Virus record (IMG/VR): IMGVR_UViG_3300008450_000172 | Coordinates: 1 to 36,171 of that record | Reading direction: 5' to 3' (one strand) | DNA length: 36,171 bases | From: a virus | Part shown: piece after piece, positions 1 through 36,171 of the stretch | How positions within the stretch are numbered: the first letter of the stretch is position 1 | How the letters are laid out: every line of letters starts with the position of its first letter | Notes under the pieces: generated by a model | Database searches by the model: none | What the model was told of the DNA's origin: nothing | What the model saw: only the letters and a program-made list of their open reading frames with translations | Program-made: the position numbers and the translations under genes

Positions 1-105
1 TACATCAAGTATGTGACGGACAAGCAATATCGTTCCTACAGCGAAACGGCAAAGCGTTGGTACAAGCCGTACAAGTGCAGTAGCTGCACAACACCCAAGC
101 AAGCG
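1..105. repeat. Terminal direct repeat, left copy (circular-assembly overlap)
   Basis: These 105 bases are identical to 36067-36171. The open frame that runs off the right end continues in frame here, so the repeat is best explained as overlap of a circular contig (unit length 36,066 bp), not as a biological insertion repeat. Confidence 0.93.
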
Positions 106-537
106 GAGCCAGCACACTACGGCCCACTGTTTGACGCAGACGCGCACTTCGGGAAATCGCTCAGTGTGTATGACGAGGCATCCAGTAAGCAAGCGGAGCC
201 AGAAACCCAACTAGGCTGGCTGCGCTACGAAAAATTACGCAAGCTATCGCCCGTGCAATATGCAGAGCTACACAAACGTAACTTGCAAGGCGAGTTTTTT
301 GATTCGATGGTTGATGCGTTGCCCGAGCCTTCTACGCCTAAGCCTTGGGAGCCAGCTATCAAGGAATCGTTGACAACTCCCGAAGGCTACACGCTGGTGC
401 CGATAGTCGCCACACCTGAAATGATGGCGGCTGGTGATGAAGTTGAGGACTTGTATCGCAGAGGCACACCTGAGACATGGGGCAAGGTTTACCGCGCAAT
501 GCTTGCAGCCGCGCCAACTCCACCGGAGGCGGCATGA
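1..537 (+). CDS. C-terminal part of the Ea22-like early protein that spans the join
   Basis: This is the 3' part of the gene that starts at 35482 and crosses the circle junction; joined, it encodes about 373 residues. The frame is open from base 1 (TAC ATC AAG), so the GTG at 13 is not a real start. The part holds a Trp/Tyr/Cys-rich block (WYKPYKCSSC), two KQAEP linker repeats, and a C-terminal module with VPIVATPEMMAAGDEVE and YRAMLAAAP. Modules of this kind close many phage early proteins of the Ea22/DUF551 type, whose role is unknown. The stop overlaps the next ATG (ATGA at 534-537). Confidence 0.85.
   Translation, partial: YIKYVTDKQYRSYSETAKRWYKPYKCSSCTTPKQAEPAHYGPLFDADAHFGKSLSVYDEASSKQAEPETQLGWLRYEKLRKLSPVQYAELHKRNLQGEFFDSMVDALPEPSTPKPWEPAIKESLTTPEGYTLVPIVATPEMMAAGDEVEDLYRRGTPETWGKVYRAMLAAAPTPPEAA
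97..202 (+). repeat. Two copies of a 16-bp in-frame repeat (KQAEP linker)
   Basis: AAGCAAGCGGAGCCAG occurs exactly at 97-112 and 187-202, and a third time at 35941-35956. All three are in the same frame of the same gene and encode K-Q-A-E-P plus the next base. They separate the protein's modules. Confidence 0.85.
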
Positions 538-710
538 CCCACCATCAATATCAATCCATAAGCGGACAGATTGCATTTTGGGGCCTTGTCATATTGGCAG
601 TGGTAAGCGATGAAGCGTGGGCATGTGCGTTTCTACTGGGCATGGCATTGGTGCAGATTGTTGTCAACCTTCGCAGGCATTGGCAGGTTTTAGGGGAGCA
701 AGACCAATGA
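534..710 (+). CDS. Small two-helix membrane protein (58 aa)
   Basis: Starts at an ATG overlapping the preceding stop (ATGA), with GGAGG about 6 nt upstream; a longer frame from 477 is open but has no such site. After a polar N-terminus come two hydrophobic stretches (FWGLVILAVV and ACAFLLGMALVQIVV) and a basic tail with RRHW, so a two-pass inner-membrane hairpin is likely. No family recognised. It belongs to the ATGA-coupled chain of the left early operon. Confidence 0.7.
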   Translation: MTHHQYQSISGQIAFWGLVILAVVSDEAWACAFLLGMALVQIVVNLRRHWQVLGEQDQ

Positions 711-787
711 AGCGCTACACCTACACGCCGAACCCTTGGCCCTTTGGCCCTCGTTCGGCTCAGTTCTGTTCACTGGATTGGATTTGA
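707..787 (+). CDS. Tiny 26-aa ORF, aromatic and proline rich
   Basis: ATG overlaps the preceding stop (ATGA at 707-710) and GGGGAG lies upstream. The product is 26 residues, beginning MKRYTYTPNPWPFGP. Support comes only from start geometry and from filling the gap between two coupled genes. It could instead be a translated leader that hands ribosomes to the next ATG one base after its stop. Function unknown. Confidence 0.5.
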   Translation: MKRYTYTPNPWPFGPRSAQFCSLDWI

Positions 788-788
788 C

Positions 789-1043
789 ATGACCGACATC
801 ATCAAACTGGCTAGAGAGGCTGGGTTTTCAGGAAGCGTTGCAAAGATGTGGGGGCATCACTTTGAGCGCTTCGCGGAGCTTGTAACCGTACCCATGAAGG
901 CTGATGCGGAGCGGTGGCGCTATTCGGTAACCATCGGAGGTAATCAAACAATGAACTGGCTAGACGTTTACGACGATTGGGATGGTGACGGAGATTTCAC
1001 CGACCAGATTGACGCAGCACGGGCAAAGGAGCAGACACCATGA
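789..1043 (+). CDS. Hypothetical early phage protein (84 aa)
   Basis: Starts at ATG 789, one base past the 26-aa ORF; a frame from 744 exists but begins inside that ORF. The N-terminal half (LAREAGFSG, then HFERFAELV) resembles a short helical segment common in early-operon proteins of betaproteobacterial phages. The C-terminal half is acidic (YDDWDGDGDF). No enzyme motif seen. Its stop overlaps the next ATG. Confidence 0.72.
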   Translation: MTDIIKLAREAGFSGSVAKMWGHHFERFAELVTVPMKADAERWRYSVTIGGNQTMNWLDVYDDWDGDGDFTDQIDAARAKEQTP

Positions 1044-1249
1044 GCAAAACACCATTTTTCATAGCAGCCTATGCGCTGGCTTCAATCTTCACTTTCGGCC
1101 ACTCATTCAGCCGCCAAGCTGAGACTTACGCGCTCACGACTGAGGTGAAGGCCGTAAACAGTGATGAGCGCCGCGCTACGTTCGCCCTAGCTGCGTCTGT
1201 AGCTTGGCCGCTCTATTGGAGTGTTGCCATTCAGGAGGGGAAGCAATGA
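1040..1249 (+). CDS. Small membrane or exported protein (69 aa)
   Basis: ATGA overlap with the gene before, preceded by AAAGGAG. The N-terminus (SKTPFFIAAYALASIFTFG) is a hydrophobic segment fit for a signal anchor, and a second one (ATFALAASVAWPLYWSVAI) lies near the C-terminus, with a polar loop between. Function unknown; other small membrane proteins sit in the same operon (534-710, 31700-31858, 32404-32499). Confidence 0.68.
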   Translation: MSKTPFFIAAYALASIFTFGHSFSRQAETYALTTEVKAVNSDERRATFALAASVAWPLYWSVAIQEGKQ

Positions 1250-1386
1250 GCGACGGCGGCAAGGGCGACAAGCAGCGCCCGACAGATCACGAAGCATTCA
1301 GCAAAGCCTTTGAGCGCATCTTCGGCAAGAAGCCTAGCGATGAACAGCAGAAGGCATACGAGCAGCAACAAGGAGAGAGCAAATGA
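1246..1386 (+). CDS. Small hydrophilic phage protein (46 aa)
   Basis: ATGA overlap at 1246-1249 with AGGAGGGG just upstream. The N-terminus MSDGGKGDKQRPTDH and the centre FERIFGKK match a small soluble protein I associate with many Burkholderiales prophages, of unknown role; the C-terminus is Gln-rich. Its stop overlaps the next start at 1383. Confidence 0.72.
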   Translation: MSDGGKGDKQRPTDHEAFSKAFERIFGKKPSDEQQKAYEQQQGESK

Positions 1387-1604
1387 GCAAGATTCAGATT
1401 CAATTTAAAAACCCTGACGCTATTTGGGAAATGGTCAACGCAAAGCACCCACTGCCCGACGATGAGGACGACATAACTCCGCGCATGGAAAAAGAGCGCG
1501 AGGAGCTTTTGGACAAGTATTTTCAGTACGGCGATTACGGCGTAATTGAGATTGACCCCGCAACGATGGAGTGCAAGCTACTGCCTCGAAAGGAATGGAA
1601 ATGA
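1383..1604 (+). CDS. Acidic hypothetical protein (73 aa)
   Basis: ATGA overlap with the previous gene and a GGAGAG site upstream. Very acidic (PLPDDEDDITPRMEKEREE) and soluble, with a C-terminal beta-like segment (YGVIEIDPATMECKLLP). I associate this pattern with small uncharacterised early phage proteins. It directly precedes the excisionase candidate with another ATGA overlap, so the two are probably translated together. Confidence 0.72.
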   Translation: MSKIQIQFKNPDAIWEMVNAKHPLPDDEDDITPRMEKEREELLDKYFQYGDYGVIEIDPATMECKLLPRKEWK

Positions 1605-1798
1605 CCGAAAAAATCCTAGTCCCCGTAAGCGAAGCAGCTCAGATGCTTTCAATCGGTGAATCAACCCTTTGGCGCGACTCCAAGGCGGGAAAGATTCCAG
1701 CGCCTGTGAAGATTGGCGGGGCTACTCGCTGGCGGGTTGCTGATCTGCTTGCGTTTGTAGCCAATGCGCCCACCATGTCATCAACTCCCGCCTCTTAG
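1601..1798 (+). CDS. AlpA-family excisionase / transcription factor candidate (65 aa)
   Basis: ATG overlaps the previous stop (1601-1604). The whole product fits the AlpA/MerR-type winged helix-turn-helix of small excisionases: VSEAAQMLSIGESTLWRD (recognition region), PAPVKIGGATRWRVADLLAFV (wing and final helix). Such proteins bind attP arms, bend DNA and direct integrase to excision, and some activate integrase genes. Being last in the left early operon and tail-to-tail with the integrase supports an Xis role. Its last 77 coding bases are antisense to the integrase 3' end. Confidence 0.78.
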   Translation: MTEKILVPVSEAAQMLSIGESTLWRDSKAGKIPAPVKIGGATRWRVADLLAFVANAPTMSSTPAS

Positions 1799-2867
1799 GT
1801 AGGTAAGAAGCGCGGTTGTACGCTGCGCGGACCTCATCAGTCTCTTTATGGGAAAGCTGGCGCTCTATCACGTCATGGGCAAACCCTGAATGCTCGTTCA
1901 AGACGGTAGACGCCAGCGCCCTGAAGCCGTGCGCAGTCATACGCCCACGGTATCCCAAGCGGTACAAGGCAAACAGTAGCGTGTTTTCGCTAATCGGTGC
2001 TTTTGGCTTAAGCGGGGAAGCCAGCACGAATTGCTTATCCCCGTTTATCAATTCCAGCCCTTTCAAAATCTTTTGGGCTGCGTCACTCAGGGGAACCACA
2101 TGCGGTTTTCCCATCTTCATGCGCTCCTCTGGAATCACCCAGACAGTGCCACCCTCTTTTAGTTCACCCCACTCCATAAGCCGTAGCTCAGTAGGTCGCA
2201 CGAACACATGCGCCAGAAACTGAAGGCCCAAGCGCGTCACCGGCTCTTCATAGCCCCTGATCGCTCTAAGCAATGCCCCCGCCTCATCGGGAGGGATTGA
2301 CGCCATCGGCGCTTTAGTCTTTCGCGCCTGAAGCACCCGCACCAGATTGGAGGCCGGATGGTTTTCCAATATGCCAGCGTCTAGCGCGTAATCAAAAACC
2401 ATGCCAATACGCCCCGCCACTCTATGCGCGGTTTCGTTGACGCCCGTAGCCTGCACAGCCTGCACCACAGAAACAAGCTCAGAGCGCGTCAGGGCTGTGA
2501 TTGATGCATTGCCTATGCGCGGGAAAACAAAGCGCTCCAAGCTGTTTACAACCTGAATCTGATGCTTCCCGTTGGACAGCGTGGGTAACTTCAATTCAAG
2601 CCAATCACGCGCCACAGCTTCAAACGTCACCACCTTGACGGGCTGCACCTCCTTTGCCCCCAAATGCGCTTTACGGGCATCGGCAAGGCTCATATCAGGA
2701 TAGCGGCCATATGTGCGGGTAGCCTGCTTTCCGGCCTTGGTGTAGTTCGCCCTCCAACTCTTACCACCAGCGGGAGATACGAACAGGTACAGCCCCGCGC
2801 CGTCTGCCAGCTTGTAAGGCTTGTCTTTGGGTTTGGCTGCTTCAACAGCTTTTACGGTAAGAGTCAT
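1722..2867 (-). CDS. int: Tyrosine integrase, P4/DUF4102 type (381 aa)
   Basis: Site-specific recombinase for phage integration and excision. Residues 1-80 form the DUF4102-like arm-binding domain (KLADGAGLYLFV, TYGRYPDMSLADARK). Residues 83-175 look like the core-binding domain. The catalytic domain carries R224 (RPTELRL), H313-x-x-R316 (HGFR), H340 (QLSH) and the probable nucleophile Y350 (AAYNRA). A frame upstream to 2969 is open, but homologues start at MTLTVK, so I place the ATG at 2867. That ATG lies inside one of several TACCATG repeats, suggesting integrase or Xis binds its own start region. The gene converges on the excisionase candidate. Confidence 0.95.
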   Translation of the reverse strand: MTLTVKAVEAAKPKDKPYKLADGAGLYLFVSPAGGKSWRANYTKAGKQATRTYGRYPDMSLADARKAHLGAKEVQPVKVVTFEAVARDWLELKLPTLSNGKHQIQVVNSLERFVFPRIGNASITALTRSELVSVVQAVQATGVNETAHRVAGRIGMVFDYALDAGILENHPASNLVRVLQARKTKAPMASIPPDEAGALLRAIRGYEEPVTRLGLQFLAHVFVRPTELRLMEWGELKEGGTVWVIPEERMKMGKPHVVPLSDAAQKILKGLELINGDKQFVLASPLKPKAPISENTLLFALYRLGYRGRMTAHGFRALASTVLNEHSGFAHDVIERQLSHKETDEVRAAYNRASYLPKRRELMTWWAHWLQTQADQQPASE

Positions 2868-2930
2868 GGTATCGCCTAGAGTCTGTACCATGCTCCGTAC
2901 CATGTTTGGCGCTTGGCTGGCATGGTATCG
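2865..2930. repeat. Four TACCATG repeats at the integrase start
   Basis: On the + strand, CATGGTATCG occurs at 2865-2874 and 2921-2930, and its inverse-type GTACCATG at 2885-2892 and 2897-2904 (12-bp step). The outer copies face one way and the inner pair the other. One outer copy contains the integrase ATG. Arm-type attP sites or an autoregulatory operator are the natural readings; neither is proven. Confidence 0.6.
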
Positions 2931-2973
2931 GCATGGGTGTCTGTAGGCGATTATGGATGCTTTGCCCAATGAA

Positions 2974-3005
2974 AAAGCCCCGAACCGTATAACGATTGGG
3001 GCTTT
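2974..3005. terminator. Hairpin AAAGCCCC / GGGGCTTT upstream of int
   Basis: Perfect 8-bp arms at 2974-2981 and 2998-3005, with a small inner stem in the loop. Read on the - strand, the hairpin is followed by a five-T run, so it would stop transcription coming towards int from the attP side. On the + strand the tail is TTTCTT, weaker. Such hairpins often accompany attachment sites next to tRNA genes. Confidence 0.65.
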
Positions 3006-3013
3006 CTTAGACT

Positions 3014-3023
3014 GCTATATAGC
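3014..3023. other. Perfect 10-bp palindrome GCTATATAGC
   Basis: Self-complementary 10-mer lying between the terminator hairpin and the tRNA-like attP core. It could be part of the attachment region or an operator. No further support. Confidence 0.3.
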
Positions 3024-3028
3024 TTATC

Positions 3029-3045
3029 TGGAGGAGAAGGAGGGA
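3029..3045. other. attP: Candidate attP core (tRNA 3'-end-like)
   Basis: Read on the - strand, these 17 bases have the layout of a tRNA 3' end: T60, T-stem CCCTC (61-65, with the conserved C61), acceptor strand CTTCTCC (66-72), base 73 and CCA. The match stops where the T-loop would begin. The acceptor and T-stem resemble a serine-type tRNA, but base 73 is T where serine tRNAs have G. The place, just upstream of a P4-type int, is where such phages carry attP. Confidence 0.42.
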
Positions 3046-3082
3046 GCCAAAAACCTATATGAATCATAGCTGTTTTTCAGAA

Positions 3083-3105
3083 ATGCCATGATTTATGCCA
3101 TGATT
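3083..3105. repeat. Tandem ATGCCATGATT repeats (12-bp step)
   Basis: ATGCCATGATT occurs at 3083-3093 and again at 3095-3105. The copies lie on the far side of the candidate attP core from int, fitting integrase or excisionase arm sites. Confidence 0.55.
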
Positions 3106-3192
3106 GGCGCTAGGCTTGGATTTGAATCCCTGCGCGGGAGATTGCATCATGCGAACACGGCCAAACCCTACACTCACATAAAAGGAGCGCAC

Positions 3193-3459
3193 ATGATTGA
3201 CCTATTCAAGCCGCCAACAGTCGGCACACCCGATGGACTACGCGCCGTGTCCAAGGAAGAACTGAAGAAGCGCCAGATTGAAATGGCCGACTCCATGCGC
3301 AACGCATACCCCTCTGGCGGCTTGTATGGCCTTATGAGAGGCCATGACGAAGCGCAAAGCGTCTACAACCAACAAATGCGCACAATGCTTGACAACGTGG
3401 GCAAACCTAAAAAGCGCACGATCTGGCAGCGCTTGCAGTTGTGGTGGGCTAGCCGTTAA
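3193..3459 (+). CDS. Lone + strand hypothetical gene (88 aa)
   Basis: The ATG at 3193 has AAAGGAG six bases upstream; the open frame reaches back to 3088, across the attP repeats, without such a site. The product starts with a short hydrophobic segment, is rich in Lys/Arg/Gln, has GGLYGLMRGHDEAQS in the middle and ends WQRLQLWWASR. No known domain. It sits alone between attP and the convergent late operon, so it would be transcribed separately in the lysogen, as a cargo gene might be. Its stop codon forms the first arm of a strong hairpin. Confidence 0.65.
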   Translation: MIDLFKPPTVGTPDGLRAVSKEELKKRQIEMADSMRNAYPSGGLYGLMRGHDEAQSVYNQQMRTMLDNVGKPKKRTIWQRLQLWWASR

Positions 3460-3485
3460 GGATGTCCAGAAAGTGGACACCCTTA
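3457..3485. terminator. Strong hairpin at the convergent junction
   Basis: Arms 3457-3468 and 3474-3485 pair at 11 of 12 positions around a GAAAG loop and include the TAA of the upstream + gene. There is no long T run, so it may act as an RNA 3' end or a weak two-way terminator between this gene and the late transcript arriving from the other side. Confidence 0.5.
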
Positions 3486-3514
3486 AGGAGGCTCACAAAG
3501 TGGGCACCCTTTAA
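3470..3514. repeat. Imperfect direct repeat AAAGTGGACACCCTTA
   Basis: AAAGTGGACACCCTTA at 3470-3485 recurs as AAAGTGGGCACCCTTT at 3497-3512, a 27-bp step. The second copy runs into the stop codon of the phosphoesterase gene. It may be a duplication of part of the hairpin. Confidence 0.55.
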
Positions 3515-4308
3515 GCCGCCTTCTGCGTATATTCGCCAATCGTGATTTCCGAATAGCGCTGGTTGATGTAGTCCAATGTGATAAACATGGGGTCAAACTG
3601 CCCTTCATGCACGTCATACAACATCAGGAAACCGCGCCAATGGCGGTTACCCTGCGGCCCAAGATACGACTCCTGATGCTCATAGCAGCTTCCGGCAATG
3701 ATGCTCACAATCTCCGCGCCGTCAGCCTTAAACGCCGTGGCGATCTGCCTGCCCTGCTGATGGCCTGCAATGCAGCTTTGGTGCTTCTTGTTCAATTGAG
3801 CCTGTGCGCTGGAGGCTGGTCGGCCCATAACGCCGGTTTGGAAAAAGTGAGAAAAGGCGATTCCCTCGATGTTCACCACCTCTAAGAACTTGTGAACCTC
3901 CCAGCCATCCTCTGCATATCCGAGGTTGTCAGTCGATAGCAGGCCATCCAATGCGGGGTCTTTCTCGACGGCACGGTTTATGCGGTCCTCATGGTTGCCC
4001 AAGGTCATCACCATGCGCGGCTTGTACTGCTTTTCCTTGTTGCGCCGTGCCTTGTCGTTGTACTCCCATAGCGGAGTGAGAAAAGCGCACATGGCATCTT
4101 TCGCCGCTTCAATGTCTTTCTTGTAGCGCCTGCCCTCGAATGAGCGCATCCCCTTGTCATAGCTCGATAGGCTGGGCATGTCGGCAAAGTCGCCGATACA
4201 CACCACGACTTCGGGCTTCTTTTCGACCATGTACGTGCCGATGCGCGTCAGAAATGTGAAGTCGATACCTGGCTTCGCTTGCACGTCAGGGAGTACGAGT
4301 ATTTTCAT
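3511..4308 (-). CDS. Calcineurin-like metallophosphoesterase (265 aa)
   Basis: Predicted metal-dependent phosphatase or nuclease. Motifs from the ATG at 4308: D8-V-Q10 (usual D-x-H), GDFAD at 39-43, GNHED at 104-108, SH154 and GHQQ at 182-185 (usual GHxH). Two metal-ligand histidines are thus replaced by Gln, while the GNHE centre is intact. The ATG overlaps the preceding stop (ATGA), better supported than the frame start at 4338. It is the last late gene, after the lysis genes. Substrate unknown; phage relatives are annotated only as phosphoesterases. Confidence 0.82.
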   Translation of the reverse strand: MKILVLPDVQAKPGIDFTFLTRIGTYMVEKKPEVVVCIGDFADMPSLSSYDKGMRSFEGRRYKKDIEAAKDAMCAFLTPLWEYNDKARRNKEKQYKPRMVMTLGNHEDRINRAVEKDPALDGLLSTDNLGYAEDGWEVHKFLEVVNIEGIAFSHFFQTGVMGRPASSAQAQLNKKHQSCIAGHQQGRQIATAFKADGAEIVSIIAGSCYEHQESYLGPQGNRHWRGFLMLYDVHEGQFDPMFITLDYINQRYSEITIGEYTQKAA

Positions 4309-4487
4309 GCGGATAGCACCGGTTTGAAGTAGTAGCACTCATGACCATCTAGCTCTGTGGTCACGCCGCGCACTACATATTCCTCTTCGATTCGGGGAGG
4401 CATAGCCCAGCAAGTCACGCCCTCGTCAGTGGCTTGGCACAATCTGCACTCTTTGCACGTAGCGCTGTAAATCGGGATGGTTTTCAT
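4305..4487 (-). CDS. Cysteine-rich small protein (60 aa)
   Basis: Starts at the ATG in an ATGA overlap with the 58-aa gene (4484-4487), with GGGGTGGA just upstream; an in-frame ATG at 4502 is the alternative. The N-terminus has C9-x2-C12-x2-C15 and then C25, a possible metal-binding cluster (CKECRLCQATDEGVTCW), with a fifth Cys near the end. Soluble, no family recognised. It overlaps the phosphoesterase start by ATGA. Confidence 0.68.
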   Translation of the reverse strand: MKTIPIYSATCKECRLCQATDEGVTCWAMPPRIEEEYVVRGVTTELDGHECYYFKPVLSA

Positions 4488-4660
4488 ACATCCACCCCGC
4501 AAAAGTTCTTAGGAATGGCGAACTTGTAGAGTCCCGCCTGATGCGCAGCGACTGCTATCAAAATGTTTCCCTTGTCGCACATGGCCGCAACCTCTACGGG
4601 CGGGGTCTGGGCTGTAGCTGAAAAGGCTACGATTGAAGCCAGAATGAGAACGTTGCGCAT
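4484..4660 (-). CDS. Small exported protein with signal peptide (58 aa)
   Basis: ATG at 4660, nine bases past the holin stop, preceded by AAGGGGGA. The first 18 residues (MRNVLILASIVAFSATAQ) look like a Sec signal peptide with an ATA cleavage site. The mature part has two cysteines (AAMCDKG and KNFCGVD) that could form a periplasmic disulfide. There is no lipobox, so it is not a classic Rz1. Placed directly after endolysin and holin, it is a candidate accessory lysis protein. Confidence 0.6.
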   Translation of the reverse strand: MRNVLILASIVAFSATAQTPPVEVAAMCDKGNILIAVAAHQAGLYKFAIPKNFCGVDV

Positions 4661-4669
4661 AAATCCCCC

Positions 4670-5041
4670 TTAGCGGTTACGGATTGAATCTGCTATCGGC
4701 CCTGCTATCTTTTCAACGGAGCGGCCTACCACGTAGCCACCCAAACCAAACTCCACGATGCTCCACAACTTGAGGTATTCAGCCTCTGACAAGTTAGGAG
4801 CTGCCCACCCAAACCAACGGGCAACGATCAACCCGCCAAACACCAGCATGAGCAGTGGTCGCCAGTTCGCAGCAAGCCAATGGGTAGACGCCGCTTCGGT
4901 TTTCACAATGTCGGCCTGAGCCATGAAAACGGCTAGAAAGGTCTGCACCTTCTGTTTTTCAGCTTCGCCAGCGTCAGGCCAGAATTTGTCAATCAGCGTT
5001 TTGCCAGCTTCAAGCGCTGCGGTTACGGGGTCGAGTGCCAT
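4670..5041 (-). CDS. Holin, GTA_holin_3TM-like (123 aa)
   Basis: Predicted inner-membrane pore or disruption protein timing lysis. The N-terminal third is amphipathic (ALEAGKTLIDKFWPD), then come TM segments WRPLLMLVFGGLIVARWFGW and WSIVEFGLGGYVVGRSV. The stretch NWRPLLM is typical of the PF11351 holin family. Its ATG directly follows the endolysin stop (TAA-ATG), so the two are translationally linked in the order endolysin then holin. Confidence 0.82.
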   Translation of the reverse strand: MALDPVTAALEAGKTLIDKFWPDAGEAEKQKVQTFLAVFMAQADIVKTEAASTHWLAANWRPLLMLVFGGLIVARWFGWAAPNLSEAEYLKLWSIVEFGLGGYVVGRSVEKIAGPIADSIRNR

Positions 5042-5515
5042 TTAGATGCCCTTCATCTGGTCAGCAATCCGACGCGCCCACCCTTTGCCGAAGGTGTCCC
5101 ACGTTGATAGCTTGGTCATAAATTCCAGACGTTGCGCGAGAAAGCGCACCGCCACCGATTCAGCGTCCATCCGTTGCACAGTCGCCAGCGTGAGGGGGCC
5201 TAGTACGCCGTCATCTGCGAGATTTAATGCACGTTGTAGAAACCGGATGGCCTGCCCGATTCCGCTGTTTACCGCTGCGTCAAACAGCAGGTAAGCCAGT
5301 GCGGGGGGCAGCTTGTCGCATTGCGCACGGTCCCAATAGTCCCGCTTGTAGATGGCCTTGGCTGCTTCTAGCGTCAGCGCCTTAATGTCAATCTGCGGGT
5401 AAGCGCGTTTGGAGATGCCGAACTTTGTTTCACCGCCAGGGTCGCGGGAATCGTTGACATAGCCGCCTTCATGGGAAATCAGCTTGTCAAAACACTGGTC
5501 AAACCAAGTAGTCAT
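5042..5515 (-). CDS. Endolysin, GH108 N-acetylmuramidase (157 aa)
   Basis: Cuts the glycan strands of peptidoglycan at the end of infection. The N-terminus HEGGYVNDSRDPGGETKFGI is the GH108 signature, with E16 the catalytic glutamate. The second half (FLQRALNLADDGVLGPLTL) is the peptidoglycan-binding-3 region found in this family. Length is normal and no signal peptide is seen, so export depends on the neighbouring holin. The ATG overlaps the stop of the upstream 77-aa gene (5512-5515). Confidence 0.93.
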   Translation of the reverse strand: MTTWFDQCFDKLISHEGGYVNDSRDPGGETKFGISKRAYPQIDIKALTLEAAKAIYKRDYWDRAQCDKLPPALAYLLFDAAVNSGIGQAIRFLQRALNLADDGVLGPLTLATVQRMDAESVAVRFLAQRLEFMTKLSTWDTFGKGWARRIADQMKGI

Positions 5516-5745
5516 TTGTCAGCCTTCTTGTCCAGCTTGTCGCTAATCTCGCGGAACATTTGGCGAATCTCGGAGGCGAACTCCTTGAAGTCGTCGCGCC
5601 TTGTGTAGTCCTTTGCGATTTCCTCCCGAAGTGCGGAAAGGTCTGATTGCAGGCTCTTTACAGCGTCCCAGAGTTGCCGAGCGAACCAGCCGGTAACCGC
5701 CAAGACGGTGCCAGCAGCGAAGTTGAATATGTCTTGGTAGTTCAT
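5512..5745 (-). CDS. TM plus coiled-coil small protein, lysis-linked (77 aa)
   Basis: I start at the ATG at 5745 (MNYQDIFNF), 14 bases past the tailspike stop; the longer frame from 5823 would overlap the tailspike gene. Residues 8-25 (NFAAGTVLAVTGWFARQL) form a membrane segment, followed by a charged heptad-like region to the end (LREEIAKDY, EIRQMFREISDKLDKK). The topology of one N-terminal helix and a coiled coil is that of an inner-membrane spanin (Rz), but small phage proteins of this kind are usually left unnamed. No embedded Rz1 was seen. Confidence 0.72.
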   Translation of the reverse strand: MNYQDIFNFAAGTVLAVTGWFARQLWDAVKSLQSDLSALREEIAKDYTRRDDFKEFASEIRQMFREISDKLDKKADK

Positions 5746-5758
5746 GGCTTGGCCTGCG

Positions 5759-7744
5759 TTAAGGTGTAGTTGTCCAGCTTGCGTTAAGCCAAAGCCGTGT
5801 GACGCTAATCGGCGTGGCTTCAAGCGTCCGCACTTCGCCAGTTGCCGCCACGATCACCCGCACACCAGAGAAAACCGAGCCATTCCATACGGTTGCTTGG
5901 CCGTAGAACGGTTCGCGTTGTGGCGAGAACCCTGCCGAAACGCTTGCAACCACCGTGTTAGCCGCAATCACAGCCGGAGTGTTCATAGTGATGTAGCCGT
6001 CAGCCGTCACGACTGAGCCGCTTGCGAGGGTTCGCATACCGCCAGAGCCGGGCAGTGCGTAGCCTGTAGCGGGGGTCACTGAGCTTGTTGTGTCACCCAC
6101 CATCTGCCAAGACTCCCAGCCGGGGGCGTGCGGCCCCAGCGTAGCTGCACGGCCCATGCGGTAAGCCGAGCGCTTGGCATTTACTCCGGCCTCATATGGG
6201 TAGTTTGTCTGGATAACAATGTCGTCCTGAGAGCGTGTCGTAATCAAGATGCCGTCAAGCGGGAAGCCAGTGCCAGCCGCCGCCCGACTTACAGTGACGC
6301 CGTGGCTGTAGGTGCTGGGCAGTCGTGCCGCATCGCCCAAATCTTCAGCCCCGCCGACCACGCGCATGTTTGCCCGTCCGATTTTCCGGCGAAGGCCTTC
6401 AGGAAAGATCACATCAGCCATCAATCCGGCAATCCACGTATTCATCACATTAAGCGGGTGGATTGCGCGTCCGTCTGCGTAGGGGTTGTCCATCCACACA
6501 CCCGCCGCACCACGCGAGTCTTTTAAGAATGCGTAGGTGTCGATAAAGCAGCACTGGAAATCCCGCGCCGCTTGCTTAATGGCTGGCACGATCTGCTCAT
6601 ACCACTGCTCATCGCGCCCGTTGGGGGTGTCTGATGTGCTGTTTGGCGTCATCAGAATGATGGATAACGAGGCCACATTTCGACTTGCACGAATGGTGGT
6701 CAGGCCTGCGCGGAGTGATGTGATGTAGTCATTCACATCGCGGCGATTGGCGTAAGACTGCCCTGCATCTGCCGGAGCGGGTGCGCCACTCTTGAGCCAT
6801 CCGGGATCATTGATGCCCCAGCGAACCACCAACAAATCAGGGTTCGCTGATAGATCGCCTGCTAGGTGGGTGCTTACCCATTGCGCCGTTTGTTGCCCCG
6901 ACTGACCGCGATTAACGGAGGTCAGGCCGTAGGGTGTTTGAAGGCCCACAGCTTCGCCAGCCAATTTAAGCAGGGCGGGAATCTGGTAATCAGCCGATAC
7001 ACCGTCACCGGCTGTCGTGCTGTCACCGCTAAACACCATGATGGGCTTGCGGGTCGGTGCCGAGTGCTGGCTAATCAGCAGGTTGTGAAAAGCGGCTAGG
7101 TACTCTCGGCCAAAAACAATTTTGTGCTTATCGGCGTAGGTGTTTAGCTGCTGCAAGCCGCCCGTGATCGCTTTGACAATAGAGCCGGGACCTTCAAATT
7201 CCACGCCGAACTTGTTAACAGGGGCCGCATCAACGCGGTATTGCCCCTGTGGCAATACGACAGTTCCTTTATTGCCAGCGTCCGCAACGGCGACATTTAC
7301 TGGTGTCGTGTCATTCGCACCACCGCCCACAGCGCCTTTGTCTTTTACGCTGATTGATTCGCTGAGTTTTTCCGCGACTGTTACAGGGCCAAAGCCAACG
7401 GCAGACGCACCGCCGGACCCGCTTAGATCGTTAACAATGTCCCAAACAGGGTCAGCCCTGCGAGTCCACAGGGTAGAACCGTCTGCACGTTTTAACGACA
7501 GGTCGTAACTACCGCCCACCAGATACAGCGGGGCCGATAGCTCACCCCGAGCGTTCAAGGCGATGTATTGACCGCCCTGCCCGTCATTGGTGTATGTGTG
7601 GGGGATGGTTCCGGCGTGGTCCGTGTACGCAGTTTTGTGCGTAGTGGTGCCGAAGTTGTAGGTATAGAGCCTGCCGCCTATGAGGGGGTCGCCCAGATCG
7701 GTGAAGGCTTGGAGATTGAAATCTCCTGAAAGGGAAGCGGACAT
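5759..7744 (-). CDS. Tailspike/fibre with SGNH esterase domain (661 aa)
   Basis: Receptor-binding protein. Residues 1-105 form a podovirus head-binding domain (LGDPLIGGRLYTY, IALNARGEL, YDLSLKRADGSTLWTRR). Residues 125-175 resemble the opening of a pectate-lyase-3 beta-helix (ISVKDKGAVGGG, GTVVLPQGQYRV), cut short. An SGNH/GDSL hydrolase follows: GDS 240-242 (Ser242), G283, G310-I-N312-D, and D424 to H429, a wider gap than the usual DxxH. A beta-rich C-terminus ends the chain. It probably removes acetyl groups from a surface polysaccharide. GGAGTATCAATG gives the start. Length is close to P22 gp9 (667). Confidence 0.9.
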   Translation of the reverse strand: MSASLSGDFNLQAFTDLGDPLIGGRLYTYNFGTTTHKTAYTDHAGTIPHTYTNDGQGGQYIALNARGELSAPLYLVGGSYDLSLKRADGSTLWTRRADPVWDIVNDLSGSGGASAVGFGPVTVAEKLSESISVKDKGAVGGGANDTTPVNVAVADAGNKGTVVLPQGQYRVDAAPVNKFGVEFEGPGSIVKAITGGLQQLNTYADKHKIVFGREYLAAFHNLLISQHSAPTRKPIMVFSGDSTTAGDGVSADYQIPALLKLAGEAVGLQTPYGLTSVNRGQSGQQTAQWVSTHLAGDLSANPDLLVVRWGINDPGWLKSGAPAPADAGQSYANRRDVNDYITSLRAGLTTIRASRNVASLSIILMTPNSTSDTPNGRDEQWYEQIVPAIKQAARDFQCCFIDTYAFLKDSRGAAGVWMDNPYADGRAIHPLNVMNTWIAGLMADVIFPEGLRRKIGRANMRVVGGAEDLGDAARLPSTYSHGVTVSRAAAGTGFPLDGILITTRSQDDIVIQTNYPYEAGVNAKRSAYRMGRAATLGPHAPGWESWQMVGDTTSSVTPATGYALPGSGGMRTLASGSVVTADGYITMNTPAVIAANTVVASVSAGFSPQREPFYGQATVWNGSVFSGVRVIVAATGEVRTLEATPISVTRLWLNASWTTTP

Positions 7745-7775
7745 TGATACTCCAGCGCCATCGCGGCGTTAAGGG

Positions 7776-7804
7776 TTGCGAGAATTTTATTTAGTCTTTA
7801 CATT
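7776..7804 (+). promoter_or_regulatory. Candidate promoter for the opposite-strand membrane gene
   Basis: TTGCGA (7776-7781), a 17-bp spacer, then TACATT (7799-7804). The ATG of the 54-aa gene follows 6 bases after the -10, the same geometry as three promoters in the immunity region, and no ribosome site is visible. A leaderless transcript is implied. Confidence 0.5.
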
Positions 7805-7810
7805 TGGCGT

Positions 7811-7975
7811 ATGGAAAATTGGTTACTCGCCATCTTTGTCAAGCCGTTTTTTGCTGTGGCCTTCTTCTTGGTCGCCTGGATGATTTCGCGCCTTCTGCAC
7901 AAATTCATTCCAGAGGGCAAGATAAAGCGCATCCTCTATTCACCGCCCGTTTGGTTGCGAGACAAGAGCCGTTGA
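7811..7975 (+). CDS. Opposite-strand small membrane protein, moron candidate (54 aa)
   Basis: It lies alone on the + strand within the - strand late region. ATG at 7811; residues 4-29 are strongly hydrophobic (LLAIFVKPFFAVAFFLV then AWMI), followed by a basic tail (KFIPEGKIKRIL, WLRDKSR), giving one or two membrane passes. Its last 36 bases are antisense to the 3' end of the ejection protein gene. In P22 the same junction, between gene 16 and tailspike gene 9, holds the immI block with sieA, a membrane superinfection-exclusion gene. Similar short membrane proteins occur in other phages; function unproven. Confidence 0.68.
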   Translation: MENWLLAIFVKPFFAVAFFLVAWMISRLLHKFIPEGKIKRILYSPPVWLRDKSR

Positions 7976-9799
7976 AGGCGCAAGCACCGCGCTCTGCCTC
8001 AGCAAGCGGACAAGCGGGTTATCAGGAAGTCTGAAACCTTGTTGTTGTGCAGCCTCAAGCGCCTTTTTGGCGGTCTGCGGGTCTAGCACCGCATCAGCAA
8101 GCATCTGCTGAATCTTTGGCTCCGCTACGCCGCCATAAAGCAAGTTCAAAGGCTTGCCAACAATCGTATTTGCAATGGCAGACTCGGCCCAAGAGCTAGG
8201 CAGACCTGTCGGACCTACAAGCTGTTGAAGCACGTTCTGAGAGGCCATGCGTTGCGCCGTTGCAGAACCTGGCCCATTACCTGCCCGAGCTACAGCACCA
8301 GAGCGATCAACCTCCGCAACCAAAGAGCGCACTAGGTTTTCTTGGTCTGGCGTCAACACATCCGACAATTTTGAGCCTGCGCCCTTCTTGCCAACAGCCG
8401 CTTGAATCAGCGCGTTCTCATCCTTCAACATGCCGGTTAGCTTGTTGGGCATAAGGCGCACATTGCCCGCTAGGTCGCTTGTGTTGGATGCGCCATCCTT
8501 CAGCAGCTTCTCGCCCACGGACATGGCGTTAAGCGGTTTTGATGCCGCTGCGTAGCCTTGACGCGCCGCCTTGAAGTCGGGGTTTGCCTTCTCCATCCAA
8601 TCCACAATCTGACCGCGCAAGTTCTTCACGGTGTTGCCAGCCGCGCCGGTAAATCCGCTGGTTGGGTCGGTCAGCATCTCATCCATTGCCATTTTCAGGT
8701 CTTGCAGGCCTTGGCCGGTGATCTGCTTGCTTCCGGCTTGTCCGTTGTTGCCAAGACCCTTGAAAACGTCTGTCGCTTCCGTGCTGAATGAAAACTTGCG
8801 GCCTTGGTTGGCTGCAAGGGCTTCAGCCCGAGTAATCGCCTGCTTCACTGCGGGGCGCTGCAACAGGCTTGCCAATTGGTCGTCTACCTTGTAGTTCGCA
8901 GCAGTGGCCGTGTCGTATAGCTCTTTGGTCGCTGTTTTCCGAGCAGCATCAGCCGCCGCCCGTGTGGACTCGTTACCCGCCAAACCTTCCAGCGCTGCAA
9001 CTCGCGCACCGTTGTTGTCAGCTAGACGCGCATCAATCCGGCTGGCTATTTGCGGGTCCATCGAACGTGCTGCATCTTGCAGCCGCGCCATGCCAGCGTC
9101 TGCCGTTTCCTCGGCAATCGTGGGTGTTGCGCCGGTTACGGTTCTGCCGCCTTGCGCCTTCAGCACAGCCGCAGGGTTGTCCGCAAAACGTTGGATAGTG
9201 CGCCCTGCGATCTTCTGGCGGCCTGTTTGGGTAAATGGCTCCGCTAGTGCTTTGACGCCTTGATAGCCCGATGCCAATGCACGGCCAGCGGCCACACCGC
9301 CAGCACCAGCCGCAGCGCCTAGGGCCGCATTACTCAATCGGCTGTCATCCGTGCCGACTTGTTGGATAGCCCCCTGTGCGCCACCAATAAGAGCCGCACC
9401 GCGCAGAGTCGCCGCCCCTGGTATCGCCATTGTGGGCAGTGCAATCGCCAAGTTGCCGCCGAAGTTTCCAACCTTGCCAGCGCCCGTATCCATCAAAGCA
9501 GCGTCACGCGCTTTAACTTCGTCAACCTCGGAGCGATCTACTAAGCCCACCAACTGCCCAAGACCGCGCCCCGTGTCCGCAAAGGCCTTGCCAACACCAG
9601 CTAGCACCTTGTCAGTAGTAGACATGCCATTGGTAGGGCTGTACAGCTTGCGGTCTGCGTCTTGCTGTGCCTTGGCTCGTTCGGCCCTGCCGCCGAAGGT
9701 CTGCTCTGCAAAGGCTTCCACATCCGCAGGGCTTGCGCCGTCAGGCCCCTCGAAAACGTGAACACGACCATCCGGCCCTTGTACGCGATATTTAGCCAT
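7940..9799 (-). CDS. Large ejection/internal virion protein, gp16 position (619 aa)
   Basis: The start MAKYRVQGPDGRVHVFEGP followed by ADVEAFAEQTFGG is an N-terminal segment common in phage internal virion proteins. The rest is Ala/Gly rich and helical, with an amphipathic glycine-rich stretch (residues about 110-175: ALPTMAIPGAATLRGAAL, AALGAAAGAGGVAAG) that could enter a membrane. Gene order and length (P22 gp16 is 609) suggest the last of three proteins ejected ahead of DNA. No transglycosylase motif seen. Its ATG overlaps the previous stop by one base (TAATG). Confidence 0.78.
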   Translation of the reverse strand: MAKYRVQGPDGRVHVFEGPDGASPADVEAFAEQTFGGRAERAKAQQDADRKLYSPTNGMSTTDKVLAGVGKAFADTGRGLGQLVGLVDRSEVDEVKARDAALMDTGAGKVGNFGGNLAIALPTMAIPGAATLRGAALIGGAQGAIQQVGTDDSRLSNAALGAAAGAGGVAAGRALASGYQGVKALAEPFTQTGRQKIAGRTIQRFADNPAAVLKAQGGRTVTGATPTIAEETADAGMARLQDAARSMDPQIASRIDARLADNNGARVAALEGLAGNESTRAAADAARKTATKELYDTATAANYKVDDQLASLLQRPAVKQAITRAEALAANQGRKFSFSTEATDVFKGLGNNGQAGSKQITGQGLQDLKMAMDEMLTDPTSGFTGAAGNTVKNLRGQIVDWMEKANPDFKAARQGYAAASKPLNAMSVGEKLLKDGASNTSDLAGNVRLMPNKLTGMLKDENALIQAAVGKKGAGSKLSDVLTPDQENLVRSLVAEVDRSGAVARAGNGPGSATAQRMASQNVLQQLVGPTGLPSSWAESAIANTIVGKPLNLLYGGVAEPKIQQMLADAVLDPQTAKKALEAAQQQGFRLPDNPLVRLLRQSAVLAPSTALVSQPNGR

Positions 9800-11112
9800 T
9801 ATTCAGACCCCAAGTATTTGAAACCGCCTTTTGCTGGTGCGCCAAAACTGCCCGTAGCGCCGCCCGTGCTGCGTCCGGTGATTTCTCCGACAATCTCAGA
9901 CCTGCGGCCTTCAGGCACATCCACCAGCACACCGCGCATAGCAGCCTCACGGTTTGCCTTTTTCTGAGCAATCACTTGTTTGCTGTCGCCCACTTGTGGG
10001 AAATATTGCTTATTGCCGTTGTCGAACTCAGATTCGCCAATGACCGCGCCAGACTCGCGCCGCAGTACAGCGTTCAAGAAATCGCGCTTGGCTTGCAAAA
10101 GTTGTTGTTGGTCAGAGCTAGACAATGCGCTGATGACGCTGCCCACCCCATAACCGGAGTTGATGCCGGGTGTTGATGTGGTCGTGCCCGACTTCTCCAA
10201 CGTGTCAAAAATCTCGTTTGCCATCTTCATGCGAGAGCCAAAGAGAGCGGATTTCGCCTGCCCTTCTGTGAGTGGCTTCTCGCTCTTGGTCGCCAAGGTT
10301 GCAGCGTTGGCATCACGCGAACGAGCATCCGTCATGTTCTGGCCGCGCATCTGTACGCCACGGTTTGCAGCGCCTTCGGAGCGGGTACGGGCATCCGTCA
10401 AAACCGCTTCAGGGCTTGCCTGCAACTGCACCGGAGCCGCGCCGATTTGCTTGCCAAATGTCGGGCTGTTCGGGTTGTTGTCTACAAAATACTTTTGCTG
10501 GCCGGTGCTGATTTCTGTCGGCTTGGCTGTTCCCTGCTCGATCAACTGTTGCGGGGTAAGCAGGCTTCTCAGGTGCCCAAGCTGCCATTGTCCGAACTGC
10601 GCCGCATCGCGGGGGATGGCTTGCGCAAGCTGTTCGCCTTGTTCTGGCGTGACTTCGCCGCTTTGTACTTTGGCTTTCAGGTCTGCTATTGCTTCGTCAG
10701 GCGCCTTGAATGTAGCCATGCGGGTAGCTGCTGCTGCGCGCTTTTCCTGCTCCAACTTGAACTTTGCAGCCGAGGTCTGAGCCTCCGCGCTGCCGGTCTG
10801 CGCTTTGTTCTTTGCAATCTCTGCCGCCGTCTTTTCAGCGCCTTGGATGCTTGCTTGAATGGATTGCGCCTGCTTGTACAAGCCCTTAGCGTTCAGCGCC
10901 TTGACAAGCGCGTTTTGGTCGCCTGCTGCCTCCATAGTGGCCGTGCGCAGTGTCTGACCGTCCGCAAAGTCTTGCTGGGCCTGTTGTGCCTGCATCCGAG
11001 TAGCCGCAAGCTGTAGCGCGTTGCTTTCCTCTCGGTCCATATCGGCGCGGTAAGCCGCCACCGATTTAACGGGCTGTAGGTACTGTCCAAAAATCCCTGC
11101 ATCTGCTGCCAT
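9799..11112 (-). CDS. Ejection/internal virion protein, gp20 position (437 aa)
   Basis: Ala/Gln/Lys-rich, largely helical (LQLAATRMQAQQAQQDFADG, KLEQEKRAAAATRM); the central part has repeated AQTG/SAEAQTS-type stretches. The C-terminal region (QAKRDFLNAVLRRESGAVIG, FPQVGD, QKKANREAAMRG) recalls the tail of many phage DNA-transfer proteins of this composition. It lies between gp7-like and gp16-like genes, as gp20 does in P22 (471 aa). The ATG directly follows the stop of the upstream gene. Confidence 0.75.
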   Translation of the reverse strand: MAADAGIFGQYLQPVKSVAAYRADMDREESNALQLAATRMQAQQAQQDFADGQTLRTATMEAAGDQNALVKALNAKGLYKQAQSIQASIQGAEKTAAEIAKNKAQTGSAEAQTSAAKFKLEQEKRAAAATRMATFKAPDEAIADLKAKVQSGEVTPEQGEQLAQAIPRDAAQFGQWQLGHLRSLLTPQQLIEQGTAKPTEISTGQQKYFVDNNPNSPTFGKQIGAAPVQLQASPEAVLTDARTRSEGAANRGVQMRGQNMTDARSRDANAATLATKSEKPLTEGQAKSALFGSRMKMANEIFDTLEKSGTTTSTPGINSGYGVGSVISALSSSDQQQLLQAKRDFLNAVLRRESGAVIGESEFDNGNKQYFPQVGDSKQVIAQKKANREAAMRGVLVDVPEGRRSEIVGEITGRSTGGATGSFGAPAKGGFKYLGSE

Positions 11113-11784
11113 TTAGTAACCTCCGCCTGCTTGCATTGGAATCGTGCTTGATGTGCTGGGGGTCGCCCATTTCTGACCGACTGCCCCTAATTGGTTGATA
11201 GCGCTGCCCCAGATATTCCCTTGCGCCATCGTTGCGGCTGCGCTTGCGTTGCCTTGGGCGGTAATCAGGCCAGCATTTGCCCCAGCCGCAGACGCACCAG
11301 CCGCCGCCGTGCTGCCTGTAGCAGATTGACCCACACCAGCCAAAGCCGCAAGACGGTTCAAACGGTCTTGCTTGGCTTGGTAATTGCGCGAATATGCGCT
11401 TTCATATTTGGTCGTGGCGTAGTCGTTGCCGTACCGCGCCGCAGCTTTAAGGGACGCACCCGATAAGCGCCCACCAGCCGCCGAGGCTTTTCGGTCTAGT
11501 GCTGTCTGGCCTTGATTTAAGCCGAACTGATAGCCGGGGTCGCTCATGGCGTCCACTGCTGTCATCGGTGTGTTCATTTCGGATTGAAGCTGCCCCAAAG
11601 CAGTGACACCCGCCGCACGATAGGGTGCATAGTCTGCTCGGGTTGTGTCGTACTGCCGAGCATTTTCAGCAACGCCTCGATCTGTTGCATCGGCTTGTGA
11701 GCTTGCCGCGCTTGATGCAGAGCCTGACTGCATACTTGCACCAACCAAGGTCGCGCCCGCGACCGCCACCATTCCCCATGACAT
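11113..11784 (-). CDS. DNA transfer/ejection protein, gp7 position (223 aa)
   Basis: Starts MSWGMVAVAGATLVGASMQS, a hydrophobic glycine-rich segment followed by Ala/Ser-rich helices, typical of small podovirus ejection proteins. Middle motifs YRAAGVTALGQLQ and SDPGYQFGLNQGQTALDR, then RLSGASLKAAARYGNDYA, recur in proteins annotated as DNA injection proteins. P22 gp7 is 229 aa and holds the same place. AAGGGGGA precedes the ATG. Probably packed in the virion and exported on infection. Confidence 0.8.
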   Translation of the reverse strand: MSWGMVAVAGATLVGASMQSGSASSAASSQADATDRGVAENARQYDTTRADYAPYRAAGVTALGQLQSEMNTPMTAVDAMSDPGYQFGLNQGQTALDRKASAAGGRLSGASLKAAARYGNDYATTKYESAYSRNYQAKQDRLNRLAALAGVGQSATGSTAAAGASAAGANAGLITAQGNASAAATMAQGNIWGSAINQLGAVGQKWATPSTSSTIPMQAGGGY

Positions 11785-11785
11785 A

Positions 11786-12232
11786 TCAATCCCCCTTCAG
11801 TAGGTTGCAAGCAAGTTGCTTGTTATCTGAGCCGCCCAGCAGCTCTGATGCCTTGGACTCTGTGAAAATCTCCGTCAGCTTGTCTGTGTCTCGCTCATCA
11901 GTCGGATTGGGTGCAAAGTTCGTCCACCGCGAATCCTCGATTGCATAAACTGCGTTCTTCATTCCGGCATGGCACGTAAAGACCTCACCGGCTGCAACTT
12001 CCTTGCTTCCGTCATCTGTCATCACGCGAAGCCGCCCCATCGAAACAACCACCAGATGCTCTTTTTTATGGACAGCACCGACCACGGTTGTGCCTGCTGG
12101 AATGGTGATTTCTCGGGCGTACAGTCCGGGCGCAAAGTAGTGCCGAACAGGGCAATCCACCTGCGGCAAACCAAGCATAGATTGCTCTAGCTTTTCTGCC
12201 TTTACTCGCAGTGATTGCTGCAAGTCCGTCAT
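11786..12232 (-). CDS. Cupin-like virion-region protein (148 aa)
   Basis: The central part reads as a single beta-barrel cupin: YAREITIPAGTTVVGAVHKK, HLVVVSMGRLRVMTDDGSKE, VAAGEVFTCHAGMKNAVYAI. The putative metal-site histidines are partly kept (H at VGAVHKKEH and in CHAG). An N-terminal helix and a charged C-terminal tail extend it. Cupin-like proteins appear in late operons of several podoviruses, but their role is not established. Gene order puts it in the gp26/gp14 region of P22. The ATG overlaps the preceding stop (TAATG). Confidence 0.7.
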   Translation of the reverse strand: MTDLQQSLRVKAEKLEQSMLGLPQVDCPVRHYFAPGLYAREITIPAGTTVVGAVHKKEHLVVVSMGRLRVMTDDGSKEVAAGEVFTCHAGMKNAVYAIEDSRWTNFAPNPTDERDTDKLTEIFTESKASELLGGSDNKQLACNLLKGD

Positions 12233-12564
12233 TAGCTCACCTCACGGCCAGAAGCGCGAATTACCACCGCCGAAGCTGTAGCCGCCAAAACGCTGATAGA
12301 ACCACCCACCTCTAGAGCGTGACCGCACACCTCTGGAAAGTTGTATGTCTCACCAGCCGCAATGGTTTTGGACGCAATCGCGTTGGAAGCACTAGCCATG
12401 CCGCCTTGGGGGACCAGCTTTACAGTGACAACCACCGCCGCCGCTGTACCGTTGTAGCCGCTGAACTTGTCAATAATGGTCTTGACGCCGGTAGCCGTGT
12501 ACATGGTTGTATCGGCGTTGGGCGCGTACTGCGCGGTAAAGAGGGGGCGAATAGAAACGCTCAT
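12232..12564 (-). CDS. Small beta-sandwich virion protein (110 aa)
   Basis: Start at MSVSIRPLFTAQYA (12564), in an ATGA overlap with the upstream gene; the longer frame from 12645 is not needed. The body (TMYTATGVKTIIDKFSGYN, VVVTVKLVP, SKTIAAGETYNFPEV) alternates hydrophobic and polar residues and recalls small phage tail or capsid accessory proteins with a jelly-roll-like fold. No enzymatic motif. Its place among head-tail genes supports a structural role. Confidence 0.68.
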   Translation of the reverse strand: MSVSIRPLFTAQYAPNADTTMYTATGVKTIIDKFSGYNGTAAAVVVTVKLVPQGGMASASNAIASKTIAAGETYNFPEVCGHALEVGGSISVLAATASAVVIRASGREVS

Positions 12565-12947
12565 ACATTGTTCCCTTGTTGTAGTGCTTGAATTTCGGTG
12601 TGTAGGTTGTCTACCGCAGCGCGAATGGATGAAAGCTCTCCGCAAGCCTGATCGTTTTGAAACTTCGTTAGCTCATCCACTCGCGCCCGTAGCTCTGCAA
12701 TCTCTGCGGCCATGCCTAGCACGGTCCAAAGGTCGTAAACCGCTGATTTCGTTTCTTCTACGCCTGCATCTTCAAAGGATGAAACCGAGGCGTCTGTAGT
12801 GCTGGGGCCTGTCACACCGCCTGCGCGTTCATTCAGCACAGACAGATAACGCGCCCATTCCATGTCAATCAAAACGGGGACTTTCTGCCCGTTCACCATT
12901 GCCCACCCCAGAGGGATTCGGGCTTGTGGGCTGGCTAGTACCCTCAT
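12561..12947 (-). CDS. Coiled-coil virion protein, tail-needle position (128 aa)
   Basis: The N-terminus has PLGWAMVNGQKVPVLIDM then EWARYLSVLNERAGG, a segment common in short phage virion proteins. The C-terminal half is a coiled coil (MAAEIAELRARVDELTKFQ, LSSIRAAVDNLHTEIQALQQ). In P22 the coiled-coil tail needle gp26 (233 aa) lies at this position. The protein is about half that length, so a shortened needle or plug is only one possibility. ATGA overlaps on both sides. Confidence 0.68.
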   Translation of the reverse strand: MRVLASPQARIPLGWAMVNGQKVPVLIDMEWARYLSVLNERAGGVTGPSTTDASVSSFEDAGVEETKSAVYDLWTVLGMAAEIAELRARVDELTKFQNDQACGELSSIRAAVDNLHTEIQALQQGNNV

Positions 12948-14308
12948 GTGTCGATCACCGCGCCATGAATCGCAAACGGCACATCGTCAGAGCAGCGAAT
13001 GCGGAAAACTCGATTGAACGATGTGCCTAAGCCATTCCAGCGGATTCGCTGCATCCACCGACCCACAGCACCCAGACTGCGGAGCAATTTCGGGCCGAAT
13101 GTCACGCCGCCGTCATTGCTGATTTCTAGGGTCACGACGCCGCCGCAACCTGTTTTCATGGACAGTTCCAGCCCGTAAAAGCTGATTGGCTCCATCGTCG
13201 GCTGCTTCAGGTGGGGCCATGTGCGCTCACGCACCAGCGGACGGCCTGCCAAGTTGTTGACAGACGAATCAAGCCGCACCAGCTTGCCGAACTCATCACC
13301 GGCAAAGTGCTCGCCAGCAAAGGAGGTCACCAATCGGGAGCGCAAAGGCTTCCAGCCGTTTTCCCATTCGCCGCGCTCGTGCCATTGCTGCATGGCTGCG
13401 TCAAACACCCAAGTGGTTTCTAATCCTGGCGCATTGATGGCTACGAACTCATGGCCCTCGATCTGATAGGCCCACATGGTCGCCTTAGAAATGTCGGTGC
13501 TGCCCTTCAGGGCTTCCTCTACTGCCAGCGTAGAAACGCGCCGTGGTTGGTTGCCCTCGGCCATGTAGACGATACCGGCCCCGCGATCTGTTCGGCCAAT
13601 CCAAAACAGCGTATCGGCTGCATTGATGGCGGCACGTTTACCCACGCAGCCCACATCTAATGTGTAGGAGCCATAGCGGATAAATGGGAAATCAATGTCG
13701 CCGCTGTTAATCCAAATCTCTGTGGTCAGTTCACCGAATAGCCACAATTGCCGGTGACTTACCCGATGGGTCACGATGTTGTCAGGCGAAGAATCAGCAC
13801 TAGAGAAATCGAGCGCATCCAAGGCTGTGCCGTTGTCAATGCCGCTTAGGTAGAACTGATCTGTGTCGGGGTCTACAAACACGAAATATCCGTCTAGCTC
13901 TTGCACATCCTCAGAGCCGCGCCATCCTGCCGAGCTAACCAGCGTTAAGGCACCTCCCGCATAGATATACAGGCTTTCTCCATCCACAATTGCAAGCTGG
14001 GTGCTGTTGTGCGCCATGCCAACAAACCCCGCAAAGCTAGACAAGGTGCCGCGATCAATAGCCGCGCCAGCCGCCGAAACCTCATAGAGCTTGACGCCTG
14101 CCACGACAAACCATTTGCCGTTTACGTTGCGCGAACCTCGGATTTCTGCCCCGAGGTCTGCAATCTGCACTTCGCCGGGTGTTGCGGCCATCTGCCAAGC
14201 GTCACCGTCTGTTTTTTTGGGGTAGCAGTTCACCGCAGACTGAACGCCTGCTTTCTTGTCGGCCAAGTGGTAGCTTGGACCCACGCATTGAACATAGCCC
14301 GATTTCAT
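12944..14308 (-). CDS. P22 gp10-like packaged-DNA stabilisation protein (454 aa)
   Basis: Tail hub protein that closes the portal after packaging. It begins YVQCVGPSYHLADKKAGVQS then AVNCYPK, the entry motif of the family (GQSY.L.....D.QR..N.YP). Then come many short beta strands in the manner of a propeller (VNGKWFVVAGVKLYEVS, LQELD-type VQELDGYFVFVDPDTDQFY, LWLFGELTTEIWIN). Length is close to P22 gp10 (472). It is ATGA-coupled to the gp4-like gene upstream, the same pair as in P22. Confidence 0.85.
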   Translation of the reverse strand: MKSGYVQCVGPSYHLADKKAGVQSAVNCYPKKTDGDAWQMAATPGEVQIADLGAEIRGSRNVNGKWFVVAGVKLYEVSAAGAAIDRGTLSSFAGFVGMAHNSTQLAIVDGESLYIYAGGALTLVSSAGWRGSEDVQELDGYFVFVDPDTDQFYLSGIDNGTALDALDFSSADSSPDNIVTHRVSHRQLWLFGELTTEIWINSGDIDFPFIRYGSYTLDVGCVGKRAAINAADTLFWIGRTDRGAGIVYMAEGNQPRRVSTLAVEEALKGSTDISKATMWAYQIEGHEFVAINAPGLETTWVFDAAMQQWHERGEWENGWKPLRSRLVTSFAGEHFAGDEFGKLVRLDSSVNNLAGRPLVRERTWPHLKQPTMEPISFYGLELSMKTGCGGVVTLEISNDGGVTFGPKLLRSLGAVGRWMQRIRWNGLGTSFNRVFRIRCSDDVPFAIHGAVIDT

Positions 14309-14955
14309 CCGAAGAACCCGGCTGGGGTATAGCAGCCCGTGCGAGTGAATGAATCGACATTCATGATTGCGGGTTTGTACTGGCTGATGTTGCCCATCAA
14401 TGCGCGTTCTGCCCTGTCTAACTCGACGGGGATGCGCCCAATCACTACAGGGGCGATGCGCACCGCCAGAGCAGCACCCAGCGCGGATTTGTAGCCTGCG
14501 GGGGCGTAATACTCGGTGGACTCATCGACAAACGTAGCCACGGTGCCGCGAGTCTGAATCTTGATCGTTTGGCCGGTAGGTACGGGCCAGAGAAAAACCT
14601 TGTCCGCACCATCCTGCGCCCACACTTCAGGGCGTCCTGTGGTGTTGGGTGCGTACAGTTCATTGAACTGCTGCATAGTGATGGGGTCCATTGGGATGTT
14701 GTCAGCGGTAGCGCTCACAATCTCCGCGCCCACTGGCACAGAGGCCCAAGCACCCGCGCCTAGCGTGATATGTCCGCTTTGGGGGTTGCTGGTCAGGGTA
14801 CTCAGGAATAAATGAACGCTTTTGCCTGCGAGTTCATCCACCAGCAGATTCAAGCGCCGCATACCTAGCGCCACATCATCAGCGCTCAGGACTTCGCCGG
14901 GGCTTAGGCGGTTGCAACGCTCAAATGCGTCTTGGATTAACTCGATGGCTTTCAT
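14305..14955 (-). CDS. P22 gp4-like portal-tail adaptor (216 aa)
   Basis: Starts MKAIELIQDAFERCNRLSPG then ALGMRRLNLLVDELAGK, the helical N-terminus of the gp4 head-completion family; the middle (PMDPITMQQFNELY, RPEVWAQDGADKVFLWPVP) matches the beta part seen in relatives. It should form the ring below the portal. P22 gp4 is shorter (166 aa) and has muramidase activity; I see no clear catalytic signature here. Its ATG directly follows the stop of the 73-aa gene. Confidence 0.85.
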   Translation of the reverse strand: MKAIELIQDAFERCNRLSPGEVLSADDVALGMRRLNLLVDELAGKSVHLFLSTLTSNPQSGHITLGAGAWASVPVGAEIVSATADNIPMDPITMQQFNELYAPNTTGRPEVWAQDGADKVFLWPVPTGQTIKIQTRGTVATFVDESTEYYAPAGYKSALGAALAVRIAPVVIGRIPVELDRAERALMGNISQYKPAIMNVDSFTRTGCYTPAGFFG

Positions 14956-15177
14956 TTAGGCCTTGTCGATTTCGCTTTGCAGTCGTGCAGCCGACCAGCG
15001 TTTATCAACCTTGATGCCTTTGGACTCAGCCAAGGCAACAAGATCAACCTCTTCGGCTTCACCCTCTACGATGGGGGTAAGCGATGCGTGGGGGTGCTTG
15101 TCGTGTTCTTCCTTGCTGTCCACCACAAAAGAGCCGTCTTTCGTGAAGAGCCAGCGGGGGTATTCTTGATATGCCAT
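14956..15177 (-). CDS. Small head protein with HeH/LEM-like tail (73 aa)
   Basis: The N-terminus YPRWLFTKDGSFVVDSKEEH is a motif I associate with small head-region proteins encoded beside coat genes. The C-terminal 30 residues (LVALAESKGIKVDKRWSAAR then LQSEIDKA) look like a HeH/LEM helix-extension-helix. Probably a minor head or connector component. It follows the coat terminator and precedes the gp4-like gene. Confidence 0.7.
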   Translation of the reverse strand: MAYQEYPRWLFTKDGSFVVDSKEEHDKHPHASLTPIVEGEAEEVDLVALAESKGIKVDKRWSAARLQSEIDKA

Positions 15178-15190
15178 TGCTCACCTAGTT

Positions 15191-15220
15191 AAAAAAGTGG
15201 GCCAGCCGAAACCGGCCCAC
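15191..15220 (-). terminator. Intrinsic terminator after the coat gene
   Basis: On the - strand, GTGGGCC (15220-15214), a 10-base loop, GGCCCAC (15203-15197), then TTTTTT (15196-15191). It sits 26 bases past the coat stop and is probably leaky, giving more coat than tail mRNA. Confidence 0.85.
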
Positions 15221-15245
15221 AAGACTCACCACCAAGGAGAAACGT

Positions 15246-16457
15246 TTACTCGGTTACGCGAGCGCCGTGGTCAGGACGGACAGTCACTTGACCATAGAGC
15301 ACGTCGATACGGGTGTTTTCCACATCGGTCTGGCCGTTGCCAAAGGTCATCACGCGAATGCTGAACTCTGGGGTGCTGTAGGTGTAACCCTCGCACGATG
15401 CCAAGACTGGCAGTGGAACGAAGGCAGCAGCCACGGCATTCTTGTGGAACGCCAAGTTTTGACGGTAGGCCGTAGAAGCCGCGCCGCTCATGGTGCAAGG
15501 TGCGCTGTTTGCAGGCGAAGCGTTCACGGTGCCGATCACGCTGGAAGTCGTGGGGGTGATAGGCGGGTAAATGCCAATCGAACCAGTCGTGCCAGAGGCT
15601 GTGAAGTCAGCTGTCACTACAAAGCTGCGCAGGTTGGCCGCAGGATGGGCTGCACCGGTAATCGGGTGAACCGAGCGAGTCGCCGCGATGGTGAACACGG
15701 TGCCTTTGAGAATCGTCTGGCCCGAAGTCAGGCCGCCGATGTTCAGAGTGGAACCAGTTTGACCAGCGCCGTTAACTGTCCAGCCGGTAGCCGTGCCGTT
15801 GGTGTGAACTGGCAGAGATTGGTTCTCAAAGAACTTGAAGCCCTGTGTGTCACCCATAGAGCCGGTGGTGTACTGGTCGCCCACATCAGGACGGAACAGA
15901 GCGCGGTCAGCAGCCACCATCGAAGAGTTAACGTCGCTGGAAACCAAAGACACACGGTCGCCCATAGGAGCCATGAAGCGATTCAAAGCACCCCGAGCCG
16001 TGGCGAATGGAGCCACAGTCGAAGGGATGGTGCCGGGAGTGCCGTACACGTTAGCAAACGTGGAGTAGGCGGTTACCATCATGTCGGCTTCAACGGTAGA
16101 CACCAGCGATTGCACCGCAGGACGCAGCCATGTTTCGCGGAAGTCTGCAACGTCCATAACCTTCTCGCGGGCGGTGAAGGTCACGGGAACGTGGCGCTGC
16201 TTGTCAACGGTCAGAGATACGGAAGTCTCCACGTTGTCAGGGGCTGCGCCGCCGCCTGCAAAGTTGCTACCGGAGTAGGTAACAGGCACAGGGGGAATCT
16301 TGATCTTGACGGTAGAACCGGATTTGTAACCGGCTGTTTCCTTGCCCACATCGACTTCACGATTGCGGTTCAAGTTTTTGATGAAGTTGCCTTCTTCCAT
16401 GAAGATTTTGGCTGCTTCGCGGGCCACCATTTGGTGGGTAAGGGTCGTATTTGGCAT
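15246..16457 (-). CDS. Major capsid protein, P22 coat-like (403 aa)
   Basis: Builds the icosahedral shell. The start MPNTTLTHQMVAREAAKIFM and motifs EVDVGKETAGYKSGSTVKIK and DKQRHVPVTFTAREKVMDV match the P22 coat family (PF11651), as does the C-terminal VRPDHGARV. Length is near that of P22 gp5 (430). A Ser/Thr/Gly-rich middle section (VNGAGQTGSTLNIGGLTSG) corresponds to the inserted domain region. GGAGCTACAACATG gives a good start. The scaffold gene lies upstream and a strong terminator downstream. Confidence 0.92.
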   Translation of the reverse strand: MPNTTLTHQMVAREAAKIFMEEGNFIKNLNRNREVDVGKETAGYKSGSTVKIKIPPVPVTYSGSNFAGGGAAPDNVETSVSLTVDKQRHVPVTFTAREKVMDVADFRETWLRPAVQSLVSTVEADMMVTAYSTFANVYGTPGTIPSTVAPFATARGALNRFMAPMGDRVSLVSSDVNSSMVAADRALFRPDVGDQYTTGSMGDTQGFKFFENQSLPVHTNGTATGWTVNGAGQTGSTLNIGGLTSGQTILKGTVFTIAATRSVHPITGAAHPAANLRSFVVTADFTASGTTGSIGIYPPITPTTSSVIGTVNASPANSAPCTMSGAASTAYRQNLAFHKNAVAAAFVPLPVLASCEGYTYSTPEFSIRVMTFGNGQTDVENTRIDVLYGQVTVRPDHGARVTE

Positions 16458-16502
16458 GTTGTAGCTCCAGCGTCTCTCGACGTTTAAATGTGTTTAAAAA
16501 AT

Positions 16503-17309
16503 TCAGCGCTTGTTGCGTTTCGCCTCTTGGTGCTTTGCCCATTGAACGTCAGTCATCTTCGATTCATCAGGTTCAGCATTCACGCCACCACCTCGGATTG
16601 ATTCGAGCGGAGCGGGAACTTTCGAGGCACGGGGTTTTGACTTCTGCGACTCTGCGGACAATTGCAATTCAAGTTTGGCGATTGCTCGGCCTGCTTGTAC
16701 TGCGCCCATCTTGCTAATTCGCTCTGCCTCTTCCACGTTGTCAGGGTCTGCGAGCCATTCAATGACTTTGGCTGGTTCGTCGGCTTCAAAGACTGCTTCA
16801 ATGGCTGGCTTGGGCCTACCGCTACGGTCTGTGAGTCCTCCAAACGCTTCATCCAAATCAGATGAAACTTCGTCAAATCGCTCTTTACCCCACGTTTTCT
16901 CAAGCGACGTAATAACACCCTGTCGGCGCTCACTCTCGGCCTTTTCGCTTTGAATAGTCGGTGCGAGCTTTTGGGCTTCAGCTTTGACCAATTCGGCAAT
17001 TTGGGCCTTTGTCAGCGTCAGAGGTTCGCTGTCGTCTGTGTCTTGATTGTTGGGATTTTTTACGCCTCGGGTCAACTGCTCCCGAAGCAAAGCAGCCTCT
17101 GCGCGAGCTTCTTCACGCTGTCGCGTCTTACGATCAAGGCCGCGCCGCAAACGCTCAATTTCGCGCTGCTCTGGCGTCTTTTCGGCCTTTTGCTCTTTCT
17201 GTTCTTCCTCTGTGCCAGCTTCGACCTCTGCTCCTTCAACTTGGGTTGTTTCGGGGTCAGGGCTTGCCGCTGGTTCGTTGTTGGCAATGCTCAGTTCTTC
17301 AGTGGACAC
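16503..17309 (-). CDS. Scaffolding protein candidate (268 aa)
   Basis: GTG start at 17309 with AGGAG and 5-nt spacing. The product is highly charged and helical: an acidic N-terminus (PETTQVEGAEVEAGTEEEQK), a long Lys/Arg/Glu coiled coil (EIERLRRGLDRKTRQREEAR), and a basic C-terminus (VQWAKHQEAKRNKR) like the coat-binding tail of P22 gp8 (303 aa). The location right before coat, the size and the composition support scaffolding; sequence alone does not prove it. Confidence 0.82.
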   Translation of the reverse strand: MSTEELSIANNEPAASPDPETTQVEGAEVEAGTEEEQKEQKAEKTPEQREIERLRRGLDRKTRQREEARAEAALLREQLTRGVKNPNNQDTDDSEPLTLTKAQIAELVKAEAQKLAPTIQSEKAESERRQGVITSLEKTWGKERFDEVSSDLDEAFGGLTDRSGRPKPAIEAVFEADEPAKVIEWLADPDNVEEAERISKMGAVQAGRAIAKLELQLSAESQKSKPRASKVPAPLESIRGGGVNAEPDESKMTDVQWAKHQEAKRNKR

Positions 17310-17423
17310 AAATGCTCCTATGGTCTTTGCACTCTCTCAAGTCACCAGAGAGGCAGCGGCGCTTTGCAGCGTTCGCGGTTAGCAGGGTGATCTGCGTGGA
17401 ATCTTCGTGCTGAGGGGAGAGGT
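17310..17423. other. Non-coding gap upstream of scaffold
   Basis: 114 bases between the SGNH gene and scaffold. On the - strand it contains CTCTC and GAGAG arms separated by nine bases, a further G+C-rich segment, and the scaffold ribosome site. It has no T run and no convincing ORF. It may set the level of scaffold and coat mRNA. Confidence 0.4.
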
Positions 17424-18905
17424 TTAGAAGCCTTGCAATGCCGAAACGACAGTGGCTGCAATCGCCGTGTAACCGGCATCATTAAAGTGCAGGTTGTCCC
17501 CTGAGTTGTACGCGGGAAGCATGTTGAAAGCGCCGTCAGACACAGTGGCGTTTGTGTCGATAGTGAATAGATACCTGCTTGGCCTGAGTGCCTTCACGCG
17601 GTTAACGATGGTCATAGCGTTTGGGTATGTGGCCGCGCTGGCACAAAGTGGCGTCCGCAGAATGAAAGTTACCTTGCGTTGGCGACACCATTCCGCAGCG
17701 GCCATGATTGCGCCCCAAGCAGTGTTTGCCGCTGCAAGTGTGCTTCCATCGTTTGGCGACCAAGCCCCCATAGTGACAAACGCAGGGTTGTACGCGGTAA
17801 CAAAGTTCTTCATTGTCGCGATTGAATCAACGGTCTTTTGTCCGCTGTTCGCAAGGCTTATGAAATTCACAGTCCCATTGAGGAAGTTTGCACGAATAGG
17901 CCACCCCATGTAGCCAGACGCAGAGCTAAGGCCAGCATCACGGCTATCACCGAAAACCGCCCCTGTAATCTTTCGAGTAGCAGACCCGACCAAAACGCCA
18001 ACGATGCAGCTTGGAAGGCTCGCGTTATCCGCTGGAGTATTCGCGCCTGGTGTAGTGGACCAGTTCGCGTTCGCGTTGTAAACCCCTGCCACCTGTGCGC
18101 CGCCATTGGCCGGGTCTGTGTTGATGGCCGTCACTTGCCCAGACCAATTGCCCTTAAAAAGAATTGTTCTAGGGCTTCCGCTTGTTGCGAGGGTTTCAAT
18201 CACCCGAATCAGCTTAGATGTGCCCGAATCAGACCGAGCCAAAGAAGCAACGGGAATCGGGTCGGCCACAGCGATGCTTGGCACGACCTGACCGCCTGCG
18301 CCAGTTGTTGCCGCAGCGAGCGTGAATGAAGCCGATCCGCTGACTGTGCCAGCCGTCCATGTGAGGGTGTTTTGCACTGCCTTGTGCGCCCCAGCAGGGG
18401 CCACAGTGAACCCCGATACCGTCAGCGATTGCGTTGTGTCGTAGTTGGCAAAAACAGGCGACACAAAGTAGAAGTCATCGGGCACGGAAAACTCCATGTC
18501 ATCGGACCAATTCTGACCGGCTGCAACAGATTGCGATGAAGTCGTGGCGGTTGCACAGATGAATGCTGCGGTAATCTGGGCGCAATCTGACAATTCAATA
18601 TTCACCGCCCCGCCAGTCGGTTTTACCAAGCTAACCCCCCCGCTGGAAGGATTGGTTTTCACCTCCGCAAACACAGCCCCCTCATACGAGGGCGAACCAG
18701 ACAGCGAACGAAACGTTACCACTGTGCCATCAACCAGAGGCCCAATGTCCACCGTTTCATTCAGCACCAGCCGAGAGCCACTAGAGCCGCCCGGACCCAC
18801 CCAATCGACCATCATTCGGTCACCCGCAGCGCAGGTAACGGGCACTGATTGCCCCGGCGTTGTAATCGTGAGGGTTGCTACTGACGGGGCGACAAGTGTA
18901 GGCAT
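17424..18905 (-). CDS. SGNH/GDSL hydrolase-domain protein in the head cluster (493 aa)
   Basis: N-terminal residues 1-300 are Ser/Thr/Ala/Gly-rich beta segments in two or three sandwich-like units (TLTITTPGQSVPVTCAAGDR, FSVPDDFYFVSPVFANYD, LTWTAGTVSGSASFTLAA). Residues 312-493 form an SGNH hydrolase: GDS 319-321 (Ser321), NSG 353-355, WSPND with Asn385, and D470-N-L-H473. All blocks are present, so it should be active, probably as an esterase or deacetylase. The ATG overlaps the portal stop (TAATG). P22 has no gene here; a capsid decoration, vertex fibre or tail appendage is possible. Confidence 0.85.
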   Translation of the reverse strand: MPTLVAPSVATLTITTPGQSVPVTCAAGDRMMVDWVGPGGSSGSRLVLNETVDIGPLVDGTVVTFRSLSGSPSYEGAVFAEVKTNPSSGGVSLVKPTGGAVNIELSDCAQITAAFICATATTSSQSVAAGQNWSDDMEFSVPDDFYFVSPVFANYDTTQSLTVSGFTVAPAGAHKAVQNTLTWTAGTVSGSASFTLAAATTGAGGQVVPSIAVADPIPVASLARSDSGTSKLIRVIETLATSGSPRTILFKGNWSGQVTAINTDPANGGAQVAGVYNANANWSTTPGANTPADNASLPSCIVGVLVGSATRKITGAVFGDSRDAGLSSASGYMGWPIRANFLNGTVNFISLANSGQKTVDSIATMKNFVTAYNPAFVTMGAWSPNDGSTLAAANTAWGAIMAAAEWCRQRKVTFILRTPLCASAATYPNAMTIVNRVKALRPSRYLFTIDTNATVSDGAFNMLPAYNSGDNLHFNDAGYTAIAATVVSALQGF

Positions 18906-21070
18906 TACATCATTCCTTCATTGGGTTCTGTGGGTTCGATTGCCTGCTCCATTTGTGGCTCGGCAATGTCGGGAAACTGCATAGGCTCGGGCTGCTCCAT
19001 CGGCAAACCGCCCTGCCATGCTTCGGGGTCTTGCGGCATAGGCTGCTCATCGCCTAGCGGCTGTTCGCTGGTCAGCATCTTGTTAATCAAGTCGCCCACC
19101 ACCGCCTCAATCTGGTCAACGTTTGCGCCGGTTACCTTCAGACGGTCTGTCTCAGCCTTGAACCAGTCAATCTCTAGCGCTTCTTCCTTCACCTTTGCGG
19201 TGCGCTCTGCTTCGTTGGCACGTTGCTCGGCTTCGTCTGCGTCTTGCTGTGCGTCGTGGGCGTGTTGGATGGCCTCTTGCAGCGCTTCCTTCAACTGTTT
19301 GACCTGTTGGGCCAATGCTGCGGGGGCTGGTGCGTCCTCGTGGCCTTCGGGCTGCAAAATAGCCTTGACCGGAGCCGGTGCCATTGCTGCCATTGCCTGC
19401 GCGAACTTGTCGGAGCCGGGGAAATCCAGCGTCTGCGCCCAAAACGGTGCAACAGTCGGAGCAAGTTCGGGATTGCCGCGCATGATTTCGCCAAACGCTG
19501 CATTCGTCTGAGTGCGCTGGGTACTGTAGCTTGCGCCAACAACGACACGAACGGAGTATTTGCCCACGTTCGGGTTAATCGTCACGCCGTCAGTCGTGCT
19601 GCGGTTGAAAGCTTGCTTTTGTTCTGGGTCGTAAGTCACCCGCCCCGCAGAGCCATCCACACCAATGATGGGCTGGCTGCGTCGTGTGTCGCTCAGTCGT
19701 GCGTCCATCTGCATCACGATAGAGCCGACATGCCCAAGACTCGCGGCCATGTGCGCCGGGAAATGCGCGGTAGATGCTTCGCCCTGCTGCTTGCGTGATT
19801 CGATAGCTACGCCGCTTGTCTCGTTGCTGGCTGCGCCCAAGTTTGCTTGGTACATGCCGATTGACGCTTGAATGTCACGCAATGCGCTCTCTGCGCCTGA
19901 TGCATGGTCAACCAGCGAAGAACCCACCTTGACAAGCGTAGGCGCTTGAATCGGGCCGAGGTCGTCCATGTCCTTGTATGGCAAGAAAGCACGGCGCTCA
20001 ACGTGTGCTTTGTCCCACAGCTCTTCAATGCCTGAGACTGCGCGAGTAGATGCCAGCAACTGCGCACCGGGCATCATCAATTCGCTCTTGTGATAGTTGT
20101 AGGCCTGCTGTGCAGACCGTGCGCGGCGAGGGATGCCGCAGTACTTCATACGGCCATCAGCGAAACCGACATAGCCATACACCGGCACGATGCCGATAGC
20201 GTCTGCCTGGTACTCGGACTCTTCCAGAATGTCAGCGCCACTCATGCGCCGCCACTTCACAACCTGCGTCTTATCGCTGTAATTGCGCAAGAACCCAAGC
20301 TGATAGCCTGCTTCTTTGCAAGCGGCCCAATAGTCATCCTCTGTGTCGCTGGCTTCTTGCCCGTCAGCGCCCACATACACAATCATGTTGCGGGTGGTCT
20401 GCTCTTTAAACCACTGCTCGGCCACCAAAACAGACTTGCGGTCTGTGTCGTAGCGCTGCGAGTCCAAAGCGCCAAAATCTACCGCTTCCTTATTCTTCCA
20501 TCGCTGCTTGAACGACGAAATGGACATGCTGGACATGATGAAACCCCAATCAGCGTCTGAGCCGTCTGTCTCTACAGACCAGCTATCAAACACCACCTTT
20601 AGCGGGTCAGGCTCGGAGCCAATGCGGGGTTCTTGCCAGCCTAGAGCGCGATCTACATAGACAGGGCGCACGACAAGATAGCCAACACCTGTACGGGCTG
20701 CGCTTGTCAATGCTCGGGCGTAGTGCTGGCTGGCCTTGGATGCGTGTTCGATGTGGCGAAAGCGCCCGTCGATCTGCTCTGCGGCCTTCTTATCAGCGCC
20801 ACCAGCTACAGGGATGGCGTGAATCGCGGGGGGCTGCTTTTCGACTTGCCCCGCCACGTTTGCGACGTATTGCCCTGTCTGATCGTTAACCAGACATGGG
20901 CGCTTGCCTCCGGGGTCGTTTTCGCGCTGATGGCGAACTTTCTCATCCCACTGTTGAGGGTCTGACGGGTCACTAAAGGCTAGATCTTCCTCGATCTGGA
21001 CGCGCTGCTCCCTCTGGGCGTCCAAACCATCTTGATAAAGCTTTTGCGCTTCAATGAGCGCGTCAGACAT
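18905..21070 (-). CDS. Portal protein, P22 gp1-like (721 aa)
   Basis: Dodecameric channel for DNA packaging and ejection. The N-terminus (EDLAFSDPSDPQQWDEKVR then PCLVNDQTGQYVANVAGQVE), the stretch LTSAARTGVGYLVVRPVYVD and VFDSWSVETDGSDADWGF are typical of the P22 portal family, and length matches P22 gp1 (725). The C-terminus is a long Glu/Ala coiled coil (KQLKEALQEAIQHAHDAQQD), fitting the P22-type barrel. Its first 91 bases overlap the preceding small gene, and no strong ribosome site is seen, so translation may be coupled or controlled by the hairpins at 21119-21161. Confidence 0.93.
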   Translation of the reverse strand: MSDALIEAQKLYQDGLDAQREQRVQIEEDLAFSDPSDPQQWDEKVRHQRENDPGGKRPCLVNDQTGQYVANVAGQVEKQPPAIHAIPVAGGADKKAAEQIDGRFRHIEHASKASQHYARALTSAARTGVGYLVVRPVYVDRALGWQEPRIGSEPDPLKVVFDSWSVETDGSDADWGFIMSSMSISSFKQRWKNKEAVDFGALDSQRYDTDRKSVLVAEQWFKEQTTRNMIVYVGADGQEASDTEDDYWAACKEAGYQLGFLRNYSDKTQVVKWRRMSGADILEESEYQADAIGIVPVYGYVGFADGRMKYCGIPRRARSAQQAYNYHKSELMMPGAQLLASTRAVSGIEELWDKAHVERRAFLPYKDMDDLGPIQAPTLVKVGSSLVDHASGAESALRDIQASIGMYQANLGAASNETSGVAIESRKQQGEASTAHFPAHMAASLGHVGSIVMQMDARLSDTRRSQPIIGVDGSAGRVTYDPEQKQAFNRSTTDGVTINPNVGKYSVRVVVGASYSTQRTQTNAAFGEIMRGNPELAPTVAPFWAQTLDFPGSDKFAQAMAAMAPAPVKAILQPEGHEDAPAPAALAQQVKQLKEALQEAIQHAHDAQQDADEAEQRANEAERTAKVKEEALEIDWFKAETDRLKVTGANVDQIEAVVGDLINKMLTSEQPLGDEQPMPQDPEAWQGGLPMEQPEPMQFPDIAEPQMEQAIEPTEPNEGMM

Positions 21071-21354
21071 TGAAAACTTTCATCGGGCGTTATCCAACGT
21101 TGCGATGTGGGGGAGAGTAAGGGTTTTTTACATAAACGCATCAACCCTTTTTGAGGGTTACGGCATTGCCTCACCGCAAGCCGCAGCGCGTCGCCATCGT
21201 CTGTGAGTGGACGCCAAAATACAAGCACTGGCTGCTCATTGACAAACTCAGGTTCAATCGAAGAAACAATTGCCCCTCCTTTGGAGTCATCCAGAAACTT
21301 ACCAGCGATCCCCGCAGCCTTGGCCGCCTTCTCCAATAGCTCACGATCATTCAT
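20980..21354 (-). CDS. Small phage protein with overlong tail (124 aa)
   Basis: Residues 1-62 (MNDRELLEKAAKAAGIAGKF, FWRPLTDDGDALRLAV) match a widespread small phage protein marked by W-x-PLTDDGDALRLA. Beyond residue 65 the composition turns basic and Ser-rich, and the reading frame runs through alternative hairpins and 91 bases into portal in another frame. The last third may therefore be a read-through tail after a lost stop or frameshift. Start is by ATGA overlap at 21351-21354. Confidence 0.65.
   Translation of the reverse strand: MNDRELLEKAAKAAGIAGKFLDDSKGGAIVSSIEPEFVNEQPVLVFWRPLTDDGDALRLAVRQCRNPQKGLMRLCKKPLLSPTSQRWITPDESFQCLTRSLKRKSFIKMVWTPRGSSASRSRKI
21119..21161. promoter_or_regulatory. 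Three-arm mutually exclusive hairpins upstream of portal
   Basis: On the + strand: arm A AAGGGTT (21119-21125), arm B AACCCTT (21143-21149), arm C AGGGTTAC (21154-21161). B can pair with A (17-base loop) or with C (5-base loop TTTTG), not both. In the - strand mRNA the structure lies about 50 nt before the portal ATG. No T run follows on that strand, so translational or decay control fits better than termination. Confidence 0.5.
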
Positions 21355-21527
21355 AGCTTCCCCCTTGTTTGCTCAATAGCCTCATCCAGCAAGCGCTTTG
21401 CCCAGCGACTACCGCCTAGCTCATCCCACTTAGCCTTTTGCTCGTCAGTCAGCCGCGCCTTGACGATGTGTCGGGCAGGGTTGTCCAATGGTGGACGCCC
21501 TGCGCCCTCTCGTTTTCCGCCTTTCAT
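21351..21527 (-). CDS. Small basic DNA-binding-like protein (58 aa)
   Basis: ATG at 21527 in an ATGA overlap. The N-terminus MKGGKREGAGRPPLDNPAR is the GAGRPP AT-hook-like segment that precedes ribbon-helix-helix or small helical domains in many phage and plasmid proteins. VKARLTDEQKAKWDELGGSR then WAKRLLDEAI fits a short DNA-binding module. It may regulate late genes; no target is evident. Confidence 0.68.
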   Translation of the reverse strand: MKGGKREGAGRPPLDNPARHIVKARLTDEQKAKWDELGGSRWAKRLLDEAIEQTRGKL

Positions 21528-21667
21528 GCTGGCTTGTAGTTCTCTGCATAGTCGCAGCGACCCATGCAGCGCTTGAAGTCGTCCTCTGTCTCGCTTACCC
21601 ATACCTTGCCATCTTGATAGGGGGCAATGTAGACAGTGCAGCCGGTGGTGATGTTGATTGCTTTCAT
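21524..21667 (-). CDS. Hypothetical small protein (47 aa)
   Basis: ATG at 21667 with AAGGCGG upstream; the frame extends to 21712 but without that site. The product (MKAINITTGCTVYIAPYQDG, FKRCMGRCDY) is soluble, with three cysteines. Family not recognised. ATGA overlap with the next gene. Confidence 0.6.
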   Translation of the reverse strand: MKAINITTGCTVYIAPYQDGKVWVSETEDDFKRCMGRCDYAENYKPA

Positions 21668-21680
21668 GATTTGCCGCCTT

Positions 21681-21869
21681 TCAGAGTGACCAAATCGCAT
21701 CGAGATCATCAAAGGTTGCGCGAGTTACCCAAGAGCCGTCCGCAAAGAAATATGTCTTTTCTACATCGTCGTGAATCTCGATTGACACTGACTGAGATTC
21801 GCACATTTGAATTGCCTGCGCCTCGAAACCGCCGTCACGCAATTCGATGATGTTTTCTGCTGTGGTCAT
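21681..21869 (-). CDS. Hypothetical acidic protein (62 aa)
   Basis: AAGGGGA lies 6 bases before the ATG at 21869; the in-frame ATG at 21875 directly abuts that site and is less likely. The product has AENIIELRDGGFEAQAIQMC and IEIHDDVEKTYFFADG and ends in an acidic segment. No domain seen. It is the first gene after a good promoter (21902-21930), leading the portal-head transcript. Confidence 0.65.
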   Translation of the reverse strand: MTTAENIIELRDGGFEAQAIQMCESQSVSIEIHDDVEKTYFFADGSWVTRATFDDLDAIWSL

Positions 21870-21901
21870 CTTCATTCCCCTTAGTGTGTTGCGTTGAATG
21901 A

Positions 21902-21930
21902 ATTGTAAGGCCCACAACAAACAATTGCAA
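21902..21930 (-). promoter_or_regulatory. Probable promoter for the portal-head gene block
   Basis: On the - strand, TTGCAA (21930-21925), a 17-bp spacer, TACAAT (21907-21902). This is the strongest housekeeping-type promoter I see in the late region. It lies in the only real gap between TerL and the following small genes. Confidence 0.6.
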
Positions 21931-21956
21931 TCAGTATTTGCAACCGTTCGTCGGAT

Positions 21957-23177
21957 TTAGATAGCCCGCCCCTGCGCTGCTGATTTGGTGTAGTCGTGTT
22001 GCGGCATAGCCTTGCCTGCGCGTCGTGCGCCCTCACACGCATAACGGAGCGCGTCAATCAAGTGGTTGTCCTTGTCAGCCAGCATCGGCATCACTTCGCC
22101 GGTTAGCGGGTCGGTCTTGTAGCTGTACAGCGTTAGCTCATCAATCAAGTGCTGGCAGCGTGGGTGAATCACCATGTCGAAGCTTTTCAGGAACTCCACG
22201 CCCTCTTCCAGACTCTTAGCGCCCTTGATGGCCGATCGAATCTTAGGGAAGCCGTTACGCTGCATATGGCTGATCGTCTCAGGCCGTGCGGAGTCGGCAA
22301 CAATCGGCCACTTCTCGGACTCGGGAACGCTCATAAACAGGTCTGGCAGATTGACAATCTCGCAGCCCACTTGCCACGCCTCGTAATCCACGTACAGGCG
22401 GTTGCCCTCGATAGAGCAGCGAACGAGCGTAGAAGGGTCAACACTGAAACCCCAATCAGCCCCCAGCCGGTAAACCGTGCCTGCGGGTCGCTCAAATTCC
22501 TCAATAGACCAGTTGCGAAACACTCGCGCTTCACTGTTGCGCCGGTACTCACCTAGCCAAACGTGCGCATATTTCTCGGGGTCGCGGCGCTTGTCGAACT
22601 CCATTTCTTCCCGCAGTTCTTCAGGAAGCCACGGGTTATCCATGTAGTTCGCCTGCACTACAACCGCGCCAGTCGGCAAAGTCTCGCCCCTTAGCAACAC
22701 ATCAATTGGGTCGGTTGCCAAGTCTGGGTTCCAGCCGAACCAAAGCTGAGAGCCGGGCTTACGGATAGTCGGGCGCAGCATGGTTAGGCTCTTATCGCTG
22801 GCGTTCTGAGCCTCTTCAAACCAAGCGCGGTCAAAGCCCTCAAGCGACTTAATCGACTCGCTGGTGTGGTTCTGCATCCCTTCAAAGATCGTCACGCCTC
22901 CACGCTTGGAGAATATGCGCCGGTCCTGAATCTCAAAATAAGCGCCTGCGTTGAACTTCTCGATCTTGCTCTCCAGCAGCTTCTTCACGGAGAACTCTAG
23001 AGACTTCAGCGTCTCGCGCAGACACACACAGTCCAGCTTTTGGCTGATGTTTTCCTCTAGCCACAGTTCACCAAAGAAGTGCGACTTACCCGAACCGCGC
23101 CCACCGTGCGCCCCTTTGTATCGAGCAGGCGCAAGCAATGGCTCAAAGACTGCGGGTGTGTCTAGCTCTAGCTTCAT
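21957..23177 (-). CDS. terL: Terminase large subunit (406 aa)
   Basis: Packaging motor ATPase and nuclease. Walker A GGRGSGKS (25-32), Walker B AWFEEA (118-123), and nuclease acidic residues D241 (GADWGFSVDPS), D295 (VADSARPE) and D375 (NHLIDALRYA). It fits the Terminase_3/PBSX group, shorter than P22 gp2 (499 aa, by memory). The ATG overlaps the TerS stop (ATGA). Headful packaging is likely from the family and gene set, but the window shows no pac site I can identify. Confidence 0.95.
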   Translation of the reverse strand: MKLELDTPAVFEPLLAPARYKGAHGGRGSGKSHFFGELWLEENISQKLDCVCLRETLKSLEFSVKKLLESKIEKFNAGAYFEIQDRRIFSKRGGVTIFEGMQNHTSESIKSLEGFDRAWFEEAQNASDKSLTMLRPTIRKPGSQLWFGWNPDLATDPIDVLLRGETLPTGAVVVQANYMDNPWLPEELREEMEFDKRRDPEKYAHVWLGEYRRNSEARVFRNWSIEEFERPAGTVYRLGADWGFSVDPSTLVRCSIEGNRLYVDYEAWQVGCEIVNLPDLFMSVPESEKWPIVADSARPETISHMQRNGFPKIRSAIKGAKSLEEGVEFLKSFDMVIHPRCQHLIDELTLYSYKTDPLTGEVMPMLADKDNHLIDALRYACEGARRAGKAMPQHDYTKSAAQGRAI

Positions 23178-23497
23178 GGCTTCACAATCCGTCGTTCAAT
23201 GACCGTAATCAGTTCACCTGCTATCTTGATGTCCTGCGGCTGCGTAGGCTTGCCATAAGCCCGTTCAATGATCGACTGCGCAGCACTCAGGCGCGTCTGT
23301 TCCTTCTCGCCGTTCTGCATGATGTCCAGAATCACGTTCAGGGCGTCAGGCGTCTTTTCCTTGCAAGCAGCTATCAAATCAAGCTCTTGAGGCGTCTGCT
23401 TAGGCCTGCCCCGTGGGTTGCCAGACTTGCCAGCGACAAAGCCATTTGCAGGCGGCGGCTTCTTACGATTTTTTTCTTTGTTAGCAATCATTCCCAT
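23174..23497 (-). CDS. terS: Terminase small subunit candidate (107 aa)
   Basis: Immediately before TerL with ATGA overlap. The N-terminus carries GFVAGKSGNPRGRPKQTP, a DUF5681-like DNA-binding segment; the rest is helical (LDLIAACKEKTPDALNVILD, RLSAAQSIIERAYGKPTQP) as in small terminases that recognise pac. Two starts are possible: 23497 (AAAGG four bases upstream) or 23491 (ATGA overlap with the preceding stop). Role assigned by position and pattern. Confidence 0.8.
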   Translation of the reverse strand: MGMIANKEKNRKKPPPANGFVAGKSGNPRGRPKQTPQELDLIAACKEKTPDALNVILDIMQNGEKEQTRLSAAQSIIERAYGKPTQPQDIKIAGELITVIERRIVKP

Positions 23498-23724
23498 TTA
23501 ACCTTTCCATGTGCCGCTAGTGATGTTTCCACTTTGTCCCTGTAGTAATCAGCCAAGTGCTTAAAACCCGCCTTCTTCGCCCAGTACCAGTCGCGCATCC
23601 TTATCCGGTTCGCATCCTCCCGGCTCATGCACTTGAAGTTCGGCATTTCAAAGATAGGCGGTTTTTGCATTTCCTCGGTGCGATAGAGAATTGCAAACGC
23701 GCCTAGTGGTCGGTTGAATTGCAT
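23488..23724 (-). CDS. Hypothetical protein before terS (78 aa)
   Basis: AAGGGGC lies upstream of the ATG at 23724. The product contains KCMSREDANRIRMRDWYWAK and LADYYRDKVETSL, basic and helical. The gene overlaps terS by up to 10 bases. An internal ATG at residue 19 is an alternative start. No family recognised; possibly a packaging accessory protein, by place only. Confidence 0.62.
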   Translation of the reverse strand: MQFNRPLGAFAILYRTEEMQKPPIFEMPNFKCMSREDANRIRMRDWYWAKKAGFKHLADYYRDKVETSLAAHGKVKWE

Positions 23725-23776
23725 GTCTTGCCCCTTGCTTAGTAGTGGTCGATGCGGGTGTATGGGCGGGGTTGGT

Positions 23777-24100
23777 TTAGGCGGCTAGATTGAAAATTGA
23801 GTTAGCCCCTGCAAACACGCTTGATTTGCCTCGGACTTGCTTTACTTCCTCAGTCTTGCGGACATAGGCGCGGGGCTTCTTGCCATACACGCGCTCTCTC
23901 CAGTCATCCACTAAGCGGAACGTGTGCGGGTAGGTGGTTCTGTCAACCGTCATCAGTCGCAGCCCTACAGCGCGGCTCAGGTACTTGTGACAGTTGGTTT
24001 GGTGCTGGTCGGCCCATTCCTTGAACAGGTGGGAGCTGGTGATCGTCCCCAGCGTTTCGCACATTTCGAGTGCAAAGAGGATTCGCTTGCCGACTCTCAT
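23777..24100 (-). CDS. Winged-helix-like protein, possible late regulator (107 aa)
   Basis: ATG at 24100 in an ATGA overlap with the DUF3310 gene. Residues 5-70 look like a winged helix (ILFALEMCETLGTITSSHLF, NCHKYLSRAVGLRLMTVDR); the C-terminus is basic (KKPRAYVRKTEEVKQVRG). It lies between the last early gene and packaging genes, the place where lambdoid phages keep their Q antiterminator or late regulator. Nothing in the sequence shows antitermination, so this is a positional guess. Confidence 0.65.
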   Translation of the reverse strand: MRVGKRILFALEMCETLGTITSSHLFKEWADQHQTNCHKYLSRAVGLRLMTVDRTTYPHTFRLVDDWRERVYGKKPRAYVRKTEEVKQVRGKSSVFAGANSIFNLAA

Positions 24101-24387
24101 TTGCCAGCCTCCCGCTTTGCAATCTCGCGCTGGATGTACCAAACCGCCTTTTTCATGTCCTCGATGGCGTCTGCCTTAAGGTCTGCGCGCCAAACGTACT
24201 TAATGGCGTTGCCGAGGTTGAAGCCCATGTGTTCAGTGATCTGAATGCACTCCACTCCCGAGGGGTGGGCGGTGTAGTGCTTGGGGTGGTTTACGGGGTC
24301 GTTTTTGCCTGCGCCCTTTTGCGCCTCTCGGTACGCTATGTTTGCCAACATTGCCGAGGTATGTGTGGTGTCGTGTGTGTCGTTCAT
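24097..24387 (-). CDS. DUF3310 protein (96 aa)
   Basis: Contains the DUF3310 signature: NHPKHYTAHPSGVECIQITE, HMGFNLGNAIKYVWRADLK and MKKAVWYIQREI. The family is common in phage genomes and sometimes called nucleotide-kinase-like, but its activity is not settled. The first 30 residues are a Thr/His-rich extension. ATGA overlaps on both sides tie it to ninG upstream and the winged-helix gene downstream. Confidence 0.9.
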   Translation of the reverse strand: MNDTHDTTHTSAMLANIAYREAQKGAGKNDPVNHPKHYTAHPSGVECIQITEHMGFNLGNAIKYVWRADLKADAIEDMKKAVWYIQREIAKREAGK

Positions 24388-25004
24388 CCCTGTAGCTCCT
24401 TCAGCTTCAATTTCTCGTTTGCGCAGATGGCGATCAAGTCATCCACGCTGTAATGCTTTTGTTCGTGCGGCCCTTTGAGCCAGTCCACCAGCTCCGCGCC
24501 CTGCTCTGCAATCAGATTGGCCTCGAAAGCGGCCCCCACCGTGTAGCCTTTGCGGGAGTACTTGCCAGAGCCACCGTTGCAGGATTTGCATTGCAGCCAG
24601 ATATTCAGAGGCTCAAGGGCAAGCTCAGGCCGTGCGCCCTTGCTCATAAAGTGCCCGCCATCCCATGCGCCTCCGGGCTTCCATCCGTCCGTCCCCATGA
24701 CCTCGGATTGACTGCGGCCACAGCTCATGCAGCCTTTGCCCTTTGCCAGTTCCTCAAGGCGGCGGCGGCGTTGGAGTAGCTTCTTTGCCTCGGCCAGCCA
24801 ATCGGCGCGGGTCTTGATTGCCAGCTTGCGGCGGCGAATGTCGGCCTTTTCCACCTTCGCAGCGGCTCGGGCTTTCTTGGCCTGTTCGCGCTCTGCTTTG
24901 GCGGCTTGGGCCTCGGCATAGCCTTCGATGCACTCGGGGTGGATCCGCTGGCCTGCTTCTAGCTTGGCCTTGCAGTGGGGGCAGCGGGTGCGGTTGAAGC
25001 TCAC
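24384..25004 (-). CDS. ninG: NinG (Rap) recombination nuclease (206 aa)
   Basis: Lambda NinG/Rap cuts branched DNA in phage recombination. A GTG start at 25004 overlaps the ninB stop (GTGA) and gives a normal NinG length; the frame upstream to 25253 would overlap all of that region. Motifs: N-terminal CPHC and HPEC cysteines, a Lys/Ala/Arg coiled coil (AKAEREQAKKARAAAKVEKA), then CMSC, WDGGHFMSKGARPELALEPL and LQCKSCN, the metal-binding HNH-like core. It directly follows ninB, as in lambdoid nin regions. Confidence 0.92.
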   Translation of the reverse strand: MSFNRTRCPHCKAKLEAGQRIHPECIEGYAEAQAAKAEREQAKKARAAAKVEKADIRRRKLAIKTRADWLAEAKKLLQRRRRLEELAKGKGCMSCGRSQSEVMGTDGWKPGGAWDGGHFMSKGARPELALEPLNIWLQCKSCNGGSGKYSRKGYTVGAAFEANLIAEQGAELVDWLKGPHEQKHYSVDDLIAICANEKLKLKELQG

Positions 25005-25405
25005 TCCGAAGCCTCCGCGCTGAATCGAACGCCCTTCTCTGCCCCGAATGCTTCCATCAAGGTTTGAAGATCGGCCATCTCGCCCACGGTCATCTTTGAT
25101 GTGGATAGACCCAGCACGACAAAGCCGCCATCGAGTCCAGGCACTACGTCCTGCTTCTTCAGCGCTGCCGAAAAGATGTGCTTCCAGTTTTCCGGCGTCA
25201 GCTTGCGGCCATACCACTCCACCTGTTCGCTGATTTCCGTCAGCATTGCCCACAGTCGGGCGTTTTGTTCAAGTGAGCGGGTCTGAGGCTTCACGCTGAA
25301 TTGCAGGCGGTGCCCAGCCATCAGATAGGCCTTGATGTGCGGCCACACTTCACTGAGTGCGCTGTGAGCCTGTTGAGCGTTGTAAAGCGCTAGGGTTGCT
25401 TTCAT
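25001..25405 (-). CDS. ninB: NinB (Orf) recombination mediator (134 aa)
   Basis: Family PF05772; lambda Orf binds single-stranded DNA and helps load recombinases. Signature: TRSLEQNARLWAMLTEISEQ, RKLTPENWKHIFSAALKKQ and STSKMTVGEMADLQTLME. I choose ATG 25405 (MKATLAL), which overlaps the 50-aa gene stop; the frame start at 25429 lies inside that gene. It pairs functionally with ninG downstream and with ERF and SSB on the other operon. Confidence 0.93.
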   Translation of the reverse strand: MKATLALYNAQQAHSALSEVWPHIKAYLMAGHRLQFSVKPQTRSLEQNARLWAMLTEISEQVEWYGRKLTPENWKHIFSAALKKQDVVPGLDGGFVVLGLSTSKMTVGEMADLQTLMEAFGAEKGVRFSAEASE

Positions 25406-25554
25406 ACCTCCCCCTTCTTTCCCAGCCAATCCAGATAAGCAGAGCGGGGGCTAGAGCCTTTGCCGACATTCGGGCAGCCACTAGAGCAGTTCCACGACTC
25501 GTAGCGGTGTCCGCAGTCGTACCAGCTATATGCGAGGTAAATGTGTGGTTTCAT
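25402..25554 (-). CDS. Tiny ORF, Tyr/Cys rich (50 aa)
   Basis: The product starts MKPHIYLAYSWYDCGHRYES and has cysteines at C14, C23 and C27 (WNCSSGCPN). A stretch like it occurs in small zinc-ribbon-like phage proteins. The gene overlaps the upstream gene by 29 bases and ninB by ATGA. Support is geometry plus the lack of another gene here. Confidence 0.55.
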   Translation of the reverse strand: MKPHIYLAYSWYDCGHRYESWNCSSGCPNVGKGSSPRSAYLDWLGKKGEV

Positions 25555-25735
25555 TCAGACGCCTCCATTCCTGCCGTGACTTTTCCGTTACTCCCACCCA
25601 TAACCCGCTCGGGTCGGCTTCCATCTGCGCTAGCTCCGCTTTGACGTACTCCACCCATGCGGGGTGTGTTGCAAGCTGTGCTAGCTGCTCGGCTCTTTGT
25701 TGCTTTGCGCATTCGATGCCCTTAAATGACGGCAT
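25526..25735 (-). CDS. Hypothetical helical protein (69 aa)
   Basis: ATG at 25735 (MPSFKGIECAKQQRAEQLAQ); the frame also has an ATG at 25753. It is helical and Ala/Glu rich, with THPAWVEYVKAELAQMEADP and QEWRRLNE. Seen in similar form in many prophages without known role. It overlaps the upstream gene by 14 bases. Confidence 0.62.
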   Translation of the reverse strand: MPSFKGIECAKQQRAEQLAQLATHPAWVEYVKAELAQMEADPSGLWVGVTEKSRQEWRRLNETTHLPRI

Positions 25736-25943
25736 GCAGCTTGAAAGGCTCACGCTCGCGCAACTTGTCGCGGTTGTTTTGGGCCATCGTTAAACACACC
25801 TCCTGAGTGCCCACCATGACGATTCGGTAATCGTTGAAGCTGTTGGTCAGGAAAGCCTCTTGTGCAGATGCCAAGGCGTCAGACAGTGGTTGAACGTGGA
25901 AGTTGTTGGTCTTGCGTGACCATTCCAAAACGTACTGGCTCAT
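25722..25943 (-). CDS. Hypothetical protein after DnaB (73 aa)
   Basis: ATG at 25943 overlaps the helicase stop (ATGA). The product MSQYVLEWSRKTNNFHVQPL then SDALASAQEAFLTNSFNDYR and IVMVGTQEVCL has a compact alpha/beta look. Unknown function; coupling to the helicase suggests a replication-time role at most. Confidence 0.68.
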   Translation of the reverse strand: MSQYVLEWSRKTNNFHVQPLSDALASAQEAFLTNSFNDYRIVMVGTQEVCLTMAQNNRDKLREREPFKLHAVI

Positions 25944-27274
25944 AGATCGCGGCCTTTCTGTGGTGTTGCGGTTGGTGTGTTGCTTGGCGGCTCTCCAGCC
26001 CATGCGCCGAAGCGGGTTTGTTCGCCCATGTAGAACAGATGCACGTCACCCGTGCGGCCTTGGCGGTTCTTTGCCACATTGAACAGGGCGTAGTCATTCC
26101 ATGCCGCGCCCAAATCAGGTTTGACCATGATTGGCCGGTGGATGAAGCCCACAATGTCGGCGTCTTGCTCAATAGCGCCAGAGTCGCGGAGGTCGTGAAG
26201 TCCAGGGCATTGGTTGCCACGGTCAGCAGCGCCGCGATTCACCTGAGCCAAGCAAATCACCACAATGTCCAGTTCCTTGGCCAAGGTTTTCAAGCCCTTG
26301 CTGATTTCTTCGATCTGGTAGGCGCGGCTCTGTTTGGAGTCAAGGCCAGCCATCAAGCCGATGTAATCGACTACCAGCACGTCCAAGCCCTTGATGCGCT
26401 TCAATGCACGGGCCTTGGCGCGTACTTGCAGGATGTTCAATCCGCCCTTGTCGGACACATAGAACTTGCGCACCTTGGAGCGCTCAATCGCATCAAGTAC
26501 ACGCTCGTACTCCAAGCCCTTTTTTGGGCGCTTGATGTTGGAGATAGACACGTTCCCCAGAATGGCTATCTGGCGGTCCCGAACGTCAGCGTGTGGCATT
26601 TCCATGCTCAGAAAGCCAACGTGGTACTCCTTGGACATGCTCAGGGCCATCGTCAGGCCTAGAGCGGTCTTGCCCATTGCAGGACGTGCGCCGATGACCA
26701 CCAGAGCGCCACGCTGGAAACCACCGTCCAGCAACTCGTTAAAGTCGTTCAGGCCGGTATCCATGCCGACAATCAAACCCTGCTCCCGCTTTTCGATAAG
26801 GTCGAGGTGCAGCATTGCGCCTGTGTGGGCGTCTACCCATTCGTCCACAGCGTCGGAGGGCGTCAGCTTGGCAAGTTCAGCCTGTGCTTGGTCGATACGG
26901 GCGTCAATCTCGCCGGTAGCGTGTGACAGTTCGGCAATGGCTTCAGACACTGCGAAAAGCTGGCGCTCCTTGTGCTTTGCAATGATGAGTTTGACCATCG
27001 AAGCAATCGAGGTGCGGCCCATGACGTGCGAGGCGTAAATCTCGTGGACGTGGACATATTCGCAAGCACCGGCCAGTTCTGCGTGAACTGTCATCGGGTC
27101 GATTTCTCGCTCACCCTTTGCCAGCTTGGACAGCATGATTCGGTAAATGCTGGCGTTCACGTCATCGGTGAAATGCTCGGGTTTGAGCGTGTCAGCGAAT
27201 GAATCAAGCGTTCCAAGGTTCGCAAAGATCGCGGCCAAAACGCCGTACTCGGCCTGTACTGTTGCGGCGCTCAT
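25940..27274 (-). CDS. dnaB: Replicative DNA helicase, DnaB type (444 aa)
   Basis: Unwinds DNA at the phage fork. The N-terminal DnaB domain (ATVQAEYGVLAAIFANLG, PEHFTDDVNASIYRIMLSKL) is followed by the RecA-like ATPase: Walker A GARPAMGKT (195-203), FLSMEMPHADVRDRQ, Walker B LDVLVVDYIGLM (D303), then LAQVNRGAADRG and LRDSGAIEQDADIVGFIHRP. Start at 27274 by ATGA overlap with the initiator gene, not the frame start at 27307. The initiator-helicase pair matches P22 genes 18 and 12. Confidence 0.95.
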   Translation of the reverse strand: MSAATVQAEYGVLAAIFANLGTLDSFADTLKPEHFTDDVNASIYRIMLSKLAKGEREIDPMTVHAELAGACEYVHVHEIYASHVMGRTSIASMVKLIIAKHKERQLFAVSEAIAELSHATGEIDARIDQAQAELAKLTPSDAVDEWVDAHTGAMLHLDLIEKREQGLIVGMDTGLNDFNELLDGGFQRGALVVIGARPAMGKTALGLTMALSMSKEYHVGFLSMEMPHADVRDRQIAILGNVSISNIKRPKKGLEYERVLDAIERSKVRKFYVSDKGGLNILQVRAKARALKRIKGLDVLVVDYIGLMAGLDSKQSRAYQIEEISKGLKTLAKELDIVVICLAQVNRGAADRGNQCPGLHDLRDSGAIEQDADIVGFIHRPIMVKPDLGAAWNDYALFNVAKNRQGRTGDVHLFYMGEQTRFGAWAGEPPSNTPTATPQKGRDL

Positions 27275-28155
27275 GCAGTTTCTCCGGTCTTTTCGATGAC
27301 GTGGCACTTACCCTTTTCGGTCAACAGAAAATCAAAATCTGCTTTCCAGTTGGCGTGTTTGCCGGTTTGGGCGTTGCGGCCCATCAAGAAGTCGTTTTCG
27401 TTGGCACGGGCGAAGTACTCGCCAATCCACGCCAGAGCCTCGGCGGTGTTTGTGGCGCGGGGTTGTCCGTCAGTGCGCTTGCTGGTCAGCACCCATTTCC
27501 AGAATTTGCCGATGGCCTTGGTGCGTGTTTCGCTTTCCAGTCGAACAGTGGGCAGGGTTGGCAGTTGGGTGTGGTAAATGGCAATGACAGAATCTGTCGG
27601 GCAGGTCGGCAGCTTTGCTGGCGACATATCTGTATTTACTTCTTCTCTTCTCTTCTCTTCTCTGCGGTTACTTTCCTGTAACGCCGTTACGTCACTCGTT
27701 ACGTCACTTTGTTGTGACTTTTGACGATCACGATATTCCTTCTGGCGCTGTGCATTGGACTTGGCGGTAGCACTGCGAACACTGCCGGAAGTGTTGTATT
27801 CATTGAAGTTTGGGAGGGTTACGCTGTTGGAAACTTCGTCATAAACAGCCCAGCCAACGGAAGCCATTGCTTCGCCAAAAGTTGGGATTCCGGTCATGTC
27901 GTCCAAGTCAGCCAGATCGGAATTGACGAACACACCGTCTTTTGTATGTTCGTTAGCACTGCCCCAAACAACGAGCAGTGACGACACCGTAACGTGACGC
28001 ATAACGTTACGCTTAACGATTCCAGACATAACGCCGCTGAAGCCTGTGCTGAGTGCGTTACACACTGAAGCGTCACACTCCAATGCCTTAGCAATCCCGT
28101 TGACCTTTGGGTTGGTCAGCAAGGATGTGCGCATCTTTATCCAGTCTCCGGCCAT
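27271..28155 (-). CDS. Replication initiator, lambda O / P22 gp18 type (294 aa)
   Basis: Begins MAGDWIKMRTSLLTNPKVNG, an N-terminus seen in phage initiators with a winged helix (residues 1-110, PNFNEYNTSGS at its end). A Gln/Arg/Glu linker (residues about 125-170) is encoded by repeat-rich DNA, and a C-terminal DnaT-like helicase-recruiting domain (AEALAWIGEYFARANENDFL, HANWKADFDFLLTEKGKCH) follows. It lies directly upstream of DnaB. The linker DNA has two 12-bp tandem repeats and a pyrimidine tract, the likely origin. The ATG overlaps the preceding stop (TAATG). Confidence 0.85.
   Translation of the reverse strand: MAGDWIKMRTSLLTNPKVNGIAKALECDASVCNALSTGFSGVMSGIVKRNVMRHVTVSSLLVVWGSANEHTKDGVFVNSDLADLDDMTGIPTFGEAMASVGWAVYDEVSNSVTLPNFNEYNTSGSVRSATAKSNAQRQKEYRDRQKSQQSDVTSDVTALQESNRREEKRREEVNTDMSPAKLPTCPTDSVIAIYHTQLPTLPTVRLESETRTKAIGKFWKWVLTSKRTDGQPRATNTAEALAWIGEYFARANENDFLMGRNAQTGKHANWKADFDFLLTEKGKCHVIEKTGETA
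27622..27708 (-). other. ori: Candidate replication origin inside the initiator gene
   Basis: In the - strand direction: two perfect tandem 12-mers AGTGACGTAACG (27708-27685), a nearby GTTAC/GTAAC set, a 25-base pure purine tract with four GAAGA units (27663-27639), then an A+T-rich stretch (27638-27622). Lambda ori has the same logic inside gene O: iterons, then a strand-asymmetric A+T-rich region. Confidence 0.6.
27977..28016. repeat. Second GTAACG/CGTTAC cluster in the initiator gene
   Basis: AGTGACG at 27977, CGTAACGTGACG near 27989-28000 and ATAACGTTACG at 28001-28011 share the core of the tandem 12-mers about 290 bp away. CGTAACG and CGTTACG form an inverted pair. It may be a second initiator-binding cluster. 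Confidence 0.45.
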
Positions 28156-28325
28156 TACCGACCCCCACGACGAATCTGATCTGCGCGGATAGCTGCATCA
28201 GGTGTAGAACGAGCAACATCGCTGTACTGGTTCACGCGCTGGGCGTCTTTCTTGATCTGCTCGGCAGACTTAGTGCGGCCCAAATCAATGCCTTTGGCGG
28301 GTGCTGTAAATGCGTTCATATTCAT
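28155..28325 (-). CDS. Small basic protein between CII and initiator (56 aa)
   Basis: ATG at 28325 overlaps the CII-like stop (ATGA); an in-frame ATG two codons on (28319) is also possible. The product has NAFTAPAKGIDLGRTKSAEQ and STPDAAIRADQIRRGGR, basic and without a recognisable fold. The stop overlaps the initiator ATG by one base, so the gene is translationally linked on both sides. Confidence 0.65.
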   Translation of the reverse strand: MNMNAFTAPAKGIDLGRTKSAEQIKKDAQRVNQYSDVARSTPDAAIRADQIRRGGR

Positions 28326-28669
28326 GCTGCCTTGCGTTGGATAAGCGACTCCAAGATGGTCAGATTCGCTTGGTAGTTAATCCACTGGGTCACAACACGG
28401 TTGCCCATGGAAATGTCCCAAGCGTTGATAAATTCCGCTGGCAAGTTGCGGGGAATCTTTCGGCCTTGTGCGGTGACGTAATCACCAATGTGAGAGGCGC
28501 AGCAGCCGACCTCTTCAGCAATCAGGGCATTGCTCATGCGTGTGCGTGTGCGCAGCTCGTAGGACTTTTGGACGGCTTCGCGGTAGGTCTTGATACCGGC
28601 GATAACCTCATCGGCTACAAACTTCGGGCCTTCATAGACCGTCAGCATGGGTAAGTTCATTTGAGCCAT
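28322..28669 (-). CDS. CII-like regulator (115 aa)
   Basis: AAGGGG is placed eight bases before the ATG at 28669. The product has a central helix-turn-helix (RMSNALIAEEVGCCASHIGD), preceded by YREAVQKSYELRTR and followed by RNLPAEFINAWDISMGNRVV, a pattern seen in CII-type activators of betaproteobacterial phages. It is placed after cro and a tR1-like terminator, as CII is in lambda, so the likely role is to switch on repressor synthesis. A direct repeat flanking a -35-like site just upstream is a candidate target. Confidence 0.72.
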   Translation of the reverse strand: MAQMNLPMLTVYEGPKFVADEVIAGIKTYREAVQKSYELRTRTRMSNALIAEEVGCCASHIGDYVTAQGRKIPRNLPAEFINAWDISMGNRVVTQWINYQANLTILESLIQRKAA

Positions 28670-28697
28670 TTGTTGCCCCTTAGAAAAATACAATGGG

Positions 28698-28735
28698 TTC
28701 GCCAGTTGATTCGCCAATCGAATCGGGCGAAAAAT
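28698..28735 (+). promoter_or_regulatory. PRE-like promoter with flanking direct repeats
   Basis: On the + strand, TTCGCCA at 28698-28704 and 28710-28716 flank TTGATT (28706-28711), with AAAAAT at 28730-28735 after an 18-bp spacer. CII of lambda binds direct repeats on both sides of the PRE -35. The order cro, terminator, PRE, cII is the same. Confidence 0.4.
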
Positions 28736-28762
28736 GAAGGCACATCACAAACGGAGTGCCTT
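28730..28762 (-). terminator. tR1-like intrinsic terminator between cro and cII
   Basis: On the - strand AAGGCAC (28762-28756), a 12-base loop, GTGCCTT (28743-28737), then CATTTTT. It begins five bases past the cro stop, so CII and replication genes would need read-through or antitermination. Confidence 0.72.
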
Positions 28763-28767
28763 GCATG

Positions 28768-28962
28768 TCAGACCTCGGAAACTTGTTTCTTGCTACGCTT
28801 TTTGGCGGCTTGCATGCGAATGAGCGCAGCCTGCACACGGTCAGCGATTCGGGCGCTCAAAACGTCAGGCCAGCCGTTGACAGCCTGCGGAGTTACCCCT
28901 ATCGCACGGGCTGCAATGCTTGGAGTTCCACCAAGAAGTTCGATAGCTTTTTGTTTATCCAT
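28768..28962 (-). CDS. Cro-like repressor (YdaS type) (64 aa)
   Basis: Starts at ATG 28962; the frame to 29001 only covers operator DNA. Residues 6-32 form a helix-turn-helix (IELLGGTPSIAARAIGVTPQ then AVNGWPDVLSARIADRV) of the Cro/YdaS kind, with a basic tail (AAKKRSKKQVSEV). It is divergent from the CI-like gene, with operators between them. The start codon is six bases after the -10 TTTAAT, so the mRNA is predicted leaderless. Likely shuts off repressor and early promoters in lytic growth. Confidence 0.82.
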   Translation of the reverse strand: MDKQKAIELLGGTPSIAARAIGVTPQAVNGWPDVLSARIADRVQAALIRMQAAKKRSKKQVSEV

Positions 28963-28968
28963 GCCCCA

Positions 28969-28997
28969 ATTAAAGCATTCTTTTCCGACAAATGCAA
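28969..28997 (-). promoter_or_regulatory. Right early promoter (PR analogue)
   Basis: On the - strand TTGCAT (28997-28992), 17 bp, TTTAAT (28974-28969). Six bases then lead to the cro ATG. It has the same layout as the left early promoter at 30336-30364. Confidence 0.75.
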
Positions 28998-29006
28998 GCA
29001 TTCTTT
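28972..29006. promoter_or_regulatory. Right operator pair
   Basis: AAAGCATTCTTT (28972-28983) and AAGCATTCTTT (28996-29006), 23 bp centre to centre. One copy lies between -35 and -10 and the other covers the -35 of the cro promoter. Their reverse complements recur with the same spacing at 30327-30361. Confidence 0.8.
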
Positions 29007-29018
29007 AATTGATGAACC

Positions 29019-29024
29019 CATAAT
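29019..29024 (+). promoter_or_regulatory. -10 of the repressor promoter (PRM analogue)
   Basis: CATAAT, six bases before the GTG start of the repressor. There is no clear -35 at 17 bp; operator DNA lies there, as expected for a promoter needing activation. Leaderless, as lambda cI mRNA from PRM. Confidence 0.58.
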
Positions 29025-29030
29025 TTCTTT

Positions 29031-29498
29031 GTGAGCTACGGAAAAAGATTGGGTGAGGCTTTGACGTTCGCGAAGAAGGAACGCAAGGAGCTTGCTGACG
29101 CCCTTGAGGTGTCAGTTCAGGCCATAGGACAGGTGTTACTTGGAAAGACTGCCGCACTCACCGCAGAGAACAGCGCACACGCAGCGCGTTATCTAAAGGT
29201 CAACCACCATTGGTTGGCTACAGGTGAGGGGGAAATGATGGACAACAAGAACCCGCCGTCCAATGCGGCTAACGATGCTGGCGCAGAGTTTTCGCCGTTT
29301 GCTCGTTCGCTGGCTCGGATATACGACAGCCTACCAACAGACGATCTAGACTCTCTAACTCGTGTGCATCACGACGCATGCGCTTTGCTTCTTGCTTACG
29401 GAGATCAGAGGCTAGGCCGTCTGCCCACGCCAGCGCCTGCGAGTAATCCAGAAACACCACCCTCAGCGCCCCAGAAGACGACAAGTCGGAGCAAATAG
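29031..29498 (+). CDS. CI-like repressor without peptidase domain (155 aa)
   Basis: GTG start six bases after CATAAT. Residues 1-60 are a helix-turn-helix (FAKKERKELADALEVSVQAI then GQVLLGKTAALT) followed by LKVNHHWLATGEGEM, the usual end of this domain. The C-terminus (FARSLARIYDSLPTDDLDSL, HHDACALLLAYG) is helical, and then Pro/Thr rich. No S24/LexA-type Ser-Lys protease part is present, so RecA-dependent self-cleavage is unlikely; another induction route would be needed. Its last 230 bases are antisense to the gene at 29269-29790. Probably holds both operator pairs in the lysogen. Confidence 0.8.
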   Translation: MSYGKRLGEALTFAKKERKELADALEVSVQAIGQVLLGKTAALTAENSAHAARYLKVNHHWLATGEGEMMDNKNPPSNAANDAGAEFSPFARSLARIYDSLPTDDLDSLTRVHHDACALLLAYGDQRLGRLPTPAPASNPETPPSAPQKTTSRSK

Positions 29499-29790
29499 CC
29501 CGCACCGCTTCGTATTGCTCGGGGCTGCACACCACCGCTCCAGGTATCTTGCGGTTCATGAAGCGCACCCGCGCAGCTTCTGGCATAGATTTGAAGGCCA
29601 ACATAGCCCGATCTAGGCGCACAAGCATCACGCGCCCTTTGGCTGCTTCTTCCAGCGCCTTGCCTGTAAGCGCTTCTATGGCGTCCTCGGTAAACACCCC
29701 AAAGTAATCGACCTGAATAGCCCCGCTTTGACCAACGGGGTGAATTTTTATGCTGGCTGATTTATACCGATGCGTTTGGACGATGCACAT
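29269..29790 (-). CDS. Unknown protein antisense to the repressor 3' half (173 aa)
   Basis: Long - strand frame whose first 97 codons lie outside the repressor and look truly coding: IKIHPVGQSGAIQVDYFGVF, KGRVMLVRLDRAMLAFKSMP, GAVVCSPEQYEAVRAICSD, ALRVVFLDYSQALAWADGL. Alternating strands and helices recall a small STAS-like alpha/beta domain, but that is only an impression. The last 76 codons overlap the repressor on the other strand. No strong ribosome site; TTTATA with a fitting -35-like CTGACT lies right at the ATG. Family unknown. Confidence 0.62.
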   Translation of the reverse strand: MCIVQTHRYKSASIKIHPVGQSGAIQVDYFGVFTEDAIEALTGKALEEAAKGRVMLVRLDRAMLAFKSMPEAARVRFMNRKIPGAVVCSPEQYEAVRAICSDLSSSGALRVVFLDYSQALAWADGLASDLRKQEAKRMRRDAHELESLDRLLVGCRISEPANEQTAKTLRQHR

Positions 29791-29907
29791 ATAAATTGGC
29801 TATTGACTTATTAGTCAGCATTGTTTCATTCTGTAACAGAGTCGTCATCCCCCAAACGGGTGAATCAATGGGTGTTCATCAGCCAAATGCAAGAAAACCC
29901 ACAATTC
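29791..29907. other. Non-coding gap with palindrome TGACTTATTAGTCA
   Basis: 117 bases between the antisense gene and the lipoprotein gene. At 29804-29817 there is an inverted repeat (TGACT, four bases, AGTCA), placed where it could control the - strand gene starting at 29790. Nothing else is recognised. Confidence 0.5.
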
Positions 29908-30243
29908 CTAGTCGCAAATTGTTTGATATGCGTCGCCAATCCTGCGCGTAGTGCAAACCTGTTGCCTTGGCATAGGTAGTGGCCTGAACTGCGGCTGCGA
30001 CTGCTTGAGCAGGTCTAGGCTCTGCGCTTCAATGCCAATCCGCGCATTGATGACGCCCATGTGTGCATTGCAGTTCTCACCACGCCGCGCTATCTCGCTC
30101 AAGGCTTGATCTTGCGACACCCAGAAGTTGCCACGCACGGCAATTTCACAAAGCCGAGCGCTTGAGTATTCGGCTATCGGTGCCGGTGGTTGTGTAGCGC
30201 ACCCGCTCAGGGCGATTGCCGCCGCTGCTATTAATTTCTTCAT
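29908..30243 (-). CDS. Lipoprotein, possible lysogeny-expressed cargo (111 aa)
   Basis: Starts MKKLIAAAAIALSGCATQPP: a lipoprotein signal peptide with lipobox LSGC and acylated Cys15. The mature part has further cysteines (LCEIAV, ENCNAH, VCTTRR, ICD) and a repeat-free helical middle (QALSEIARRGENC, LDLLKQSQPQFRPL). A strong site (GGAGG) precedes the ATG. It sits in the immunity region on the strand opposite to the repressor, with its own candidate promoter. Superinfection exclusion or other surface change is a plausible role by analogy with phage lipoproteins; no direct evidence. Confidence 0.8.
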   Translation of the reverse strand: MKKLIAAAAIALSGCATQPPAPIAEYSSARLCEIAVRGNFWVSQDQALSEIARRGENCNAHMGVINARIGIEAQSLDLLKQSQPQFRPLPMPRQQVCTTRRIGDAYQTICD

Positions 30244-30254
30244 TCATTCCTCCA

Positions 30255-30298
30255 GTTGGTTGACTCCAACGAATAGCCATCTGCGCGGCTTTTCGCAA
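30255..30298 (-). promoter_or_regulatory. Candidate lipoprotein promoter and operator
   Basis: On the - strand TTGCGA (30298-30293), 17 bp, TATTCG (30275-30270), a weak -10. An inverted repeat GTTGG/CCAAC (30255-30270) lies just downstream, ahead of the ribosome site. Confidence 0.38.
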
Positions 30299-30326
30299 TT
30301 TTAAGGGTCGTCTGCAAAAAATATTT

Positions 30327-30364
30327 AAAGAATGCTTGCACTGCTTGAGAAAGAATGCTTTAAT
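30327..30364 (+). promoter_or_regulatory. Left early promoter (PL analogue) with operator pair
   Basis: TTGCAC (30336-30341), 17 bp, TTTAAT (30359-30364). Operators AAAGAATGCTT (30327-30337) and AAAGAATGCTTT (30350-30361) are 23 bp apart, as at the right promoter. An ATG follows six bases after the -10, so the transcript would be leaderless. Confidence 0.78.
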
Positions 30365-30370
30365 ACACCC

Positions 30371-30517
30371 ATGCCGCAAACAAAGCGGAGCAGCAAGCAG
30401 ATCGAGGCTAGCGAGGGTTCTTTAACACAGTCAATTCAAGTGGATAGCAAAGAGGCACAGGCAAGCGTGACCCGATTGCAGGAGCTTGACGGATTCCGCG
30501 ACGTGAGCAGCGGATGA
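30371..30517 (+). CDS. Leaderless small ORF at the head of the left operon (48 aa)
   Basis: ATG at the expected transcription start (six bases after -10), matching the cro start on the other side. The product (MPQTKRSSKQIEASEGSLTQ, SVTRLQELDGFRDVSSG) is polar and unrecognised. A boxA-like TTCTTTAACA lies inside the frame, so this may be a leader RNA for antitermination, a real peptide, or both. Confidence 0.5.
   Translation: MPQTKRSSKQIEASEGSLTQSIQVDSKEAQASVTRLQELDGFRDVSSG
30418..30427 (+). promoter_or_regulatory. boxA-like element TTCTTTAACA
   Basis: Matches the TCTTTAACA core of the bacterial rRNA boxA, about 50 bases into the left early transcript. Part of a candidate nut-type site. Confidence 0.45.
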
Positions 30518-30591
30518 GGCGGTGCAGCCAAGAACAGAAATGCACCAAGAGTTGATGGCCCTGATGGTTTGGGGCACGAATTCAACGTCCT

Positions 30592-30607
30592 CTGCGCAAA
30601 AACGCAG
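30592..30607 (+). promoter_or_regulatory. boxB-like hairpin CTGCG-CAAAAA-CGCAG
   Basis: Five-bp stem with a six-base A-rich loop. It resembles a lambdoid boxB, but the loop is one base longer than GNRNA-type loops and lies 165 bases after boxA. A second hairpin, GCGTGT (30609-30614) / ACACGC (30630-30635), follows. The 30518-30661 interval has no other feature. Confidence 0.38.
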
Positions 30608-30742
30608 GGCGTGTGCCTTCGGGTGTGAAACACGCAATGAGCCGGAACCTGAATAGGGGATATGTCGGCCAACGCCTTCGCAAGAGGGCGAAAGCACAAG
30701 CGCCGTGACAGGGGGTTTGTGTTTTTAACCAAGGAGAGAAGC

Positions 30743-30994
30743 ATGACATTGATGGAGGAAATCTACATTGCCCAACGTAACGCAGGAGAGTTGGCAGTAA
30801 TTGCAAACCTTGAGCGTCAGGGGCTTGTTCCGAAAAAAGATCAACCACGGGCCGGTGTCTTGCAACGCTGCCTATCAGTCATTTCTACGCTTGAGGGCGA
30901 ATGCACCACCGAACAGGAAATGCTTGATGCCCTCACCAAAGATATTAAGCAGGAGCTTGGAATAAACCAACTTGTCCCCGGTAGCTTGATCTAA
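30743..30994 (+). CDS. First main gene of the left operon; N-like position (83 or 110 aa)
   Basis: AAGGAG six bases upstream supports ATG 30743 (83 aa). The frame is open from ATG 30662 (110 aa), which would add an Arg/Lys-rich N-terminus with RGRKHKRRDRG, like the RNA-binding arm of lambda N (107 aa). The common part (EEIYIAQRNAGELAVIANLE, EQEMLDALTKDIKQELGINQ) is helical and matches no family I know. A candidate nut region lies upstream and a terminator directly after the gene, as with lambda N and tL1. The antiterminator role is inference. Confidence 0.7.
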   Translation: MTLMEEIYIAQRNAGELAVIANLERQGLVPKKDQPRAGVLQRCLSVISTLEGECTTEQEMLDALTKDIKQELGINQLVPGSLI

Positions 30995-31026
30995 CCCCCT
31001 CCCGCCCTTCCCCAAGGGCAAATACC

Positions 31027-31057
31027 AAAGGCTCCACACACGGGGCCTTTTGTTTTT
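31027..31057 (+). terminator. tL1-like intrinsic terminator
   Basis: AAAGGCTCC (31027-31035), six-base loop, GGGGCCTTT (31042-31050), then TGTTTTT. Nine-bp stem with one G-T pair. It lies inside the early operon, so downstream genes need antitermination or leakage. Confidence 0.85.
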
Positions 31058-31071
31058 CAAGGAGCAACACC

Positions 31072-31440
31072 ATGCACTTAGACGCAATCGAACACGCAGC
31101 CGAGATTGGCGCAATGCAAGACAGCTTGCTTGCTCGGCAGATTAAGGCTGAGAAACACGCCGAAAGCGAAATCCGCGAACTGCTGACAAAGACAGTGCGC
31201 AAGGTTGACCCGAAGCGCTTAACCCTGCCCTACCCGCTTGTGCGCAACGGTGGATTGGTCATCGCTGCGCTGGATATGGGCGAAGCAATCGCAGACGCAT
31301 TGACCTACGGCGAGCCACTTGATGCGCTTTTGGCGGTGTTTGCGAATAGCGAATGTCCTTTAGTTGCTGCTCTGCGCGAAGCGGTTGCGGCTGATTACAT
31401 CCGCAGAAATGCGACAGAGATTGGAGAGGCAACCACATGA
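31072..31440 (+). CDS. Hypothetical early protein (122 aa)
   Basis: CAAGGAG lies upstream of ATG 31072, directly after the terminator. The product is helical (LDAIEHAAEIGAMQDSLLAR, ESEIRELLTKTVRKVDP) with a middle block (LVIAALDMGEAIADALTYGE, LDALLAVFANSECPL) and an ATT end. No enzyme motif. First gene of the recombination segment; ATGA overlap with the next. Confidence 0.68.
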   Translation: MHLDAIEHAAEIGAMQDSLLARQIKAEKHAESEIRELLTKTVRKVDPKRLTLPYPLVRNGGLVIAALDMGEAIADALTYGEPLDALLAVFANSECPLVAALREAVAADYIRRNATEIGEATT

Positions 31441-31703
31441 GCAAAGAAGCGCGCAAAGCAAGTAAAGGCCCATGGATTGCCAGCGAGCAGATTGGCGCTT
31501 TTGAAGCATTTTGCAAAGAGCGCGGCCACGATGTGCGAGAGAACTCAGGCCTCTTGCAAAGTGGATTTCAAGTCCGACACAACGGCCATTGGATGTCCGT
31601 TCAGTGGAACAAGTCATTCAAACGCTACACGGCGGACAGCCGTTTGGCTTTGGTGGTGCAGTCGTTTGCAGCCACCGCGAAAGCAGAAGGAGAGCAGCAA
31701 TGA
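31437..31703 (+). CDS. Hypothetical early protein (88 aa)
   Basis: ATGA overlap at 31437-31440, preceded by GGAGAGG. Basic, with FEAFCKERGHDVRENSGLLQ and FQVRHNGHWMSVQWNKSFKR suggesting a small alpha/beta fold; the C-terminus is Ala-rich. No family recognised. Confidence 0.68.
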   Translation: MSKEARKASKGPWIASEQIGAFEAFCKERGHDVRENSGLLQSGFQVRHNGHWMSVQWNKSFKRYTADSRLALVVQSFAATAKAEGEQQ

Positions 31704-31858
31704 ACCAATACAAACGCAACTTTGACGAGTTCGGCAACCTGCGCGAGAACCACTCTCCCTGGACTCTTAGCGATCTAGCAGTAACCGCAATATGTGTGCT
31801 GTGTGTTGCTTTGATGATGTCGGGCTATCTGCCTGAGATGCTGGGGGGATGGTCGTGA
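31700..31858 (+). CDS. Small single-pass membrane protein (52 aa)
   Basis: ATGA overlap with the previous stop and AGGAGAG upstream. A charged N-terminus (NQYKRNFDEFGNLRENHSPW) precedes one hydrophobic segment (LAVTAICVLCVALMMSGYLP). Unknown role; one of several small membrane proteins in this operon. Confidence 0.68.
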   Translation: MNQYKRNFDEFGNLRENHSPWTLSDLAVTAICVLCVALMMSGYLPEMLGGWS

Positions 31859-32136
31859 ACTGCAAGCAAGGTGATTTAGCGGTGATTGTCAAAAGCTTCG
31901 CCGGTAACGAAGGGAAGATTGTTCGCTGCGTAAGGCTGCTTTTAAACGTAAAGCAGATTAACCCAGAGATGGGCATTCATTACTCGCCAGCTTGGGAAAT
32001 CGAATCAGAGGTAACAGGCTATTTGGGCGATGTCCACAGTGTTGTAGGTGACTTTCAACTTCGCCCAATCCGAGACAGCGACGGCCAAGACGAAACACTC
32101 ACATGGCAACCAGTTCCAACGAAGGAAACAGCATGA
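31855..32136 (+). CDS. KOW-like small protein (93 aa)
   Basis: GTG at 31855 overlaps the previous stop (GTGA) with GGGGGGA five bases upstream; an ATG at 31849 directly abuts that site and is less likely. The start CKQGDLAVIVKSFAGNEGKI then VRCVRLLL recalls the KOW motif used for RNA or protein contact in NusG-type and ribosomal proteins. The remainder is beta-rich (AWEIESEVTGYLGDVHSVVG) and acidic at the end. Function unknown. Confidence 0.65.
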   Translation: MNCKQGDLAVIVKSFAGNEGKIVRCVRLLLNVKQINPEMGIHYSPAWEIESEVTGYLGDVHSVVGDFQLRPIRDSDGQDETLTWQPVPTKETA

Positions 32137-32228
32137 AGCCAATCATTGCAGCCAAACGCGCTTACTACTTTTGGAGGGCTGGATTCTCTCTGGCTCGGGC
32201 TATCAAATTGGGATGGAGGAACGCATGA
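32133..32228 (+). CDS. Tiny basic ORF (31 aa)
   Basis: ATGA overlaps on both sides (32133-32136 and 32225-32228). Product MKPIIAAKRAYYFWRAGFSL ending KLGWRNA: a short basic amphipathic peptide. Support is overlap geometry only. Confidence 0.5.
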   Translation: MKPIIAAKRAYYFWRAGFSLARAIKLGWRNA

Positions 32229-32407
32229 AAAGACATGACAAAGCAGGGCCAGCATTTCCCGTGGATGCCTCTGAAGGCATGACCCTGCGCGATTACTTCG
32301 CAGCTAAGGCGATGCAGGCGTTTTTGCAAAACACGGAAACGACTTACAGGCAGGACGCCGTGTGTGCTTACAAGATGGCTGACGCAATGCTGGAGGCTCG
32401 GAAATGA
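32225..32407 (+). CDS. Small conserved-type phage protein (60 aa)
   Basis: ATG 32225 in ATGA overlap, GGAGG just upstream. The stretch GPAFPVDASEGMTLRDYFAA then KAMQAFLQN is a common signature of small prophage proteins with no known function. Ends in ATGA overlap with the next ORF. Confidence 0.78.
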   Translation: MKRHDKAGPAFPVDASEGMTLRDYFAAKAMQAFLQNTETTYRQDAVCAYKMADAMLEARK

Positions 32408-32499
32408 CCCCCGCAATCCGCTTTTGTTTTCAGGTCTTCACGTTGTGCGTGTTCGGCCTTGGTTTTGTAGCTGGATGGCTTACTAAGGGGGCGATATGA
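32404..32499 (+). CDS. Tiny membrane ORF (31 aa)
   Basis: ATGA overlaps on both sides. Nearly the whole product is one hydrophobic helix (FCFQVFTLCVFGLGFVAGWL) with a short charged end. Could be a membrane micro-protein; no homologue recalled. Confidence 0.52.
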   Translation: MTPAIRFCFQVFTLCVFGLGFVAGWLTKGAI

Positions 32500-32675
32500 C
32501 ACCTTCCGATTTGTACGCGATGGCGATGGAGAGCGATACCGCCGATGAACACATGGGCGCGATCTGCGCTGCATTGGGTACGCCCTACCCGCCTAGCGCG
32601 GATGACTACACCGAGCTTACGCCGGTTTTCACTTTCAAAGGTACGCCAGCACCTCAGCCGCTGGCACATCACTAG
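32496..32675 (+). CDS. Small acidic protein (59 aa)
   Basis: ATG 32496 in ATGA overlap with GGGGG upstream. The product has SDLYAMAMESDTADEHMGAI and a Pro/Thr-rich C-terminus (LTPVFTFKGTPAPQPLAHH). Unknown; it sits just before the annealing gene. Confidence 0.58.
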   Translation: MTPSDLYAMAMESDTADEHMGAICAALGTPYPPSADDYTELTPVFTFKGTPAPQPLAHH

Positions 32676-32682
32676 GAATAGC

Positions 32683-33291
32683 ATGAAACAAATTGCAGCA
32701 GCCTTTGTGAAGGCAAAGCGGGAATTCAGCCCCGCACTGAAGGAAAAGAACAACCCCGCCTTTCGCAGCAAATACGCTGATTTGGGCGCGTGTCTGGAAG
32801 CGGTAAACGACGCCCTGCTCAATTGCGGCATTGCGGTTTATCAGGAGACTTCCGAAGATCAAACAGGCGTCACCGTTGAAACCGTGTTTATGCACGAATC
32901 AGGCGAAACGCTGCGTTGTGGCAAGTTGCACGTTCCAGCAAGCAAGCAAGACCCACAGGGTTACGGCTCTGCCCTCACCTATGCACGGCGCTATGCGCTT
33001 ATGACAGCTTGCGGCATTGCGCCAGAGGATGACGATGGAAACGCTGCCAGCAAAGCACCACAGCGCCAAGCCGTTGAGTACGTTCAGGCCCCAATCAAAA
33101 CCCTTAGCAGCAAGCAAGTTGCCGATGTTCTGGCGCTGATTGATGAAGTCAAAGCGGATAAGCCTGCGCTGCTCAATTGGGTTTCTGAAAAATCAGGTCA
33201 AAAAGTCACGAAGCTGGAAGAAGCACCGGCTGAAGCCTACGAAGCGCTCATTAAGAGCCTTGAAGCAAAACGAAAGAAGGAGACAGCATGA
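32683..33291 (+). CDS. erf: ERF-family single-strand annealing protein (202 aa)
   Basis: Phage recombinase that anneals complementary single strands (PF04404). Signature: IAAAFVKAKREFSPALKEK, NNPAFRSKYADLGACLEAVN, and GYGSALTYARRYALMTACGI followed by a D-rich turn (EDDDGN). The C-terminal third is a helical linker and interaction tail. AGGAA before ATG 32683; the longer frame from 32545 would overlap the preceding gene. It works with SSB (33807) and the NinB/NinG pair. P22 Erf is 204 aa. Confidence 0.92.
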   Translation: MKQIAAAFVKAKREFSPALKEKNNPAFRSKYADLGACLEAVNDALLNCGIAVYQETSEDQTGVTVETVFMHESGETLRCGKLHVPASKQDPQGYGSALTYARRYALMTACGIAPEDDDGNAASKAPQRQAVEYVQAPIKTLSSKQVADVLALIDEVKADKPALLNWVSEKSGQKVTKLEEAPAEAYEALIKSLEAKRKKETA

Positions 33292-33797
33292 GCCTCCCTA
33301 GCCTTTACAGCCTACGGGCTGAATATCAAGCCCTAGCCTACAAGCTGGCCGATATGGACATTGATGCAACCACCATTGCAGACACGATTGAAGCGTCTGG
33401 AATCATGGGCAGCATCGCAGAGAAGGGGCAAAACATCATCATGGTGTCACGCTCCTTTGAAGCGCACATTGAAGCCATTGACGGAGAAATCAAGCGGCTT
33501 ACCGCATTGAAGAAGCACCGCCAAGCCACCGCCGACAAGCTGCGCGATTACCTGCTAACCAACATGCAGGCCGCAGAGATTGAACGCATTGAAGGCCCGT
33601 TGATGACTATCAGCATCCGCAACAACCCCGAAAGCGTTGAAGTGTTTGATAGCAACCAAGTGCCAGCCGAGTACATGCGGACACCTGAGCCGCCACCAGC
33701 AGCACCAGACAAGACAGCAATCAAGGCAGCAATCAAGGGCGGCAAGGAAATCGCCGGTTGCCGCCTGACCCGTACCCAAAAACTTCACATCGCATAA
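33288..33797 (+). CDS. Gp157-family protein (169 aa)
   Basis: The pattern LYSLRAEYQALAYKLADMDI, IEASGIMGSIAEKGQNI, IKRLTALKKHRQATADKLRD, LTNMQAAEIERIEGPLMTIS fits siphovirus Gp157 (PF05565), a helical phage family linked in name to resistance against other phages in Streptococcus but without known mechanism. It lies between ERF and SSB genes in many phages. ATGA overlap with erf. Confidence 0.88.
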   Translation: MSLPSLYSLRAEYQALAYKLADMDIDATTIADTIEASGIMGSIAEKGQNIIMVSRSFEAHIEAIDGEIKRLTALKKHRQATADKLRDYLLTNMQAAEIERIEGPLMTISIRNNPESVEVFDSNQVPAEYMRTPEPPPAAPDKTAIKAAIKGGKEIAGCRLTRTQKLHIA

Positions 33798-33806
33798 GGA
33801 ACCCAC

Positions 33807-34259
33807 ATGAACAACATCACAGTAGCAGGCCAGTTGGGGCGAGACGCTGAAATCAAATACTTGCAAGACGGTAGCGCCGTTGCGAACTTTAGCGTTGCTG
33901 ACTCTCAGGGGCGCGATAAGCCCACGATCTGGTGGAACTGCTCATTGTTCGGTAAACGCGCTGCTTCGCTGTCTCCTTACCTCCTGAAGGGCCAAGCCGT
34001 GACGGTTAGCGGAAACATCACAGAGCGCGAATACCAGAAGGACGGCGTAACCCACAAGGCTATGGATTTGCGCGTCAATGACGTTGCATTGCAAGGCGGC
34101 AAGCGCGAGGAAGGCGCGGCACCCCGCCAAGCACCGGCACAAGGCCAAGCGCCACGGCAAGCACCAGCCGCACGACCTGCAAGCGGTTTCTCGGACATGG
34201 ATGACGACATTCCGTTCCGCGACCCACTCGCCTACCGTGGCGCTCATTGGGTGCTGTAG
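33807..34259 (+). CDS. ssb: Single-stranded DNA-binding protein (150 aa)
   Basis: AAGGAA upstream of ATG 33807. OB-fold residues: NNITVAGQLGRDAEIKYLQD, VANFSVADSQ, WWNCSLFGKRAASLSPYLLK, VTVSGNITEREYQKDG. A Gln/Ala/Pro linker follows, then the acidic tip DMDDDIPF. Unlike cellular SSB the chain runs 13 residues past that tip. Protects replicating and recombining phage DNA and probably recruits ERF. Confidence 0.92.
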   Translation: MNNITVAGQLGRDAEIKYLQDGSAVANFSVADSQGRDKPTIWWNCSLFGKRAASLSPYLLKGQAVTVSGNITEREYQKDGVTHKAMDLRVNDVALQGGKREEGAAPRQAPAQGQAPRQAPAARPASGFSDMDDDIPFRDPLAYRGAHWVL

Positions 34260-34277
34260 GCGGCAAATCAAGTAACT

Positions 34278-34306
34278 AAAAAGGGGCGGCATGTGTCGCC
34301 CTTTTT
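34278..34306 (+). terminator. Terminator after ssb
   Basis: AAAAAGGG...CG pairs with CGCCCTTTTT across an 8-base loop with one bulged G; the T run is part of the stem. It separates the recombination genes from the last early segment. Confidence 0.75.
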
Positions 34307-34319
34307 CATGGATAGAGAC

Positions 34320-34994
34320 ATGACAAAGATCAAATGGACGCCTGCCCTGATTCGCAAGATGCGCGAACTGATTGAAGGCGGCACAAGCTACAACAAGGCG
34401 TCAAAGATGCTCAAAATGTCGAACTTCACACTTCGCCAGAAATGCGAAGCGCTTGGGATTCACAAGCCCAAAGAACTTAGCGGCACTGAGCGTATCTTGC
34501 TGGCTTGCGACACACCAAACGGCCTTGACTCGAAAGAGGTGTCAATGGCTACGGCATTGGGAATGCAGCGAGTAAACGCCATCCTGCGAGATCTGATTAA
34601 CGCAGGCAAGGCCTACAGCGCAGGCAAGCACAACGCTCTGCGCTACTTTGTGAGCAAGGAAGCGGCAGACGCTTACGACTTGAAAGCCGAGCAAGACGAC
34701 CTAGAACGCAAAGCCGCAAAGAAACTCGCACAGATTGCCGCAAAACGTGAGCGGGATAAGTTGCACATGCAGCGAATCCGCGCAACACGGAAAGCGCGAG
34801 AGCAAGAGGCACGGGCAGCAATTGCACCGCCAAAGCCTTTGCTGGTGACGCCGCCGCCAGTGGTCGAGATTGTTGGAGGGGTGAAGGTCACGCGCTACCA
34901 GACGCCGCCAAATCTTTTCGACTTCACGCCGCCTGCCGGTTGGCGCGGACAAATCACGCACGACTGGCTAGACCGACGCTTGGGGGCTGCATGA
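34320..34994 (+). CDS. Helix-turn-helix regulatory protein (224 aa)
   Basis: Starts MTKIKWTPALIRKMRELIEG then TSYNKASKMLKMSNFTLRQK, a resolvase-like HTH; ATG at 34320, with 34308 possible. A second winged-helix-like part covers residues 60-115 (LDSKEVSMATALGMQRVNAI, YSAGKHNALRYFVS). Then a Lys/Arg coiled coil (DDLERKAAKKLAQIAAKRER) and a Pro-rich C-terminus with HDWLDRRLG. Two DNA-binding units suggest a regulator; target unknown. Confidence 0.68.
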   Translation: MTKIKWTPALIRKMRELIEGGTSYNKASKMLKMSNFTLRQKCEALGIHKPKELSGTERILLACDTPNGLDSKEVSMATALGMQRVNAILRDLINAGKAYSAGKHNALRYFVSKEAADAYDLKAEQDDLERKAAKKLAQIAAKRERDKLHMQRIRATRKAREQEARAAIAPPKPLLVTPPPVVEIVGGVKVTRYQTPPNLFDFTPPAGWRGQITHDWLDRRLGAA

Positions 34995-35050
34995 ACTGGT
35001 GGCCCGACACAGAGCAAGAGAAAACGCCCATTGGGCCGCAAGACGTATGA
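34991..35050 (+). CDS. Micro-ORF of 19 codons
   Basis: ATGA overlaps on both sides (34991-34994 and 35047-35050). Product MNWWPDTEQEKTPIGPQDV. It may be a true peptide or serve only to carry ribosomes from the HTH gene to the next start. Confidence 0.4.
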   Translation: MNWWPDTEQEKTPIGPQDV

Positions 35051-35184
35051 AGCGAACACCGACTTGCTTGGCCGTTTTGCAATTTCTTTACGGCGAAAAG
35101 CGCTATTTGATGAACCCGCAAACAGGAATGCTCGAAATCTACTACGGGCGCACTTTTGCCGAATCCACTTACTTCGGGGGTTGA
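35047..35184 (+). CDS. Small hypothetical protein (45 aa)
   Basis: ATG 35047 in ATGA overlap. The product MKRTPTCLAVLQFLYGEKRY then LMNPQTGMLEIYYGRTF is compact and Tyr-rich. Unknown; the following ATG lies one base past its stop. Confidence 0.58.
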   Translation: MKRTPTCLAVLQFLYGEKRYLMNPQTGMLEIYYGRTFAESTYFGG

Positions 35185-35185
35185 T

Positions 35186-35485
35186 ATGCAACTACTGACT
35201 GACGATGACTGCACCCGCATCTACAACGAGGCGAACGGCATTACGACAAAGAACCCTCCACTATCCACGGAGCGTATTTTCAAAGCCATGCGCCAAGCCT
35301 ACACACAGGGGTTTGCACAGGGAGCAGCGGCACAGCTTGCGGAGAGGCCTGCTTGCTGGCGTTTGCGCCATAAAGATGTCAGGGACGGCGATTGGTATCT
35401 GGTAAGTGAAGCCAGATATGACTCAGCAGCAGGCGCGATTGGATTTGAGCGCGGTGAACTCTACACACGGAGGGAAGCCAAATGA
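35186..35485 (+). CDS. Hypothetical early protein (99 aa)
   Basis: GGGGG precedes ATG 35186. The first half (MQLLTDDDCTRIYNEANGIT, RIFKAMRQAYTQGFAQGAAA) is a helical pattern found in Ea22-region proteins; the second half (WRLRHKDVRDGDWYLVSEAR, GFERGELYTR) is a beta module. No catalytic site. ATGA overlap with the junction-spanning gene. Confidence 0.68.
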   Translation: MQLLTDDDCTRIYNEANGITTKNPPLSTERIFKAMRQAYTQGFAQGAAAQLAERPACWRLRHKDVRDGDWYLVSEARYDSAAGAIGFERGELYTRREAK

Positions 35486-36171
35486 ACTACACAAAGTTGA
35501 TTGAACGGCTGCGCGTTTATGCCAATGAAGGCGCACAGACAGACGCTGCACGTATCGCACAACGAGAAGTCGCAGACGCTATTGAGGCGCTGCAATCCAA
35601 GCTAGACACAGCCACCCAATCATCCGCGCACTGGCAGCATCAATGCACTGAGTTGCAAGCAGAGAACGAGCGGCTGAAAAAAGAGGCTACGAAGTACAAA
35701 AACGAGTATTGCAGCAGCCATGCAGCACTTGAGATTGTGAAGGTACAGCGTGACGCCCTGAAATCGACGGTGGACGCTATGGACAAGGGGGAGGCACTTT
35801 TGCAAAAGGCAATGAAGCTGGCAGTTAGTAACGGCTGGATTCCAAGACACTTGCAGCATGACGAGTATCTGTCCGCTTGGGCATTGATGCGTGAATTTTT
35901 GCAGGAGGTAGCCCACCCTTCAAGCCACCACCCAGCACCCAAGCAAGCGGAGCCAGTCGGCATCAACGGCCTGACCGAAGCCGAAACCAACGCCAGCATG
36001 TCCGTGATGGGGTTGAGCAAGCCGCAAGCGCAAGAGCCTGTGGCATGGGAGGCAACGACGCCGGGGTACATCAAGTATGTGACGGACAAGCAATATCGTT
36101 CCTACAGCGAAACGGCAAAGCGTTGGTACAAGCCGTACAAGTGCAGTAGCTGCACAACACCCAAGCAAGCG
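35482..36171 (+). CDS. N-terminal part of the Ea22-like junction-spanning gene
   Basis: ATG 35482 in ATGA overlap with GGAGG upstream; the frame is open to the window end and continues at 1-537. The N-terminal half is a coiled coil (VADAIEALQSKLDTATQSSA, LQAENERLKKEATKYKNEYC), then HDEYLSAWALMREFLQEVAH, a KQAEP linker, GLTEAETNASM and the EPVAWEATTPGYIKYVTDKQ block. Such mosaic proteins, with swappable modules between short linkers, are typical of Ea22/DUF551-type early genes; function unknown. Confidence 0.85.
   Translation, partial: MNYTKLIERLRVYANEGAQTDAARIAQREVADAIEALQSKLDTATQSSAHWQHQCTELQAENERLKKEATKYKNEYCSSHAALEIVKVQRDALKSTVDAMDKGEALLQKAMKLAVSNGWIPRHLQHDEYLSAWALMREFLQEVAHPSSHHPAPKQAEPVGINGLTEAETNASMSVMGLSKPQAQEPVAWEATTPGYIKYVTDKQYRSYSETAKRWYKPYKCSSCTTPKQA
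36067..36171. repeat. Terminal direct repeat, right copy
   Basis: Identical to 1-105. It lies inside the coding frame that opens at 35482. A short biological terminal redundancy cannot be fully excluded, but the gene running through the join argues that the ends are an assembly cut point. Confidence 0.93.

Follow-up and report, generated by a model that had tools for sequence, protein, structure and literature searches.

What does a gene for an SGNH-type esterase do between the portal and scaffold genes of a P22-like phage? The window that raises this question is the whole IMG/VR record IMGVR_UViG_3300008450_000172, which is 36,171 bases long. The record has a direct terminal repeat of 105 bases (1-105 and 36067-36171) and is therefore probably a complete circular-mapping genome. 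Given an integrase-like ORF at 1722-2969, recognised by eye, the phage is probably temperate. Its P22-type structural block is encoded on the minus strand, and the part around the esterase gene, hereafter the cassette gene, is as follows.

18905..21070, minus strand: P22-type portal (PF16510, E 1.6e-109), whose stop codon overlaps the start of the cassette gene
17424..18905, minus strand: cassette gene, 493 aa, putative anchor plus predicted carbohydrate-esterase-like SGNH hydrolase (P0001), from the ORF, Pfam and the structure model
16503..17309, minus strand: scaffold protein, downstream neighbour of the cassette gene (phrog_8865, E 8.6e-18)
15246..16457, minus strand: P22-type coat protein, next after the scaffold (Pfam search)

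An earlier note on this DNA had placed an esterase ORF between portal and scaffold; we confirmed the ORF at 17424-18905 and assigned it to the minus strand, which the note had not given. The TAATG coupling to the portal described there is real: the junction reads ...ATGATGTAATGCC..., and the start codon of P0001 sits on the portal stop. Promoter-like and terminator-like sites belonging to the cassette gene were no commoner than in shuffled sequences, so that a moron-type gene with its own promoter or terminator is unsupported.

We examined the enzyme assignment by several routes. The catalytic set named in the earlier note is present in P0001, with the blocks in the order G319-D320-S321, G355, N385, D470 and H473, and every residue is kept in P0002, the protein of the sister phage described below. 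The score of P0001 against PF13472 (E 0.0017, 19.4 bits) was under the Pfam cut-off of 32.9 bits. Its near-twin P0002 reached 45.3 bits, above the cut-off, and L112, a relative with 34% identity to P0001 from a genome of the Janthinobacterium order, reached 33.0 bits, just above it. A profile of the P0001 family matched solved SGNH hydrolases in the PDB at E 6e-14. The positions of the catalytic parts, the last of them as predicted by the model, are given below.

17943..17951, minus strand: SGNH block I Gly-Asp-Ser, residues 319-321, with the nucleophile Ser321 (position from the translation)
17487..17498, minus strand: SGNH block V Asp470-x-x-His473 (position from the translation)
17427..18590, minus strand: predicted two-part esterase, residues ~106-493, made up of a beta domain and the SGNH domain (313-493); Z 17.5/17.3

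Single-sequence structure prediction of P0001 gave a pLDDT of 33, and an AlphaFold2 monomer model built from a 24-row alignment was used instead. In this model, residues 1-78 were confident (pLDDT 87-96), the catalytic domain was fair and residues 79-300 were of low confidence. The beta-sandwich N-terminus proposed in the earlier note was recovered for residues 1-78 of the predicted model. Residues 106-493 aligned by VIA-align with polyvinyl alcohol esterase (9kr0, Z 17.5) and the carbohydrate esterase PbeAcXE (7tog, Z 17.3), which have the same two-part fold; unlike P0001, these enzymes are cellular and lack the anchor, and at 11-14% identity their substrates are not transferable to P0001. 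Residues 313-493 aligned with solved GDSL enzymes at Z 14-17 and an rmsd of ~3 Å, with a flavodoxin-like SGNH fold. The structure prediction suggested in the earlier note therefore returned an SGNH fold, shared with polymer and carbohydrate esterases at Z 17.5. By its residues, the Pfam scores of its relatives, the profile-to-PDB match and the model, P0001 is an SGNH hydrolase whose activity is predicted.

The closest phage, IMG/VR 3300008448_000275 (the sister phage), is 92–94% identical in DNA sequence over 12633-23785 and ~90% identical down to 10329. A hole in this similarity at 17419-18632 coincides with the C-terminal coding part of the cassette gene, to the nucleotide neighbourhood of its stop codon. 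The only other unmatched stretch within 12633-23785 is 21133-21957, which lies between the portal and terminase. Three regions enter the comparison.

18633..18905, minus strand: putative anchor domain, codons 1-91 (beta-sandwich residues 1-78), 91% identical in DNA to that of the sister phage, with a dN/dS of 0.25
17419..18632, minus strand: coding region of the exchanged C-terminal part, unmatched in the DNA of the sister phage, with homology present again from the stop of the gene onward
5759..7744, minus strand: tailspike, which also carries an SGNH domain (PF13472, E 4.2e-14); first 113 codons conserved, the rest swapped relative to the sister phage

In the comparison with the sister phage, dN/dS was 0.25 in the anchor and 0.22 in the N-terminal part of the tailspike, whereas the portal and coat had values of 0.03–0.04. 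These values, together with the common swap pattern, indicate that the cassette gene evolves like the tailspike and not like the neighbouring head genes. The second esterase that the earlier note had seen in the tailspike is borne out by the SGNH domain there; since only 113 codons of that tailspike are conserved in the sister phage, this phage has two separate swappable esterases. P22-type tailspikes combine a conserved head-binding domain with an exchanged enzyme domain. The cassette gene follows the same evolutionary pattern, which is seen in the tailspike of this very phage, but its anchor sequence, position and enzymes are all different.

Two other proteins were conspicuous in the comparison with the sister phage. 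The coat (15246-16457, minus strand) is 99% identical to that of the sister phage but only 27–31% identical to the coats of phages whose portals are 50–76% identical; from these sequences, the coat looks to have been exchanged independently of the portal. A small protein at 11786-12232 (minus strand), which matches phrog_12032 'short tail fiber protein' at E 5.7e-47, is 97% conserved in the sister phage.

To follow the slot across the clade, we collected ~80 portal relatives and read their portal-scaffold junctions; the counts are approximate, and some contigs end inside the slot. The junction was empty in ~36 relatives, mostly with the portal and scaffold overlapping; L008 and L009 were counted here, their slot ORF being the annotated scaffold and not cargo. 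At 23 loci (21 distinct phages), the first 75–95 residues of the slot gene matched the N-domain of P0001, and in ~19 relatives the slot was filled by other genes. Nineteen of the 21 distinct anchor genes begin no more than 3 nt from the portal stop, and the other two overlap it by 25 nt. The search for the same gene at portal-scaffold junctions, which the earlier note had put forward, thus yielded the anchor gene in ~23 P22-like phages (the 21 distinct phages, the source phage itself and L093). The statement in that note that such operons go from portal straight to scaffold holds for one of two common states only, because the junction is often occupied in this clade. A literature search of incomplete coverage returned no paper describing an enzyme encoded between portal and scaffold in P22-like phages.

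We searched the 9,731 ORFs of all loci with an HMM of the N-domain. The HMM matched the slot proteins with E values down to 1e-50 and, beyond these, only L099/L100, L091 and, marginally, L117 (E 0.03). The L099/L100 gene encodes an anchor plus SGNH and lies between the terminase and a different portal. L091 has two anchor copies between gp4-like and gp10-like genes, one pectate-lyase-like and the other with SGNH-like motifs. L013 and L014, which came from a search with an 85-aa anchor, were rejected as chance matches. The anchor had no match among 50,697 phage records (tblastn with six representatives) or among 399 genomes from the order to which Janthinobacterium, the sole prophage host seen, belongs; remote relatives may be missed in both searches. 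In a comparison aimed at the P22-type head-binding domain family, the N-terminal part of P0001 had no Pfam match, and the only PDB matches of the anchor profile were low-complexity ones, to TAL repeats. Matches to PHROG 'head decoration' families in the relatives were weak and located on the C-terminal part or an internal repeat. In a co-variation search for a docking partner, anchor similarity tracked none of terL, portal, scaffold, coat, gp4 and gp10. Because the anchor occurs in three gene slots and co-varies with no single structural gene, the dock may be the portal, connector, tail or capsid.

The C-terminal parts carried by this anchor were then compared. They include SGNH domains of clearly different kinds, a polysaccharide deacetylase and a pectate lyase; for others, no family was assigned. 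Anchor-fused SGNH domains have Pfam or PHROG support in P0001, L002, L015, L024, L025, L042, L047, L053 and L099; that of L023 was assigned by similarity to P0001 and that of L055 by motif only. The polysaccharide deacetylase is found in L058 (PF01522, 27.9 bits against a cut-off of 23.1) and the pectate lyase in L019 (phrog_11548, E 2.3e-58). Several alignment-led scans for further C-terminal relatives yielded none. Most of the assigned C-terminal parts belong to families that act on glycans or their ester groups.

Head clusters of unrelated phages also encode relatives of the catalytic module, attached there to other N-termini: L112/L115, which have an HK97-type portal (PF04860), gp33 of Iodobacter phage phiPLPE, gp5 of Gordonia phage Zany (two genes past the portal) and L117. 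The L117 SGNH gene (2113-3648) is flanked by a MuF-type gene for head morphogenesis and by the scaffold gene, which it directly precedes, and its N-terminus is faintly anchor-like. In the cultured Vibrio phage 1.184.A, a P22-portal phage, the SGNH gene gp05 (L124 2413-3750) occupies the terminase-portal interval, from which such a gene is missing in a related Vibrio phage. Zany gp5, 1.184.A gp05 and L117 resemble P0001 as esterase genes near the portal, terminase or scaffold, but their gene positions differ, the anchor was not detected in 1.184.A, and the L117 match is only at E 0.03. The top match to P0001 in the viral structure library was the 'putative acylhydrolase' phiPLPE gp33 (452 columns, E 4.3e-12). 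It is likewise a head cluster gene, after the major capsid gene and beside virion proteins; it differs in its fibre-like N-terminus and in belonging to another phage type. In the phiPLPE record, gp34 and gp35 are flagged as confirmed by mass spectrometry and gp33 is without the flag, which is a mild point against display.

Tail proteins with comparable activities have been described. Gp66 of Pectobacterium phage Possum O-deacetylates O-polysaccharide (PMC9569702), gp63.1 of E. coli phage G7C is cited in that paper as an SGNH tail deacetylase, and the Moo19 and B2 tailspikes have esterase activity (PMC11654681). These are SGNH-type or esterase adsorption proteins with modular N-terminal attachment, as is proposed for P0001. 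In contrast to P0001, whose gene lies between portal and scaffold, they are encoded by tail genes; P0001 also differs in that its anchor is without a sequence match to known families and that a separate SGNH tailspike coexists with it. The enzyme class and the modular receptor-zone principle are known, and so are virion SGNH deacetylases on tail fibres, whereas the anchor domain and the portal-scaffold slot look new.

We consider that the cassette gene probably encodes an exchangeable virion-anchored glycan esterase, which would give the phage another receptor-zone enzyme in addition to the tailspike. Translational coupling would make P0001 in step with the portal, and the protein would then join the head or connector, its N-terminal beta-sandwich of ~80 residues docking it on the virion. 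The C-terminal SGNH esterase, with its own beta domain, would most likely strip acetyl groups from host surface polysaccharide during adsorption, while the tailspike acts alongside. The analysis shows the fold family, the catalytic residues, the place in the operon, an N-part that is kept while the C-parts are exchanged, and the glycan-active character of several alternative C-parts; that P0001 is in the virion, where it docks, what it acts on and that it serves adsorption are what we infer. The virion-displayed polysaccharide esterase of the earlier note fits the anchor-like N-domain, the swapped glycan-active C-termini, the tailspike-like mosaic, the lack of promoter or terminator signals above shuffles and the carbohydrate-esterase fold; what the note missed is that the slot holds many alternative enzymes. 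That about half of the relatives are without a slot gene counts against the virion-esterase account, as do the low confidence of the model at residues 79-300, the lack of any one structural gene that anchor similarity follows and the unflagged phiPLPE gp33; nor did we find virion proteomics for an anchor-bearing phage.

Other roles for the gene were weighed against this one. The enzyme might serve lysogenic conversion or superinfection exclusion, being made in the cell and altering the host's own surface glycan without entering the virion. The integrase-like ORF of a probably temperate phage agrees with this, and deacetylation of surface sugars could block later phages. However, the gene is coupled to the portal, shows no promoter or terminator signal above shuffles and encodes an N-terminus in which no signal-peptide-like hydrophobic run was seen by eye in the translation; moreover, conservation of the anchor across different enzymes would need another explanation. 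We regard a conversion enzyme as unlikely. Release in the lysate, where the enzyme would loosen biofilm or extracellular polysaccharide for the dispersal of progeny, is in our judgement very unlikely: a free enzyme would need neither a conserved 80-residue N-domain nor a head-cluster location, even though P0001 matches esterases of polymers and polysaccharides in fold and the tailspike already supplies one esterase.

The position between portal and scaffold and the coupling to the portal stop would also suit a factor whose N-domain binds the portal or scaffold during head assembly, the enzyme part being incidental or degraded. The empty junctions in ~36 relatives indicate that assembly does not need the slot gene. 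The anchor also lies between the terminase and a different portal in L099/L100 and between gp4-like and gp10-like genes in L091, and the C-terminal parts retain catalytic residues and diversify, all of which makes an assembly role highly improbable. The virion-anchored esterase is the reading that we prefer.

A broader proposal, which we put forward tentatively as somewhat short of an even chance, is that this P22-like clade has a second, hitherto undescribed enzyme-display system that is independent of the tailspike. Its dedicated docking domain would sit on or close to the capsid or portal vertex, would be encoded in a plug-in slot after the portal, and would carry deacetylases, lyases and further enzymes acting on glycans that can replace one another. 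Host range is usually inferred from the tail genes of a phage. If a second swappable set of glycan enzymes lies in head-cluster slots, these slots should also be searched when hosts are predicted or depolymerases sought. The anchor domain would also serve as a handle for enzyme display on P22-type particles and as a simple marker to track enzyme exchange in uncultured phages.

The slots filled without this anchor hold varied cargo. The slot of DSL-LC05 contains a pectate-lyase-like tailspike set, that of L062 an SGNH domain on a different N-terminus, and those of L004, L065 and L077 multi-gene beta-rich sets. In L077/L078 (10188-17498) and L065 (7489-13158), the cargo consists of five genes, among whose products are a protein of 1418 aa and another in which YFGxRYFG motifs are repeated. 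L062 and L065 have a common N-terminal region, which at the sequence level suggests a second anchor family.

Follow-up and report, generated by a model that had tools for sequence, protein, structure and literature searches.

A lambda-type immunity region with a probable leaderless cro gene and a mirrored left promoter in a 36-kb viral sequence

Leaderless initiation in phages of the Proteobacteria is usually discussed for repressors, and a leaderless repressor message is the known lambda-like case. The cro gene of lambda has a leader with a Shine–Dalgarno sequence. Leaderless translation responds to the state of the ribosome and to the initiation factors differently from normal initiation. 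In phage PY54, only leaderless cI and cro messages were found by 5′ RACE, and its Cro protein binds a single operator, OR3 (PMC4488713). In the PaaR2/YdaS system of CP-933P, a leaderless message has been reported for paaR2 and not for ydaS (PMC8630535). The leaderless mRNAs of Burkholderia cenocepacia are enriched for regulators (PMC4603805).

The DNA analyzed here is a stretch of 36,171 nucleotides of viral origin, referred to below as the window. It contains a mirrored pair of promoters and operators, corresponding to OR/PR and OL/PL in an immunity region of the lambda type:

28771–28962, minus strand: cro-like gene of 64 amino acids with its ATG at 28962, predicted to be leaderless; relatives begin at the same codon
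28969–28974, minus strand: −10 hexamer of PR, TTTAAT, six bases 5′ of the cro ATG
28972–28983, minus strand: operator adjoining the PR −10, AAAGAATGCTTT
28992–28997, minus strand: −35 hexamer of PR, TTGCAT, 17 bp from the −10
28995–29006, minus strand: operator adjoining the PR −35, AAAGAATGCTTG
29019–29024, plus strand: putative −10 hexamer of PRM, CATAAT, six bases before the GTG at 29031; most relatives have a −10-like hexamer 6–8 nt upstream
29031–29498, plus strand: repressor gene of 155 amino acids with a GTG start and a helix-turn-helix, predicted to be leaderless; matches phrog_2328, transcriptional repressor (7e-9)
30327–30338, plus strand: left operator adjoining the PL −35, AAAGAATGCTTG
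30336–30341, plus strand: −35 hexamer of PL, TTGCAC
30350–30361, plus strand: left operator adjoining the PL −10, AAAGAATGCTTT
30359–30364, plus strand: −10 hexamer of PL, TTTAAT

The order cro–PR–PRM–repressor–PL is that of lambda, as are the operators repeated at both lytic promoters and the repressor message, predicted here, that starts leaderless from PRM. Unlike lambda, the window has two clear operators per promoter, a cro gene without a Shine–Dalgarno sequence and with no predicted leader, and a short repressor in which no peptidase domain was detected. As in PY54, both the repressor and the cro message are predicted to begin at the start codon, while the operators of the window lie across both lytic promoters, PL included, in contrast to the single site bound by PY54 Cro (PMC4488713). 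CP-933P shares with the window a short repressor, a leaderless repressor message (predicted in the window), a YdaS-type Cro and a PL with similar repeats, although the operator repeats themselves differ (PMC8630535); no toxin-antitoxin genes were recognized in the window.

The reading judged highly probable is an immunity region of a temperate phage, in which the cro message begins at its AUG, the repressor message probably does likewise, and the ATG at PL is fortuitous and followed by a noncoding leader. PR (minus strand, around 28990) would drive cro together with the genes for replication, PL (plus strand, around 30350) the left early operon, and PRM (plus strand, around 29020) the repressor. 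As the same two operators overlap both lytic promoters, the 155-amino acid repressor, and probably Cro too, could shut both. Transcription from PR most likely starts at the A of the cro AUG; Cro would then be made solely from PR-initiated RNA and by leaderless initiation. On the minus strand, cro is followed by a replication initiator gene and by DnaB-like and Nin-like genes, the last two named from sequence.

The mirrored architecture rests on an inverted repeat of 40 nt (28969–29008 and 30325–30364), with arms 85% complementary and 1316 nt apart. The best match of the 45-mer of the cro promoter to the opposite strand of the window is 35/45, compared with at most 23/45 for shuffled queries. 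When one mismatch or fewer is allowed, AAAGAATGCTTT occurs exactly four times in the 36 kb, as two pairs that each have a 23-bp spacing. The minus strand reads TTGCAT-17-TTTAAT-TGGGGC-ATG at PR, with the ATG at 28962–28960, and the plus strand reads TTGCAC-17-TTTAAT-ACACCC-ATG at PL, with the ATG at 30371–30373. The initial annotation had described mirrored promoters with identical operator pairs and six bases between −10 and ATG, and the repeat and the four-site count bear out both its coordinates and its geometry. A generic sigma-70 promoter scan of the window returned zero sites, because the scan demands an A at the second position of the −10; the promoters of the window were assigned from the repeat and from relatives.

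Relatives of Cro were collected in three scans followed by one later scan, giving 60 + 38 = 98 non-identical loci. The relatives with named hosts belong mostly to the Burkholderiales (Comamonas, Achromobacter, Variovorax, Pseudacidovorax, Aquabacterium). A search with the exact operator-pair pattern and one of viral contigs with the repressor as query each returned no relatives, and annotated phages held neither similar DNA nor a similar Cro protein. The 64-amino acid protein resembles P22_Cro (2e-4, 21.5 of 30.2 bits) and YdaS_toxin (6e-5, 23.1 of 30 bits) in Pfam, in both cases below the gathering score. Models of defence systems gave marginal helix-turn-helix matches alone.

The start of cro has a nearly constant geometry among these loci. 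In 95 of the 98, 5–7 nt separate the cro ATG from the end of a −10-like hexamer. In the first set, which includes the window, the distance is 5, 6 or 7 nt in 16, 29 and 15 loci, respectively (60/60), and in the second set 35 of 38 loci fall within the same range. The commonest distance is six. The operators of the same loci vary widely (AACnATGGTT-, AAAGnATGCTT-, TTAGC- or GTAAAC-type), so this spacing is retained although the binding sites change. The loci behind these counts are not independent of one another phylogenetically. The alignment of the sets was anchored on the ATG, and the accepted −10 hexamers, which include the imperfect TTCAAT and TTTAAT, were listed by eye after the data had been seen. 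For this reason, the test was repeated with a DNA pattern of the promoter only, the one scan that avoids a post hoc hexamer list. It returned 34 sites, 16 of which have an ATG 5–7 nt after the −10, and each of these ATGs opens this Cro (16/16).

The cro ATG is also nearly always without a ribosome-binding site. A Shine–Dalgarno energy of −4 kcal/mol or lower was found at 2 of 60 cro starts in the first set and 2 of 40 in the second. The corresponding shares are 76% for long ORFs, scored at the best start, 30% for random ATGs and 93% for the first genes after PL. This absence is what a leaderless cro, as in PY54, would require. The proposal that cro is leaderless thus gained weight from both the nearly constant −10 distance and the missing Shine–Dalgarno sequence, and a leaderless cro is strongly inferred for the window. 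A cro leader of 1–5 nt, or a mixture of starts, would result if PR began a few bases off the ATG. The range of 5–7 nt among relatives would allow this, as would the start choice of sigma-70 polymerase, which is generally spread over a few bases. Against such a leader speak the commonest distance of six and the message of PY54 cro, which begins exactly at the AUG, and it is regarded as unlikely. If the message starting at the AUG is a property of the whole group, both sides of the lysis–lysogeny choice would be under leaderless translation.

The repressor (29031, plus strand) diverges from cro (28962, minus strand), with 68 nt between the start codons and the promoters within that interval. Of 52 loci in which the repressor start was counted, 44 have it 67–73 nt away from the cro ATG, and 70 is the commonest distance. 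The repressor starts of relatives often fall within a third operator (AACCATGGTT) and are mostly without a Shine–Dalgarno sequence. In many relatives this third operator overlaps the repressor start codon; the OR of the window has two clear operators, and a third, degenerate one may lie where the repressor starts. The repressor of the window is probably leaderless, and would be made by leaderless initiation on PRM RNA.

The repeated sites had been proposed as operators of the repressor, and the comparison of loci strengthens this assignment. The operator type of the window, AAAGnATGCTT, is accompanied by a YGxRL-type repressor in 6/6 loci that carry it (one of the six, L028, was counted with its repressor start as separately observed), and is rare with other repressors. 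The nearest relative, L025, differs from the window in both its helix-turn-helix and its operators, which are AAC-type. Operator type and repressor helix-turn-helix therefore change together, which favors the repressor as the protein that would bind the repeated sites. The two repressors are 45% identical. They are close to identical in their C-terminal tails and differ in their DNA-binding halves, as do the operators; the pattern looks as though half of the gene and the operators had been exchanged together.

Beyond the repressor, the same operators recur at the second promoter, OL/PL, which is followed by these features:

30371–30517, plus strand: open frame of 48 amino acids from the predicted PL +1, unlikely to be a conserved gene; no family, ATG rarely conserved
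30374–30388, plus strand: hairpin CCGC-AAACAAA-GCGG in the PL leader, from folding; near-identical sequence in L042 and L046
30416–30427, plus strand: boxA-like site GGTTCTTTAACA, with 2 mismatches to CGCTCTTTAACA
30743–30994, plus strand: first left-operon frame with a strong Shine–Dalgarno sequence (AGGAGAG), 83 amino acids

Most of the relatives whose sequence extends far enough have a mirrored PL, and 74 non-identical PL sites were compared. An ATG 4–8 nt after the −10 is found in 6 of these and absent in 68. The commonest triplet at the position of the window ATG is ATC (35/74), within a consensus of ..CC-ATCGC. The promoter-only scan agrees: 18 of its 34 sites are PL-type, and the 2 that have an ATG open frames of 9 and 22 codons. 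The initial annotation had taken both lytic messages to be leaderless, with the frame at 30371 as a real gene of the left operon read from a 5′-terminal AUG. The PL geometry of the window is indeed identical to that of PR; L060 has an AUG at exactly the same distance from PL, and L042 and L046 have one a base further. These three frames encode, by reading of their sequences, unrelated peptides of 19–36 amino acids. L042 and L046 share CACCCATGCCGC..AAACAAAGCGGAGC with the window, and a single extra base shifts the frame. The 48-amino acid product matched no Pfam or PHROG family and had no tblastn match, hence no homologue, among the fetched loci, and the boxA-like site sits within its frame. 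Across the PL sites there is thus no conserved AUG that opens a conserved frame, and a leaderless left-operon gene is not supported; that it is real after all seems quite improbable, although this phage could yet translate the AUG despite its lack of conservation. By this reading the PL RNA does begin near A30371, with an AUG that is probably incidental. The leaderless lytic promoters had also been put forward as novel, a claim that loses force with the leaderless cro of PY54, seen by 5′ RACE (PMC4488713).

The favored reading of PL is that of a noncoding leader containing a hairpin and a boxA-like site for antitermination, in which translation would begin downstream at a ribosome-binding site. 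Of 59 PL leaders, 8 have boxA-like sites, where about 0.4 would be expected from background, and none was found in antisense. The relatives concerned include L018, L086, L091, L103 and L107, and some sites are exact copies of CGCTCTTTAACA. This suggests antitermination, although neither boxB nor a protein like N was assigned in the window. An Rfam search of the window gave no match.

Many relatives have a short PL leader of 19–54 nt that ends with a Shine–Dalgarno sequence and an ATG. In these, the six bases between the −10 and the predicted +1 tend to pair with the Shine–Dalgarno zone, e.g., CTCCATCG...CGATGGAG. Loci with a hairpin across the predicted PL start include L021, L047, L053, L059, L069, L075, L150, L151, L166 and L173. 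The pairing was assessed by exchanging the six spacer bases between loci and comparing the total fold with the native one. The native total was reached in 0/300 permutations of the first set and in 0/2000 of a validation set found afterwards. For both combined the result was 0/5000 (native −523.9 versus −428.8 ± 10.9 kcal/mol). When the fold begins at +1, most of the excess structure disappears (mean z of −0.8 versus −2.4), and no similar hairpin effect was seen at cro. In the long-leader class, which includes the window, the signal of the 6-nt swap is weak. The window itself has weak spacer pairing and does not stand out within this class, so a start-spanning hairpin is not claimed for it.

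The upstream arm of the relatives' hairpin would lie in the six bases that separate −10 and +1 and are not transcribed from PL, and RNA started at PL would lack it. In the short-leader relatives it is likely that read-through RNA hides the ribosome-binding site and that PL-started RNA does not. Hairpins that hide the ribosome-binding site in longer transcripts have been described for T4 endonuclease genes (reviewed in PMC2988022). At the late promoters of I-TevI and segB, as proposed for PL in the relatives, the site is hidden solely in the longer transcripts, and RNA from the local promoter begins within the upstream arm or 3′ of it. Unlike the T4 cases, the hairpins of the relatives are predicted, lie at the repressor-controlled PL of temperate phages, and have no clear form in the window. 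A side observation was made in the PL leaders of L037, L041, L044 and L045, where the first bases, TTCATCAC, recur inverted as GTGATGAA about 100 nt downstream, just 5′ of a ribosome-binding site.

All three promoters of the switch may tie translation to the exact start of transcription, through leaderless Cro and repressor and, in the relatives, through the PL hairpin in read-through RNA. This generalization is tentative and falls somewhat short of being the expected outcome. If true, stray transcription across a silent prophage would yield no lytic regulator, and the PL hairpins offer a simple, testable idea of how such a prophage might avoid leaky lytic expression. The group-wide conservation of leaderless cro and the hairpin at the PL start of the relatives are new with respect to the open papers searched in PubMed Central; earlier reports of leaderless cro in this group may have been missed.

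The repeat also affects how the region is read by annotators. In-frame MLAFVGKECFNWGM and MLALLEKECFNTPM precede the two ATGs in the window, and the KECFN that they encode had been flagged as a possible cause of misplaced starts. In 43 of the 98 loci, the frame 5′ of cro runs into a stop before any alternative start is reached (within 30 nt in 32 of those), so a KECFN-like extension is not a genuine N-terminus and the peptide is a by-product of the repeat, as the flag had implied. Genes beginning at the ATGs 29001 and 30332 inside the operators, with MLA..KECFN as a common N-terminus, are compatible with the open upstream frames of the window and yet highly implausible, given those 43 closed frames, the nature of the repeat as mirrored operator DNA at both promoters and the lack of a conserved ORF after PL. 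Mirrored operators can thus yield both false upstream starts and a false leaderless gene at PL.

Two further frames lie on the minus strand between cro and PL. An open frame of 173 amino acids (29269–29790), of unassigned family, shares 230 nt with the 3′ end of the repressor gene, in antisense. L025 retains both, the frame at 79% identity versus 45% for the repressor, and L068 and L148 have weaker matches to the frame at a comparable position. Between the repressor and PL, 29908–30243 encodes a small predicted lipoprotein with weak matches to the T4 Spackle and Cor superinfection-exclusion families, and is a possible superinfection-exclusion gene.
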